Shown piece by piece: positions 1 through 55,999 of a stretch of 55,999 nucleotides of DNA; position 1 is the stretch's first letter; each line of letters opens with the position of its first letter. This DNA is from a virus, in the IMG/VR virus record IMGVR_UViG_3300021963_000155, positions 1 through 55,999 of that record. One strand, given 5' to 3'. The notes beneath the pieces were generated by a model. That model searched no databases. It was not told where the DNA came from and saw only the letters and a program-made list of their open reading frames with translations. The position numbers and the translations under genes were made by a program.

Positions 1-2
1 AT

Positions 3-2642
3 GCCCCGCTTACAGTTTCAGGGAACTTTATTGTTTCTGGATCTGCTGCTCAAGATATTATCAGTAATAATACAACTATAACTGGTGGGAATATAGCAAC
101 TGGAAAAATTAAATCTCAAGGCTATAGTGGCCCAGGAACAGCGAGTGCATTTTCAGCATCTGGAATGCTTATAAATCTTGATGATGGTTCTATTACTGCA
201 CCTAACTTTAAAATAGATAGTAATGGAGGGGCACACTTTAAAGGTGTTGTTCAAACAGCATCTGGTACTGTGGGTGGATTTAATCTTAGTGCAAGTCAAA
301 TATCAATTGCTGGATTTACTATGTCTACTGCCTCAGGAATATCCTTAGGGTCAACATCTCAGTTTAAAGTAGATACACTGGGTAATTTGGTTGCTACCTC
401 TGCATCCATAGTTGGAAATATTACAGCAAATTCTGGAAATATTGGAGGGTTTAATCTTTCATCAAACTCTCTTAACGCTACCAATTTCGCAGTATCTACA
501 ACGGGTGGTTTAGCACTAGGAAGCGCCTCACAGTTTTATGTTAGTACCTCTGGAGATCTTAGGGCAAACTCTGCCTCTATTTCTGGAGATATAACTGCTC
601 AATCTGGAAAATTTATTGGATCGGTTGGAATAGTTGGAGATGGCAACCTTTATGCAGGGGCAAATCCTACAACTGGGCAAAGAGTAATAGTTTCATCTAG
701 TGGTCTTTTTGGTTTTGACAGCGGAAATATAAATATTTTTAGCATACCTATAACTGGATCTCCAACAATTGCTGGTTTTACTTTAATTAATACTGGAATA
801 ACTGGTTCTGGGCAAATGTCTAATATGATTTTTGGAACTAGAGATGCTAATGCATATAATATAACTATTCGTGGAGATAAAACTGGTGGTCAAGCGGCGG
901 CAATATATACAGTATTAAATGGAGTCGATACAACATCTACTAGCAATAATGGGTTTTATCTAGATGATTTAGGTAAACTGCGTTTAGCAGGAGCAAATGG
1001 GTCTTTAAGATTTGATGGTTCAAATTTATTTGTTACTGGCGCAATTATTGCTACAAGTGGAAGTTTTTCTGGCTGGCTGCAATCGTCTAGTATAACTGGC
1101 GGTATTATTTCTAGTGGTTCATTTGTTGGCGGCATATTACAATCAACTGGATATTCTGGCGTAGCAGACGGATCAGCATTTTCTACTACTGGAACAAACT
1201 TTAATCTTAATACTGGTGCAATTACTGGGAGACAATTTAGAATAGACGCTAGTGGAAATGCAACATTTAGCGGTCAATTAAATGCAGCAGAAGGAACATT
1301 TGCTGGAACGTTATCTGCAAATAGTATTACAAGCGGAACATTAGATTCTGCTAGAATTAATGTAGACACTTTAACTGTAAGAAATCTATTATCATATTCA
1401 TCAAACTCTGCATCTAGAATTAAAATTCAAGATACGAATGATCAAAGACACAAACTTCAATTTGAAACTGGTTGGTCAAGAGAAGTAATTCCAGCATTTA
1501 TTGGTGCCTCAAATTATAAAAACCCACTGGTTGGATTTAGTGGGGAAAGCATGGGGGTAGAAATCTATGCGGGGACACTGGATTTAGGAGTTACCTCTCT
1601 ACCGTCTTCTATAAAACTAATATCTAAAAGTTTTGACGTTTCTGGAGTAGAGAGAGAAATTTTATATGGGTCAGACCTTCATTGGTTTTCCAACCTAACT
1701 AATGTTAATAATTCTAAGTTTCTGGCATATGGGTTTAAAACAATAGAGTTAACCAGCACCTCAAATAATTCTACAAATACACTATATTCTATACGAATGG
1801 ACGCAACTAATGGTTTTAATATTACTGGCCCAGTTACTTTTACAGGAAATGTAAACGGAACTTTTGTAGGAGATGGGTCAGGACTTACCAATCTTCCTAG
1901 TGGAGCATCTAGTCCAACTGGAACAATTGTTATGTATGGTGGAAGCAGCGCACCCACGGGATGGCTTCTTTGCGATGGTGCCGCTGTATCAAGAAGCACA
2001 TACTCTGCTTTATGGGCTGTACTGGGAAGTTCTTATGGAAATGGCAATGGATCTACAACATTTAATGTTCCCAACTTTATTACTGGTGGCCCTGGCGGAA
2101 CTCCAGCATTTGCTCGCGGCGGGAATACTCCTGGAAATACAGGTGGTGTGGCAACACATACATTAACATTAGAACAAATTCCACAACATACTCATAATGT
2201 CGGTACTCTTGCTATCTCTGGTACTAGTGGTGGTTCTGGAGAATTAACTCACTCTGGCACGATTGACTCTAAAGGCGCTCACAGCCATACTATAAGTGGG
2301 CAAGTAGGTTCAGGCGGTGGTCACAGTCACACATATACTGCTCCAGATTCTGCAGTCACGGGCAGAAGCGGAACGGGCAATCTAAACGTTGTTCCCAACC
2401 GTACTACTGGAACAGCAACAAGTTCTGAACCTTCCCATCAGCACGGTGCAGGAACTCTTGCTGCAGATAGCGCTGGAAGCCATCAGCATACAATAACAAT
2501 TAATGCCCACGCATCACATACGCACGGCGCGGGAAGTTTAGCCATTTCAGGGGCAACTGGAAATGTTACCAGTAGAGGCGCAACTGATAGCATAAACAAC
2601 CAACCTCCATATATTGTGGTAAACTTTATTATTAAAACTTAA
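3..2642 (+). CDS. distal tail fibre / receptor-binding protein with tail-collar domain (5' partial)
   Basis: The reading frame is open from base 3, so the gene starts left of the window; the ATG at 165 is internal. The N-terminal part holds repeated Gly/Ser/Thr-rich units of about 45 residues (GGFNLS...TSG), typical of fibrous tail proteins. Around 1923-2080 is a phage tail-collar signature (GTIVMYGGSSAPTGWLLCDG). The C-terminus is rich in HTH, HSH and HQH triplets and ends with NQPPYIVVNFIIK, as in collar-type fibre tips. Its role is probably receptor binding at the tail tip. The domain assignment is firm; receptor and exact tail position are unknown. Confidence 0.85.
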   Translation, partial: APLTVSGNFIVSGSAAQDIISNNTTITGGNIATGKIKSQGYSGPGTASAFSASGMLINLDDGSITAPNFKIDSNGGAHFKGVVQTASGTVGGFNLSASQISIAGFTMSTASGISLGSTSQFKVDTLGNLVATSASIVGNITANSGNIGGFNLSSNSLNATNFAVSTTGGLALGSASQFYVSTSGDLRANSASISGDITAQSGKFIGSVGIVGDGNLYAGANPTTGQRVIVSSSGLFGFDSGNINIFSIPITGSPTIAGFTLINTGITGSGQMSNMIFGTRDANAYNITIRGDKTGGQAAAIYTVLNGVDTTSTSNNGFYLDDLGKLRLAGANGSLRFDGSNLFVTGAIIATSGSFSGWLQSSSITGGIISSGSFVGGILQSTGYSGVADGSAFSTTGTNFNLNTGAITGRQFRIDASGNATFSGQLNAAEGTFAGTLSANSITSGTLDSARINVDTLTVRNLLSYSSNSASRIKIQDTNDQRHKLQFETGWSREVIPAFIGASNYKNPLVGFSGESMGVEIYAGTLDLGVTSLPSSIKLISKSFDVSGVEREILYGSDLHWFSNLTNVNNSKFLAYGFKTIELTSTSNNSTNTLYSIRMDATNGFNITGPVTFTGNVNGTFVGDGSGLTNLPSGASSPTGTIVMYGGSSAPTGWLLCDGAAVSRSTYSALWAVLGSSYGNGNGSTTFNVPNFITGGPGGTPAFARGGNTPGNTGGVATHTLTLEQIPQHTHNVGTLAISGTSGGSGELTHSGTIDSKGAHSHTISGQVGSGGGHSHTYTAPDSAVTGRSGTGNLNVVPNRTTGTATSSEPSHQHGAGTLAADSAGSHQHTITINAHASHTHGAGSLAISGATGNVTSRGATDSINNQPPYIVVNFIIKT

Positions 2643-2651
2643 GGAACATGA

Positions 2652-3119
2652 ATGAATGAAATTCCAAATCCAGCGATAGTAAATGAAATAGTCGTTGAAG
2701 AAACTATGATTAACGGATGGCCTTCAGATTTTTCTGGATGCTGGATAAACATATTTCCAGAGGACCCCCTGGCCTTTGATATTACGGCTGAATTATTAAA
2801 TGATAATCAGCACGAAGAGGGAACCATTATCAGATCAAATAAAAAATATCACCCAGACTGTGTTGCTATAATTACATGGCAAAAAACTGGAGAAATAAAA
2901 TTTCTTTGGGTAAATGATCAATATCGCGGAAGTAAAATAGGTTATTCTCTTGGAATATGGCTAAGAACTTATTTAGCGAAAGATGGTGTAAGAGTTCTTC
3001 ACTCTTTTATACAAGAAAGAAATGACGTAGTAGAAGAATTTCTTAAAAAATTTAAAGAGGACTACCAGGCTGAAGATATTATTCTTAGAGAATCCTATGA
3101 AAATACTCCAGAAATTTAG
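2652..3119 (+). CDS. GNAT-like N-acetyltransferase domain protein
   Basis: A 155-residue protein starting 9 bases after the tail-fibre stop with an AAGGA ribosome site. Residues about 93-118 (FLWVNDQYRGSKIGYSLG) resemble GNAT motif A, which binds the pyrophosphate of acetyl-CoA (V-x-x-x-YRG-x-x-IG). It could modify a tail protein or act on a host target, but the substrate cannot be inferred. Being directly behind the fibre gene, a tail-associated role is also possible. Confidence 0.5.
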   Translation: MNEIPNPAIVNEIVVEETMINGWPSDFSGCWINIFPEDPLAFDITAELLNDNQHEEGTIIRSNKKYHPDCVAIITWQKTGEIKFLWVNDQYRGSKIGYSLGIWLRTYLAKDGVRVLHSFIQERNDVVEEFLKKFKEDYQAEDIILRESYENTPEI

Positions 3120-3125
3120 AAGTTG

Positions 3126-3171
3126 TAGGTATAACGAACCACATAAAAACTCTTTACCTATACCTATTTTT
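3126..3171 (+). terminator. candidate intrinsic terminator
   Basis: TAGGTATA (3126-3133) and TATACCTA (3159-3166) form an 8-bp perfect stem immediately followed by TTTTT. It lies just after the GNAT-like gene and before a new transcription unit. The 25-base loop is longer than usual, so strength is uncertain. Confidence 0.45.
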
Positions 3172-3240
3172 AATGTATACTTAGATTTCTGCGGATTTTC
3201 TATATCCTATATAGAGCAGTAATATAAACAAGGAGAATAA

Positions 3241-3411
3241 ATGTCACAGACACTAGAACTTATTGTACAAGAACTTCAGCAGCGCATCGGTCAGATGACC
3301 AGCGACTATGAAACTAAACTAGCCGTACTGAAGGCTCAGGCAACCGAGCAAATTCAGGCACGCGACAAGAAGATTATTGAATTAGAGGCCAAACTAGATG
3401 GCGAGAGTTAA
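3241..3411 (+). CDS. small coiled-coil protein, 56 aa
   Basis: ATG at 3241 follows AAGGAG with 7-base spacing. The 56-residue product is almost wholly helical with heptad-like leucines and many Gln/Glu/Lys, so a short coiled coil is likely. It overlaps the next gene by 14 bases, showing co-translation. No function recognised; a small virion or tail accessory protein is possible from its neighbours. Confidence 0.6.
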   Translation: MSQTLELIVQELQQRIGQMTSDYETKLAVLKAQATEQIQARDKKIIELEAKLDGES

Positions 3412-3859
3412 TGGCATCTCTGACGGTCAGCCGCTGACATATGAATTATTAAATCAGATTATATCTGAGGTTAATAAAATCAAAGATGTTCCAGAGGATT
3501 TCGGTCAGAATGTCGAGGTATATGGTCCTAGCCTTGGCATGTCAGAACAAGATACTGTCAAGGTAGTATCTGACGTACACCAGTTTGACATTAAGGCTAA
3601 AGATATTACTGTCAACCTAGATGTTAAATTTAAAAGAGGCGGTAACTTCAGTAAAGACAATATTGTAGTGGTTGCTTCCATTGTAGATAGAGCATTTGGT
3701 AAAAGTGGCGGAGGGGCTCAAATGGCTAACGTTACTATTACTAATATTACTACTACGGGCTTTGAAGCAAGAGTGCAAATTCTTAAACAAGTAAAGCAAA
3801 ATATTTCACTAGAATTACACTATATTGCAATCGGGGCTGGACCTAGAGTAAGTAGTTAA
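3398..3859 (+). CDS. putative virion structural protein
   Basis: 153 residues. The N-terminal half is helical (LTYELLNQIISEVNKIKD), the C-terminal half is predicted beta-strand rich and ends in LELHYIAIG, a pattern common at the end of lectin-like or fibre-associated phage domains. It overlaps both neighbours and follows the tail-fibre unit. A structural or adhesin role is inferred, not shown. Confidence 0.45.
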   Translation: MARVNGISDGQPLTYELLNQIISEVNKIKDVPEDFGQNVEVYGPSLGMSEQDTVKVVSDVHQFDIKAKDITVNLDVKFKRGGNFSKDNIVVVASIVDRAFGKSGGGAQMANVTITNITTTGFEARVQILKQVKQNISLELHYIAIGAGPRVSS

Positions 3860-4320
3860 TGTCTGGCTACAATTTAATACCGTCAAAACATCCAAAATCA
3901 ATTAATAATATGTATTATGAACATATTATTATCATGGAAGAGTATCTTGAGCGACCATTAAAAAGTTATGAGTCTGTTCATCATATCAATGGAATAAAAA
4001 CGGATAACAGGTTAAAAAATCTTTTTGTGTGCCACCGCCGCGAGCATGACAAAGCGCATGGCATGAAGACTGTATCTATGTATAAACTACATTCTTCATG
4101 GATTAAAAAGAACTGTAAGAATTGCGGCGTTGAATTTTATGGGTATCCTTCCATAATGAAGACCAGAGTAAAATGTAGTTCCAATTGCAAGGCCATAAAG
4201 GTTGACAAAATCTGTGGCTGGTGTGATAGGATTTATACTGTCCCTGTGATTACAGAACATCTATGGGATTATTGCTCACGCTTATGCCGACGAAAGGCTA
4301 ATAATGACAAACGATCTTAA
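3859..4320 (+). CDS. HNH homing-type endonuclease
   Basis: 153 residues. The HNH core is visible near residues 40-58 (ESVHHINGIKTDNRLKNL), matching the HNH_3 type found in phage homing endonucleases. The C-terminal half has four CxxC/CxxxC pairs (CKNCG, CSSNC, CGWC, CSRLC), probably zinc-binding DNA-recognition modules. TAATG overlap with the previous gene. Likely a free-standing homing nuclease. Confidence 0.8.
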   Translation: MSGYNLIPSKHPKSINNMYYEHIIIMEEYLERPLKSYESVHHINGIKTDNRLKNLFVCHRREHDKAHGMKTVSMYKLHSSWIKKNCKNCGVEFYGYPSIMKTRVKCSSNCKAIKVDKICGWCDRIYTVPVITEHLWDYCSRLCRRKANNDKRS

Positions 4321-5059
4321 ATGGATGATGGTTTCAGATGTACATTTTCCACGACATGACCCCAGGAAGGTCGAACTATTTCTTAAGGTGATGAAATGGT
4401 GGAAGCCTGATGCAGTAGACTTGTTGGGCGATATTGACGATGCTGACTCTACTAGTCGTTGGGCAGGAGATAAGCCCCTAGAAATGTCAGTATCAATTAA
4501 TGATGGAGGAGTCGATGGAACAAAGAAATTCCTTAAAGACATACGGGCTATCGTCCCGAAGGCTGACTGCCATTTTCATGATGGGAATCATGGCTGGACT
4601 CGCCACGGCGACTATCTTGCAAAGAAGGCTCCAGCATTTCTAGATGTTGTGACCCCAGACTCTCTTTATGAGTATTCTAAGGTAGGATTTGAGTGGCATC
4701 TTTATCAAGATCCTCCTGTAAAAAGGTTTGGCGATATCTATGCCCATCACGGGGAATCTATTTCTAAGCACGCAGGAGAATCTGTTCGTAATGATGTGAA
4801 TAACTGGGGCGTTTCTTTAGTCCGTGGACATTCTCATAGAATGGGTGCATATTTCCAGACATATAATCTTACAGGCCAGGAGTTAAGAGGCTTTGAAATT
4901 GGTCATCTTTGTGATGAAGATGCTATGGATTATTCAATTCAAAAAAATTGGCAGGCAGGATTTGCAGTAGCACATGTTGTCAATGACTACCCCTATATTC
5001 AACTTATTCAAATTCATGATTATACCTGCGTTGTTGACGGGAAAGTATTTACAGCATAA
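4304..5059 (+). CDS. calcineurin-like metallophosphoesterase
   Basis: 251 residues with the metallophosphoesterase signature in order: SDVHFP (D-x-H, about residue 11), GDIDD, DGNHGW and GHSHR near the end. These residues bind two metal ions. The substrate may be nucleic acid ends, cyclic nucleotides or phosphoproteins. It overlaps the HNH gene by 17 bases and begins the replication operon, which favours a DNA-repair or nuclease-related role. Confidence 0.8.
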   Translation: MTNDLKWMMVSDVHFPRHDPRKVELFLKVMKWWKPDAVDLLGDIDDADSTSRWAGDKPLEMSVSINDGGVDGTKKFLKDIRAIVPKADCHFHDGNHGWTRHGDYLAKKAPAFLDVVTPDSLYEYSKVGFEWHLYQDPPVKRFGDIYAHHGESISKHAGESVRNDVNNWGVSLVRGHSHRMGAYFQTYNLTGQELRGFEIGHLCDEDAMDYSIQKNWQAGFAVAHVVNDYPYIQLIQIHDYTCVVDGKVFTA

Positions 5060-5250
5060 TGTTATGTAAAAAATGTGACGGCAAAGTCATGGTAGATAGA
5101 ACATTGGGCTCAGAAATACATGTTGAGTTATACTGTCTACGGTGTGGGAAAAGATGGTCTTTGCGGCACCCTGAAAAGTATGGAGGCTTTGGTAAATGGA
5201 TAATGAAGAAAGAGACTCTGTATCTGACGGGAAGAGATATGGGGTATTAA
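5059..5250 (+). CDS. zinc-ribbon protein, 63 aa
   Basis: Two CxxC pairs (CKKC near residue 3, CLRC near residue 27) give a zinc-ribbon. It overlaps the upstream stop as TAATG and overlaps the next gene by 55 bases. No specific family recognised. Confidence 0.6.
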   Translation: MLCKKCDGKVMVDRTLGSEIHVELYCLRCGKRWSLRHPEKYGGFGKWIMKKETLYLTGRDMGY

Positions 5251-5729
5251 AAACCCCCAAACGCCGCCGAAAATTGTTTATTAATGGCGAGTTGCATCAT
5301 GTCATTCATATAAATGTCCCTGCTGATGTAGCAACAACGTGGAATTTTATACAAGATAAGATGGTGAGATATCCGTATAAAAGCATGAAGAAACATGCTC
5401 AAAAAGCATATCTAATTAATGAAGTTGCAAAAATGGTAAGCCGTCATCCCGAAAGAATTAGAATTGCTATAACAGAAGGAAATATTAAAAGGCCACAACA
5501 GTCTGGTCCAAATGGTAAATTTTATTTTAATGAAAACGATATTTTAGACATACAAGATTATTTTGCTAATGTTCATTATGGACGGCCCCGTAAAGATGGC
5601 TCTATAACTCCTTTGCATAGAACCGTGACAAAAGAGGAAGTAGATGCTAGACTAGGGCGCAGAGATGTTTTGTACGTTCAAAATGACAAGGGCGAATATA
5701 TTCCTGTATGGAGGACGGTGGAATTTTAG
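5196..5729 (+). CDS. hypothetical protein, possible DNA-binding
   Basis: 177 residues, basic N-terminus (KTPKRRRKLF). The start at 5196 is set by GGAGG eight bases upstream. The central segment is helical and the C-terminus holds RPRKDGSITPLHRTVTKEEVDARLGR, which looks like a nucleic-acid-binding turn but matches no family I can name. It sits among replication genes. Function unknown. Confidence 0.5.
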   Translation: MDNEERDSVSDGKRYGVLKTPKRRRKLFINGELHHVIHINVPADVATTWNFIQDKMVRYPYKSMKKHAQKAYLINEVAKMVSRHPERIRIAITEGNIKRPQQSGPNGKFYFNENDILDIQDYFANVHYGRPRKDGSITPLHRTVTKEEVDARLGRRDVLYVQNDKGEYIPVWRTVEF

Positions 5730-6040
5730 TGGTTAAAAAGAAAACTGAAGAAGATTTATTAGTAGACTTTATTGGTGAAACTATTAGTACAGAGAGCGCA
5801 TTGCTAGCCTGTTCTATTAATCTTATGAGAGCAGGAAATATAGCGCAGGCTACCGCCGACTCTGAGGGATTACTTAAAGTTGCTAAAGCATGGTATGACT
5901 TGGCAAGATATTTAGGTGGAGAACAAGATGATGAGAAGAATCATCATTTTGGATTTGCAGCATTGGAGACAGTAGATGACCCAGGAAATGAACCCGACGA
6001 GGGTGAAAGTGGGATTGAAGTTCGTACGAAATCTCGGTAA
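5729..6040 (+). CDS. small helical protein, 103 aa
   Basis: The likely start is GTG at 5729, overlapping the upstream TAG as TAGTG; an in-frame ATG at 5708 would place the GGAGG inside the gene. Residues are helical at the N-terminus (EEDLLVDFIGETISTESALLACS) and acidic at the C-terminus. Unknown function within the replication operon. Confidence 0.5.
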   Translation: MVKKKTEEDLLVDFIGETISTESALLACSINLMRAGNIAQATADSEGLLKVAKAWYDLARYLGGEQDDEKNHHFGFAALETVDDPGNEPDEGESGIEVRTKSR

Positions 6041-6194
6041 TTATGAGAACATCCATGTCGATGTAGGCGTTGAAGATAACGTCAGACAGGGAGAAAATGT
6101 ATCTCAGGCTATGGATCGTGTATACGATTTTGTAGAAGAACAACTCATTCAGCGCGTGCAGGAGATTGAGGCTGATTTAAGTGGCAGCAAGTAA
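5976..6194 (+). CDS. conserved small phage protein, 72 aa
   Basis: The core VKVGLKFVRNLGNYENIHVD-VGVED followed by a helix (SQAMDRVYDFVEEQLIQRVQEIE) is a small alpha/beta protein of a type often seen next to phage replication genes. Starts at 5976 or at the ATG 5988. Function unknown. Confidence 0.5.
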   Translation: MTQEMNPTRVKVGLKFVRNLGNYENIHVDVGVEDNVRQGENVSQAMDRVYDFVEEQLIQRVQEIEADLSGSK

Positions 6195-6519
6195 AAACGA
6201 TAAGCATTCCTACGCTTTACTATCAGAATATATTGGGCTGTACCGTAGTAAGTACGGCACCGCTCCAGTAATTAATAAATATAAGGAAAAGTGGGGGATG
6301 CTATCCCTTATTGAAGATTTTGGCGTGGAGGCTGTAGGATATACGCTAGAGTTTTATTTTAAACTATCTAAAGATATGCACCCGCTACCTTGGTTCTATA
6401 ATAATTTTTCCACCATACATAATTCTAGACTGGCTGCGGAAAAAGATGATAGGATAAGATCAGCAGCGAGAGAGCAGACTCAAAAATTACGAGCGGAGTA
6501 TTTAAATGGCATACACTGA
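6181..6519 (+). CDS. helicase-loader candidate
   Basis: 112 residues, GTG start at 6181 overlapping the previous gene. All-helical, with aromatic patches (YTLEFYFKLSKDMHPLPWFYNNF). It directly precedes and overlaps the DnaB helicase gene by 14 bases, the usual place for a phage helicase loader or replication initiator. The role is inferred from position only. Confidence 0.4.
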   Translation: MAASKNDKHSYALLSEYIGLYRSKYGTAPVINKYKEKWGMLSLIEDFGVEAVGYTLEFYFKLSKDMHPLPWFYNNFSTIHNSRLAAEKDDRIRSAAREQTQKLRAEYLNGIH

Positions 6520-7729
6520 AGAAGTAGAGGTAATCTCTTCAGTCTGTAAGAATAAAGATATCCATGTGCTGTTTGACAATAACGCTGATGAGTTAATTAA
6601 AGACTGTGCAGATGTATGGGGCTTTATCAAGGACTATTACGATCAGACCCGTCAAATTCCCGACTCCGAATTGCTTGTAACAAGATTCAAAGACTTTGAG
6701 CCAGTACAGTCTGGTCCTACAATTTATCATGTTGATAGATTACGTCAGGCATACCTTCATGAGTCTTTAAGCAACTCTTTGCGCCGCGCAGCCAATTTAG
6801 TAAATAATAATGAATCTGGTAATGCGCTAAAAGAATTGTCTAAAGATATTACTGTCATGTCTCGCTTGGGGGCGAAAGTAAGAGACCTTGATGTAACAGA
6901 TGTTGATAGCGCTCTATCTTATTTTGAGCAGACCAGAAAGTCGGCAGAGAATGGAGAGGTGGGCATCAAAACAGGCATTACCTCGTTCGATGTGTGCCTA
7001 CCTATGGGTATTGCTAAGGGTCAACTTGGAATTTTGATGGCCTATCCTGGAATTGGAAAGTCATGGCTAGCCCTTTATTTTGCTGTACAGGCATGGAAGC
7101 ATGGGTATAAGCCCATGATTGTGAGTCTTGAGATGACTGAGACTGAAGTTCGTAATAGAATCTTTGCAATCATTGGTGATGGATTTTTTAGTCACAGGGC
7201 TTTGAGTGCTGGCAGAGTAAGTGATAATGAGTTTAGGCTTTGGGCGGAGAAGACTCTAGAAGGTCGTCCTCCGTTTAAAATTATCTCTAATGATACTGGC
7301 GCAGAGATGACTCCTAATGTTATTACATCTAAGATTGATCAGTACCGTCCAGATATAGTTATTGTTGATTACCTACAGTTGATGAATGATAACTCAGGTA
7401 CATCGAACAATGAAACGGTGAAGATTAAAAATCTATCAAGAGAATTAAAACTCTTGGCAATCTCTCAAAAACTTCCTATCATTGCTATTGCTTCTGCTAC
7501 ACCAGATGATGCAACAGATCTAGAATCTGTACCACAACTTGGACAGGTTGCATGGTCACGACAAATTGCATATGATAGTGATTGGGTCTTGGGCATGGGT
7601 CGTAAGGCTAACTCCACTGTTCTAGAAGCGGTGCTACGAAAAAATCGTAGTGGATACATGGGGGCGTTCTACTTAGACATAGATTTAGATAGAGGAATCT
7701 TTAAAGAAATTATTGATCCAATTGAATAG
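6506..7729 (+). CDS. dnaB: DnaB-family replicative DNA helicase
   Basis: 407 residues. The RecA-like motor is clear: Walker A PGIGKS at residues 181-186, MIVSLEMTETE after it, Walker B region DIVIVDYLQLM, then the arginine-rich KNRSG near the C-terminus. The N-terminal about 125 residues form the primase-interaction region. It would unwind the fork 5' to 3' with the primase two genes downstream. Confidence 0.93.
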   Translation: MAYTEEVEVISSVCKNKDIHVLFDNNADELIKDCADVWGFIKDYYDQTRQIPDSELLVTRFKDFEPVQSGPTIYHVDRLRQAYLHESLSNSLRRAANLVNNNESGNALKELSKDITVMSRLGAKVRDLDVTDVDSALSYFEQTRKSAENGEVGIKTGITSFDVCLPMGIAKGQLGILMAYPGIGKSWLALYFAVQAWKHGYKPMIVSLEMTETEVRNRIFAIIGDGFFSHRALSAGRVSDNEFRLWAEKTLEGRPPFKIISNDTGAEMTPNVITSKIDQYRPDIVIVDYLQLMNDNSGTSNNETVKIKNLSRELKLLAISQKLPIIAIASATPDDATDLESVPQLGQVAWSRQIAYDSDWVLGMGRKANSTVLEAVLRKNRSGYMGAFYLDIDLDRGIFKEIIDPIE

Positions 7730-7739
7730 TTAACTACAG

Positions 7740-7745
7740 TATAAT
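7740..7745 (+). promoter_or_regulatory. -10 box, probable leaderless promoter
   Basis: A perfect TATAAT follows the helicase stop. Exactly six bases (7746-7751) separate it from the GTG at 7752, so transcription would begin on the start codon. No good -35 is seen at 17 bases. Confidence 0.55.
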
Positions 7746-7751
7746 AGACAT

Positions 7752-8054
7752 GTGGAGTATGTAGGACATAAAAGAATAAAAGAATTTCATATCGATGGAA
7801 TGATCGAAGATGATGCTGTCATTCCACAAATTCGTGAGAGATATGAAAACATTCTTATCGACATGATGAGATCAAATGGTTATGTCCCGCATCTTGACGT
7901 AGATCCAGCCTTTAGCCTAGAATATAAGGATGAGAACTATACGTTCCTGTTGACTATCTATGGAGTATACGTTGGAAAGGCTAAGGCACAATGCTATCTA
8001 GCAGTAAGCGGAAACAATCTTATACCAATGAATTTTACACAGAAGGACAGATAG
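7752..8054 (+). CDS. hypothetical protein, 100 aa
   Basis: GTG start at 7752 without a ribosome site but at the expected transcription start of the TATAAT at 7740-7745, so a leaderless mRNA is likely. The product is alpha/beta (DPAFSLEYKDENYTFLLTIYGVYVGKAKAQCY). It overlaps the primase gene by 64 bases. Unknown function. Confidence 0.55.
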   Translation: MEYVGHKRIKEFHIDGMIEDDAVIPQIRERYENILIDMMRSNGYVPHLDVDPAFSLEYKDENYTFLLTIYGVYVGKAKAQCYLAVSGNNLIPMNFTQKDR

Positions 8055-8938
8055 AGTCTATTCTTAGGTCTGCCGACATTAAGATAGGCGGAGAGATTGA
8101 TACTCACTTCCTTCTGTTTTGCCCATTTCACTATAACGTTCATACTCCCGCATGTGAGATTGATAAATCCAATGGAATGTTTATTTGTTTCTCATGTGGT
8201 GAGTCAGGTTCACTAGTAGATATGGTCATGAGTGTTACCAATAGAAATTACTTTGAAGCCACTCGCCTGATTAATTCTAAGAAAGATGACGTTGACATTA
8301 AGCGGGTTATAGATGAACAAATTGATAGGCCGCTGGATACACCAGAGTTTGACATGGATCTTATTCGTCGTCTGCATGATGATTTAAAATCTAATAGTCG
8401 TGCAAAAGAGTATTTTCTAGGCAGGAATATTAACGACTCGTCTATAGAAGAGTTTTTATTAGGTTACTCTCCTAAGCAGGATATGGTAACTGTCCCAGTT
8501 TTTGATGAATTTAACAAGTGCCTAGGATTTGTTGGTAGGTCGGTAGAAGGAAAAGCATTTAAAAATAGTACAGGTCTTCCTAAGAGCAAGGCTTTGTTTA
8601 ATCTTAACAAATCTAAGCGAGGAAGTATAATCGTTGTAGAGTCGTCGTTCGATGCAATTAGATTGCATCAAGTGGGATTAAAGGCGGTGGCTACGTTAGG
8701 AGCAACGGTAAGTAGATACCAAATTTCCTTGCTTCAGAAGTACGCAACCAGTATCATTATCTGTCCAGACAATGATGACGCTGGAGTAAAGATGATTGAT
8801 AAGATCACCACTAATATCAAAAACAAGTCAGTAGAAGTAATTAATCTAAAGACTGGTAAAGATGTGGGTGATCTTAATGACGATGAGATCAAAAATATGT
8901 TTAGAAATGCTGGAAATAGTTTAATATTAGCGCTATAA
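7991..8938 (+). CDS. dnaG: DnaG-type DNA primase
   Basis: 315 residues. The CHC2-type zinc finger is at residues 44-69 (CPFH...CFSC), and the TOPRIM catalytic core follows, with Glu217 in VVESSFDAIR and the DxD metal site PDNDDAG near 259-265. It is shorter than cellular DnaG (about 600 residues) because the C-terminal helicase-binding domain is minimal. It synthesises RNA primers at the phage fork. Confidence 0.92.
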   Translation: MLSSSKRKQSYTNEFYTEGQIESILRSADIKIGGEIDTHFLLFCPFHYNVHTPACEIDKSNGMFICFSCGESGSLVDMVMSVTNRNYFEATRLINSKKDDVDIKRVIDEQIDRPLDTPEFDMDLIRRLHDDLKSNSRAKEYFLGRNINDSSIEEFLLGYSPKQDMVTVPVFDEFNKCLGFVGRSVEGKAFKNSTGLPKSKALFNLNKSKRGSIIVVESSFDAIRLHQVGLKAVATLGATVSRYQISLLQKYATSIIICPDNDDAGVKMIDKITTNIKNKSVEVINLKTGKDVGDLNDDEIKNMFRNAGNSLILAL

Positions 8939-8939
8939 T
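8911..8939 (+). promoter_or_regulatory. promoter for the SSB gene
   Basis: TATAAT at 8934-8939 with TGGAAA (4 of 6 -35 matches) 17 bases upstream. It overlaps the primase stop and gives a leader of about 45 bases to the well-expressed SSB gene. Confidence 0.5.
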
Positions 8940-8988
8940 GTTTATATCGGCCCATGTATAGGGTCAAATACTTTTTAGGAGAACTATC

Positions 8989-9642
8989 ATGTCAGTTATT
9001 ACAGGTCTAAAGAATATTAAGAGTAAGATGGAGCGTCCTCAGGCAGAGGAAGGCACCCGCGCACGGTGGCTCAAGTTGGAAGATGGTCAGAGCGTGAAGA
9101 TCCGCTTTGTTAACGAACTTGATCCCGATTCCCCAAGTTATGATAAAGATCGTGGCCTTGCCATCGTTGTCGCAGAACATACTAATCCTAGAGATTACCG
9201 TCGTAAGGGTCTTTGCAGCCTGGATGATGAGGGCCGTTGCTTTGGATGCGAGATGCATCGTAAGGACCCCAAGGCTGGCTGGAAGGCTCGCCTGCGTTTC
9301 TACACCAACGTATTAGTTGATGACGGTACTGAGCAGTATGTTGCTGTATGGTCACAGGGCGTAGGTCAGAAGTCACCCGCCACAAACATGCTAATTGAAT
9401 ATGCTGGAGATACAGGATCAATCTCTAATCTTCAGTGGCGTCTTAAGCGCAGTGGCACAGGCACTCAGACAAGTTACACGCTAATTCCTCTCGCTACGGA
9501 CACTGATAAGTTTGAGTGGAAGAACGTAGAGCCATTTGAACTAGAGAAGGTTGCTGTTCGTAACGTTTCCTATCCAGACCAGGAAGCATTCTACATGGGT
9601 GTAGATGTTGACACCTCTTCTAGCACTAATGTCGATTGGTAA
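8989..9642 (+). CDS. single-stranded DNA-binding protein, T4 gp32-like
   Basis: 217 residues, start set by TAGGAGAAC seven bases upstream. It has the layout of gp32-like proteins: basic N-terminus, WLKLEDGQSVKIRFVNEL strand pair, a zinc-type C-x(6)-C-x(2)-C cluster (CSLDDEGRCFGC) and a beta core ending in SNLQWRLKRSGTGTQTSY. The tail is Asp/Ser-rich and ends DW rather than the common DF. It coats single strands at the fork. Codon usage and RBS suggest high expression. Confidence 0.85.
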   Translation: MSVITGLKNIKSKMERPQAEEGTRARWLKLEDGQSVKIRFVNELDPDSPSYDKDRGLAIVVAEHTNPRDYRRKGLCSLDDEGRCFGCEMHRKDPKAGWKARLRFYTNVLVDDGTEQYVAVWSQGVGQKSPATNMLIEYAGDTGSISNLQWRLKRSGTGTQTSYTLIPLATDTDKFEWKNVEPFELEKVAVRNVSYPDQEAFYMGVDVDTSSSTNVDW

Positions 9643-9649
9643 TAAAATC

Positions 9650-9686
9650 TTGATCGTTGGGTAGCAGTAGGATATACTCCTACTGC
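9650..9686 (+). promoter_or_regulatory. dnaE promoter with palindromic operator over the -10
   Basis: TTGATC (9650-9655), 17-base spacer, TATACT (9673-9678). A perfect 9-bp inverted repeat GCAGTAGGA (9664-9672) / TCCTACTGC (9678-9686) flanks the -10 with only five bases between. A dimeric regulator bound here would block the polymerase. Confidence 0.7.
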
Positions 9687-9707
9687 TTACTCATTTATTG
9701 GAGGACC

Positions 9708-12700
9708 GTGTTTCATAATCATCATTCACACTCATACTATTCTCTTCTAGACGGATATTCTTCTCCAGAAGAACTAGTAAGGCGTGCATCAGAAGTAGGC
9801 ATGAGTAGCCTAAGTATCACAGATCACGGGACATTGAGTGGTCACAGGGATATGATAAAGGCAGGCCGCGACAATAACATTAAGCCTATTCTTGGCCTAG
9901 AGGCGTATTTCACTACTGATCGACTAGATAAAAGGTCTAGGAAAGAACGCACGCCAGATGATCAAATCTATAATCACCTCATTGTTTTAGCAAAAAATGA
10001 TACGGGGCTAGACAATCTTAATCTCATTTCTAGGAATGCCTGGGAAGAAGGATTCTTTGTCAAGCCACGCACCGACTTTGACATGCTTGAGTCTAATAAA
10101 AACGGTTTAGTTATTCTATCGGGTTGCATGAATAGTATTATTGCTAAGGCATTTGAGAACAATAACCCTACTGCTGCTCAACAATACGCTGGATGGTTTA
10201 AGGATGTGTTTGGCGATGATTTTTACATGGAAATTCAGCCTCATAATCCCGCCGATTTGAACCACAATTTGTTAGATCTTGCAGACTCTATGGGCATTAA
10301 ATCCGTGGTAACCCTAGATTGTCACTTTGCCTCTCCAAAAGATCGGGTGGCGGAAGAGATCATGCTAATCCTTGGGACTCATCCTAATGTTCTCAAGGAA
10401 GCAGACTTTAACAAGAGTCGTAAGATTAAAGATCTTATGGAGAGACTAGACTATCTATATGGTGACAGGCAAATGTCATTTAAGGATCTAGATATTTGGC
10501 TCATGGGATATCAGGATGTTAAAGACCGTATGGTCGCTCAAGGTATTGAGCGTGAGGATATCTATGAGCATAGCCTAGAAATATCAGATAAGATCAGTGG
10601 CTATGATATTAAAGAGAACCTTGATCTACTTCCTGTTAAGCATAAAGATCCTGACGAGGAACTAAAGAAGAGAGTCATGGATGGGCTCCGCGAAAAAGAA
10701 CTTATTGAATTAGAATATCTTGATCGTGTCAAGGAAGAATTACAAATTATTAAAGAGAAAAACTTTGCATCATACTTTCTTGTTGTAGCAAATATGATTA
10801 GTTGGGCTAAGAATAATGGCATCCTTGTAGGCCCTGGTCGTGGATCAGCAGCGGGTAGTCTAATCTGCTACGCTCTGGGAATTACTGATGTTGATCCTAT
10901 TGAGCATGGACTGCTATTCTTTCGATTTATTAATCCAGAAAGAAATGACTTTCCTGATATTGACACAGACTATGAAGACCGCCGTCGAACAGAGGTAAAA
11001 GATTACCTTATTTCTGAGTATCAGCATGTCGCTGCTATCGCTACATTTAATACCTTTAGGGATAAGGGCGTTGTTAGAGATGTTGCCAGAGCCTTTGGAA
11101 TCCCTCTTACAGAGGTAAATAAAGCGCTAAAGGGTGTTGAAACCTGGGAAGAATTCATGCGTAGTTCTACCGCCTCAGACTTCCGCTCACGCTATCCAGA
11201 AGTTGTTGAATATGCTGACAGGCTGCGCGGTCGTATTCGTGGGACAGGGTTACACGCGGCAGGAATTGTAACCTCTAAGGATGATATCTCTAAGTACGCC
11301 CCTATTGAAACTCGTAAAGATTCTCATAGCGATAATAGAATTTCTGTTGTCGCAGTAGACATGGAGCAGGCAGCAGATATTGGATTGATTAAGATCGATG
11401 CTCTTGGACTCAAGACTCTTACTGTTGTAAAAGATACCTTGGAAAGCGTGAAGGAGCGTAAAAGTATTGAGATTAATCTAAAAGATATTCCGATGGATGA
11501 TTCAGAAGTTTATGCTGATCTTTCTGCTGGATTTACTAAAGGTGTATTCCAGGCAGAAGCAACTCCTTACACTAACCTCATTATAAAAATGGGGGTAAGT
11601 AATCTTAATGAACTTTCCGCTTCAAACGCTCTTGTACGTCCAGGCGCTATGAATACTATTGGTGCAGATTATATTAAAAGAAAGAAGGGGCGTCAGGCGG
11701 TATCTTATATTCATCCAATTATTAAAGAGTTCACAGAAGATACTTATGGGTGTATCCTTTATCAAGAGCAAGTCATGCAGGCCTGCGTTCACTTGGGCGG
11801 GATGACAATGGCAGAGGCAGACAAAGTTCGTAAGATTATTGGAAAGAAGAAAGATGCAAAAGAATTCGACCAGTTCAAGGATCAATTTGTTTCTGGCGCT
11901 TCACGACACATTTCTAAGGACGCCGCCGAAAAACTCTGGCATACTTTTGAGGCCCATGCTGGATACTCCTTTAATAAGAGTCATGCTGTGGCCTACTCTA
12001 CGCTATCTTATTGGACGGCTTGGCTTAAGAGATACTACCCAATAGAGTTTATGTATTCCTTGCTTAAGAATGAATTAGATAAGGATAAAAGAACCGACTA
12101 CCTTATTGAAGCCAAGAGAATGAATATTAAGATTCGCCTGCCACACATCAATGAGTCTGGAGAAGACTTCACACTTGAGGGTGATGCCATTAGATTTGGG
12201 CTTGGTAATATTAAATACTTATCTGCTGGGATTTCTAAAAAGATTCTTGCTGGACGCCCGTTTAGTTCATATAAAGAGTTTATTGAATTCACTAGTAAAA
12301 AAGGTTCTGGTATTAATAGTCGCGCCGTTGATGCACTTAATAGAATTGGTGCTGCAGCATTTGAGGATAATCCAAGGACTGGAAACGAAAGAGAAAGCCT
12401 GTATGAATTCTTAAATATTCCAGAGTTTGTTACTAATATTCCTCGTTGGGTAGAATCATACTTTAGACCTCTAGAAGAATATGATGAAAATGGTGCCTTC
12501 ATTGTTATGGGTATGGTCAAATCTATTAAGCGAGGGGAGGGGTGGAGTAGAGTAGAAATAGTCGATAAGACAGGCAGCGTGGGGGTATTCCATAATCAAG
12601 ATACAACAATTGAGCCTGGAAAAATGTACATCCTGTTAATATCAGATAATAGAATTCTTTCGTACCTTCCCCCAGATTCCCTTGACTCTACTAGCAATTC

Positions 12701-12965
12701 ATTTGTACAATTCTTAAAGGCAAAAACTATGACTCTTGGGCCAGATGAATATTTTGTCGTAGACATGGAGCCAAGAAGAACTAAAAAGGGTGATAAGATG
12801 GCGAACGCTGTTCTTGCAAATGATGAAAAAGATCTTACATCCATTGTAATTTTTCCCTCTATGTATGGAGAGGCCTTAGCAAAAATGAGGCCAGGGTCAC
12901 ACTGTAAACCTATATTTGGTGAAACAACATCTGGCGCTACAACACTTAAAGGATTTATTAGATGA
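9708..12965 (+). CDS. dnaE: DNA polymerase III alpha subunit
   Basis: 1085 residues from GTG 9708, chosen because GGAGGA lies just upstream and the PHP domain begins there (FHNHHSHSYYSLLDGYSS). Order: PHP domain with intact His/Asp metal ligands; catalytic palm with GPGRGSAAGSLICYALG and FPDIDTDYEDRRR; fingers; helix-hairpin-helix region; OB-fold near the C-terminus (VMGMVKSIKRGEGW). Slightly shorter than E. coli DnaE (1160). It is the phage's own replicative polymerase; no Pol I-type polymerase is seen. It follows SSB and is controlled by the palindromic promoter. Confidence 0.95.
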   Translation: MFHNHHSHSYYSLLDGYSSPEELVRRASEVGMSSLSITDHGTLSGHRDMIKAGRDNNIKPILGLEAYFTTDRLDKRSRKERTPDDQIYNHLIVLAKNDTGLDNLNLISRNAWEEGFFVKPRTDFDMLESNKNGLVILSGCMNSIIAKAFENNNPTAAQQYAGWFKDVFGDDFYMEIQPHNPADLNHNLLDLADSMGIKSVVTLDCHFASPKDRVAEEIMLILGTHPNVLKEADFNKSRKIKDLMERLDYLYGDRQMSFKDLDIWLMGYQDVKDRMVAQGIEREDIYEHSLEISDKISGYDIKENLDLLPVKHKDPDEELKKRVMDGLREKELIELEYLDRVKEELQIIKEKNFASYFLVVANMISWAKNNGILVGPGRGSAAGSLICYALGITDVDPIEHGLLFFRFINPERNDFPDIDTDYEDRRRTEVKDYLISEYQHVAAIATFNTFRDKGVVRDVARAFGIPLTEVNKALKGVETWEEFMRSSTASDFRSRYPEVVEYADRLRGRIRGTGLHAAGIVTSKDDISKYAPIETRKDSHSDNRISVVAVDMEQAADIGLIKIDALGLKTLTVVKDTLESVKERKSIEINLKDIPMDDSEVYADLSAGFTKGVFQAEATPYTNLIIKMGVSNLNELSASNALVRPGAMNTIGADYIKRKKGRQAVSYIHPIIKEFTEDTYGCILYQEQVMQACVHLGGMTMAEADKVRKIIGKKKDAKEFDQFKDQFVSGASRHISKDAAEKLWHTFEAHAGYSFNKSHAVAYSTLSYWTAWLKRYYPIEFMYSLLKNELDKDKRTDYLIEAKRMNIKIRLPHINESGEDFTLEGDAIRFGLGNIKYLSAGISKKILAGRPFSSYKEFIEFTSKKGSGINSRAVDALNRIGAAAFEDNPRTGNERESLYEFLNIPEFVTNIPRWVESYFRPLEEYDENGAFIVMGMVKSIKRGEGWSRVEIVDKTGSVGVFHNQDTTIEPGKMYILLISDNRILSYLPPDSLDSTSNSFVQFLKAKTMTLGPDEYFVVDMEPRRTKKGDKMANAVLANDEKDLTSIVIFPSMYGEALAKMRPGSHCKPIFGETTSGATTLKGFIR

Positions 12966-13300
12966 ACTTAGATTATTTAGCAGATAAATTGCATGAAACA
13001 GCAGTAGAAAAAGGTTTTTGGGACGCACTAGGATCTCTACCAGAAGAAGATAAGTTTATCTTCTATGCAAAGCAGATTGCAATGATTCATTCAGAAGCAA
13101 CCGAAGTACTAGAGGCTCTTAGAAAATCAAAAGGTCATGATCAAGTTGTAGAAGAATTAGCGGACATTATTATTAGGGTTCTTGATTTGTATCAAGGTCT
13201 TTTAGATAACGGAGAAGTAATTTATAGTCTGCATAAAACAGTTAAGTCGAAAGCAGAAGTAAATAAAAAAAGGTCACGGCTGCACGGCACCCGTGGGTGA
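12962..13300 (+). CDS. MazG-like nucleotide pyrophosphohydrolase
   Basis: 112 residues, ATGA overlap with dnaE. The metal-binding ExxE...ExxD pattern is visible (HSEATEVLEALRK then VVEELADIIIRVLDL). Family members hydrolyse (d)NTPs to monophosphates, cleaning or reshaping nucleotide pools during phage replication; some lower ppGpp-type alarms. Substrate not determinable. Confidence 0.8.
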   Translation: MNLDYLADKLHETAVEKGFWDALGSLPEEDKFIFYAKQIAMIHSEATEVLEALRKSKGHDQVVEELADIIIRVLDLYQGLLDNGEVIYSLHKTVKSKAEVNKKRSRLHGTRG

Positions 13301-13304
13301 TATA

Positions 13305-13535
13305 ATGGACGCTTACTTTCTGCATGGTTCAGATGAAGAAAAACTTCTTGTTATTCGTGGACACGATGAAGAACTTATGCAGCAAATAATATTAACATTA
13401 GGTCGTTCTAGAAACGACGAGATAAAAAAAATATCAGAAGTATTGGAGAATCACTTTAATGAGCGACATGATGATGGAGGAAGTTCTATCGAAATTAGAT
13501 CCAAAAATAAGAAAGATGGTAGGAAGCGCCGCTAA
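13305..13535 (+). CDS. hypothetical protein, 76 aa
   Basis: ATG 13305 lies four bases after the MazG stop; a GTG at 13293 is an alternative. Small acidic alpha/beta protein with a basic tail (KNKKDGRKRR). It overlaps the recA-like gene by 77 bases. A TATAAT covers its start (13301-13306), preceded by the palindrome CACCCGTGGGTG, so an internal promoter for recA may lie here. Confidence 0.45.
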   Translation: MDAYFLHGSDEEKLLVIRGHDEELMQQIILTLGRSRNDEIKKISEVLENHFNERHDDGGSSIEIRSKNKKDGRKRR

Positions 13536-14466
13536 TGTAGAAATACATAAGCAGAAAACTCCAAGTTTTTCTTTAAACGTTGCTCTAAAAGGAGGGTTAG
13601 CGTATGGTCGGCAAGTTCTTATCTGGGGTAATAAAAGTGCTGGAAAGTCCTCATTCTGCCTGCAACTTATTGCAGATGCCCAGAGCGAGGGGAAGACATG
13701 CGCGTGGATTGATTCCGAACAGTCATATTCTCCTGAATGGGCTGAAAAACTTGGAGTCGATTCCTCAAAACTTATTTACTCCTCCGCAAAAACAATTAAC
13801 GACATGGTTGATATTGGGACGCAACTTATCCAGTCGGGAGTGGATCTCCTTGTTGTAGACTCCATCTCTGCACTACTGCCAGCAATCTACTTTGAAAAAG
13901 ATGGATCTGAACTAAAGCAGTTGCAAGATACTAAACAAATTGGAGCAGAGGCAAAGGATATGACTCACGCGGTCAAAATGTTAAACTACGTTAATGATAA
14001 AACGCTTCTCATCCTTATCTCTCAACAACGTAACCAGTTTGGCTCCATGCACGCCAGCCATATTCCCACAGGTGGAATGGCTGTAAAGTTCTTTTCTAGT
14101 ACAATTATTAAACTATGGTCAAGTGAAGCAGAGGCTTCAAGCATCAAGGATAAAATTGCAGTAGGAGATAAGTTAATTGAACAGAAGGTTGGTCGCCCAG
14201 TTAATTGGACTATTGACTATAACAAAACTGGTCCACAATTTATTACGGGGTCGTACGATTTTTATTTCCAGGGATCACATGTAGGCGTGGATCAGGTTGC
14301 TGATCTAGTTGATAGTGCCGAAATGTTAGGTGTTATTGAACGCGGCGGTGCATGGTATACAGTACTAGGTGATCGTATCCAAGGTCGCGCTAATGTTATT
14401 GCTAGGGTCAGAGAAGACCTTGATATGCAAGAAGAACTCACAAAATTGGTGTATGAAAAGATATGA
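13459..14466 (+). CDS. recA: RecA-like recombinase
   Basis: 335 residues. Walker A GNKSAGKS at residues 57-64, catalytic Glu region IDSEQSY near 85-90, Walker B LLVVDS at 130-135, then SQQRNQFG resembling the L2 region. It lacks much of the host RecA C-terminal domain. It would drive strand exchange in phage recombination and break repair beside the Cas4-like nuclease and RuvC-like resolvase downstream. Confidence 0.9.
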   Translation: MSDMMMEEVLSKLDPKIRKMVGSAANVEIHKQKTPSFSLNVALKGGLAYGRQVLIWGNKSAGKSSFCLQLIADAQSEGKTCAWIDSEQSYSPEWAEKLGVDSSKLIYSSAKTINDMVDIGTQLIQSGVDLLVVDSISALLPAIYFEKDGSELKQLQDTKQIGAEAKDMTHAVKMLNYVNDKTLLILISQQRNQFGSMHASHIPTGGMAVKFFSSTIIKLWSSEAEASSIKDKIAVGDKLIEQKVGRPVNWTIDYNKTGPQFITGSYDFYFQGSHVGVDQVADLVDSAEMLGVIERGGAWYTVLGDRIQGRANVIARVREDLDMQEELTKLVYEKI

Positions 14467-14660
14467 TCGATCCTAAAACATTTATTACTAGTTCTCCAAA
14501 TAAATCTAGCAACCTTAAAGATATTGAAGGTACATTTACATGCTCTGAGCCAGGGTGCTTTGAGACTGTTACTACAGGAAAGTATGACTCAGAGAATAAA
14601 AAAGTTTACTGGACATGTCCTAATGGACATGAAGGTGGTGCTAGGCTAGCATATGAGTGA
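14463..14660 (+). CDS. zinc-ribbon protein, 65 aa
   Basis: Cysteines and a histidine are spaced as CSEPGC ... CPNGH, a single zinc-binding knuckle pair. ATGA overlap with recA and overlap with the next gene suggest a role in the recombination operon. Function unknown. Confidence 0.55.
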   Translation: MIDPKTFITSSPNKSSNLKDIEGTFTCSEPGCFETVTTGKYDSENKKVYWTCPNGHEGGARLAYE

Positions 14661-14961
14661 GCGTGCAGAATTAAAACGAATGGGTGCAAAGGCTCATAAA
14701 AATAGTGGTCGCGGTCAATATCAAAAAGCCGATGGAAACATAGACAGGTTTGTAGTAGATGTAAAAGAATATGCCAAGTCAATATCATTAAGCCAGGATA
14801 TGTGGGCCAAGATTGTTACTGACTGTCTTAAGACAGACAACACAAAGAACCCTTTGCTTCAGGCTGTCTTAGGCAGCGGCGGCAGAAGGACTAGACTCGC
14901 CATTATTGAATGGGAAGTGCTAGAAGAATTATTGGAGGAGATAGATGGAAAATACAATTGA
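14653..14961 (+). CDS. putative PD-(D/E)xK-like nuclease / Holliday-junction-type protein
   Basis: 102 residues. The N-terminal motif ELKRMGAKAHKNSGRGQYQK followed by a strand FVVDVKEYAKS fits the D-x-K half of a small PD-(D/E)xK nuclease of the kind found in actinophage recombination operons. Surrounded by RecA, a Cas4-like nuclease and RuvC. The assignment is tentative because the first acidic residue is not certain. Confidence 0.45.
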   Translation: MSERAELKRMGAKAHKNSGRGQYQKADGNIDRFVVDVKEYAKSISLSQDMWAKIVTDCLKTDNTKNPLLQAVLGSGGRRTRLAIIEWEVLEELLEEIDGKYN

Positions 14962-15277
14962 TCTTATTAATCAGGTGTCGGAGTTCGCTGACATTCATGA
15001 TTTTGTCAGCGATGACGGTCTTGATGAGGCGATGGCTGCTATTGTAAAAATTATTTCAAAGCCAGATATTCCTCCTGTCCAGGCACTCACTTTAATTGCA
15101 AAACTTCAGGCTTTATCTGCTAAGTTTGGAATTCTTGCAGCATGGTATTCGACGGCGGCTAAAGGCCCTACTGGATCTCCAAATAACATTAAAAAGAATA
15201 TCTACTATTCAACAAAGGATGCCCTAGACAAATTAGTAGACAGTTTGAAGTACATCGTAAGATATAATTTAGGTTAA
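14945..15277 (+). CDS. hypothetical helical protein, 110 aa
   Basis: Starts inside the previous gene, with GGAGGAGAT upstream. Mostly helical (EAMAAIVKIISKPDIPPVQALTLIAKLQALSAKF). No family recognised; operon position suggests a replication accessory or nuclease partner. Confidence 0.55.
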   Translation: MENTIDLINQVSEFADIHDFVSDDGLDEAMAAIVKIISKPDIPPVQALTLIAKLQALSAKFGILAAWYSTAAKGPTGSPNNIKKNIYYSTKDALDKLVDSLKYIVRYNLG

Positions 15278-15278
15278 T

Positions 15279-16055
15279 ATGACAAAGAATCTATTATCAT
15301 CACTGATGACTAAACCTAAGAATACCAAATTAAATGCACGAAAATTTATAAAGATGCTTAACTCTGCATATCAAGAATCTAATACAAATAAAGAGTTTAA
15401 AAGAAAAACATCTTTTGCTCCCAGCACAATTGGATATGGTCATGGGACATGTGCAAGATACTGGTGGCTTGCTTTTAACGGTGCTGAGTTTACGGATAAT
15501 ATTCCAGCCGCCAATATTGCATCTATGAGATCTGGAACAGCCGCTCACGAACGCATAGAAAAACTTGTCGAATCTACAGGTTTATTAAAACAGAATGAAA
15601 GAGAGATTAAAAACACTGACCCTCCTGTAAGAGGGTTCGCTGACCTAGTTCTGGAGGTTGACAATGAAGAGATTATTGGGGAAATCAAAACGATCAAAGA
15701 CCAATATTTCATTCAAAGAAAGGGTGAAGGACACCCTTCTCCAAGCCATCTTCTTCAATTATTAGTTTATATGAAAATTGAGGGGGCAGATGAGGGATTC
15801 ATTTTATATGAAAATAAAAATGACAATGAACTACTTTGTATCCCCATTGAGATGAATGATAAGAATAAAGAATATATTGAGTATGTGTTTTCTTGGATGC
15901 AAGAGGTCCGTGAATCATATAAAAACAATATAGTCCCAAAACGAGGATACACAAAGTCTACCTGGACTTGTAAAGGGTGCCCAGTATCAGAGGCATGTGA
16001 AGAGCGTGAGGATGGTCAGGTAAAGATTACTAATCTCAAAGTGGGTGTTGAGTGA
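15279..16055 (+). CDS. Cas4/RecB-like PD-(D/E)xK exonuclease with Fe-S cysteines
   Basis: 258 residues. The RecB-family nuclease motifs appear in order: His in SGTAAHERI, Asp in RGFADLVLEV, E-x-K in IIGEIKTIK, then SHLLQLLVYM. A lone cysteine near the N-terminus (GTCARYWW) and the C-terminal CKGCPVSEAC supply the four ligands of the Cas4-type 4Fe-4S cluster. No CRISPR array or Cas1 is nearby, so a recombination exonuclease is more likely than spacer acquisition. Confidence 0.85.
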   Translation: MTKNLLSSLMTKPKNTKLNARKFIKMLNSAYQESNTNKEFKRKTSFAPSTIGYGHGTCARYWWLAFNGAEFTDNIPAANIASMRSGTAAHERIEKLVESTGLLKQNEREIKNTDPPVRGFADLVLEVDNEEIIGEIKTIKDQYFIQRKGEGHPSPSHLLQLLVYMKIEGADEGFILYENKNDNELLCIPIEMNDKNKEYIEYVFSWMQEVRESYKNNIVPKRGYTKSTWTCKGCPVSEACEEREDGQVKITNLKVGVE

Positions 16056-16348
16056 AAAACTGCGCTAATTGTGGGCAGCCATTTGAATCTAATAAAAAGA
16101 ATCAAAAGTATTGCACCCCCGCTTGTTGTCGTTTAGCGACAAACAAAAAAATAATGACTAAGTATTATGAAAACAAAAGAAGGCTAAGTGGAGAAAAAAG
16201 ATATTGTGAGTGCGGTCAATTACTCAGTAGATACAATGAAAATGATTTATGTTTTACCTGTACAGATAAAAATAAACAGCAGGATAAGGGAAATATTCTA
16301 GAGGTTATTAAAAATGTCGCTAAAAAAACTAATAAAACAAAACGCTAG
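16052..16348 (+). CDS. double zinc-finger protein, 98 aa
   Basis: GTG start 16052 overlapping the nuclease stop. First finger CANC...YCTPAC, second YCECG...CFTCTD; between and after are Lys-rich stretches that could bind nucleic acid. Unknown function. Confidence 0.55.
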   Translation: MKNCANCGQPFESNKKNQKYCTPACCRLATNKKIMTKYYENKRRLSGEKRYCECGQLLSRYNENDLCFTCTDKNKQQDKGNILEVIKNVAKKTNKTKR

Positions 16349-16880
16349 TACAGTCTTAGGAGTAGACTCTTCTACTAATTCCTTTGCCTTCTGCCTCTTT
16401 GATGACAAGCCAATCAAATGGGGTAAGGTAGAATTTCATGGAAACAATATATATGACAAAGTAATTGATTGTAGAGACAAGATTCCTTTTATTAAGGAAG
16501 AAGTTAAGCCAGATTATATTTGTATAGAGTCAGCCATTATGGTAAAATCTCAAGCAGTCGCTATCCATATGGCTATGATTGTGGGGGCATTAGTCGGAGG
16601 TTTGGCTAAAGATTCTAACAGCATTATTACAGTTCCTCCGATTCAATGGCAGTCATACATAGGTAATAAAAATTTAACAAAGGCTGATAAAGAGGGTATT
16701 AAATTAGAATTTCCTGGCAAATCAGATAATTGGTACAGGAATTATTCAAGAACTTTAAGAAAGCAAAAAACTTTAGATTATTTTAATAATAAATTTAATA
16801 TTAATATAACAGATAATGATGTTGGAGATGCATTCGGATTAGCCTATTATGCACATATGAATTTGGTTAATCATGTCTAA
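16314..16880 (+). CDS. ruvC: RuvC-like Holliday junction resolvase
   Basis: 188 residues. The RNase H-fold acidic residues are visible: Asp in VLGVDSSTNS, Glu in YICIESAIM, and the Asp pair in NDVGDAFGLAYYA. A central insertion (FPGKSDNWYRNYSRTLRK) is not typical of cellular RuvC. It would cut recombination intermediates before packaging. Overlaps both neighbours. Confidence 0.85.
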   Translation: MSLKKLIKQNASTVLGVDSSTNSFAFCLFDDKPIKWGKVEFHGNNIYDKVIDCRDKIPFIKEEVKPDYICIESAIMVKSQAVAIHMAMIVGALVGGLAKDSNSIITVPPIQWQSYIGNKNLTKADKEGIKLEFPGKSDNWYRNYSRTLRKQKTLDYFNNKFNINITDNDVGDAFGLAYYAHMNLVNHV

Positions 16881-17040
16881 ACTATATGAAAATAAAAGTT
16901 ATCTTACTAAAAGATATGTTATAGATAAAAAATCTTTAGAAGAGATTGCTAAAGAATGCGGGGTAAGTCATCAGACTATCTATCGCTACTTAGTAAAATA
17001 TAATCTCATCCGTGACCCAAGAAAGTTTGGTAAAAAATGA
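16873..17040 (+). CDS. small helix-turn-helix protein, 55 aa
   Basis: Starts within the end of the RuvC-like gene. A clear HTH is present: SLEEIAKECGVSHQTIYRYL, as in resolvase/transposase-type or RNA polymerase-associated HTHs. A short basic tail follows. It may be a DNA-binding regulator or terminase helper. ATGA overlap with the next gene. Confidence 0.65.
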   Translation: MSKLYENKSYLTKRYVIDKKSLEEIAKECGVSHQTIYRYLVKYNLIRDPRKFGKK

Positions 17041-17375
17041 TTGAGCAAGATTTACAGCACATGTACACTAAGACTGAAAATGTAAAATCATTGGGTAAAT
17101 TAATCCCTCGCAACAACGTTGAGATGGCGATTCAAGAAGAATGCCATAGGGTTACTGCTCTGTTAATAGAAAAGAATCGATCATATGGTAATTCAGCACT
17201 TAATCCAGTAAGAATATTCTCGCGGTCGGATACAACTGAACAGTTAAAAGTTCGCATAGATGATAAACTATCTAGATTTATGGATGGTGACAACACGTTT
17301 AAAGAAAATGATCTTGACGATCTTATGGGTTATCTGGTACTATTGAGTATTGCAATGAAGGAGACATGGAAGTAA
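17037..17375 (+). CDS. DUF1599/Nmad1-like phage protein
   Basis: 112 residues. The pattern LIEKNRSYGNSALNPVRIFSRSD ... RIDDKLSRF ... DLDDLMGYLVLLSIAM resembles the nucleotide-modification-associated family formerly DUF1599. Biochemical role unresolved; in phages it sits near nucleotide or DNA modification genes. Confidence 0.5.
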   Translation: MIEQDLQHMYTKTENVKSLGKLIPRNNVEMAIQEECHRVTALLIEKNRSYGNSALNPVRIFSRSDTTEQLKVRIDDKLSRFMDGDNTFKENDLDDLMGYLVLLSIAMKETWK

Positions 17376-17551
17376 TGCCGCTTTATACCTTTACATGCAT
17401 TGATTGTGATAAGTCGCATGAGATGTTAATGAAAATGGAGAATAGAGACAATGCTATCTGCCCTGACTGTGGCCTGAGGTTAGTAAGAAACATTGATTCA
17501 CCAGGAATGGTCTGGGCTCCAACCCGTGGCGGAAGTGGATTTGCCACCTAA
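17375..17551 (+). CDS. FmdB-type zinc-ribbon protein
   Basis: 58 residues from ATG 17375 (TAATG overlap), chosen because FmdB proteins begin MPxYxFxC, as here (MPLYTFTC). CIDC and CPDC pairs form the ribbon. FmdB proteins are putative regulatory or RNA-polymerase-associated ribbons; the role here is unknown. Confidence 0.7.
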   Translation: MPLYTFTCIDCDKSHEMLMKMENRDNAICPDCGLRLVRNIDSPGMVWAPTRGGSGFAT

Positions 17552-17562
17552 CAAGGAGAGTC

Positions 17563-17865
17563 ATGTCTAAAAAAAGGGTTAGCGATTCCGATGAGGCCCC
17601 ATCCTATAAAGTAAACCCAGATATATCAGTATTCTATGAACTGAAGTTTGGAAGGACTGTCATTAAGCCAGGAGACTCGCTTAAATTTAAGGATGTTCGT
17701 GGATCTTTTAGATTTATTAGACTTGCTCATAACATCAAAAAGGACGTTACCTGGATAGATTGTTACTCTCCTAGTACGGGGGAATACCGTTCCTTCTATG
17801 TGGATCGGTTAAAGGGAGTGGTCCACGCAAAGAAAAGTATTAGAAAGAAGATGAATGTCAACTGA
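17563..17865 (+). CDS. hypothetical protein, 100 aa
   Basis: Good ribosome site (AAGGAGAGTC). Beta-rich centre (FYELKFGRTVIKPGDSLKFKDVRGSFRFIRL) with a basic C-terminus. It lies directly before the terminase genes and overlaps the small subunit by 11 bases. A DNA-packaging accessory is possible; no family recognised. Confidence 0.55.
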   Translation: MSKKRVSDSDEAPSYKVNPDISVFYELKFGRTVIKPGDSLKFKDVRGSFRFIRLAHNIKKDVTWIDCYSPSTGEYRSFYVDRLKGVVHAKKSIRKKMNVN

Positions 17866-35227: not shown

Positions 35228-35988
35228 TGCCTAAGTATGAAGATATTTTAGTGGCGCTAGAGTACCAAAATGATGATGACATTCCTATTATTATTCCGAC
35301 ATTTAATACTCCCTCCTATCTAAAGTCTATGATAGATCAGTTAGAGGAACGCGGGTGGACAAACATTATCATTGGTGATAATGGGTCTACCTACCCGCCT
35401 ATGGTAGAGATGCTTGATACTCTTTCTAAAAAATACCATGTTGTTCTTTGGGGTAAGAACTTAGGGCCAAGAGTATATACAGAGAATAAAGATATCTGTT
35501 CTAAAATGCCCAAGAATTTTATTGTCACTGATCCAGATCTTTTATTTAACGAACGAATGCCGAAAACTGCCATTGATAAAATGAAGAGAGTGCTGGAGAC
35601 GTATGAAGTATCTAAGGTGGGTCTAGCGATAGATATCAACACGCCAGAAGAAAGAGAAAGATTCTTTAATCCGCATCAGGTAGATCTTTGGGAAAGAAAT
35701 TACTGGTCACGCAAGATAGATAGACTTCCAGAAGTAGATGATTTATACGCTGCTCCTATCGATACAACATTTTCGTTATATAATCGTAACCAATTTCTTT
35801 TAGAAATAGATAAGGTTGCAGGTAATATGACTTGTAATACCAGTGCAATTAGAATCGCTGGCAGATTTACTTGTCGTCATATGGGGTGGTGGGCCAAGCA
35901 GCCACTGACAGATGATGAGTATACTTTCTATAAAGACACTCATACTTGGTCTTCCACTGAAAATGAAAAGAAGAAGTTAGGATATTAA
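35227..35988 (+). CDS. GT2-like glycosyltransferase
   Basis: 253 residues. IPIIIPTFNTPSYLKSMIDQLE, IIIGDNGSTYPP and IVTDPDLLF (D-P-D in the place of D-x-D). It ends with one base shared with the next gene. Acceptor unknown. Confidence 0.7.
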   Translation: MPKYEDILVALEYQNDDDIPIIIPTFNTPSYLKSMIDQLEERGWTNIIIGDNGSTYPPMVEMLDTLSKKYHVVLWGKNLGPRVYTENKDICSKMPKNFIVTDPDLLFNERMPKTAIDKMKRVLETYEVSKVGLAIDINTPEERERFFNPHQVDLWERNYWSRKIDRLPEVDDLYAAPIDTTFSLYNRNQFLLEIDKVAGNMTCNTSAIRIAGRFTCRHMGWWAKQPLTDDEYTFYKDTHTWSSTENEKKKLGY

Positions 35989-36998
35989 TGACTACTGTAC
36001 TTTTGACAGGTGCCAGCGGATTTGTTGGCAGCCATGTGCTACGACATGTTCTTGCGAATACTGATTGGAATGTTGTCTGCTTGGTATCTTTTAGACACCG
36101 TGGCATTACTGATCGTATCCGAATGGCGGTGGCAGGGTATGATGATGACTTTAAGAGAGTAAAGGTTCTTAAGCATGACCTTACTGCTCCGATCTCTCCT
36201 GTTCTATCTCATGAGATTGGCAAGATTGACTATGTTCTTAATGTTGCCAGCGATTCGCATGTTGATAGATCTATTGAGGAGCCTGTGCCGTTCATTGAGA
36301 ATAATGTTTCTCTAGTTTGTAATATGCTAGAGTGGGCACGATTCTCAGACATTGAGAAGTTTGTACATGTATCTACAGATGAGGTATATGGACCCGCCCC
36401 AGTTGGTCATGCTCACCGTGAATGGATGGATCAGTACTTCCCCAGCAACCCATACTCAGCATCCAAGGCGGCACAGGAGTCTATTGCCTACTCATATTGG
36501 AGGACATATGGTGTCCCCCTAATTATTACCAATACTATGAATATCATTGGTGAAATGCAGGACCCAGAGAAGTTTATTCCTATGATTATGAAGAAGGTTA
36601 TTTCTGGAGAAACAGTAACTATTCATGCTGCTCCTACAGGTGAAATTGGAAGTAGGTTCTATCTACATGCTAGGAACCAGGCTGATGCCCTCCTGCACGC
36701 CCTGACACAGCCTACGCCAGCATATGGCGAGACTCAGGCCCCTCAGAAATTCCATGTGGTCGGTGAGCGTGAGGTAGATAATTTAGAGATGGCAGAACTT
36801 GTAGCATCGTACGTTGGCAAGCCTCTCAACTATGAACTTGTAGATTTTCACTCATCTCGCCCAGGACATGACTTGCGTTACGCTCTGGACGGTGGTAAAA
36901 TTGCTAACACAGGGTGGAAAGCACCCCTATCATTAGAACAATCACTAGAAAGAACGGTACAATGGACTCTGGATCATCCAGAGTGGCTAACACTATGA
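35988..36998 (+). CDS. NAD-dependent epimerase/dehydratase, RmlB-like
   Basis: 336 residues. TGASGFVGSHV at the N-terminus, STDEVYGP, catalytic YSASKAA (Y-x-x-x-K) and SRFYLHARNQADALL correspond to dTDP-glucose 4,6-dehydratase and relatives. Without other Rml genes the nucleotide sugar is uncertain. The codon choice (more C/G) differs from the preceding glycosyltransferase genes, hinting at separate acquisition. Confidence 0.8.
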   Translation: MTTVLLTGASGFVGSHVLRHVLANTDWNVVCLVSFRHRGITDRIRMAVAGYDDDFKRVKVLKHDLTAPISPVLSHEIGKIDYVLNVASDSHVDRSIEEPVPFIENNVSLVCNMLEWARFSDIEKFVHVSTDEVYGPAPVGHAHREWMDQYFPSNPYSASKAAQESIAYSYWRTYGVPLIITNTMNIIGEMQDPEKFIPMIMKKVISGETVTIHAAPTGEIGSRFYLHARNQADALLHALTQPTPAYGETQAPQKFHVVGEREVDNLEMAELVASYVGKPLNYELVDFHSSRPGHDLRYALDGGKIANTGWKAPLSLEQSLERTVQWTLDHPEWLTL

Positions 36999-37096
36999 AT
37001 TATAATTACGACTATGATGAAGAAGAAGATTTAGACGAAGAAGTTGAGCGTCTAATGAAACAAAAAAGACAAGTCCAGAACAAAAGATCTCGTTAA
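36995..37096 (+). CDS. tiny charged protein, 33 aa
   Basis: ATGA overlap with the dehydratase. Acidic N-half (DYDEEEDLDEEVE) and basic C-half. Unknown. Confidence 0.4.
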   Translation: MNYNYDYDEEEDLDEEVERLMKQKRQVQNKRSR

Positions 37097-37108
37097 TCTG
37101 GAGGTAAA

Positions 37109-37240
37109 ATGAAGGCTTGGATTCCCATGTTTGATTGGGCCAACGGGGATGAAATTAATCCCTGGGAATGGCTATGGGATGATGAAGACAGCACTACCAG
37201 ACTCACCCGCCGACGCACTATTTCTATCCGAAAGAAGTGA
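37109..37240 (+). CDS. tiny Trp-rich protein, 43 aa
   Basis: GGAGG upstream of ATG 37109. Contains FDWANGDEINPWEWLWDDED then an Arg-rich tail. Unknown function. Confidence 0.5.
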   Translation: MKAWIPMFDWANGDEINPWEWLWDDEDSTTRLTRRRTISIRKK

Positions 37241-37243
37241 CTG

Positions 37244-37435
37244 ATGCTTGATGCGCGAGGTTTGCCTAGTCCAGAATGCCCTAACTGTGGTAGTTGGCTG
37301 CTAAAAGTATGCCTTACATTCGATGAAGAATATAACATTTCTCAGTACCTGCTTGACGGAGAGTGTGCCATGTGCGGTACACTCATTACTATACCAACGC
37401 CAATAGATCATCCAGATTATGAGGAGATGCTGTGA
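37244..37435 (+). CDS. zinc-ribbon protein, 63 aa
   Basis: CPNCG and CAMCG pairs flank a strand segment, a rubredoxin-like ribbon. Its stop overlaps the GTG of the phosphatase gene. Unknown function. Confidence 0.55.
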   Translation: MLDARGLPSPECPNCGSWLLKVCLTFDEEYNISQYLLDGECAMCGTLITIPTPIDHPDYEEML

Positions 37436-37887
37436 AGACGGCAGTCATATTTGATATGGACGGAACGCTAGCAGATGTGTCCTCCATTCGTCATCATCTA
37501 ACTAAATATGATAATACAAAACGTAGAGTCATCAAACACTTTAACAAATTTCATGCGGAATCTGTAAATGTTCCTGCACATGATCATGTAGTAAATGCTG
37601 CTCAGATGGCAAGTATGCTAGGGCATGAGGTTCTAGTTGTTACAGCCCGTAAGCATATGTGGAGAAATCATACCGCTTGGTGGCTGGCGATGCATGAGGT
37701 TCCTAGCGATATGCTAATGATGCGCGGGGACGACGATAATCGTAAAGACTATGAGGTCAAGAAAGATATGCTTGACACCCTCCGCAAGGCCTACGATATA
37801 ATTCATGCATGGGATGATAACCCTAGCATCATCAAACTATGGCAAGAAAATAATATTCCAACTACAGTAGTTCCAGGATGGGAGTAA
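37432..37887 (+). CDS. HAD-family polynucleotide 3'-phosphatase-like protein
   Basis: 151 residues, GTG start. FDMDGTLAD (HAD motif I), VVTAR (motif II), and MMRGDDDNRKDYEVKKDML, the arrangement of the phosphatase domain of T4 polynucleotide kinase. The kinase domain is absent here. Could remove 3'-phosphates from RNA or DNA ends before ligation. Confidence 0.78.
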   Translation: MKTAVIFDMDGTLADVSSIRHHLTKYDNTKRRVIKHFNKFHAESVNVPAHDHVVNAAQMASMLGHEVLVVTARKHMWRNHTAWWLAMHEVPSDMLMMRGDDDNRKDYEVKKDMLDTLRKAYDIIHAWDDNPSIIKLWQENNIPTTVVPGWE

Positions 37888-37889
37888 CA

Positions 37890-37946
37890 ATGGACGGAAT
37901 CGATCTCTACTTTGAGATGAAGTTTCAGGATAAGTACAATGGCTAG
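37890..37946 (+). CDS. possible micro-ORF, 18 aa
   Basis: GGGAG lies five bases before ATG 37890 and the frame overlaps the next gene by 8 bases, consistent with coupling. Too short to judge by composition. Confidence 0.25.
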   Translation: MDGIDLYFEMKFQDKYNG

Positions 37947-38070
37947 CAGCACTGAATACGAGAAGAAGGCTCTACACTTTGCAGAAATTGGAATGTATGC
38001 AGCCGCTCAAGTCTTTGCCACACTAGCATTAGCGGCAGCAACTAGAGGTCAAAATGTCAGAAACTCATGA
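37939..38070 (+). CDS. small Ala-rich protein, 43 aa
   Basis: Residues 15-35 (GMYAAAQVFATLALAAA) form a moderately hydrophobic helix, perhaps membrane-associated. Overlaps the next gene. Unknown function. Confidence 0.4.
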   Translation: MASSTEYEKKALHFAEIGMYAAAQVFATLALAAATRGQNVRNS

Positions 38071-38269
38071 TGAATTTTGTTACAATCAACATTACAGTAA
38101 GAGAGAGTGTAACTGCTCACTAATTAAGAGAGTCCGTGAGGATATAGCATCTAAAATAATCCAGTATGGTATAGATACACACCCTCCACATAATTCTGTA
38201 ACTGTATGTCAGAGATGCGATATAGTTGCTGCTTATAATTACGCCGCAGGAATAGCGAAAGGTAAGTAA
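38054..38269 (+). CDS. cysteine-containing protein, 71 aa
   Basis: CNCS and CQRC plus several histidines suggest zinc binding. No family recognised. Next gene begins two bases later. Confidence 0.5.
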   Translation: MSETHDEFCYNQHYSKRECNCSLIKRVREDIASKIIQYGIDTHPPHNSVTVCQRCDIVAAYNYAAGIAKGK

Positions 38270-38270
38270 C

Positions 38271-38807
38271 ATGCAAGTTTTTCTACCAGAACAATCATAC
38301 AGAGATTGCGCTCAGGCACTAGATCAGAAGCGTCTGGTTAAGCAGTTACTAGAGGGTCGTCAGATTCTTGCTGCGCTTGCTGGTGAAACTAAAGGCTGGG
38401 TAAATCATCCAGCCACACGAATGTTTTCTGGTGCAGAAGACGAACTCGTTCTATATCTATTTGAAGTAAAGAATGAAATGGATCGGAGAGGCTATAAGTG
38501 GGAAAACAATTGGTCTATTATTATTGACACCTTTAACAGAAACTTCCGCGATGATGAGTTTATGCATCCAGATTATCTTAAACCTGGGCACCCAGAAAAT
38601 CATAGACTAATCACTACCCATCGTGGTAGACTATATGAAAAAGCGCCAGAACTGTATCCGCAGTATGAGTGGGAGTCTAAGACGTACCGCGATCTAGTAT
38701 GCTGTGACAAATGCAATTACTACTGGCCCACACACCCTAAGAAGGAGAAAAATTGTCTAATAACATCAGAGTCACTACCTCCACCGCTTCTAGCCAAGAG
38801 CGCGTAG
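38271..38807 (+). CDS. MSMEG_6728 / pyrimidine-dimer glycosylase-like protein
   Basis: 178 residues. VFLPEQSYRDCAQALDQKRLVKQLLEGRQILAAL...NHPATRMFSG is the pattern of a family in mycobacteria and phages related to pyrimidine-dimer DNA glycosylases. A CCDKCNYYWP cysteine pair lies near the C-terminus. Could repair UV damage; catalytic residues were not verified. Confidence 0.6.
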   Translation: MQVFLPEQSYRDCAQALDQKRLVKQLLEGRQILAALAGETKGWVNHPATRMFSGAEDELVLYLFEVKNEMDRRGYKWENNWSIIIDTFNRNFRDDEFMHPDYLKPGHPENHRLITTHRGRLYEKAPELYPQYEWESKTYRDLVCCDKCNYYWPTHPKKEKNCLITSESLPPPLLAKSA

Positions 38808-39091
38808 ATCCTAGTAACATTAAACATACTGCAGTATATACATCTAGTAACGTATCAGATTCATCTATTTTAGATAGACCTTGGACAAACTACTATGTTA
38901 ATGCCGATGAATTTTTTAGTATCCTGCGTATCGCGTTTGATGATACATATGGTGGTGGGTCAGACACGCCCTGGCATCCAGAAGATATGTATGTTAATAT
39001 TCTTACCACACTAGAAGTTGTTACCAACACTCTTTCTAATATGGCTAATATTAAGGCGGGGAGACCTTTAAAGGGGCTCAAGGAAATCTAA
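38753..39091 (+). CDS. hypothetical protein, 112 aa
   Basis: TTG start at 38753 with AAGGAG six bases upstream. Ser/Thr-rich N-terminus, then PWTNYYVNADEFFSILRIAFDDTYGG and a C-terminal helix. Unknown function. Confidence 0.55.
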   Translation: MSNNIRVTTSTASSQERVDPSNIKHTAVYTSSNVSDSSILDRPWTNYYVNADEFFSILRIAFDDTYGGGSDTPWHPEDMYVNILTTLEVVTNTLSNMANIKAGRPLKGLKEI

Positions 39092-39270
39092 TGCCAGGTT
39101 TAACATATGTTGCAGAGGCCTTAATGAAGGCTTGGTTCCCTAAAAGATATAATGATTCAGACTGGATTAACTCAGAGGACGGTAGGAGTTGGGCTGAGAT
39201 TGCCCTACTTGACGCAGGAATAGCCATTAATGCTTACAATGAATACTTGAATAAAAAATATGAGCGTTAG
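39091..39270 (+). CDS. hypothetical protein, 59 aa
   Basis: TAATG overlap. Helical with several Trp residues (MKAWFPKRYNDSDWINSEDG). Unknown function. Confidence 0.5.
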   Translation: MPGLTYVAEALMKAWFPKRYNDSDWINSEDGRSWAEIALLDAGIAINAYNEYLNKKYER

Positions 39271-39460
39271 ATGTTGGCAATGTTCTGAGGAATTAGATAC
39301 CTCATCTGTTGAACGCGAGGTGTATAATAGATTAATCATAGATTTGCGTGGCCTTATGTGTCAAACTACACATAATGATTATTGCGATCTTTGGTGGCGG
39401 CATGAGTCATGTGATACCTTGCAAGGACTCATAGCAGAATTAAAGGAGAAATTATTATGA
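39260..39460 (+). CDS. cysteine/histidine protein, 66 aa
   Basis: Begins CWQCSEEL and later has C..H..C spacing; a zinc-binding small protein. Overlaps both neighbours. Unknown function. Confidence 0.5.
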   Translation: MSVRCWQCSEELDTSSVEREVYNRLIIDLRGLMCQTTHNDYCDLWWRHESCDTLQGLIAELKEKLL

Positions 39461-39633
39461 CCATACATGACGAGGCTAAGATTTATTTACAAGAGCCTGT
39501 AGACAGAGTAGAATATGTAGCAAACATACTGATGAATTCATATAAGGCAGAGGCCCGTAGTTGGTATGACCTAGCCAGGACTGCAATTGCGGCTGTGGAA
39601 AAATATGATCACCTATCACGAAAGGCAAAGTAA
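39457..39633 (+). CDS. hypothetical helical protein, 58 aa
   Basis: ATGA overlap, AAGGAG upstream. Single helical stretch VEYVANILMNSYKAEARSWYDL. Unknown function. Confidence 0.5.
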   Translation: MTIHDEAKIYLQEPVDRVEYVANILMNSYKAEARSWYDLARTAIAAVEKYDHLSRKAK

Positions 39634-39797
39634 TGACAAACGAGGATCTTTTGCGAGACCTAGAGATCGCCAGCAAGGACGTTAAGAAGTCCATGGGCGG
39701 CAAGGCAGGCGAGGGTGCTGAGAAGAAGTATGGACAGGCCTACTATGCATGTGTTAAGGCTGGCCTAAAGCCCCCCATGAGAAGCAAGTATCGCTAA
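39633..39797 (+). CDS. hypothetical basic protein, 54 aa
   Basis: TAATG overlap. Lys-rich (DVKKSMGGKAGEGAEKKYGQ) with a PPMRSKYR end. Unknown function. Confidence 0.5.
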   Translation: MTNEDLLRDLEIASKDVKKSMGGKAGEGAEKKYGQAYYACVKAGLKPPMRSKYR

Positions 39798-39843
39798 AAT
39801 TAAAAACGAAAAATCGAAAGCCGAAACAGAAAGAAAGAAGCCT

Positions 39844-40053
39844 ATGAAGCGTTATATTATGCCACCCTATCGGGTGGTATTTAACAGAGTAAATGACTCT
39901 TTGTTTACTGGCGTAAAGTACGCCGAAATTTATCCTAACTGGGAGTCGGTGCATGGTTCGCCAGTGAAAACACTCTATGCGTTGACTTGGGCGGGGTTGA
40001 ACAAAAGAGTGAATCGCTGGCTTATGCAGCACCAATTAGATGTAATAGTGTAA
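39844..40053 (+). CDS. hypothetical protein, 69 aa
   Basis: ATG 39844 after AAGAAG. Alpha/beta, with YRVVFNRVNDSLFTGVKYAEIYP. Unknown function. Confidence 0.45.
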   Translation: MKRYIMPPYRVVFNRVNDSLFTGVKYAEIYPNWESVHGSPVKTLYALTWAGLNKRVNRWLMQHQLDVIV

Positions 40054-40059
40054 TATAAT
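40054..40059 (+). promoter_or_regulatory. -10 box
   Basis: TATAAT 22 bases before ATG 40081, with GGGAGG between, fits a short-leader promoter for the gene that follows. Confidence 0.45.
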
Positions 40060-40080
40060 ATGTGTGGGAGGTTAGACATT

Positions 40081-40374
40081 ATGGAAAAAAGAGATTACTC
40101 TGCTGACACACGCAGCCGTATGGCAAGAGAAGGTATGGCTATGCGTGATGGGTCTTTTCCCATTGCTAATGAGACAGACTTAAGAAATGCTATCCAGTCC
40201 GTTGGTCGCGCTGCTGATTATGATGCAGCCAGACGGCATATTATTCGACGGGCGAGAGCCTTATCATTGACCCAATTACTTCCTGAAGAATGGAATGTAA
40301 GTAAGACTTTATGGCAAGGCGCATTCGTAGGCCCATTAGATATTAAAAGTGGCCCTGTAGATTACAAGATTTAA
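40081..40374 (+). CDS. conserved phage domain protein (head-protein associated)
   Basis: 97 residues from ATG 40081 (GGGAGG nine bases upstream). DGSFPIANETDLRNAIQSVGRAADYDAARRHIIRRARALSL is a common actinophage domain, usually attached to head maturation or structural proteins, here single. It has its own promoter and terminator. Function unknown. Confidence 0.65.
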   Translation: MEKRDYSADTRSRMAREGMAMRDGSFPIANETDLRNAIQSVGRAADYDAARRHIIRRARALSLTQLLPEEWNVSKTLWQGAFVGPLDIKSGPVDYKI

Positions 40375-40395
40375 GATAAATAAATACTTATCCTT

Positions 40396-40424
40396 ACGAC
40401 CCCATCTGGGGTCGTTTGGTTTTT
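40396..40424 (+). terminator. intrinsic terminator
   Basis: ACGACCCC-ATCT-GGGGTCGT, an 8-bp stem with a four-base loop, followed by TTGGTTTTT. Closes the transcription unit of the 40081 gene. Confidence 0.8.
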
Positions 40425-40433
40425 GGAGGATAC

Positions 40434-40535
40434 ATGTGTGAATGTTTTGCAGACGGACCACCGTGGGATGGGGAGGTATGCTATGATTGTATCCATGATA
40501 AATTATCTGCTTGTAAAGATGGAGAATTTTCTTGA
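40434..40535 (+). CDS. tiny cysteine protein, 33 aa
   Basis: GGAGG precedes ATG 40434. CEC and CYDC motifs suggest metal binding. First of a string of tiny overlapping frames. Confidence 0.4.
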   Translation: MCECFADGPPWDGEVCYDCIHDKLSACKDGEFS

Positions 40536-40593
40536 TTGGATCGCTGGCTCCCTAATAGACTTTGATCTAGAGTTTGATGATGACGAGATATGA
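40519..40593 (+). CDS. tiny acidic protein, 24 aa
   Basis: Begins inside the previous frame; acidic tail DFDLEFDDDE. Overlaps the next frame by four bases. Low certainty because of size. Confidence 0.3.
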   Translation: MENFLDWIAGSLIDFDLEFDDDEI

Positions 40594-40712
40594 CTGACCA
40601 CGATGAGCATTGTGAAAACCTGAGGGCATACCCAGGCTTCCCCTGTGACTGTGACGAGCGTAAAAAATCGGACATATACGATACACCCCAGGGGGAATTC
40701 CCTGCTCTATAA
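40590..40712 (+). CDS. tiny cysteine protein, 40 aa
   Basis: ATGA overlap. CDCDE and HCEN residues could bind a metal. Unknown function. Confidence 0.4.
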   Translation: MTDHDEHCENLRAYPGFPCDCDERKKSDIYDTPQGEFPAL

Positions 40713-40733
40713 ATATGAACGATTGGAAGCACC

Positions 40734-40784
40734 ATGAATGATTTCGAACAACTCTGTGAAGACATGGACAATATCTTAGACTAG
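40734..40784 (+). CDS. possible micro-ORF, 16 aa
   Basis: GGAAG four bases before the ATG; acidic 16-residue product. Very small, so doubtful. Confidence 0.2.
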   Translation: MNDFEQLCEDMDNILD

Positions 40785-40792
40785 GGATAGAC

Positions 40793-40921
40793 ATGACAAG
40801 TACCTGTACATCGAATAAACATTCTGAATATTCTTGTATGATTAAATGGTCTGTGAGTAAATTAAAATTTGATTCCGCCAAGTGGTGTGATCCTTGTAAG
40901 GTTAAATATGGGAAGAACTAA
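40793..40921 (+). CDS. tiny cysteine protein, 42 aa
   Basis: Starts after GGATAGAC. Cys at several positions with CDPC near the end. Overlaps the membrane-protein gene. Unknown function. Confidence 0.4.
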   Translation: MTSTCTSNKHSEYSCMIKWSVSKLKFDSAKWCDPCKVKYGKN

Positions 40922-41072
40922 ACAGTTAGCAATTGTGGCGGCGGTAGGAGTAGGTTCCTTCTCTATCCCCTATATAATAACAACTATAGTAATAAGACAT
41001 AACAATAAACGATTAGGATATCCTGTTCATTTAGAGTCAAGAGTATTTCCCTTGATTGCGTTAAATTACTGA
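40908..41072 (+). CDS. small membrane protein, 54 aa
   Basis: Residues 6-28 (QLAIVAAVGVGSFSIPYIIT) form one transmembrane helix with a basic flank (RHNNKR). Last plus-strand gene before the non-coding region. Could be an inner-membrane anti-host or lysis factor; unknown. Confidence 0.45.
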   Translation: MGRTKQLAIVAAVGVGSFSIPYIITTIVIRHNNKRLGYPVHLESRVFPLIALNY

Positions 41073-41770
41073 TAATCAAAAGTGTTTAAGTAACTACGTT
41101 TCCGCCCCGTTTATTCTAAATAAAATACCCTCTACATCCTTGATATGGCTTTCTATAGCCCTTCCATATCCCTCCACTTTGATCCATTTTCTACCAAAAG
41201 ACATTGTTGTTATGTAAAACGTACGCATTTATAGAATTAGATGTTATCTTACTGTTATATGGAGAGATATCCACAGGCGGGATCGTAATGGTGGATAACC
41301 TGTGGATAACTTCGTGTATATGAGAATATTTTAAGGTAAATATTCCAGTGATTTTTTTAGGCGCGTTCGTAATGTCTAATTAGATAAATATAGGCGAATA
41401 TGCCAAAAATTCCAGTGATTTTTTTGCGTCGGATCGTAATACTTTTTATATAAAAGTTATCAAAAGTTGAAGATATATTATCAAAAGTGATAGGTATTTA
41501 TCCTATTGTTTATACTATTATAGGGGGGATAAAAATGACTCACCGCCGCCGCTAATCGCGGGGCGGTGGAGTGAATAATCCTAGCCATAATAACCCTATG
41601 ATAATACATAATAAAATTTCCATGTGCCATCCTATCATATGTGTGTGACATTAATAAAATTTAATGTCTTAAATATTCCTGTGATTTTTCCGTGACCGTT
41701 CGTAATGGGTTCGTAATACATCTGTGGATAACTTGTGGATATCCCGGCACGCCCGAATCGATTTGTCAAG
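41073..41770. other. non-coding AT-rich region, candidate replication origin
   Basis: No convincing gene in about 700 bases between convergent blocks. DnaA-box-like sites: TGTGGATAA at 41301-41309 and 41723-41731, one-mismatch copies at 41267-41275, 41290-41298 and 41734-41742. Three short repeats of ATCAAAAGT (near 41076, 41459, 41481) and very AT-rich stretches that could melt. Three TTCCNGTGA + TCGTAA elements (41342-41372, 41410-41439, 41676-41716). A six-codon frame MTHRRR (41535-41555) lies in a strong hairpin. Confidence 0.5.
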
Positions 41771-41850
41771 TGCCCCGCCTTGGAATCGAACCAAGCGTGC
41801 CAATGGCGACGGATTTACAGTCCGCTCCCCCACCTTGGGGGATGCGAGGC
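41771..41850 (-). tRNA. tRNA-Tyr (GUA)
   Basis: Minus strand: acceptor GCCTCGC / GCGGGGC, anticodon loop CTGTAAA (GTA), extra arm of class II type, T-arm CTTGG-TTCGATT-CCAAG, discriminator A, no CCA. Ends the leftmost minus-strand operon. Confidence 0.9.
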
Positions 41851-41854
41851 GTGA

Positions 41855-41875
41855 GGGCAGTTTAAACTCATGCCC
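41855..41875 (-). repeat. short hairpin between gene end and tRNA-Tyr
   Basis: GGGCA/TGCCC five-base stem with an 11-base loop. A near copy (46777-46797) sits in the same place, between a gene stop and a tRNA-like sequence, so it may be a processing signal. Confidence 0.4.
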
Positions 41876-41886
41876 AGGAGATATGT

Positions 41887-42165
41887 CTAATCTGCGAACA
41901 TGATGCGTGTACCAGGAGGAGGAGGATTGCTTAGACCATCATAGTCTGGATTTCGTAGGTCATTCATCAACTTCTCTCCCATCCATCGTGCATCGTTTTC
42001 TTCTGTATCCTGATTGCGGAACACGGTGTAATAATAGAAGAACTCCTTTAGCATATTGTCGATCTGTGGCGTTGTATGCAACTTGACAAGCCATGCAAGA
42101 TGTGAGGGGTTGAGTCTACTATCTGCAAAGCCTGACAATATCTGTTTGGATATCTTATCCTCCAT
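41887..42165 (-). CDS. hypothetical protein, 92 aa
   Basis: Helical, with KLHTTPQIDNMLKEFFYYYTVF. Last gene of the operon starting at 44734. Unknown function. Confidence 0.55.
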   Translation of the reverse strand: MEDKISKQILSGFADSRLNPSHLAWLVKLHTTPQIDNMLKEFFYYYTVFRNQDTEENDARWMGEKLMNDLRNPDYDGLSNPPPPGTRIMFAD

Positions 42166-42168
42166 GTT

Positions 42169-42426
42169 TTACCTCCGCGTCGATTGTACCGCAAGCCCTG
42201 GGCCAAAGTCAATACCTGGAACATCAGGAGTGCGCGGAAGACCATTGGATCGCTCTATACGATACCGACCGTCCGCGAACCTATCGTTAGGGCCATACTC
42301 GGAAGCAGGGGCATCAGGATCTACTCCGTCGCGGGAAGCAAGGGCAGCCTTCATCTCCTTAGAGTACCGACCACGATCACCTACCTCAAATCCCAAACTT
42401 CTTAGATACTCTCTATCGTTCACCAT
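42169..42426 (-). CDS. Lsr2-like DNA-binding protein
   Basis: 85 residues. The N-terminal DREYLRSLGFEVGDRGRYSKEMKAAL corresponds to the C-terminal Lsr2 domain (x-x-x-G-x-x-V-x-x-RGR-x-x-x-x-x-x-AY), whose RGR loop grips AT-rich minor grooves. The dimerisation domain is missing, so it might antagonise host Lsr2 or mark phage DNA. The remaining tail is Pro/Gly-rich. Confidence 0.55.
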   Translation of the reverse strand: MVNDREYLRSLGFEVGDRGRYSKEMKAALASRDGVDPDAPASEYGPNDRFADGRYRIERSNGLPRTPDVPGIDFGPGLAVQSTRR

Positions 42427-42653
42427 ACCCCCACATATTCTGGATTCTCTATCATTATCTCTACACTCATCTCTAGGTTATACTCTGCCTGAGTGTGGAA
42501 TCTAAGATCATGCCCTAGCATCTTTGCAAGGACAGCATCCTTTAGCATATCTGCCTCTGTTGCATATGATCTAATAAAATTATTATCTTGACCATGCATC
42601 TCCCAGACAATACCGCCAGGACCACAGTCAATCTCTAGAAACCTAACCTTCAT
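42420..42653 (-). CDS. hypothetical protein, 77 aa
   Basis: Start at 42653 with TAATG overlap to the upstream gene. Begins MKVRFLEIDCGPGGIVWEMHG. Unknown function. Confidence 0.5.
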   Translation of the reverse strand: MKVRFLEIDCGPGGIVWEMHGQDNNFIRSYATEADMLKDAVLAKMLGHDLRFHTQAEYNLEMSVEIMIENPEYVGVW

Positions 42654-43006
42654 TACTCCACCGTCCAGAATGATAGTTGGCCTGCATATTCTTTCTGCTC
42701 CCGCTGGTAGTCTGCCCATGTATCCATAGGCTCATCACAATCCCAGAAGAGCGCATCCCATAGACGCAAGTCATCAAGGAGGCTACGTCCTGTCACCACC
42801 GCACCATTAGGCAACTCATATGTCCGATCAAATACAGACTCATCATCGTAGTCATAGTCCCAATTCTCGGGAATGTCTGCCCAACCTGAGATAAATGGAT
42901 ATGAGTCAGCCTGCAACTCATCGAAAATCTCCTGCACGCGCATCTGAATGTCAGCAGGAATGGGCGGGTAAAAGTTAGCAGTAAGGTGCATGGTGATATT
43001 AGGCAT
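42653..43006 (-). CDS. hypothetical acidic protein, 117 aa
   Basis: Acidic, Trp- and Asp-rich (GWADIPENWDYDYDDESVFD). Overlaps both neighbours by one base or a stop/start. Unknown function. Confidence 0.55.
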   Translation of the reverse strand: MPNITMHLTANFYPPIPADIQMRVQEIFDELQADSYPFISGWADIPENWDYDYDDESVFDRTYELPNGAVVTGRSLLDDLRLWDALFWDCDEPMDTWADYQREQKEYAGQLSFWTVE

Positions 43007-43182
43007 TAGCCCTCCATAGGTTCGATACTAACGGACTCCTGAAGATAGCCGCCCTCAGTAAGTACGGCCTCTCCTTGATAGTCACCATTATAGAAGTTTT
43101 CCATAGCCTCGTCAATATTAGAAGCCTCTACGTCCAACCTCCACCAATCCTCAGTAGTAAAACTAATCCTATACTTAGGCAT
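43006..43182 (-). CDS. hypothetical protein, 58 aa
   Basis: Start at 43182 set by GGAGGT on the minus strand. YRISFTTEDWWRLDVEASNIDEA: a strand-helix protein typical of this cluster of small genes. Unknown function. Confidence 0.55.
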   Translation of the reverse strand: MPKYRISFTTEDWWRLDVEASNIDEAMENFYNGDYQGEAVLTEGGYLQESVSIEPMEG

Positions 43183-43324
43183 GAGGAACCTCCAATGGAA
43201 TAACAAACCAGCCTTCGCCACCTTCACGCTCAGATCCATAGTCAATGGCTTCATCGTAGTCATCGAACGGGCCATAAAAATTATGACCATCGAAAGCATT
43301 GCCAAATGCTAATGCATACTTCAT
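43175..43324 (-). CDS. hypothetical protein, 49 aa
   Basis: Begins MKYALAFGNAFDGHNFYGPF; overlaps the next gene by 8 bases and the previous by 4. Unknown function. Confidence 0.5.
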   Translation of the reverse strand: MKYALAFGNAFDGHNFYGPFDDYDEAIDYGSEREGGEGWFVIPLEVPHA

Positions 43325-43563
43325 GCTGTAACCTCCCCAGGAGCAGGCCAAGTATCTACAATGTATACAAGAAGTCTGATTAGTTGCTCATCAAGCGCCT
43401 CCTCTAGCGGTGTTTCGCTGGTAGGAGAAAAGAAGCCGTAGCCAGTCTGAGCGGCAGACTCCTCATCATAGACGTTACCGTCAGGAAAGAAGGCGGCGGT
43501 ATCAAACTCTACCCCCCACCTCTTTAGGTCTGTGTCATAGGATACAACATAGTGAAACTGCAT
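43321..43563 (-). CDS. hypothetical protein, 80 aa
   Basis: Start at 43563 (TAATG overlap). MQFHYVVSYDTDLKRWGVEFD, then an acidic helix. Unknown function. Confidence 0.5.
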   Translation of the reverse strand: MQFHYVVSYDTDLKRWGVEFDTAAFFPDGNVYDEESAAQTGYGFFSPTSETPLEEALDEQLIRLLVYIVDTWPAPGEVTA

Positions 43564-43691
43564 TACTTCCACTTCCAATCTACTGAGTAGGGGAAACCAT
43601 AGTCCTCATCATAGTCAAAACGCTCGCCCATTACAAGCAAAGCGTCTGCTTCTTCTTCACAGTCAATCTCTACAATGAATGTATGTTTCAT
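43563..43691 (-). CDS. tiny acidic protein, 42 aa
   Basis: MKHTFIVEIDCEEEADALLV followed by DYDEDYGFPYSVDWKWK. Coupled at both ends by TAATG overlaps. Resembles the neighbouring small strand-helix proteins. Confidence 0.5.
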   Translation of the reverse strand: MKHTFIVEIDCEEEADALLVMGERFDYDEDYGFPYSVDWKWK

Positions 43692-43825
43692 TAGACAACC
43701 GTAGGTGGGGAATAGTCATGGGCTACATCCCAAAGTATGCTATACACATCCATCACGGCACCCTCTTCACTATCATTCTCTACCATGAATGTAACGTTCT
43801 CAACCTCTACGGTAAAAGTTGCCAT
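43691..43825 (-). CDS. tiny acidic protein, 44 aa
   Basis: Start at 43825; a second ATG at 43828 is in frame. MATFTVEVENVTFMVENDSE shows the same N-terminal strand pattern as the gene at 44562, suggesting a paralogue family. Confidence 0.5.
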   Translation of the reverse strand: MATFTVEVENVTFMVENDSEEGAVMDVYSILWDVAHDYSPPTVV

Positions 43826-44031
43826 CATGCCTCCACAAAGTTGTAGTAGTAACGAGTATAGCCAAGCGGGTTGGAAGAATCCTCGGGACGGAGGATAGGA
43901 TGATCTCCAAAATCCAATGTCCCCTTCACACCATCAGACATGCGCTTGACTACACACATGCCATAAGCAAATCCTAGAACCTCATACTGCTCTAGCATCT
44001 GATCCTTGGTAAGCATATTACTGGCTAGCAT
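43825..44031 (-). CDS. hypothetical protein, 68 aa
   Basis: TAATG overlap with the upstream gene. Mixed alpha/beta (GFAYGMCVVKRMSDGVKGTLDF). Unknown function. Confidence 0.5.
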   Translation of the reverse strand: MLASNMLTKDQMLEQYEVLGFAYGMCVVKRMSDGVKGTLDFGDHPILRPEDSSNPLGYTRYYYNFVEA

Positions 44032-44351
44032 TAGTCGTCAGCCTCCTCAAATGTCATGAGATACAAACTCTGCTCTCTTACCACCCACACCAAGCCCTCG
44101 CGGGTATTGGTGTTGAGATATTCTAGCGCATCCTCATAGGTCCAGTCAAGGGCGTCAAGAATCTCTGCCGCCTCCTCCTGAGCATCATCGGGATTAGGAG
44201 TACGCATCCACTCTACATCTTTGACAAACTGATCCCATTCCATCTCAAACCCGTAGTCATGGGCCATCTCAATAACGAGGGCGGTAAAGTCAAATGATGA
44301 CATATGACTACCGTCAATGTAGCAACCAGTCTCAACATCAGTCAGATTCAT
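44031..44351 (-). CDS. hypothetical acidic protein, 106 aa
   Basis: Start at ATG 44351 (GTG 44357 possible). Acidic and helical (EEAAEILDALDWTYEDALEYL). Unknown function. Confidence 0.5.
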   Translation of the reverse strand: MNLTDVETGCYIDGSHMSSFDFTALVIEMAHDYGFEMEWDQFVKDVEWMRTPNPDDAQEEAAEILDALDWTYEDALEYLNTNTREGLVWVVREQSLYLMTFEEADD

Positions 44352-44562
44352 CAGCACTCACATTCTCAACGGTGGGGACAATAGAAAGATTACCCATAAT
44401 CTCGTTATACAACTCAGGATCACGACCAGTAGAAAGATCGTCAGCCAACTGCTCCAACTCCTCGCGGGTCATATCATCCCAAGTCTCATACTCATACTCA
44501 AAGTCCATAAAGTGACCAGTTCCCTCGTAGATAAGTTCTACTGAGAATGTGATGGTTGCCAT
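44338..44562 (-). CDS. hypothetical acidic protein, 74 aa
   Basis: Start 44562 with GGAG upstream. MATITFSVELIYEGTGHFMD then TWDDMTREELEQLADDL. Shares its first strand with the 43825 gene. Unknown function. Confidence 0.5.
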   Translation of the reverse strand: MATITFSVELIYEGTGHFMDFEYEYETWDDMTREELEQLADDLSTGRDPELYNEIMGNLSIVPTVENVSADESD

Positions 44563-44563
44563 A

Positions 44564-44734
44564 CTAACTCCAGTCGTCAAGGCGGAAGTCGCCAGATGTA
44601 ATAGAATTATCCAACAGAGTAAACAGATACACAAAATGGTCCATAGCATACATGGGGTCTTGGGCAAGATGCCCCCATTCATCCCATCTAAATGCTAGAT
44701 CCCGTAGTTCCTCTAGTGCTTTACTTGGTTCCAT
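44564..44734 (-). CDS. hypothetical protein, 56 aa
   Basis: First gene of its operon; AGGAGG upstream. LEELRDLAFRWDEWGHLAQDP. Preceded by the TGTCAGAC promoter at 44758-44779. Confidence 0.55.
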   Translation of the reverse strand: MEPSKALEELRDLAFRWDEWGHLAQDPMYAMDHFVYLFTLLDNSITSGDFRLDDWS

Positions 44735-44757
44735 TACCCCTCCTATCGAATACATAA

Positions 44758-44779
44758 AGCGTAGCAGAGGGGTCTGACA
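44758..44779 (-). promoter_or_regulatory. TGTCAGAC promoter 1 (-10 TACGCT)
   Basis: TGTCAGAC (44779-44772), 8 bases, then TACGCT with TGC before it. Start site about 44751; leader with AGGAGG to ATG 44734. Confidence 0.65.
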
Positions 44780-44793
44780 TATTCCAGCGAAAA

Positions 44794-44858
44794 TTCCTGT
44801 GACTTTCGTAAGAAGATCGTAAATATGATTTGACAAATAGGGTAGTTTGGGGCCGGGC
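44794..44858. promoter_or_regulatory. composite intergenic module (TTCCTGTGA, TCGTAA x2, GC core)
   Basis: TTCCTGTGA 44794-44802, TCGTAA 44806-44811 and 44817-44822, GGGGCCGGGC 44849-44858. The same elements recur beside other minus-strand promoters. Confidence 0.5.
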
Positions 44859-44865
44859 ATTGGGA

Positions 44866-44969
44866 GGGCGGAGGAGAGGAGACCGTCAACTCTCCTCCGC
44901 CCAGATGGACCCTAGGGGGCGCGCGGCATGGTGGGGTTGGTGGCGGGTGCCGCACATTCCCCCTAGGGT
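44866..44969 (-). repeat. two GC-rich inverted repeats next to tRNA-Glu
   Basis: GGGCGGAGGAGAG (44866-44878) pairs with its complement at 44890-44902 (13 bp). ACCCTAGGGGG (44909-44919) pairs with 44959-44969 (11 bp), enclosing GCGGCA/TGCCGC (44923-44928/44948-44953) and a G-rich loop. Downstream of tRNA-Glu on the transcribed strand; no T-run. Confidence 0.6.
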
Positions 44970-45044
44970 GGTACTCCCAACGGGATTCGAACCCGTGCTA
45001 CCGCCTTGAAAGGGCGGCGTCCTTGGCCTCTAGACGATGGGAGC
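44969..45044 (-). tRNA. tRNA-Glu (UUC)
   Basis: Acceptor GCTCCCA / TGGGAGT (one G-U), anticodon loop CTTTCAA (TTC), T-arm CGGG-TTCGAAT-CCCG type, discriminator A followed by an encoded or chance CCA. Reads GAA, abundant in phage genes. Confidence 0.9.
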
Positions 45045-45051
45045 GGCCTTA

Positions 45052-45495
45052 CTAACTCTCAGACCAGTCGATCTCCATATGATCCTCTGAGAAATCAGAC
45101 TCTAGATCGCTGTAGTAGGACACATCAAGACTAGCATTCAGAGAATCCTCAAGGCTATCCATATCGAAATTGAGAGGAGCAGAGACAGTACCAGAGAATG
45201 TGACGGTAATTGTCACATCGTAGTCCTTGGTGATATTAAGAGAGAAGATATCAACAAGGCTCTGCGTCACATTCTCATCAATGTGGTCAAAGTTTTCCTG
45301 GAGGTACATCTCAAGACCGTCAATCTGGGCTTGACGATTGTTCGTCTGGCCCTTCCAGTAGTCACGGTCGGCAGTAATATTCTCCAACTCTGAATTCAGA
45401 CGGTTGATCTCAGTCTCAAGATCACGATACCTCTGCTCCAACTCCTGCATAGTTGGCGGGTAAGGATGAATGTTAGTCATACTAGGGTCAATCAT
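45052..45495 (-). CDS. coiled-coil protein, 147 aa
   Basis: ATG 45495 with GGAGGT upstream. Residues 15-65 form a strong coiled coil (ELEQRYRDLETEINRLNSEL); the C-terminal part is beta and very acidic. Unknown; an oligomeric anti-host or regulatory protein is possible. Confidence 0.6.
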   Translation of the reverse strand: MIDPSMTNIHPYPPTMQELEQRYRDLETEINRLNSELENITADRDYWKGQTNNRQAQIDGLEMYLQENFDHIDENVTQSLVDIFSLNITKDYDVTITVTFSGTVSAPLNFDMDSLEDSLNASLDVSYYSDLESDFSEDHMEIDWSES

Positions 45496-45496
45496 G

Positions 45497-45886
45497 TCAT
45501 ACCTCCATCAAAGTCTTAGCGTACTTGTTGATGAACTCGTTCAGCGAGAACGTGACAATCATATCAGTCAGAACTCCCGACTTCCAATCATAGTTGTAGA
45601 GAGTTACGGTCTGAAATGCAAAGTCATAGACAGGAACCTTATGCTCGTTGTCTGCAAGGTAGTTCACAGTAACACCCCAGCCAAGATCGCCAGACCAAGA
45701 CTCGCCAACCAACTGCGAGATGATGATGCGATTAGCATAAGCCTGATCGTCAATACGACCAACATTCTGAGTGTGGTCAAGAGCATTAGCAAACCTAGCA
45801 AGCATACCCTCGCCTGCCCAATGTCCGTAGACGTAGATGATGTTGCCGTCTACCTGACGCAATCCAAAGTTAGCGCGGTCTCCCAT
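45497..45886 (-). CDS. conserved MGDRANF-type phage protein
   Basis: 129 residues from ATG 45886, chosen because the predicted start of transcription is about 45909 and homologues begin MGDRANF. GNIIYVYGHWAGEGMLARFANAL and DNEHKVPVYDF are conserved features of a phage family of unknown function. Confidence 0.65.
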   Translation of the reverse strand: MGDRANFGLRQVDGNIIYVYGHWAGEGMLARFANALDHTQNVGRIDDQAYANRIIISQLVGESWSGDLGWGVTVNYLADNEHKVPVYDFAFQTVTLYNYDWKSGVLTDMIVTFSLNEFINKYAKTLMEV

Positions 45887-45915
45887 AACGGTCTCTTTCT
45901 GTAGTAGGTAGTAGA

Positions 45916-45937
45916 ACTCTATCATGTGGGTCTGACA
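45916..45937 (-). promoter_or_regulatory. TGTCAGAC promoter 2 (TTGACT, -10 TAGAGT)
   Basis: TGTCAGAC (45937-45930), 8 bases ending TGA, then TAGAGT (45921-45916). TTGACT lies 18 bases before the -10, just upstream of the octamer. Confidence 0.7.
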
Positions 45938-45954
45938 GTAGTCAAGACTTTATG

Positions 45955-46035
45955 TGCCCAAGGTGGGACTTGAACCCACACTCCAATGGAACACGATTTT
46001 GAGTCGTGCGTGTCTGCCAATTCCACCACTCGGGC
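45955..46035 (-). tRNA. tRNA-Leu (CAA)
   Basis: Acceptor GCCCGAG / CTTGGGC, anticodon stem CACGA/TCGTG with loop CTCAAAA (CAA), long variable arm, T-arm GTGGG-TTCAAGT-CCCAC, discriminator A. Reads TTG. Confidence 0.9.
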
Positions 46036-46079
46036 TAGATGGACAGTTTTAGCGAACATGTCCAGGTTCGCCCAACTGG

Positions 46080-46235
46080 TCAGCGACCAGCAGGGACGCC
46101 CTTGCGGAGTGTCTCAAGTGCGGGGGTTGAATCAACGAACTTGCCATCAACACGGGTAACAATACGAGTCTGAACCCCGTAGCGAGTGTTCCAAGTCTCA
46201 AGATATGAGAACTTGTTTGCCTTCTTCTTAGCCAT
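46080..46235 (-). CDS. hypothetical basic protein, 51 aa
   Basis: AAGGAGAAACAA precedes ATG 46235. MAKKKANKFSYLETWNTRYG; basic, one beta hairpin likely. Unknown function. Confidence 0.55.
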   Translation of the reverse strand: MAKKKANKFSYLETWNTRYGVQTRIVTRVDGKFVDSTPALETLRKGVPAGR

Positions 46236-46245
46236 TTGTTTCTCC

Positions 46246-46455
46246 TTATTCTAGAATGAGTAGGTCGATCATGTCATCTTCGGGGAGGTGGTAGATATCT
46301 TCCTCTCCGTCAAGGTCTTTATAGTGAATATCATACCCTCCTTCCACCGAATCTACAAAGGAAACGACTATCTCATTTCCGTCGGCGGTGCGGAGAATAT
46401 CATTTGGTTCTATAGAGAACCCATATAACTTATCAGCAACTAGGTATTCACCCAT
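46246..46455 (-). CDS. hypothetical protein, 69 aa
   Basis: Beta-rich, SH3-like pattern (DILRTADGNEIVVSFVDSVEGG), acidic. Transcribed from the TTGACG promoter at 46486-46514. Unknown function. Confidence 0.55.
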   Translation of the reverse strand: MGEYLVADKLYGFSIEPNDILRTADGNEIVVSFVDSVEGGYDIHYKDLDGEEDIYHLPEDDMIDLLILE

Positions 46456-46485
46456 CTATTTCCTCCCCTCTTCAGTTATGACTCT

Positions 46486-46514
46486 AAAGTACACGATATT
46501 GCCGTGATCGTCAA
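46486..46514 (-). promoter_or_regulatory. promoter, TTGACG-17-TACTTT
   Basis: TTGACG (46514-46509), 17 bases, TACTTT (46491-46486), 31 bases before ATG 46455. It lacks the TGTCAGAC octamer but has a good -35 instead. Confidence 0.6.
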
Positions 46515-46531
46515 GGGGAGAGTCTTAAAAG

Positions 46532-46608
46532 TTCCTGTGAAATATCCTGTGATTTCTTAATCGTAATCGTAAATATATGGACATATGTATGCAAAGCGGC
46601 CCGGCCCC
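46532..46608. promoter_or_regulatory. composite intergenic module
   Basis: TTCCTGTGA 46532-46540 and a second CCTGTGA 46547-46553, TCGTAA 46561-46566 and 46567-46572, GC core GCGGCCCGGCCCC 46596-46608. Confidence 0.5.
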
Positions 46609-46627
46609 AAATTCCAGATTTGTCAAG

Positions 46628-46700
46628 CGCACCTGATGGGATTCGAACCCACGATCTCCACCGTGACAGGGTGGCGAGATAACCGCTACTCTACAAGTGC
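46628..46700 (-). tRNA. tRNA-Asp (GUC)
   Basis: Acceptor GCACTTG / CAGGTGC, anticodon stem CCACC/GGTGG with loop CTGTCAC (GTC), T-arm GTGGG-TTCGAAT-CCCAT, discriminator G, no CCA. Confidence 0.9.
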
Positions 46701-46704
46701 CAAG

Positions 46705-46772
46705 CACCACCCCAAAGAATCGAACTCTGCACGACAAGGGTTGGAATCTCGTCTGCGCCCAGCGCGGGTGGC
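46705..46772 (-). tRNA. atypical tRNA-Trp-like sequence (CCA) with short D-arm
   Basis: Acceptor GCCACCC / GGGTGGT, T-arm CAGAG-TTCGATT-CTTTG, anticodon loop TTCCAAC (CCA) on a stem with an A-C mismatch. Only 14 bases lie between acceptor and anticodon stem, too few for a normal D-arm. It may be degenerate or a novel form. 68 nt. Confidence 0.45.
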
Positions 46773-46776
46773 GTGC

Positions 46777-46797
46777 AGGCAGTTTTACATCATGCCC
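46777..46797 (-). repeat. short hairpin between gene end and tRNA-like sequence
   Basis: Minus strand GGGCA/TGCCT stem with an 11-base loop, near-identical in place and sequence to the element at 41855-41875. Confidence 0.4.
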
Positions 46798-46808
46798 AGG
46801 ATGTTTGA

Positions 46809-47804
46809 TTATGCGAAAGCGATCTCCTTGACCGCCTTCAGGATGCGACCCTTCTCCGCATTGGTGACAGGATCGAAACCGCTAGCGGCTGCTGCAACAT
46901 TCTCAGCACCCCGCTCACCACGGCCCTTGCGGAACCAGTCCAGACGCTCCGTGAGAGCATTGAACGCACCCCACGCGGTGCCTGCGATCATGTTAGTGGT
47001 ATCGGAAGAGTAAATCTCCTCCAGCAGATCGACCTTAGTCTCCCACTTCTTGACCGCGCCCTTAGCATCCTTATCAGGACGCGGGTAGACAGCCTCAAGA
47101 ATGGCATCGAACTTAGCCTTGGTGATCTCCTTGGCGATAAGAGCCTGAGCCTCCTTATCGAAGGTGTCAAGGTACTGATTGGCGAGAGAAAGAGCCTCGC
47201 GTGCAGCCATGACCTTACCGCCTACGGTCTGCGTGTGACGAATCTTGAAGGACTGCTTCACGCCCTGAAGAGCCATGTTCAGAGTGTTCTGGCACACAAC
47301 GCGGACGGGAGTGATAGAAGCCTGCACAGCGGTAGAACCGTCATGCGAGGTGTGGACGAGAAGGTAGGACTTCACAACATCCGAAACGCCGTTGGGATCA
47401 AGGACAGTCTCACGCTCAAGCGCAAGCGAACCGAACACAACGCGACCCTGACGAATAGAGCCAGCAGTCTCCCAGCGACCACCGTCAAGCAGCGCATCAC
47501 CAAAGTCGAAAAGATCCTCGTTCTGAAGAACGTGGTAACGCTCGCCAACGGTAGCGAGAACGTCAGTTCCCTGGTCAAAGGGGTTGTCACGCAGCACCAT
47601 GTAGGAGGGCGTGATCACATTGTAGTCGGAAGGGTAAGGAACGGCCTCAAGGCGAACGTCCCAGTTGGAAAGGTAAGCCGCATCCAGCATCTCGCGGGTG
47701 GACTTCTCCTCAAAGAACACGGTGCCAAGACCATGCCAAGCGGGTTCGCGGAAGGAAGCAAAAGCCTGCTCGCCGTTAGCGCCAACCTCTACTGCGTGTG
47801 CCAT
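46809..47804 (-). CDS. DUF932 (phage/plasmid-like) protein
   Basis: 331 residues. FREPAWHGLGTVF, DVLATVGERYHVLQNEDLFDFGDALLDGG, LLVHTSHDGSTAVQASITPVRVVCQNTLN and the end KGRILKAVKEIAFA define the DUF932/TIGR03299 family found in phages and plasmids. Distinctly GC-rich codons compared with the left arm. Own TGTCAGAC promoter and GGAG site. Molecular role unknown; probably abundant early protein. Confidence 0.85.
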   Translation of the reverse strand: MAHAVEVGANGEQAFASFREPAWHGLGTVFFEEKSTREMLDAAYLSNWDVRLEAVPYPSDYNVITPSYMVLRDNPFDQGTDVLATVGERYHVLQNEDLFDFGDALLDGGRWETAGSIRQGRVVFGSLALERETVLDPNGVSDVVKSYLLVHTSHDGSTAVQASITPVRVVCQNTLNMALQGVKQSFKIRHTQTVGGKVMAAREALSLANQYLDTFDKEAQALIAKEITKAKFDAILEAVYPRPDKDAKGAVKKWETKVDLLEEIYSSDTTNMIAGTAWGAFNALTERLDWFRKGRGERGAENVAAAASGFDPVTNAEKGRILKAVKEIAFA

Positions 47805-47838
47805 ATGTATCTCCTTAGTTGATTGAACTTATAGAAGA

Positions 47839-47860
47839 ACTATACACTCTAGGTCTGACA
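47839..47860 (-). promoter_or_regulatory. TGTCAGAC promoter 3 (TTGAGA-17-TATAGT)
   Basis: TGTCAGAC (47860-47853), 8 bases, TATAGT (47844-47839); TTGAGA at the -35 with 17-base spacing. Leader of about 28 bases to ATG 47804. Confidence 0.7.
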
Positions 47861-47908
47861 GTCTCAAGCATTTCTATTAGATTATTTAGATAACATTTCA
47901 GTGACAAT

Positions 47909-47972
47909 TTCCAGTGACTTCTTAAATGTCGTCGTAAATACTTGACAAGATTAGGATTTGCGGGCCGGGCCC
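47909..47972. promoter_or_regulatory. composite intergenic module
   Basis: TTCCAGTGA 47909-47917, TCGTAA 47932-47937, TTGACA 47942-47947 on the plus strand, GC core CGGGCCGGGCCC 47961-47972. Confidence 0.5.
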
Positions 47973-47973
47973 T

Positions 47974-48051
47974 TTAGGGCCTTTTGTCAAGTAGGCCAAT
48001 AAGGATTCCGATGCCTAGAAATAGCGCAAGAGTTACAAGAATAATCTCCAT
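47974..48051 (-). CDS. tiny membrane peptide, 25 aa
   Basis: MEIILVTLALFLGIGILIGLLDKRP: one transmembrane helix with a basic end. Such single-pass peptides often serve as host-membrane effectors. Its stop abuts the GC core. Confidence 0.4.
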   Translation of the reverse strand: MEIILVTLALFLGIGILIGLLDKRP

Positions 48052-48053
48052 TT

Positions 48054-48110
48054 CACACCCCCACAAAATCGCGCAGCATCTCCCGAAAGTTCTCTAGCGT
48101 GATATCGTTC
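48054..48110 (-). CDS. possible micro-ORF, 18 aa
   Basis: ATG 48110 overlaps the upstream gene stop and the frame (MNDITLENFREMLRDFVGV) ends just before the membrane peptide. Size makes it uncertain. Confidence 0.25.
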
Positions 48111-48270
48111 ATGAGTATTCCTCCGCAATAGTTACCGCGACAATGAACCTATCATCATCGGTTGCACTTTCTACCCTGTCCCAATCTTTATCGGTCCACC
48201 CGCTAGTGTCAATGACAACTAGGCCGTGTGCGCTTCCGTAGTTTCCATCCATTGCAAAATAAGTTGACAT
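48109..48270 (-). CDS. hypothetical protein, 53 aa
   Basis: Start 48270 (TAATG overlap, GAGG upstream). FAMDGNYGSAHGLVVIDTSG, acidic. Unknown function. Confidence 0.5.
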   Translation of the reverse strand: MSTYFAMDGNYGSAHGLVVIDTSGWTDKDWDRVESATDDDRFIVAVTIAEEYS

Positions 48271-48383
48271 TATTCCTCTTCTAAGTCTATTAGATTCTCT
48301 CCGCATGTATCGCAATAAAACTCTAGTTCGCTACACCCATCACACCAGAATGGGATTAGGTTATGGGCAGTCGCAAGGCTCAT
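48270..48383 (-). CDS. tiny zinc-ribbon protein, 37 aa
   Basis: WCDGC and YCDTC pairs form a compact zinc ribbon; acidic tail DLEEE. Overlaps genes at both ends. Confidence 0.5.
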   Translation of the reverse strand: MSLATAHNLIPFWCDGCSELEFYCDTCGENLIDLEEE

Positions 48384-48465
48384 CGCACTCCTCGCAGTCG
48401 CAATGCCCTTCAGAACAGCAAAGCACACAATAGCATTGTGCATCATAGTCTAGATCGATGGTCAC
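48361..48465 (-). CDS. very cysteine-rich peptide, 34 aa
   Basis: GTG start overlapping the upstream stop as GTGA. Nine cysteines in 34 residues (QCYCVLCC, HCDCEECDEPCDC). Could be a metallothionein-like metal binder. Low complexity, so the call rests on coupling. Confidence 0.45.
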   Translation of the reverse strand: MTIDLDYDAQCYCVLCCSEGHCDCEECDEPCDCP

Positions 48466-49019
48466 GCTGCACCCCCTCGCACAATAATCCAGATAAGTGC
48501 CTGCGCGGTGCGCGGTGTGATTCCGAATTGCTGCGCCACAGCCACGACAGCCTCAGACAGTAGCGCGTATTGAGTCTTATTAGGAGAGTCAATCTCCATG
48601 CCTGCCGCACGCATCATCCAAACGTCAATGACAACCGCGTTAGTGTCGCCTGCGATAGCGCGAGCGAATGCGTTAGTCTTCTGACCCTTGAGCGCATCAA
48701 AGCCTGCCGCGACTGAGGCGTCAGCCATGCGGAGATTATTGCCAAGGCCAGCGGGACGCGAGCCAAGCGAGTACGCGATAGCCTTAGCGACGTTAGTGGA
48801 CCAACGCTCACGCGGCGAGAATGCTGCAACGATAGACGCGCCAACCTCAAGTGAGGTGCCAAGGTTGCGAGCAACCTCAGAGGCAACGGCAGCGGCGTCA
48901 TGGTACCAGACGCTAGCAGCCTCAGTCTGCGAAAGGGTGGCGGTCATGATAAGGCTCTCAAAACGAGCGGCGTAGGTAGCGAATGCGAGTGTGCCCTCAG
49001 GGGCGGTAACTGTAATCAT
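48462..49019 (-). CDS. DUF7178-like protein, 185 aa
   Basis: WYHDAAAVASEVARNLGTSLEVGASIVAAFSPRERWSTNVAKA and AGDTNAVVIDVWMMRAAG mark a phage family of helical proteins; the S-P-R-x-x-W segment recalls helix-hairpin-helix DNA glycosylase-like folds, but catalytic function is unproven. Ala-rich and GC-rich. Leaderless start under promoter 4. Confidence 0.6.
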   Translation of the reverse strand: MITVTAPEGTLAFATYAARFESLIMTATLSQTEAASVWYHDAAAVASEVARNLGTSLEVGASIVAAFSPRERWSTNVAKAIAYSLGSRPAGLGNNLRMADASVAAGFDALKGQKTNAFARAIAGDTNAVVIDVWMMRAAGMEIDSPNKTQYALLSEAVVAVAQQFGITPRTAQALIWIIVRGGAA

Positions 49020-49025
49020 GGAATG

Positions 49026-49047
49026 ATCCTAGCACTAGGGTCTGACA
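49026..49047 (-). promoter_or_regulatory. TGTCAGAC promoter 4, leaderless (TAGGAT)
   Basis: TGTCAGAC (49047-49040), 8 bases ending TGC, TAGGAT (49031-49026), then exactly six bases to ATG 49019. Confidence 0.7.
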
Positions 49048-49068
49048 ATGAAAGGGGGAATATTGGGA

Positions 49069-49215
49069 TCAGTCGGTAACGAAACGGTTACGATGCTTGT
49101 CCTTGCGCGAATACTTGGCCTTATTCTTATGAGGCTGCGCGGCATTAGAGCGACGACGCTCAACAACGATACGATTATGCTCCGCACTACGGCGGGGGCT
49201 CACACGATTACTCAT
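49069..49215 (-). CDS. small basic protein, 48 aa
   Basis: MSNRVSPRRSAEHNRIVVER, then KNKAKYSRKDKHRNR: strongly basic, probably nucleic-acid binding. Leaderless start under the TTGACA promoter at 49222-49251. Confidence 0.55.
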   Translation of the reverse strand: MSNRVSPRRSAEHNRIVVERRRSNAAQPHKNKAKYSRKDKHRNRFVTD

Positions 49216-49221
49216 AGAGTG

Positions 49222-49251
49222 ATCCTACCATGACCGTGATCCCCGTGTCAA
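49222..49251 (-). promoter_or_regulatory. promoter TTGACA-18-TAGGAT, leaderless
   Basis: TTGACA (49251-49246), 18 bases ending TGG, TAGGAT (49227-49222), six bases to ATG 49215. Same -10 and spacing as promoter 4 but consensus -35 in place of the octamer. Confidence 0.72.
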
Positions 49252-49252
49252 A

Positions 49253-49303
49253 TCGTAAGAGGTCGTAAATCTATGAGTATTCTTGGAAAACGGGCCGGGG
49301 CCG
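49253..49303. promoter_or_regulatory. composite intergenic module
   Basis: TCGTAA 49253-49258 and 49263-49268, GC core CGGGCCGGGGCCG 49291-49303; a CCGTGA lies at 49234-49239. Confidence 0.45.
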
Positions 49304-49319
49304 CTTTCGCGGGGTGGTA

Positions 49320-49448
49320 TTAGATAAAATCCACCAAATCCCCATCCATGATCTCTGATGGATCGATTCCCAAATCTTCTGCGATAGCCTCCCACAGTTC
49401 ATCCTCTGTGAAGTCACCATCGGCGGGAAGGTAATCTAGATAACTCAT
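49320..49448 (-). CDS. tiny acidic protein, 42 aa
   Basis: MSYLDYLPADGDFTEDELWE then a DLGIDPSEIMDGDL end; acidic helical. Overlap-free but close to the gene upstream. Unknown. Confidence 0.45.
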   Translation of the reverse strand: MSYLDYLPADGDFTEDELWEAIAEDLGIDPSEIMDGDLVDFI

Positions 49449-49449
49449 T

Positions 49450-49584
49450 TTAATACTCCTGTTCGTCTACTTGGTCAATGATCTCGTTATACAGGGACGT
49501 TACGATCCATCCCTGCGACATTAGTTCCTGTAGGCACGTTAGCAATTGATCCCAATTGGCACGCGGCATCTCTACCTTTACCAT
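49450..49584 (-). CDS. tiny protein, 44 aa
   Basis: Start 49584 (ATG 49587 possible). RANWDQLLTCLQELMSQGWI looks like one amphipathic helix. Coupled to the WhiB gene by an ATGA overlap. Confidence 0.45.
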   Translation of the reverse strand: MVKVEMPRANWDQLLTCLQELMSQGWIVTSLYNEIIDQVDEQEY

Positions 49585-49799
49585 CATGCCACCGCCAATG
49601 CAACGCGCTTACGCTCTTCACCTGTCATGCCACCATAGACATGCGGCTCAAAATCCTCATTGTCAATTGCAAATGCGAGACAATTCTTCACAACGCTGCA
49701 CGTTGCACAAATCGACTTAGCCTTTTCGATGCGCGAGGCAACTCCACTCAGGAAGATATCGCTATCCGCATCCTTGCACGCTGCCCTATCCTGCCACAT
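49584..49799 (-). CDS. whiB: WhiB-family iron-sulfur regulator (copy 2)
   Basis: 71 residues from ATG 49799. AACKDADSDIFL, CATCSVVKNC and VYGGMTGEERKRV give the four cysteines and the G-[VI]-x-GG turn. Only distantly like copy 1. Promoter 5 gives a leader of about 47 bases. Confidence 0.82.
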   Translation of the reverse strand: MWQDRAACKDADSDIFLSGVASRIEKAKSICATCSVVKNCLAFAIDNEDFEPHVYGGMTGEERKRVALAVA

Positions 49800-49852
49800 T
49801 CTGATCCTTCTTCCACTCACGCGCTTCCTTGCGCTTGATGATTCTACGTTCC

Positions 49853-49874
49853 ATCTTATCAGAGGGGACTGACA
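49853..49874 (-). promoter_or_regulatory. TGTCAGTC promoter 5 (variant, TAAGAT)
   Basis: TGTCAGTC (49874-49867), 8 bases ending TGA, TAAGAT (49858-49853). One mismatch in the octamer, spacing unchanged. Drives whiB copy 2. Confidence 0.6.
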
Positions 49875-49927
49875 GGCAGCACCCGAAGTAGCACCGCAGG
49901 CGGTGCTTGCCAACATTGCGGCGTGAC

Positions 49928-50089
49928 CTAAGCAGGAAAATCACTCCCATCTAGAATCTCGTAGTCCTCAAAACTACCTCCACCAGACTGAATCTCCTGA
50001 GCAATCCAGTTCAAGGCACCGTCGCGGTGGTAGAAAGCCTTCTTGTACCTATTGCGGTAGTAAACCTTATAGACATTGTTGGTCTGCAT
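49928..50089 (-). CDS. hypothetical protein, 53 aa
   Basis: MQTNNVYKVYYRNRYKKAFY then an acidic C-terminus. TAATG-type overlap with the upstream gene. Unknown. Confidence 0.5.
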   Translation of the reverse strand: MQTNNVYKVYYRNRYKKAFYHRDGALNWIAQEIQSGGGSFEDYEILDGSDFPA

Positions 50090-50232
50090 TAGAAAGGCAC
50101 CTCCTCATAGCGCACCCCATCGACAATCAGAGTGCCGTCGTCCAGATACATGCACCGCGCATAGTCGAATGCATGATCGCCAAGCATGTAGTAGTTATCC
50201 AGCCATGCCTTCTCAAACTCTACTGTGGTCAT
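50089..50232 (-). CDS. hypothetical protein, 47 aa
   Basis: MTTVEFEKAWLDNYYMLGDH; alpha/beta, acidic. Overlaps neighbours at both ends. Unknown. Confidence 0.5.
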   Translation of the reverse strand: MTTVEFEKAWLDNYYMLGDHAFDYARCMYLDDGTLIVDGVRYEEVPF

Positions 50233-50360
50233 GCTCCCACCTCCACAATCTCAACGGTCTGACGGGGTGATGCCCAAAAGTCACGAATAGTCTCAGCACC
50301 CTCGCGGGTGGCAACCGTGGAGAAAAACTCTCCATCTACGAACACCTTGTATGTTGTCAT
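50229..50360 (-). CDS. hypothetical protein, 43 aa
   Basis: MTTYKVFVDGEFFSTVATRE. Leaderless start six bases after the TAAGGT of promoter 6. Shares the MTT start pattern with the next gene. Unknown. Confidence 0.5.
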   Translation of the reverse strand: MTTYKVFVDGEFFSTVATREGAETIRDFWASPRQTVEIVEVGA

Positions 50361-50503
50361 GGCTTCACCTTATCATCAGGGTCTGACACCCAAGGGTTGG
50401 GGTCAAGGTCAAGGCTCAACTTCATAGCCTCCATCTCGTCATGGTGACGAGCGAACCAATCCTCGTCGGCGGGGTAATAATGCATCTCTGTCCTTTCACT
50501 CAT
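50357..50503 (-). CDS. hypothetical protein, 48 aa
   Basis: MSERTEMHYYPADEDWFARH; its C-terminal residues WVSDPDDKVKP are encoded by promoter 6 of the next gene. Leaderless under promoter 7. Confidence 0.5.
   Translation of the reverse strand: MSERTEMHYYPADEDWFARHHDEMEAMKLSLDLDPNPWVSDPDDKVKP
50367..50388 (-). promoter_or_regulatory. TGTCAGAC promoter 6, leaderless, inside coding sequence
   Basis: TGTCAGAC (50388-50381), 8 bases ending TGA, TAAGGT (50372-50367), six bases to ATG 50360. Confidence 0.68.
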
Positions 50504-50509
50504 AGGATG

Positions 50510-50531
50510 ACCTTATCATAGGGGTCTGACA
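50510..50531 (-). promoter_or_regulatory. TGTCAGAC promoter 7, leaderless
   Basis: TGTCAGAC (50531-50524), 8 bases ending TGA, TAAGGT (50515-50510), six bases to ATG 50503. Confidence 0.7.
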
Positions 50532-50539
50532 CTCAAGCA

Positions 50540-50616
50540 TTCCCGTGACCGTTTTCGTGTGTGTCGTATGTCACATCGTAAGACTTGACAATGTGAGGAT
50601 TTTCGGGCCGGGGCCC
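50540..50616. promoter_or_regulatory. composite intergenic module
   Basis: TTCCCGTGA 50540-50548, TCGTAA 50576-50581, CTTGACA on the plus strand near 50584-50590, GC core CGGGCCGGGGCCC 50604-50616. Confidence 0.5.
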
Positions 50617-50621
50617 AAAGC

Positions 50622-50822
50622 CTAAATGTCAAGTCTATCTTGCAATTCCAATTGAATATTTTCTAGAAAGTGTTCAATGTTTTCAAGCATGACAAAATCA
50701 TCATCTATAGTTGCGCTCGCCCACATGCGCTTGATGCGATCCTGAATCTGTCCAAGGTCGTTATAGATCATCTTGCAATTCAGAATGAATGGATCGGGTG
50801 GCATTACTTTTACGTTAGACAT
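50622..50822 (-). CDS. hypothetical helical protein, 66 aa
   Basis: Two helices (CKMIYNDLGQIQDRIKRMW and MLENIEHFLENIQLELQDRL) suggest a helical hairpin. Overlaps the upstream gene by 8 bases. Unknown. Confidence 0.5.
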   Translation of the reverse strand: MSNVKVMPPDPFILNCKMIYNDLGQIQDRIKRMWASATIDDDFVMLENIEHFLENIQLELQDRLDI

Positions 50823-51006
50823 ACTCTCTGATTCTCCTATTCACTGCCGCGCAAAACTCTACAAATGTGGGAGTGCTACCGTCTGCCATGAATCCAAAGG
50901 TGAAACAGTCGATTTCTTCACCCTCACGGTTATAGATACTGACGGTATGCGATTCGTTCCAACGATACGTCAATCCTGAGCGTGAGTCGTGAAGATCCAA
51001 CCTCAT
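50815..51006 (-). CDS. small protein, paralogue of the upstream gene, 63 aa
   Basis: Start 51006 (ATGA overlap). LHDSRSGLTYRWNESHTVSI and PTFVEFCAAVNRRI match the 51003-51191 protein along the full length: a tandem duplication. Unknown function. Confidence 0.6.
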   Translation of the reverse strand: MRLDLHDSRSGLTYRWNESHTVSIYNREGEEIDCFTFGFMADGSTPTFVEFCAAVNRRIREYV

Positions 51007-51191
51007 TCCGACAACCACCTTTCAGCAGCCGCAGCAAACTCTACAAATGTAGGTCGCGTTCCCTTTTCAGTCATGCCAAAAGAAAACACATCGAATACCT
51101 TACCACTAGCAGAACGAATCTCTACGGTATGCGAACCATTCCATTCGAAAGTGTAACCACTCTCGCTATCTATGATGGATAGACGAAACAT
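51003..51191 (-). CDS. small protein, tandem paralogue, 62 aa
   Basis: IIDSESGYTFEWNGSHTVEI and RPTFVEFAAAAERW correspond to the downstream gene. Beta-rich N-half, helix at the end. Unknown function. Confidence 0.6.
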   Translation of the reverse strand: MFRLSIIDSESGYTFEWNGSHTVEIRSASGKVFDVFSFGMTEKGTRPTFVEFAAAAERWLSE

Positions 51192-51472
51192 CAGAACTCC
51201 AATCCCATCGAAGCCAGACCCGTTACCAATTCCGCCTGAATCACGGGGTCGTTCATGTCCTCAGGCTTGAGCCACTTTACCATAGCAGAGCCACGCGACT
51301 GCATGGTATTTCCCTGCGTGTCGGTTACAAGGAACCAGTCATCCTCTAGCGGTTCGATGATGAACCACCGCGTATGGAGAACACCTTTGCTGCTTTCCCC
51401 AAGGATGCCCTCTACGAATGGAGGGCACTCCCGCATGGGAGTGGTAACGATACGATCTACTGAATCAATCAT
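51191..51472 (-). CDS. hypothetical protein, 93 aa
   Basis: Beta-rich centre (LHTRWFIIEPLEDDWFLVTD) and a conserved-looking C-terminal helix. Coupled to both neighbours. Unknown. Confidence 0.5.
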   Translation of the reverse strand: MIDSVDRIVTTPMRECPPFVEGILGESSKGVLHTRWFIIEPLEDDWFLVTDTQGNTMQSRGSAMVKWLKPEDMNDPVIQAELVTGLASMGLEF

Positions 51473-51666
51473 TAGAACAACACCTCCACACTACCCGCGT
51501 CGTTCATCCAGATGACGAACTCTGCATCCTTACCGCGAGCGCAGACGTACCAACGTGCCTGCTGCGGACCACGGTGCTGCATGTGGTACACTTCCACATA
51601 CTCGCCGCGCGTGGAGCGGGTGGAGATGAGGTCTCCTACCTTTACTTCCTTAGTTGAGATGTGCAT
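51472..51666 (-). CDS. hypothetical protein, 64 aa
   Basis: Start 51666 set by AGGAGGT; the predicted transcription start excludes an upstream ATG. VKVGDLISTRSTRGEYVEVY resembles a small beta-barrel. Unknown. Confidence 0.55.
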   Translation of the reverse strand: MHISTKEVKVGDLISTRSTRGEYVEVYHMQHRGPQQARWYVCARGKDAEFVIWMNDAGSVEVLF

Positions 51667-51689
51667 CCCAACCTCCTTTCGATACCCCC

Positions 51690-51711
51690 AACCTATCATA
51701 GAGGGCTGACA
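51690..51711 (-). promoter_or_regulatory. TGTCAGCC promoter 8 (variant, TAGGTT)
   Basis: TGTCAGCC (51711-51704), 8 bases ending TGA, TAGGTT (51695-51690). One mismatch in the octamer. Confidence 0.6.
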
Positions 51712-51727
51712 TTACCTAATCCAGAAT

Positions 51728-51868
51728 GCATACAAATCGGACAACTTTCATAACAGGTTGGTAACGGCGATATGTCCAATATGTCTGTCAAATCGACATG
51801 CCGTGATTCGTGATCATCGTAACGTAATCGTAACCTAGGTGATATGTCCGATTCGCGGCCCGGCCCCG
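51728..51868. promoter_or_regulatory. composite intergenic module with 16-bp repeat
   Basis: GCATACAAATCGGACA at 51728-51743 recurs at 53001-53016. TCGTAA 51817-51822 and 51828-51833, GC core CGCGGCCCGGCCCCG 51854-51868. Confidence 0.5.
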
Positions 51869-51890
51869 CAGAAGCGATTTGTCAAGTACT

Positions 51891-51920
51891 GAAAAACCCT
51901 TTATTTATAAGGCTTTTTCG
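51891..51920 (-). terminator. possible intrinsic terminator
   Basis: Minus strand: GCCTT ... AAGGG followed by TTTTT, with a short AT loop; it overlaps the 3' end of the 51905-52009 gene. Confidence 0.4.
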
Positions 51921-52009
51921 ACACTCTCTTTCTCACACATGCACGCATCGAAGTTACCACGCGCATCCGACAACATAAGCCGCAAACACTTATCGCAAGT
52001 TCGGAACAT
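51905..52009 (-). CDS. tiny zinc-ribbon protein, 34 aa
   Basis: CDKC and CMCE pairs; starts two bases inside the end of the upstream gene region. Unknown. Confidence 0.45.
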   Translation of the reverse strand: MFRTCDKCLRLMLSDARGNFDACMCEKESVEKAL

Positions 52010-52010
52010 G

Positions 52011-52286
52011 TCACTCGCCTCCCGTGCCGTAGTTCTCCATGAATTGCGCGAAGTAGATCAGCGGGACATAGGGGTAGACCTCATGCGAGTAGAGTGCAGC
52101 AAACTCAGGCAGAGGCTCAGTAACCCATTCGCCATTCTTGAAGAATGCAAGTTCGACGGAATGCGGGAAGCGTGCATACGCACCATCACCGATTGCGATA
52201 GACACCTCATCTGCCATTGGATGCGCGATGGTAGCCTTAGCGTTGATTAGATGAGTCTCACCATAGGATTCTACGCGGGTAATCAT
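52011..52286 (-). CDS. hypothetical protein, 91 aa
   Basis: Beta N-terminus (VESYGETHLINAKATIAHPM) and aromatic C-terminus (YPYVPLIYFAQFMENYG). TAATG overlap with upstream gene. Unknown. Confidence 0.5.
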   Translation of the reverse strand: MITRVESYGETHLINAKATIAHPMADEVSIAIGDGAYARFPHSVELAFFKNGEWVTEPLPEFAALYSHEVYPYVPLIYFAQFMENYGTGGE

Positions 52287-52381
52287 TAGAAGCCTCCCTC
52301 TATTCCACCAACGATAGCCATAGCAGTAAGGATACCGCTAATGATGACGAATGAAGTAACGTGCTGCAGGAATGTTCTCAT
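52286..52381 (-). CDS. tiny membrane protein, 31 aa
   Basis: VTSFVIISGILTAMAIVGG is one transmembrane helix. Leaderless start six bases after TAAGGT of promoter 9. Unknown. Confidence 0.45.
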   Translation of the reverse strand: MRTFLQHVTSFVIISGILTAMAIVGGIEGGF

Positions 52382-52383
52382 GA

Positions 52384-52503
52384 TTATACCTTATCACTAG
52401 AGTCTGACAGTCTACGCTCTTCAGCCTTAGCCTGGAGCCATGCTTTCCAATCCTCGCGCTGCTTGGCAGCGGCGGTGTAGTCAATGTATGCGAACTTACT
52501 CAT
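52384..52503 (-). CDS. tiny protein, 39 aa
   Basis: MSKFAYIDYTAAAKQREDWK helical; its last codons (RLSDSSDKV) overlap promoter 9. Unknown. Confidence 0.45.
   Translation of the reverse strand: MSKFAYIDYTAAAKQREDWKAWLQAKAEERRLSDSSDKV
52388..52409 (-). promoter_or_regulatory. TGTCAGAC promoter 9, leaderless, inside coding sequence
   Basis: TGTCAGAC (52409-52402), 8 bases ending TGA, TAAGGT (52393-52388), six bases to ATG 52381. Confidence 0.68.
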
Positions 52504-52526
52504 GGTCTAGCCTTTCTATTTACGGT

Positions 52527-52572
52527 GTGGCCTAGGGCTCATCCCTCATGGGGCTTATTTGCCTAGGAAGAT
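52527..52572 (-). repeat. CCTAGG-flanked hairpin element, copy A
   Basis: Minus strand: CCTAGGCAAATAA, a small CCCC/GGGG-type hairpin, then GAGCCCTAGGCCA. Lies between two small genes. A second copy is at 52772-52813. Confidence 0.5.
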
Positions 52573-52579
52573 TTAGTTA

Positions 52580-52723
52580 TTAGGCGAACGTCCTAGCCAT
52601 GTGGCAATTCGCACACATGATGTCGTCACCTACGATTGACATAGCCTCAGGGCTGTTGGTGCCACAATCCTTGCACCGCGCATTCTTGACGATGCGGCGG
52701 AGGGTAGCCTTGGTGATTCGCAT
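52580..52723 (-). CDS. zinc-ribbon protein, 47 aa
   Basis: CKDC and CANCH pairs with a basic N-terminus (MRITKATLRRIVKNARCKDC). Promoter 10 upstream. Unknown. Confidence 0.5.
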   Translation of the reverse strand: MRITKATLRRIVKNARCKDCGTNSPEAMSIVGDDIMCANCHMARTFA

Positions 52724-52745
52724 TTCGTTTCCTTTCTTTTCCCCT

Positions 52746-52767
52746 ACTCTAGCATAGGGGTCTGACA
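52746..52767 (-). promoter_or_regulatory. TGTCAGAC promoter 10 (TAGAGT)
   Basis: TGTCAGAC (52767-52760), 8 bases ending TGC, TAGAGT (52751-52746). Leader with AAAGGAAA to ATG 52723. Confidence 0.68.
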
Positions 52768-52771
52768 GTCT

Positions 52772-52813
52772 GGCCTAGGGCTCACCCGCCCGAAGCGGTT
52801 TATTTGCCTAGGA
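52772..52813 (-). repeat. CCTAGG-flanked hairpin element, copy B
   Basis: Minus strand: CCTAGGCAAATAA, hairpin CCGC-TTCGG-GCGG, then GAGCCCTAGGCCA. The hairpin changes while flanks are kept, which suggests structure is selected. Confidence 0.5.
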
Positions 52814-52827
52814 AGGCGGGGGATTGA

Positions 52828-52929
52828 CTAGGAGCCAATCAACTGAGCATCAACAACATGCTCGTCGCATACGCGAACATGGTTCACGTTGATGGTAGCG
52901 GTATCGCTACAGAATGAACACTTGATCAT
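52828..52929 (-). CDS. tiny zinc-finger protein, 33 aa
   Basis: CSFC and CDEH form a C2CH knuckle. AAAGGAAG upstream. Promoter 11. Unknown. Confidence 0.5.
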   Translation of the reverse strand: MIKCSFCSDTATINVNHVRVCDEHVVDAQLIGS

Positions 52930-52962
52930 TTTCTTTCACTTCCTTTCTCTTTCTATGCCTTC

Positions 52963-52984
52963 AGTCTACATGGGGGGTCTGACA
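52963..52984 (-). promoter_or_regulatory. TGTCAGAC promoter 11 (TAGACT)
   Basis: TGTCAGAC (52984-52977), 8 bases, TAGACT (52968-52963). Confidence 0.65.
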
Positions 52985-53000
52985 TTGAGACGCTAGAAAC

Positions 53001-53255
53001 GCATACAAATCGGACATGCCTAGGTAACAGGATGATAACTATAGAATCCGCATTATGCTGGAATGAGACACCTTTATAACAATCCGCATAATGTCGGCGT
53101 GTCGGCTTGACGTATGGGCGCACTAGTGAATTGGAAATATCTTACTTAAAATCGTGTATTATACATAATAAAATTTTATTAACATTTTCATGAAATTAAA
53201 AGGTAACAATTTGATAACGGCGGACGGTATGATAAAAAGTCGGCTAATTGTCTAG
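53001..53255. other. non-coding stretch with repeats
   Basis: No gene seen. Contains the repeat GCATACAAATCGGACA (53001-53016, also 51728), two AATCCGCATWATG-like repeats (near 53047 and 53082), and a 16-base match at 53161-53176 to 41604-41619 (ATACATAATAAAATTT). Confidence 0.5.
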
Positions 53256-53311
53256 TTTTACTGCACTACAATGCAGTAAAAAGTAAAGGATTACTGCACT
53301 ATGATGCAGTA
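53256..53311. repeat. two tandem palindromes
   Basis: TTTTACTGCA / TGCAGTAAAA (53256-53265 / 53272-53281, six-base centre) and TACTGCA / TGCAGTA (53292-53298 / 53305-53311, six-base centre). Same half-site twice, so a dimer-binding operator or terminator pair at the 3' end of the HNH gene. Confidence 0.6.
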
Positions 53312-53317
53312 TTAAAT

Positions 53318-53674
53318 TTAAATACCAAGGAAATGTGAAATACTGGTCGGCTCATCACAAATATCGGTCTTATGCTGATTATAAGAAGCGCGGGTATCAC
53401 GGGAATGTCGTGCATGACATAATTTACAAATAACACGACACTTATTGATTTCATTTTGAATAGTAGGCCATGCATAATCGGAACGGATTAAATCAGACAC
53501 ATTGGCTTTTTTATCATTAGGATCGACATGATCAAAATCTAAATCTACAGATTCAAATAAAAAATCGGACGGAAGGGGGCAACTGCCACTTTCACATCCT
53601 CTTGAAGTCTTAATAAGACCAGATATAGCCCATTTACGTTTACGTTCTAAATTTCTTTTCTCATTCCTTGTCAT
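53318..53674 (-). CDS. HNH endonuclease-like protein
   Basis: 118 residues from ATG 53674 (ATG 53677 possible). LDFDHVDPNDKKANVSDL and CRVICKLCHARHS, with CESGSC upstream, form an HNH fold with zinc cysteines. Homing or packaging-associated nuclease. Confidence 0.72.
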   Translation of the reverse strand: MTRNEKRNLERKRKWAISGLIKTSRGCESGSCPLPSDFLFESVDLDFDHVDPNDKKANVSDLIRSDYAWPTIQNEINKCRVICKLCHARHSRDTRASYNQHKTDICDEPTSISHFLGI

Positions 53675-53888
53675 CATAATCCTCTGATGTATCATCTTCT
53701 AACATCAAACTGGGCGGGGGAGACATTAATTGACCCTGTGAGTGCAGATTGATTAATTGCAGAGCATCCTCACCTTTACCTGATGCATCTGCAAGAAGAA
53801 TCAGCATGTCGTAGATACGACCCAGCATGATATAAAGCACTGCTCCCAGGTTTTCGTTGATATCTTCTGCAAATTTATCTGAACTCAA
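53661..53888 (-). CDS. hypothetical helical protein, 75 aa
   Basis: ENLGAVLYIMLGRIYDMLILLADAS amphipathic helix, then Asp-rich tail. Four-base overlap with thyX. Unknown. Confidence 0.55.
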   Translation of the reverse strand: MSSDKFAEDINENLGAVLYIMLGRIYDMLILLADASGKGEDALQLINLHSQGQLMSPPPSLMLEDDTSEDYDDKE

Positions 53889-54574
53889 CGACTTCTCCTA
53901 AACTTTTCCCAACTTGTCACAGTTGCAGGAAATTTATCCTGAACTAAAGAGTATACCTCATGTGCGTATTGTTGTATTTCCCATTGTGCATGTTCATCTA
54001 GTCTTAGGTCACAGAAATGAAGGATGGCATTAAGGCTAGCCGTCCACCGCCACCGAATATACATACTATAGGCAGGAAGAAACAAACGAGCCTGTTCTGG
54101 TGCCACACCATCTGCCATGGCCTGCTCGTACATGTTGACTCCTGTTTCTATAAAGTACTCTAAAGTCTTCGAATACCTTCCAGAAATATCCTCTGGCATC
54201 TCTCCACTGCTGCCCTGTTTTTTATTATCGCTAGCGGCCCTCCAGGGGCCAGGTACATAGAACTCTGGCTCCTCTGTGACATATCTGCGAGAGGACTCAT
54301 TCCAGCCGTCTTGTGCTTCCGATGCGGTAGCCGCAATATGGTGCTTCCACCATTGTCTGGCTACAAATAGTGGAGCATAAATCTCAAAACTCATAGCGCA
54401 ATGTCTCAAAACAGAATCATGGCGGTGAGAGATTAAATAATCAAGAAGTGAATAGTCTCTTCTACCTAGAGTAGTAATAGATTTATCAAAAGAGACTCTT
54501 GCAGAATTAACTACATCTACATCAGAGCCCATAGTACTAACTAATTTAATATAACCTTTATCAAGAATGTTCAT
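53885..54574 (-). CDS. thyX: flavin-dependent thymidylate synthase ThyX
   Basis: 229 residues. ARVSFDKS, ISHRHDSVLRHCAMSFEIYAPLFVARQWWKHH, NESSRRYV (ThyX motif region) and FLPAYSMYIRWRWTASLNAILHF are diagnostic. It makes dTMP from dUMP with FAD and folate. The canonical RHR of the ThyX motif reads KHH here. Works with the deaminase at 25936 in dTTP supply. Confidence 0.93.
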   Translation of the reverse strand: MNILDKGYIKLVSTMGSDVDVVNSARVSFDKSITTLGRRDYSLLDYLISHRHDSVLRHCAMSFEIYAPLFVARQWWKHHIAATASEAQDGWNESSRRYVTEEPEFYVPGPWRAASDNKKQGSSGEMPEDISGRYSKTLEYFIETGVNMYEQAMADGVAPEQARLFLPAYSMYIRWRWTASLNAILHFCDLRLDEHAQWEIQQYAHEVYSLVQDKFPATVTSWEKFRRSR

Positions 54575-54606
54575 GGATGCCTTTTCTATTTTCGACTTTC
54601 GCTTTG

Positions 54607-54679
54607 TGCCCCAGGTAGGAATCGAACCTACGACTTACGCATTAGAAGTGCGTTACTCTATCCCCTGAGTTACTGAGGC
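54607..54679 (-). tRNA. tRNA-Arg (UCU)
   Basis: Acceptor GCCTCAG / CTGGGGC, anticodon loop CTTCTAA (TCT), T-arm GTAGG-TTCGATT-CCTAC, discriminator A, no CCA. Reads AGA, heavily used in the AT-rich left arm. Confidence 0.92.
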
Positions 54680-54685
54680 GTGTTG

Positions 54686-54767
54686 TACGGCGGGTGGGAA
54701 TTGAACCCACATGGACCAATTACGGCATTATAATCCCTCGCTTATAAGACGAGACCGATACCGCCGC
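54686..54767 (-). tRNA. atypical tRNA-Ile-like sequence (UAU) apparently lacking a D-arm
   Basis: Acceptor GCGGCGG / CCGCCGT (one G-U), T-arm GTGGG-TTCAATT-CCCAC, anticodon stem CTCGT/GCGAG with canonical loop CTTATAA (TAT). Only seven bases separate acceptor and anticodon stem, while the variable region has 26 bases with GGA/TCC pairing. It would read ATA. Confidence 0.45.
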
Positions 54768-54778
54768 TCGCTATTAAG

Positions 54779-55024
54779 TTAGGCAGATGATTCGGACTTA
54801 GCGTTTATTCGATGCCTCTCGTCAACAACTTCGTAGGCGTCCTTAATCAGTGCGGCTTCAAATGTATCAAAGTGGTGGGAGCAAAACAAGAGTTCCCCAG
54901 TAAGAAATTTAACCAATACCCAGGCTTGGGCGGGACAGTTCCCAGTATCACAACGATCTTGCTTATTCAAAAATAAATCAACGGTAGTTGCAGATGCTGT
55001 CATGTTATCAGTTGCCGTAGGCAT
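54779..55024 (-). CDS. DUF7455-like zinc protein
   Basis: 81 residues. DRCDTGNCPAQAWVLVKFLTGELLFCSHHF is the conserved actinobacterial/phage block with C-x4-C...C-x-HH zinc ligands. First gene of the tRNA-thyX minus operon; TATAAT at 55055-55050 lies upstream. Function unknown. Confidence 0.65.
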   Translation of the reverse strand: MPTATDNMTASATTVDLFLNKQDRCDTGNCPAQAWVLVKFLTGELLFCSHHFDTFEAALIKDAYEVVDERHRINAKSESSA

Positions 55025-55211
55025 TTTTCTCCTCAGAGGTGGTAGGTTTATTATATTCTGTTTTCGGTTTCGGATTTCGGATTTGGTGCTTGTGTTTTTA
55101 ATAACATTAAAGAAGTATAATTATTAAAGATATTCAAATGTTAAATATATTTGATATATTTGAATCTGTAAGAACATTATAATCATGAGTAAATGAGGGA
55201 GTCAAGAAAAG
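55025..55211. other. divergent intergenic region with two promoters
   Basis: Minus TATAAT at 55055-55050 for the DUF7455-like gene and plus TATAAT at 55178-55183 for the holin genes. An inverted repeat ATTCAAAT (55132-55139) / ATTTGAAT (55158-55165) lies just before the plus -10 and could be an operator. Confidence 0.55.
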
Positions 55212-55478
55212 ATGAACCAAGAGACGTTAATGAAACCATCTTGGAAACTGCGCCGCCGCGCAGTCTTTGGCTCAATGCTGTTTGCCATGGGAGTAATTGT
55301 TTATACATTGGTTCGATGGGATGATACATCTCTTGCTCAGACTTTAGTTCTTTCTTCTTTTGCACTGATAGGAACAGTTGTGGCAGCATATATCGGTGGC
55401 GCAGCGTATGAAGATGTAAGAACATATCAAACTGATGCACAATCGTTACCTACTACAAATGGAGAATTAAATGTTTAA
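55212..55478 (+). CDS. holin-like membrane protein, 88 aa
   Basis: Two transmembrane segments (FGSMLFAMGVIVYTLV and LVLSSFALIGTVVAAYIGG), charged ends. Adjacent to a second holin candidate and an amidase, so a lysis role (holin or antiholin) is likely. Confidence 0.65.
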   Translation: MNQETLMKPSWKLRRRAVFGSMLFAMGVIVYTLVRWDDTSLAQTLVLSSFALIGTVVAAYIGGAAYEDVRTYQTDAQSLPTTNGELNV

Positions 55479-55710
55479 TAAAGTTTTCTGGATACAGTCC
55501 ACCGAAAGAGCATTAAAGACACTTGCTCAATTTATTATTGTTCTTGGTTCCGCAGGAGCCCTTAATGTTTTCACTGTCGATTGGAAGACAAATATTGGGC
55601 TAGCCCTAGGGGGCGCACTTCTTTCTTATGCTACATCAATTGTTTCTGCTGGGATAACTAAAGAACATAGCCCCAGTTTAGTTGCTTCAGAGGTGGCTAA
55701 AGATGCCTAA
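55471..55710 (+). CDS. r1t-type holin
   Basis: 79 residues. WIQSTERALKTLAQFIIVLGSAG followed by a second helix (IGLALGGALLSYATSIVSA) is the arrangement of the r1t-like holin family. It would open the membrane for the endolysin encoded next. Confidence 0.75.
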   Translation: MFNKVFWIQSTERALKTLAQFIIVLGSAGALNVFTVDWKTNIGLALGGALLSYATSIVSAGITKEHSPSLVASEVAKDA

Positions 55711-55828
55711 CGGCGACCTTGATCTTGCTGATATAGATTTCTCTCAACCATTCGACCCAAACTTCACTCCAGAGTTTGATGAAAAAGAATTTAATGCTAA
55801 AGATAAGAATGAGGACGCAAATGGCTAA
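55703..55828 (+). CDS. tiny acidic protein, 41 aa
   Basis: Overlaps the holin and the amidase genes. DLADIDFSQPFDPNFTPEFD, acidic. Perhaps a lysis accessory; unknown. Confidence 0.45.
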   Translation: MPNGDLDLADIDFSQPFDPNFTPEFDEKEFNAKDKNEDANG

Positions 55829-55999
55829 TTTAAACCCATCACCAAATGAAGTTCGTCAGGCTCTATTAGACCATGGAGTTATTTTAGATTTTTATAAAGG
55901 CTGGGATACTGTTGGTCGCCCATGGAAAGGTCCAGATGGTTCTCCTGGCTTAACTGGCGGTGTGATTCACCATACGGCTAATCCAAATGCAAGTTCAGC
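55821..55999 (+). CDS. N-acetylmuramoyl-L-alanine amidase endolysin (3' partial)
   Basis: The frame runs off the window after 59 codons. GPDGSPGLTGGVIHHTAN holds the first zinc His motif of Amidase_2/PGRP enzymes. With the two holins it forms the lysis cassette. The rest, including any cell-wall binding domain, lies to the right. Confidence 0.8.
   Translation, partial: MANLNPSPNEVRQALLDHGVILDFYKGWDTVGRPWKGPDGSPGLTGGVIHHTANPNASS

Follow-up and report, generated by a model that had tools for sequence, protein, structure and literature searches.

Promoters of probable PafBC type repeated across a leftward gene block of an uncultivated actinophage

The window analyzed here, i.e., the whole stretch of 55,999 nt given by positions 1–55,999 (one strand) of IMG/VR virus record IMGVR_UViG_3300021963_000155, comes from a virus that infects actinobacteria, as indicated by the presence of a whiB-like regulator gene; the habitat of the actinobacterial host is, at a guess based on genome size and published work, probably freshwater. 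Eleven putative promoters were located, all on the minus strand. Promoter 1 (44758–44779; TGTCAGAC-CCCTCTGC-TACGCT) stands 23 nt before the ATG of a 56-aa gene (44564–44734), promoter 2 (45916–45937; TGTCAGAC-CCACATGA-TAGAGT) 29 nt before that of a 129-aa gene and promoter 3 (47839–47860; TGTCAGAC-CTAGAGTG-TATAGT) 34 nt before a DUF932/TIGR03299 gene (46809–47804, minus strand; Pfam DUF932, 3.6e-52; NCBIfam TIGR03299, 1.6e-54). The -35 hexamers of the latter two are TTGACT with an 18-bp spacer for promoter 2 and TTGAGA with a 17-bp spacer for promoter 3. Promoter 5 (49853–49874; TGTCAGTC-CCCTCTGA-TAAGAT) precedes the whiB-like gene (49584–49799, minus strand; Pfam Whib, 1.3e-15 on 49584–49793; PHROG 472, 5.4e-15), the start of which is either a GTG 32 nt or, in the same frame, an ATG 53 nt from the hexamer of site 49867. 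Promoters 8 (51690–51711; TGTCAGCC-CTCTATGA-TAGGTT), 10 (52746–52767; TGTCAGAC-CCCTATGC-TAGAGT) and 11 (52963–52984; TGTCAGAC-CCCCCATG-TAGACT) lie 23, 22 and 33 nt before the ATGs of 64-, 47- and 33-aa frames, respectively, and the distance from hexamer to ORF start (at least 30 aa) is thus 22–34 nt at six sites. At four others (49040, 50381, 50524 and 52402) the ATG follows the hexamer by 6 nt in a leaderless layout; these are promoter 4 (49026–49047; TGTCAGAC-CCTAGTGC-TAGGAT) before a DUF7178 gene and promoters 6 (50367–50388; TGTCAGAC-CCTGATGA-TAAGGT), 7 (50510–50531; TGTCAGAC-CCCTATGA-TAAGGT) and 9 (52388–52409; TGTCAGAC-TCTAGTGA-TAAGGT) before frames of 43, 48 and 31 aa. A more weakly claimed minus-strand element at 41629–41650 (TGTCACAC-ACATATGA-TAGGAT), with one mismatch to TGTCAG and an ATG 5 nt on, is possibly a further degenerate copy.

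The initial annotation had placed 11 sites on the minus strand, nine with exact TGTCAGAC and two with one-base variants, and had put TANNNT 16 bases after each octamer start. All 11 were located, the variants being TGTCAGTC (49867) and TGTCAGCC (51704), with TANNNT exactly 8 bases past the octamer in 11/11; its remark that most sites lie directly upstream of genes proved true of every one (ORFs of at least 30 aa). The comparison with shuffled sequence that it had proposed left the motif far above chance, as TGTCAGAC-N8-TANNNT matched nine times in the window, always on the minus strand, as opposed to a mean of 0.03 and a largest value of 1 in 100 dinucleotide-preserving window shuffles. A relaxed pattern, TGTCRG-N10-TANNNT, which corresponds to the octamer with N8 before TANNNT, gave 12 minus-strand matches and one on the plus strand. 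The twelfth minus-strand match (51951–51972), with no ORF start (at least 30 aa) within 70 nt, is probably due to chance. Between 41000 and 54000 the 12 relaxed minus-strand matches compare with an order-2 Markov mean of 0.088 and a largest value of 2 in 500 runs. On the whole minus strand of the window, 12 of 25 TGTCRG occurrences had TANNNT at N8, and the runner-up spacing accounted for four. The octamer alone, with up to one mismatch, was not in excess in the window (42 observed vs 38 expected); what stands out is its placement 8 nt ahead of TANNNT. The initial interpretation was supported in part: a promoter family, its octamer in the -35/-10 spacer and shared control of the minus-strand block were judged correct. 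TGTCAG was present in 11/11 sites, and the last two octamer letters were AC, TC or CC.

The RecA-independent DNA-damage promoter of actinobacteria has the published mycobacterial consensus tTGTCRgtg-8 nt-TannnT (PMC5656591). The promoter form itself is therefore not new in bacteria, and the earlier statement that no phage promoter of this form has been described stands only for phages, as far as titles and abstract openings, with few subscription journals among them, extend: no phage promoter of PafBC type was found there. Two features of the PafBC (RecA-NDp) class, the TGTCRG -26 element and the 8-nt spacing, were each present in 11/11 window sites, whereas its TG ending occurred in 0/11; the difference between the usual AC and the mycobacterial TG speaks against the PafBC reading. 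Since the consensus prints those letters in lower case, which we read as weak, the TG ending was regarded as a soft feature. The window sites are probably sigma-A promoters of PafBC (RecA-NDp) type, activated by host PafBC, and the match in form to an actinobacterial damage-repair switch suggests that the virus borrows the damage alarm of its host.

Sought in related phages, as had been advised, the motif was found at hundreds of sites. Two sets of viral loci were used, namely 120 motif-picked loci fetched with the AC octamer (TGTCAGACCC...) and the best 80 of 222 protein-picked loci anchored on the DUF932/TIGR03299 gene; both hold near-identical contigs, and the 80 DUF932 loci reduce to 61 distinct upstream regions. 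In the AC-fetched loci, octamers outside the fetch query stood at N8 in 231/241 (TGTCAGTG) and 56/84 (TGTCGGTG) cases and the variants TGTCAGTC and TGTCAGCC in 82/91 and 35/43, as opposed to 0/19 and 1/14 for scrambled octamers. Some TGTCRG octamers deviated in the same loci (TGTCGGAC, 0/7; TGTCAGGC, 0/9; TGTCAGAA, 2/36), which argues against the PafBC reading. Of the sites in the best 80 of 222 protein-picked loci, 459 lay on the gene strand and 20 on the opposite one, compared with 3 and 12 for the reversed control; these 459 were drawn from 765 gene-strand TGTCRG occurrences, and the second-best spacing accounted for 82. Within this set the motif lay no more than 200 bp upstream of the DUF932 gene in 57/80 loci, and the absence of the exact motif from that interval in the other 23/80 again speaks against PafBC. 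Endings of viral octamers ranged over TG, AC, TC and CC. Among 726 unique sites in the motif-picked loci and the window, TGTCAGTG accounted for 207 and TGTCGGTG for 55, and AC was the commonest ending (253/726), these loci having been fetched with AC.

A further 20 viral records, compared beside the window and cultured phages, were also motif-picked. The 19 cultured actinophages (18 obtained by DUF932 match, plus Wakanda; Streptomyces phages included) were at control level, with 21 sites vs 22 reversed, and TGTCRG-N8-TANNNT was not found in the first 15 kb of phage Jay2Jay despite the same leftward DUF932-to-ThyX block. A scan of a genome collection with a 15-base pattern returned at least 119 stretches, largely chance background across phyla.

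Start sites 6–8 nt past TANNNT, as predicted initially, received indirect support from the position of ATGs (ORFs of at least 30 aa) at 666 sites, 24 of which had the ATG 6 nt and 18 of which had it 7 nt past the hexamer, while counts were 0–2 at each distance of 0–5 and 8–16 nt. Extended TGn -10 elements were common among sites of the motif-picked loci and the window. Matches to TTGACA at 5–6 of 6 positions with a spacer of 17 or 18 were limited to 100/704 and 84/372 sites, and thus most sites are without a good -35. At DUF932 promoters with a perfect -26 element, 41/45 matched TTGACA at 4 or more of 6 positions (spacer 17 or 18). Replacement of the -35 by the -26 element at this gene was not indicated, there being no anticorrelation over the 61 distinct upstream regions (rho 0.08, p 0.55). 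Given a usual -35-like element and this lack of anticorrelation, the -26 element at the DUF932 gene may act as a modifier, which is a further point against the PafBC reading.

These promoter elements bear on a different reading, in which the octamer is an operator and a host or phage repressor blocks RNA polymerase at strong extended -10 promoters. Its location in the spacer, the frequent TGn, the near-consensus -35 at part of the sites and the usual -35-like element at DUF932 promoters would suit such a repressor, but the majority of sites, lacking a good -35, would need help rather than blocking. Moreover, orientation and distance to the -10 are fixed, which a repressor presumably need not have, and the protein published at the same position and spacing is an activator (PMC11804915). 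We consider repression distinctly improbable.

The motif was in excess in some actinobacterial genomes, with 82 sites vs 6 reversed in S. flavidovirens and 85 vs 9 in Lentzea alba. Cultured Streptomyces phages were at control level although this Streptomyces genome is rich in the motif, an observation that runs counter to PafBC. Little or no excess was noted in two other genomes (G037, 13 vs 11; G045, 3 vs 1), in many mid-size genomes and in part of the class of genome G033, which also argues against the PafBC reading. The AC ending was common in some host genomes (7/20 matches listed for G033, compared with 6/20 for TG) and rare among the matches listed for the genome set that includes S. flavidovirens and Lentzea alba. 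Among the host genes that directly follow TGTCAGACCC...TGNTANNNT are sbcD (TIGR00619 above cut-off; ATG 8 nt past the hexamer) and one resembling radA (TIGR00416, 351 bits, below the cut-off of 403; 6 nt past the hexamer).

Small actinobacterial genomes (1.0–1.5 Mb) numbered 29, of which 28 (all except G339) were examined for a tandem WYL pair. This pair, judged from coordinates, was present in 25/28, all from one actinobacterial class. A search for the host of this phage by its terminase in 394 Actinomycetes genomes, run without a positive control, gave no match. In the 25 genomes that remain when those without the pair (G293, G310 and G326) are set aside, 17 had the motif in the 700 bp that precede the RecA Walker motif and 8 lacked it upstream of recA, the latter being a point against the PafBC reading. 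A LexA-like box, scored in the form that we assume for it, followed the motif in 15 of the 17, and both TG and CC endings occurred at recA of small genomes. The presence of the motif at host sbcD, radA-like and recA genes is hard to reconcile with plain extended -10 promoters in which TGTCAG is a by-product of shared cassette descent and has no dedicated protein. Good -10 and TGn elements fit that account, and cassettes may spread by recombination, but TGTCRG and its spacing stay constant across viral loci while the flanks vary, and the account is barely credible.

Of the binders initially proposed for the spacer, a bound activator is likely, whereas a phage sigma factor found no support, as sigma-70 region 2 was absent from 33/33 viral records, which may be incomplete. 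Similarly, no WYL domain was found in 30/30 viral records, again possibly incomplete, and no HTH_11 match over cut-off in 33/33; a sub-threshold HTH_11-like short frame was noted at 16933–16992 of the window and in one other viral record. Because the window and the other viral records may be incomplete, a phage activator could have been missed. The idea that such a protein reads the -26 octamer, the PafBC site type having been taken over and host PafBC being uninvolved, draws on this incompleteness, on the sub-threshold frame and on the AC ending, commonest in AC-fetched phage loci and rare among the listed matches of the S. flavidovirens and Lentzea set. Against it stand the three negative domain searches and the range of phage endings, of which TG and CC are shared with recA sites of small actinobacterial genomes and AC with numerous sites of other genomes. 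An activator of this kind appears unlikely.

WhiB itself was carried by all nine motif-bearing viral records above 100 kb, so that it may play a part, and the whiB gene of the window is under one such promoter (49867). A phage-made WhiB-type regulator, bound to sigma-A, might accordingly select these promoters. However, WhiB is also present in 9/19 cultured phages, yet all 19 together were at control level for the motif; a 98-kb viral record with 17 motif sites (G009) had no WhiB match; and many host genomes are rich in TGTCRG-N8 sites, part of which stand before damage genes. We give WhiB selection a slender chance.

We return to host PafBC, proposed as activator from sequence, with single-stranded DNA as the putative trigger and determinant of when the genes are expressed. 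As published, the PafB HTH contacts the -26 motif, PafC contacts SigA domain 4 and single-stranded DNA activates the complex (PMC11804915). At the phage sites, TGTCAGAC at about -28 to -21 would be the -26 element and TANNNT, usually with TGn, the -10. Infection or phage DNA synthesis would expose single-stranded DNA and activate the constitutively present host PafBC, which would insert itself at the -26 element, between the DNA and sigma-A domain 4, and allow host RNA polymerase to start 6–7 nt past TANNNT. The leftward small-gene block to which DUF932 and whiB belong might in this way be switched on from at least 11 places with neither an activator nor a sigma factor of the phage's own, and the sites would work without the LexA-like box that many small actinobacterial genomes have next to the motif at recA. 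More broadly, we lean slightly towards the view that uncultivated actinophages, in a large and probably freshwater group, have placed entire gene blocks under the ssDNA-sensing PafBC of the host. Phage DNA entry or replication would itself be the signal, and the host could hardly silence this arrangement except at the cost of its main response for DNA repair.

If true, the promoters would draw a WYL-domain activator of the host to phage genes, giving phages a second route besides LexA into the damage response and these phages a host-dependency point, and WYL factors, known from control of host damage and defence, would have been turned to phage use. The many TGTCRG-N8-TANNNT sites of uncultivated actinophages would gain a testable function, and promoters and leaderless genes could be called in metagenomic phages.

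Phage sites share TGTCRG, the 8-nt spacer, TANNNT and the usual lack of a good -35 with PafBC-dependent (RecA-NDp, recA P1) promoters, and a motif of PafBC type stands upstream of host recA and sbcD as well. Unlike the host promoters, they serve a phage gene block, in 11 copies within about 8 kb, none ending in TG. LexA-controlled prophage SOS induction likewise ties phage expression to the host damage response, but LexA is a repressor removed via RecA, whereas an ssDNA-activated activator is proposed here; the LexA box that marks LexA-regulated promoters was almost absent, 1/1034 unique phage sites having a LexA-like palindrome no farther than about 60 bp away. At T4 middle promoters, which combine a MotA box and a -10 and rely on AsiA in what is called sigma appropriation (PMC6755090), the activator binds ahead of the -10 and its site stands in for the -35 contact of sigma; the phage sites described here may work alike. 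Both MotA and AsiA are encoded by T4 itself, whereas a host factor is proposed here, WYL having been found in 0/30 and sigma-70 region 2 in 0/33 viral records. Mycobacterial SiwR promoters also have a WYL activator that uses the -26 region (PMC10693628), but they differ in carrying a GGA-containing palindrome instead of TGTCRG and in belonging to a host operon.

All 11 claimed minus-strand copies of the octamer (44758-52984) were present in the window with a TANNNT hexamer exactly 8 bases on. The exact pattern matched nine times, always on the minus strand, compared with 0.03 matches per shuffle of the window, and the TGTCRG form was seen 12 times in the 41-54 kb stretch compared with 0.088 expected from an order-2 Markov null. 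The signal lies in the distance between octamer and hexamer and not in the octamer by itself, which, with one mismatch allowed, was not over-represented (42 in the window, 38 expected). The location upstream of gene starts proposed in the initial annotation held for all 11 copies, in that a frame of 30 or more aa began downstream of each. The distance from hexamer to start was 6 nt at four promoters, a leaderless layout because a hexamer at -12 to -7 sets +1 at the A of the ATG, and 22-34 nt at six; at the whiB promoter (49867) the hexamer was 32 nt from a GTG and 53 nt from an ATG. The octamer in these promoters covers about -28 to -21. A twelfth TGTCRG-N10-TANNNT match, on the minus strand at 51951-51972 (TGTCGGAT...), is probably due to chance; within 70 nt of it no frame of 30 or more aa begins.

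Recurrence of the motif in related phages, which the initial annotation had proposed to look for, was evident in loci chosen by DUF932 protein match without use of the motif. Of the best 80 of 222 DUF932 loci, 73 carried at least one gene-strand site, the totals being 459 gene-strand sites and 20 opposite-strand sites compared with 3 and 12, respectively, for the reversed pattern, and in 57 of the 80 the motif occurred no more than 200 bp ahead of the DUF932 gene. When IMG/VR was scanned with a 15-base version of the motif, at least 120 stretches, picked by motif, were obtained, and in 120 of these spacing was assessed with octamers other than that of the scan. The N8 spacing was noted for TGTCAGTG (231/241), TGTCGGTG (56/84), TGTCAGTC (82/91) and TGTCAGCC (35/43), compared with 0/19 and 1/14 for two scrambled control octamers; the corresponding counts were 0/7 for TGTCGGAC, 0/9 for TGTCAGGC and 2/36 for TGTCAGAA. 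Of these 120 stretches, 97 held three or more sites on a single strand, and one of eight window proteins was found in 53. Whole viral records (the window and 20 picked by motif) contained 253 sites compared with 28 reversed, while 19 cultured phages (18 chosen by DUF932 match, and Wakanda) were at control level, with 21 sites and 22 reversed. The observation is real and strong.

Among 666 sites with enough sequence, ATGs of frames of at least 30 aa peaked at 6 nt (24) and 7 nt (18) past TANNNT, with 0-2 at each distance of 0-5 and 8-16 nt and a wider cluster farther on, between about 23 and 40 nt. When sites were classed by their first start codon, 43 were of leaderless type and 610 were leadered, and a permissive test picked out a Shine-Dalgarno-like stretch in 532 of the latter. 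Seven bases past TANNNT, an A was present in 65% of 726 sites, which together with the ATG peak gives the predicted position of +1.

Among matches listed in a separate motif scan of a genome collection, 15 actinobacterial genomes contained 3 to 85 sites compared with 1 to 27 reversed, with little excess in G037 (13 and 11) and G045 (3 and 1). Thirty actinobacterial loci were read downstream of TGTCAGACCC...TGNTANNNT; some contained damage genes and many had no repair gene there. The motif was followed by sbcD in two Streptomyces (ATG 8 nt past the hexamer; TIGR00619, 183 bits for the one full-length copy scanned, cut-off 77.65), by a radA-like gene (start at 6 nt; TIGR00416, 351 bits, below the cut-off of 403), by a weaker SbcD/Mre11-like gene starting at least 131 nt away, by a WGR gene and by a mycothiol-transferase/DinB gene. 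The pattern TGTCAGNS-N8-TANNNT totaled 148 compared with 61 reversed in 28 small genomes (1.2-1.5 Mb); many of the mid-size genomes counted alongside them had little or no excess. Two WYL genes lay about 1 kb apart in 25 of the 28 small genomes, and 17 of these 25 had the promoter motif at most 700 bp upstream of the RecA Walker motif. At 15 of these recA loci (L438, L440-L443, L445-L448, L450-L454 and L457) the promoter motif was directly followed by a LexA-box-like palindrome, so the two damage systems may converge on a single recA start; a LexA-like box was near just 1 of 1034 phage sites. Of 197 genomes in the class of G033, one of the genomes scanned, some showed the motif in excess and others did not. 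Seven of 20 places listed in G033 end in AC and six in TG; an AC ending is thus not confined to phages.

The IMG/VR virus record, whose 55,999 bases are the window, is probably a fragment of a phage genome. Judged from WhiB, the phage is an actinophage, and whiB serves as a marker of actinobacterial hosts in two papers on freshwater actinophages (PMC6802176; PMC10202952). Two WhiB-like genes are present, at 26502-26675 (plus strand) and 49605-49796 (minus strand), the second under one of the described promoters. The window terminase was without match in 394 Actinomycetes genomes, in a search that had no positive control. Streptomyces phage Jay2Jay (Stanwilliamsviridae) shows, at its left end, the same leftward order from DUF932 to ThyX. 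GC content, about 0.35-0.44 in the left part, is higher in the leftward block (0.47-0.51; 42001-52000), as if the latter had another origin or another codon pressure. The right part carries six minus-strand tRNA genes (Tyr, Glu, Leu, Asp, Arg and Ile; 41770-41850, 44969-46700 and 54606-54774), tRNA-Leu ending 16 bp before promoter 2 (45930). Minus-strand intergenic modules of TTACGA repeats and then TCACNGGAATT, and also TGTCCGATTT, recur upstream of 44779, 47860, 51711 and 52984. Upstream of viral-locus sites, TGTCCGATT was found at 71 of 1034 (reverse complement, 25), a median of 33 bases before the octamer, and modules of this type are possibly sites of a second regulator. The DnaA-box-like TTATCCACA, seen in the window at about 41730 and 41300, was upstream of promoters at 112 of the 1034 sites (reverse complement, 64).

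In PMC11804915, PafB is placed on the -26 motif and PafC on sigma-A domain 4, with PafBC activated by ssDNA on its WYL domains. That an activator made by the phage reads the octamer is improbable, since a WYL domain was absent from 30 of 30 viral records searched and HTH_11 was above cut-off in 0 of 33, with two sub-threshold matches. Sigma-70 region 2 was likewise absent from 33 of 33, and WhiB, present in many viral records, was also found in 9 of the 19 cultured phages at motif control level. A good -35 was missing at most viral sites, a scarcity that sigma adaptation would predict. Taken together, these results favor host PafBC over a phage-made activator, and host PafBC is probably the reader of these promoters. 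DUF932 promoters mostly retained a -35-like element, and the trade-off between -26 element and -35 expected there was not seen. A short, sub-threshold HTH_11-like frame occurs in the window at 16933-16992 (plus strand), with a similar one in the motif-bearing viral record G005.

The claim that no phage promoter of this form had been described stood in part. The form itself is known from bacteria, where the consensus of LexA/RecA-independent damage promoters, tTGTCRgtg - 8 nt - TannnT, is given as resembling recA P1 (PMC5656591); no report of phage gene blocks driven by it was found among the papers that the searches listed. In element, spacing and host parallels the promoter family looks like the PafBC type, class membership falling short of proof because the AC ending differs and PafBC dependence is predicted.
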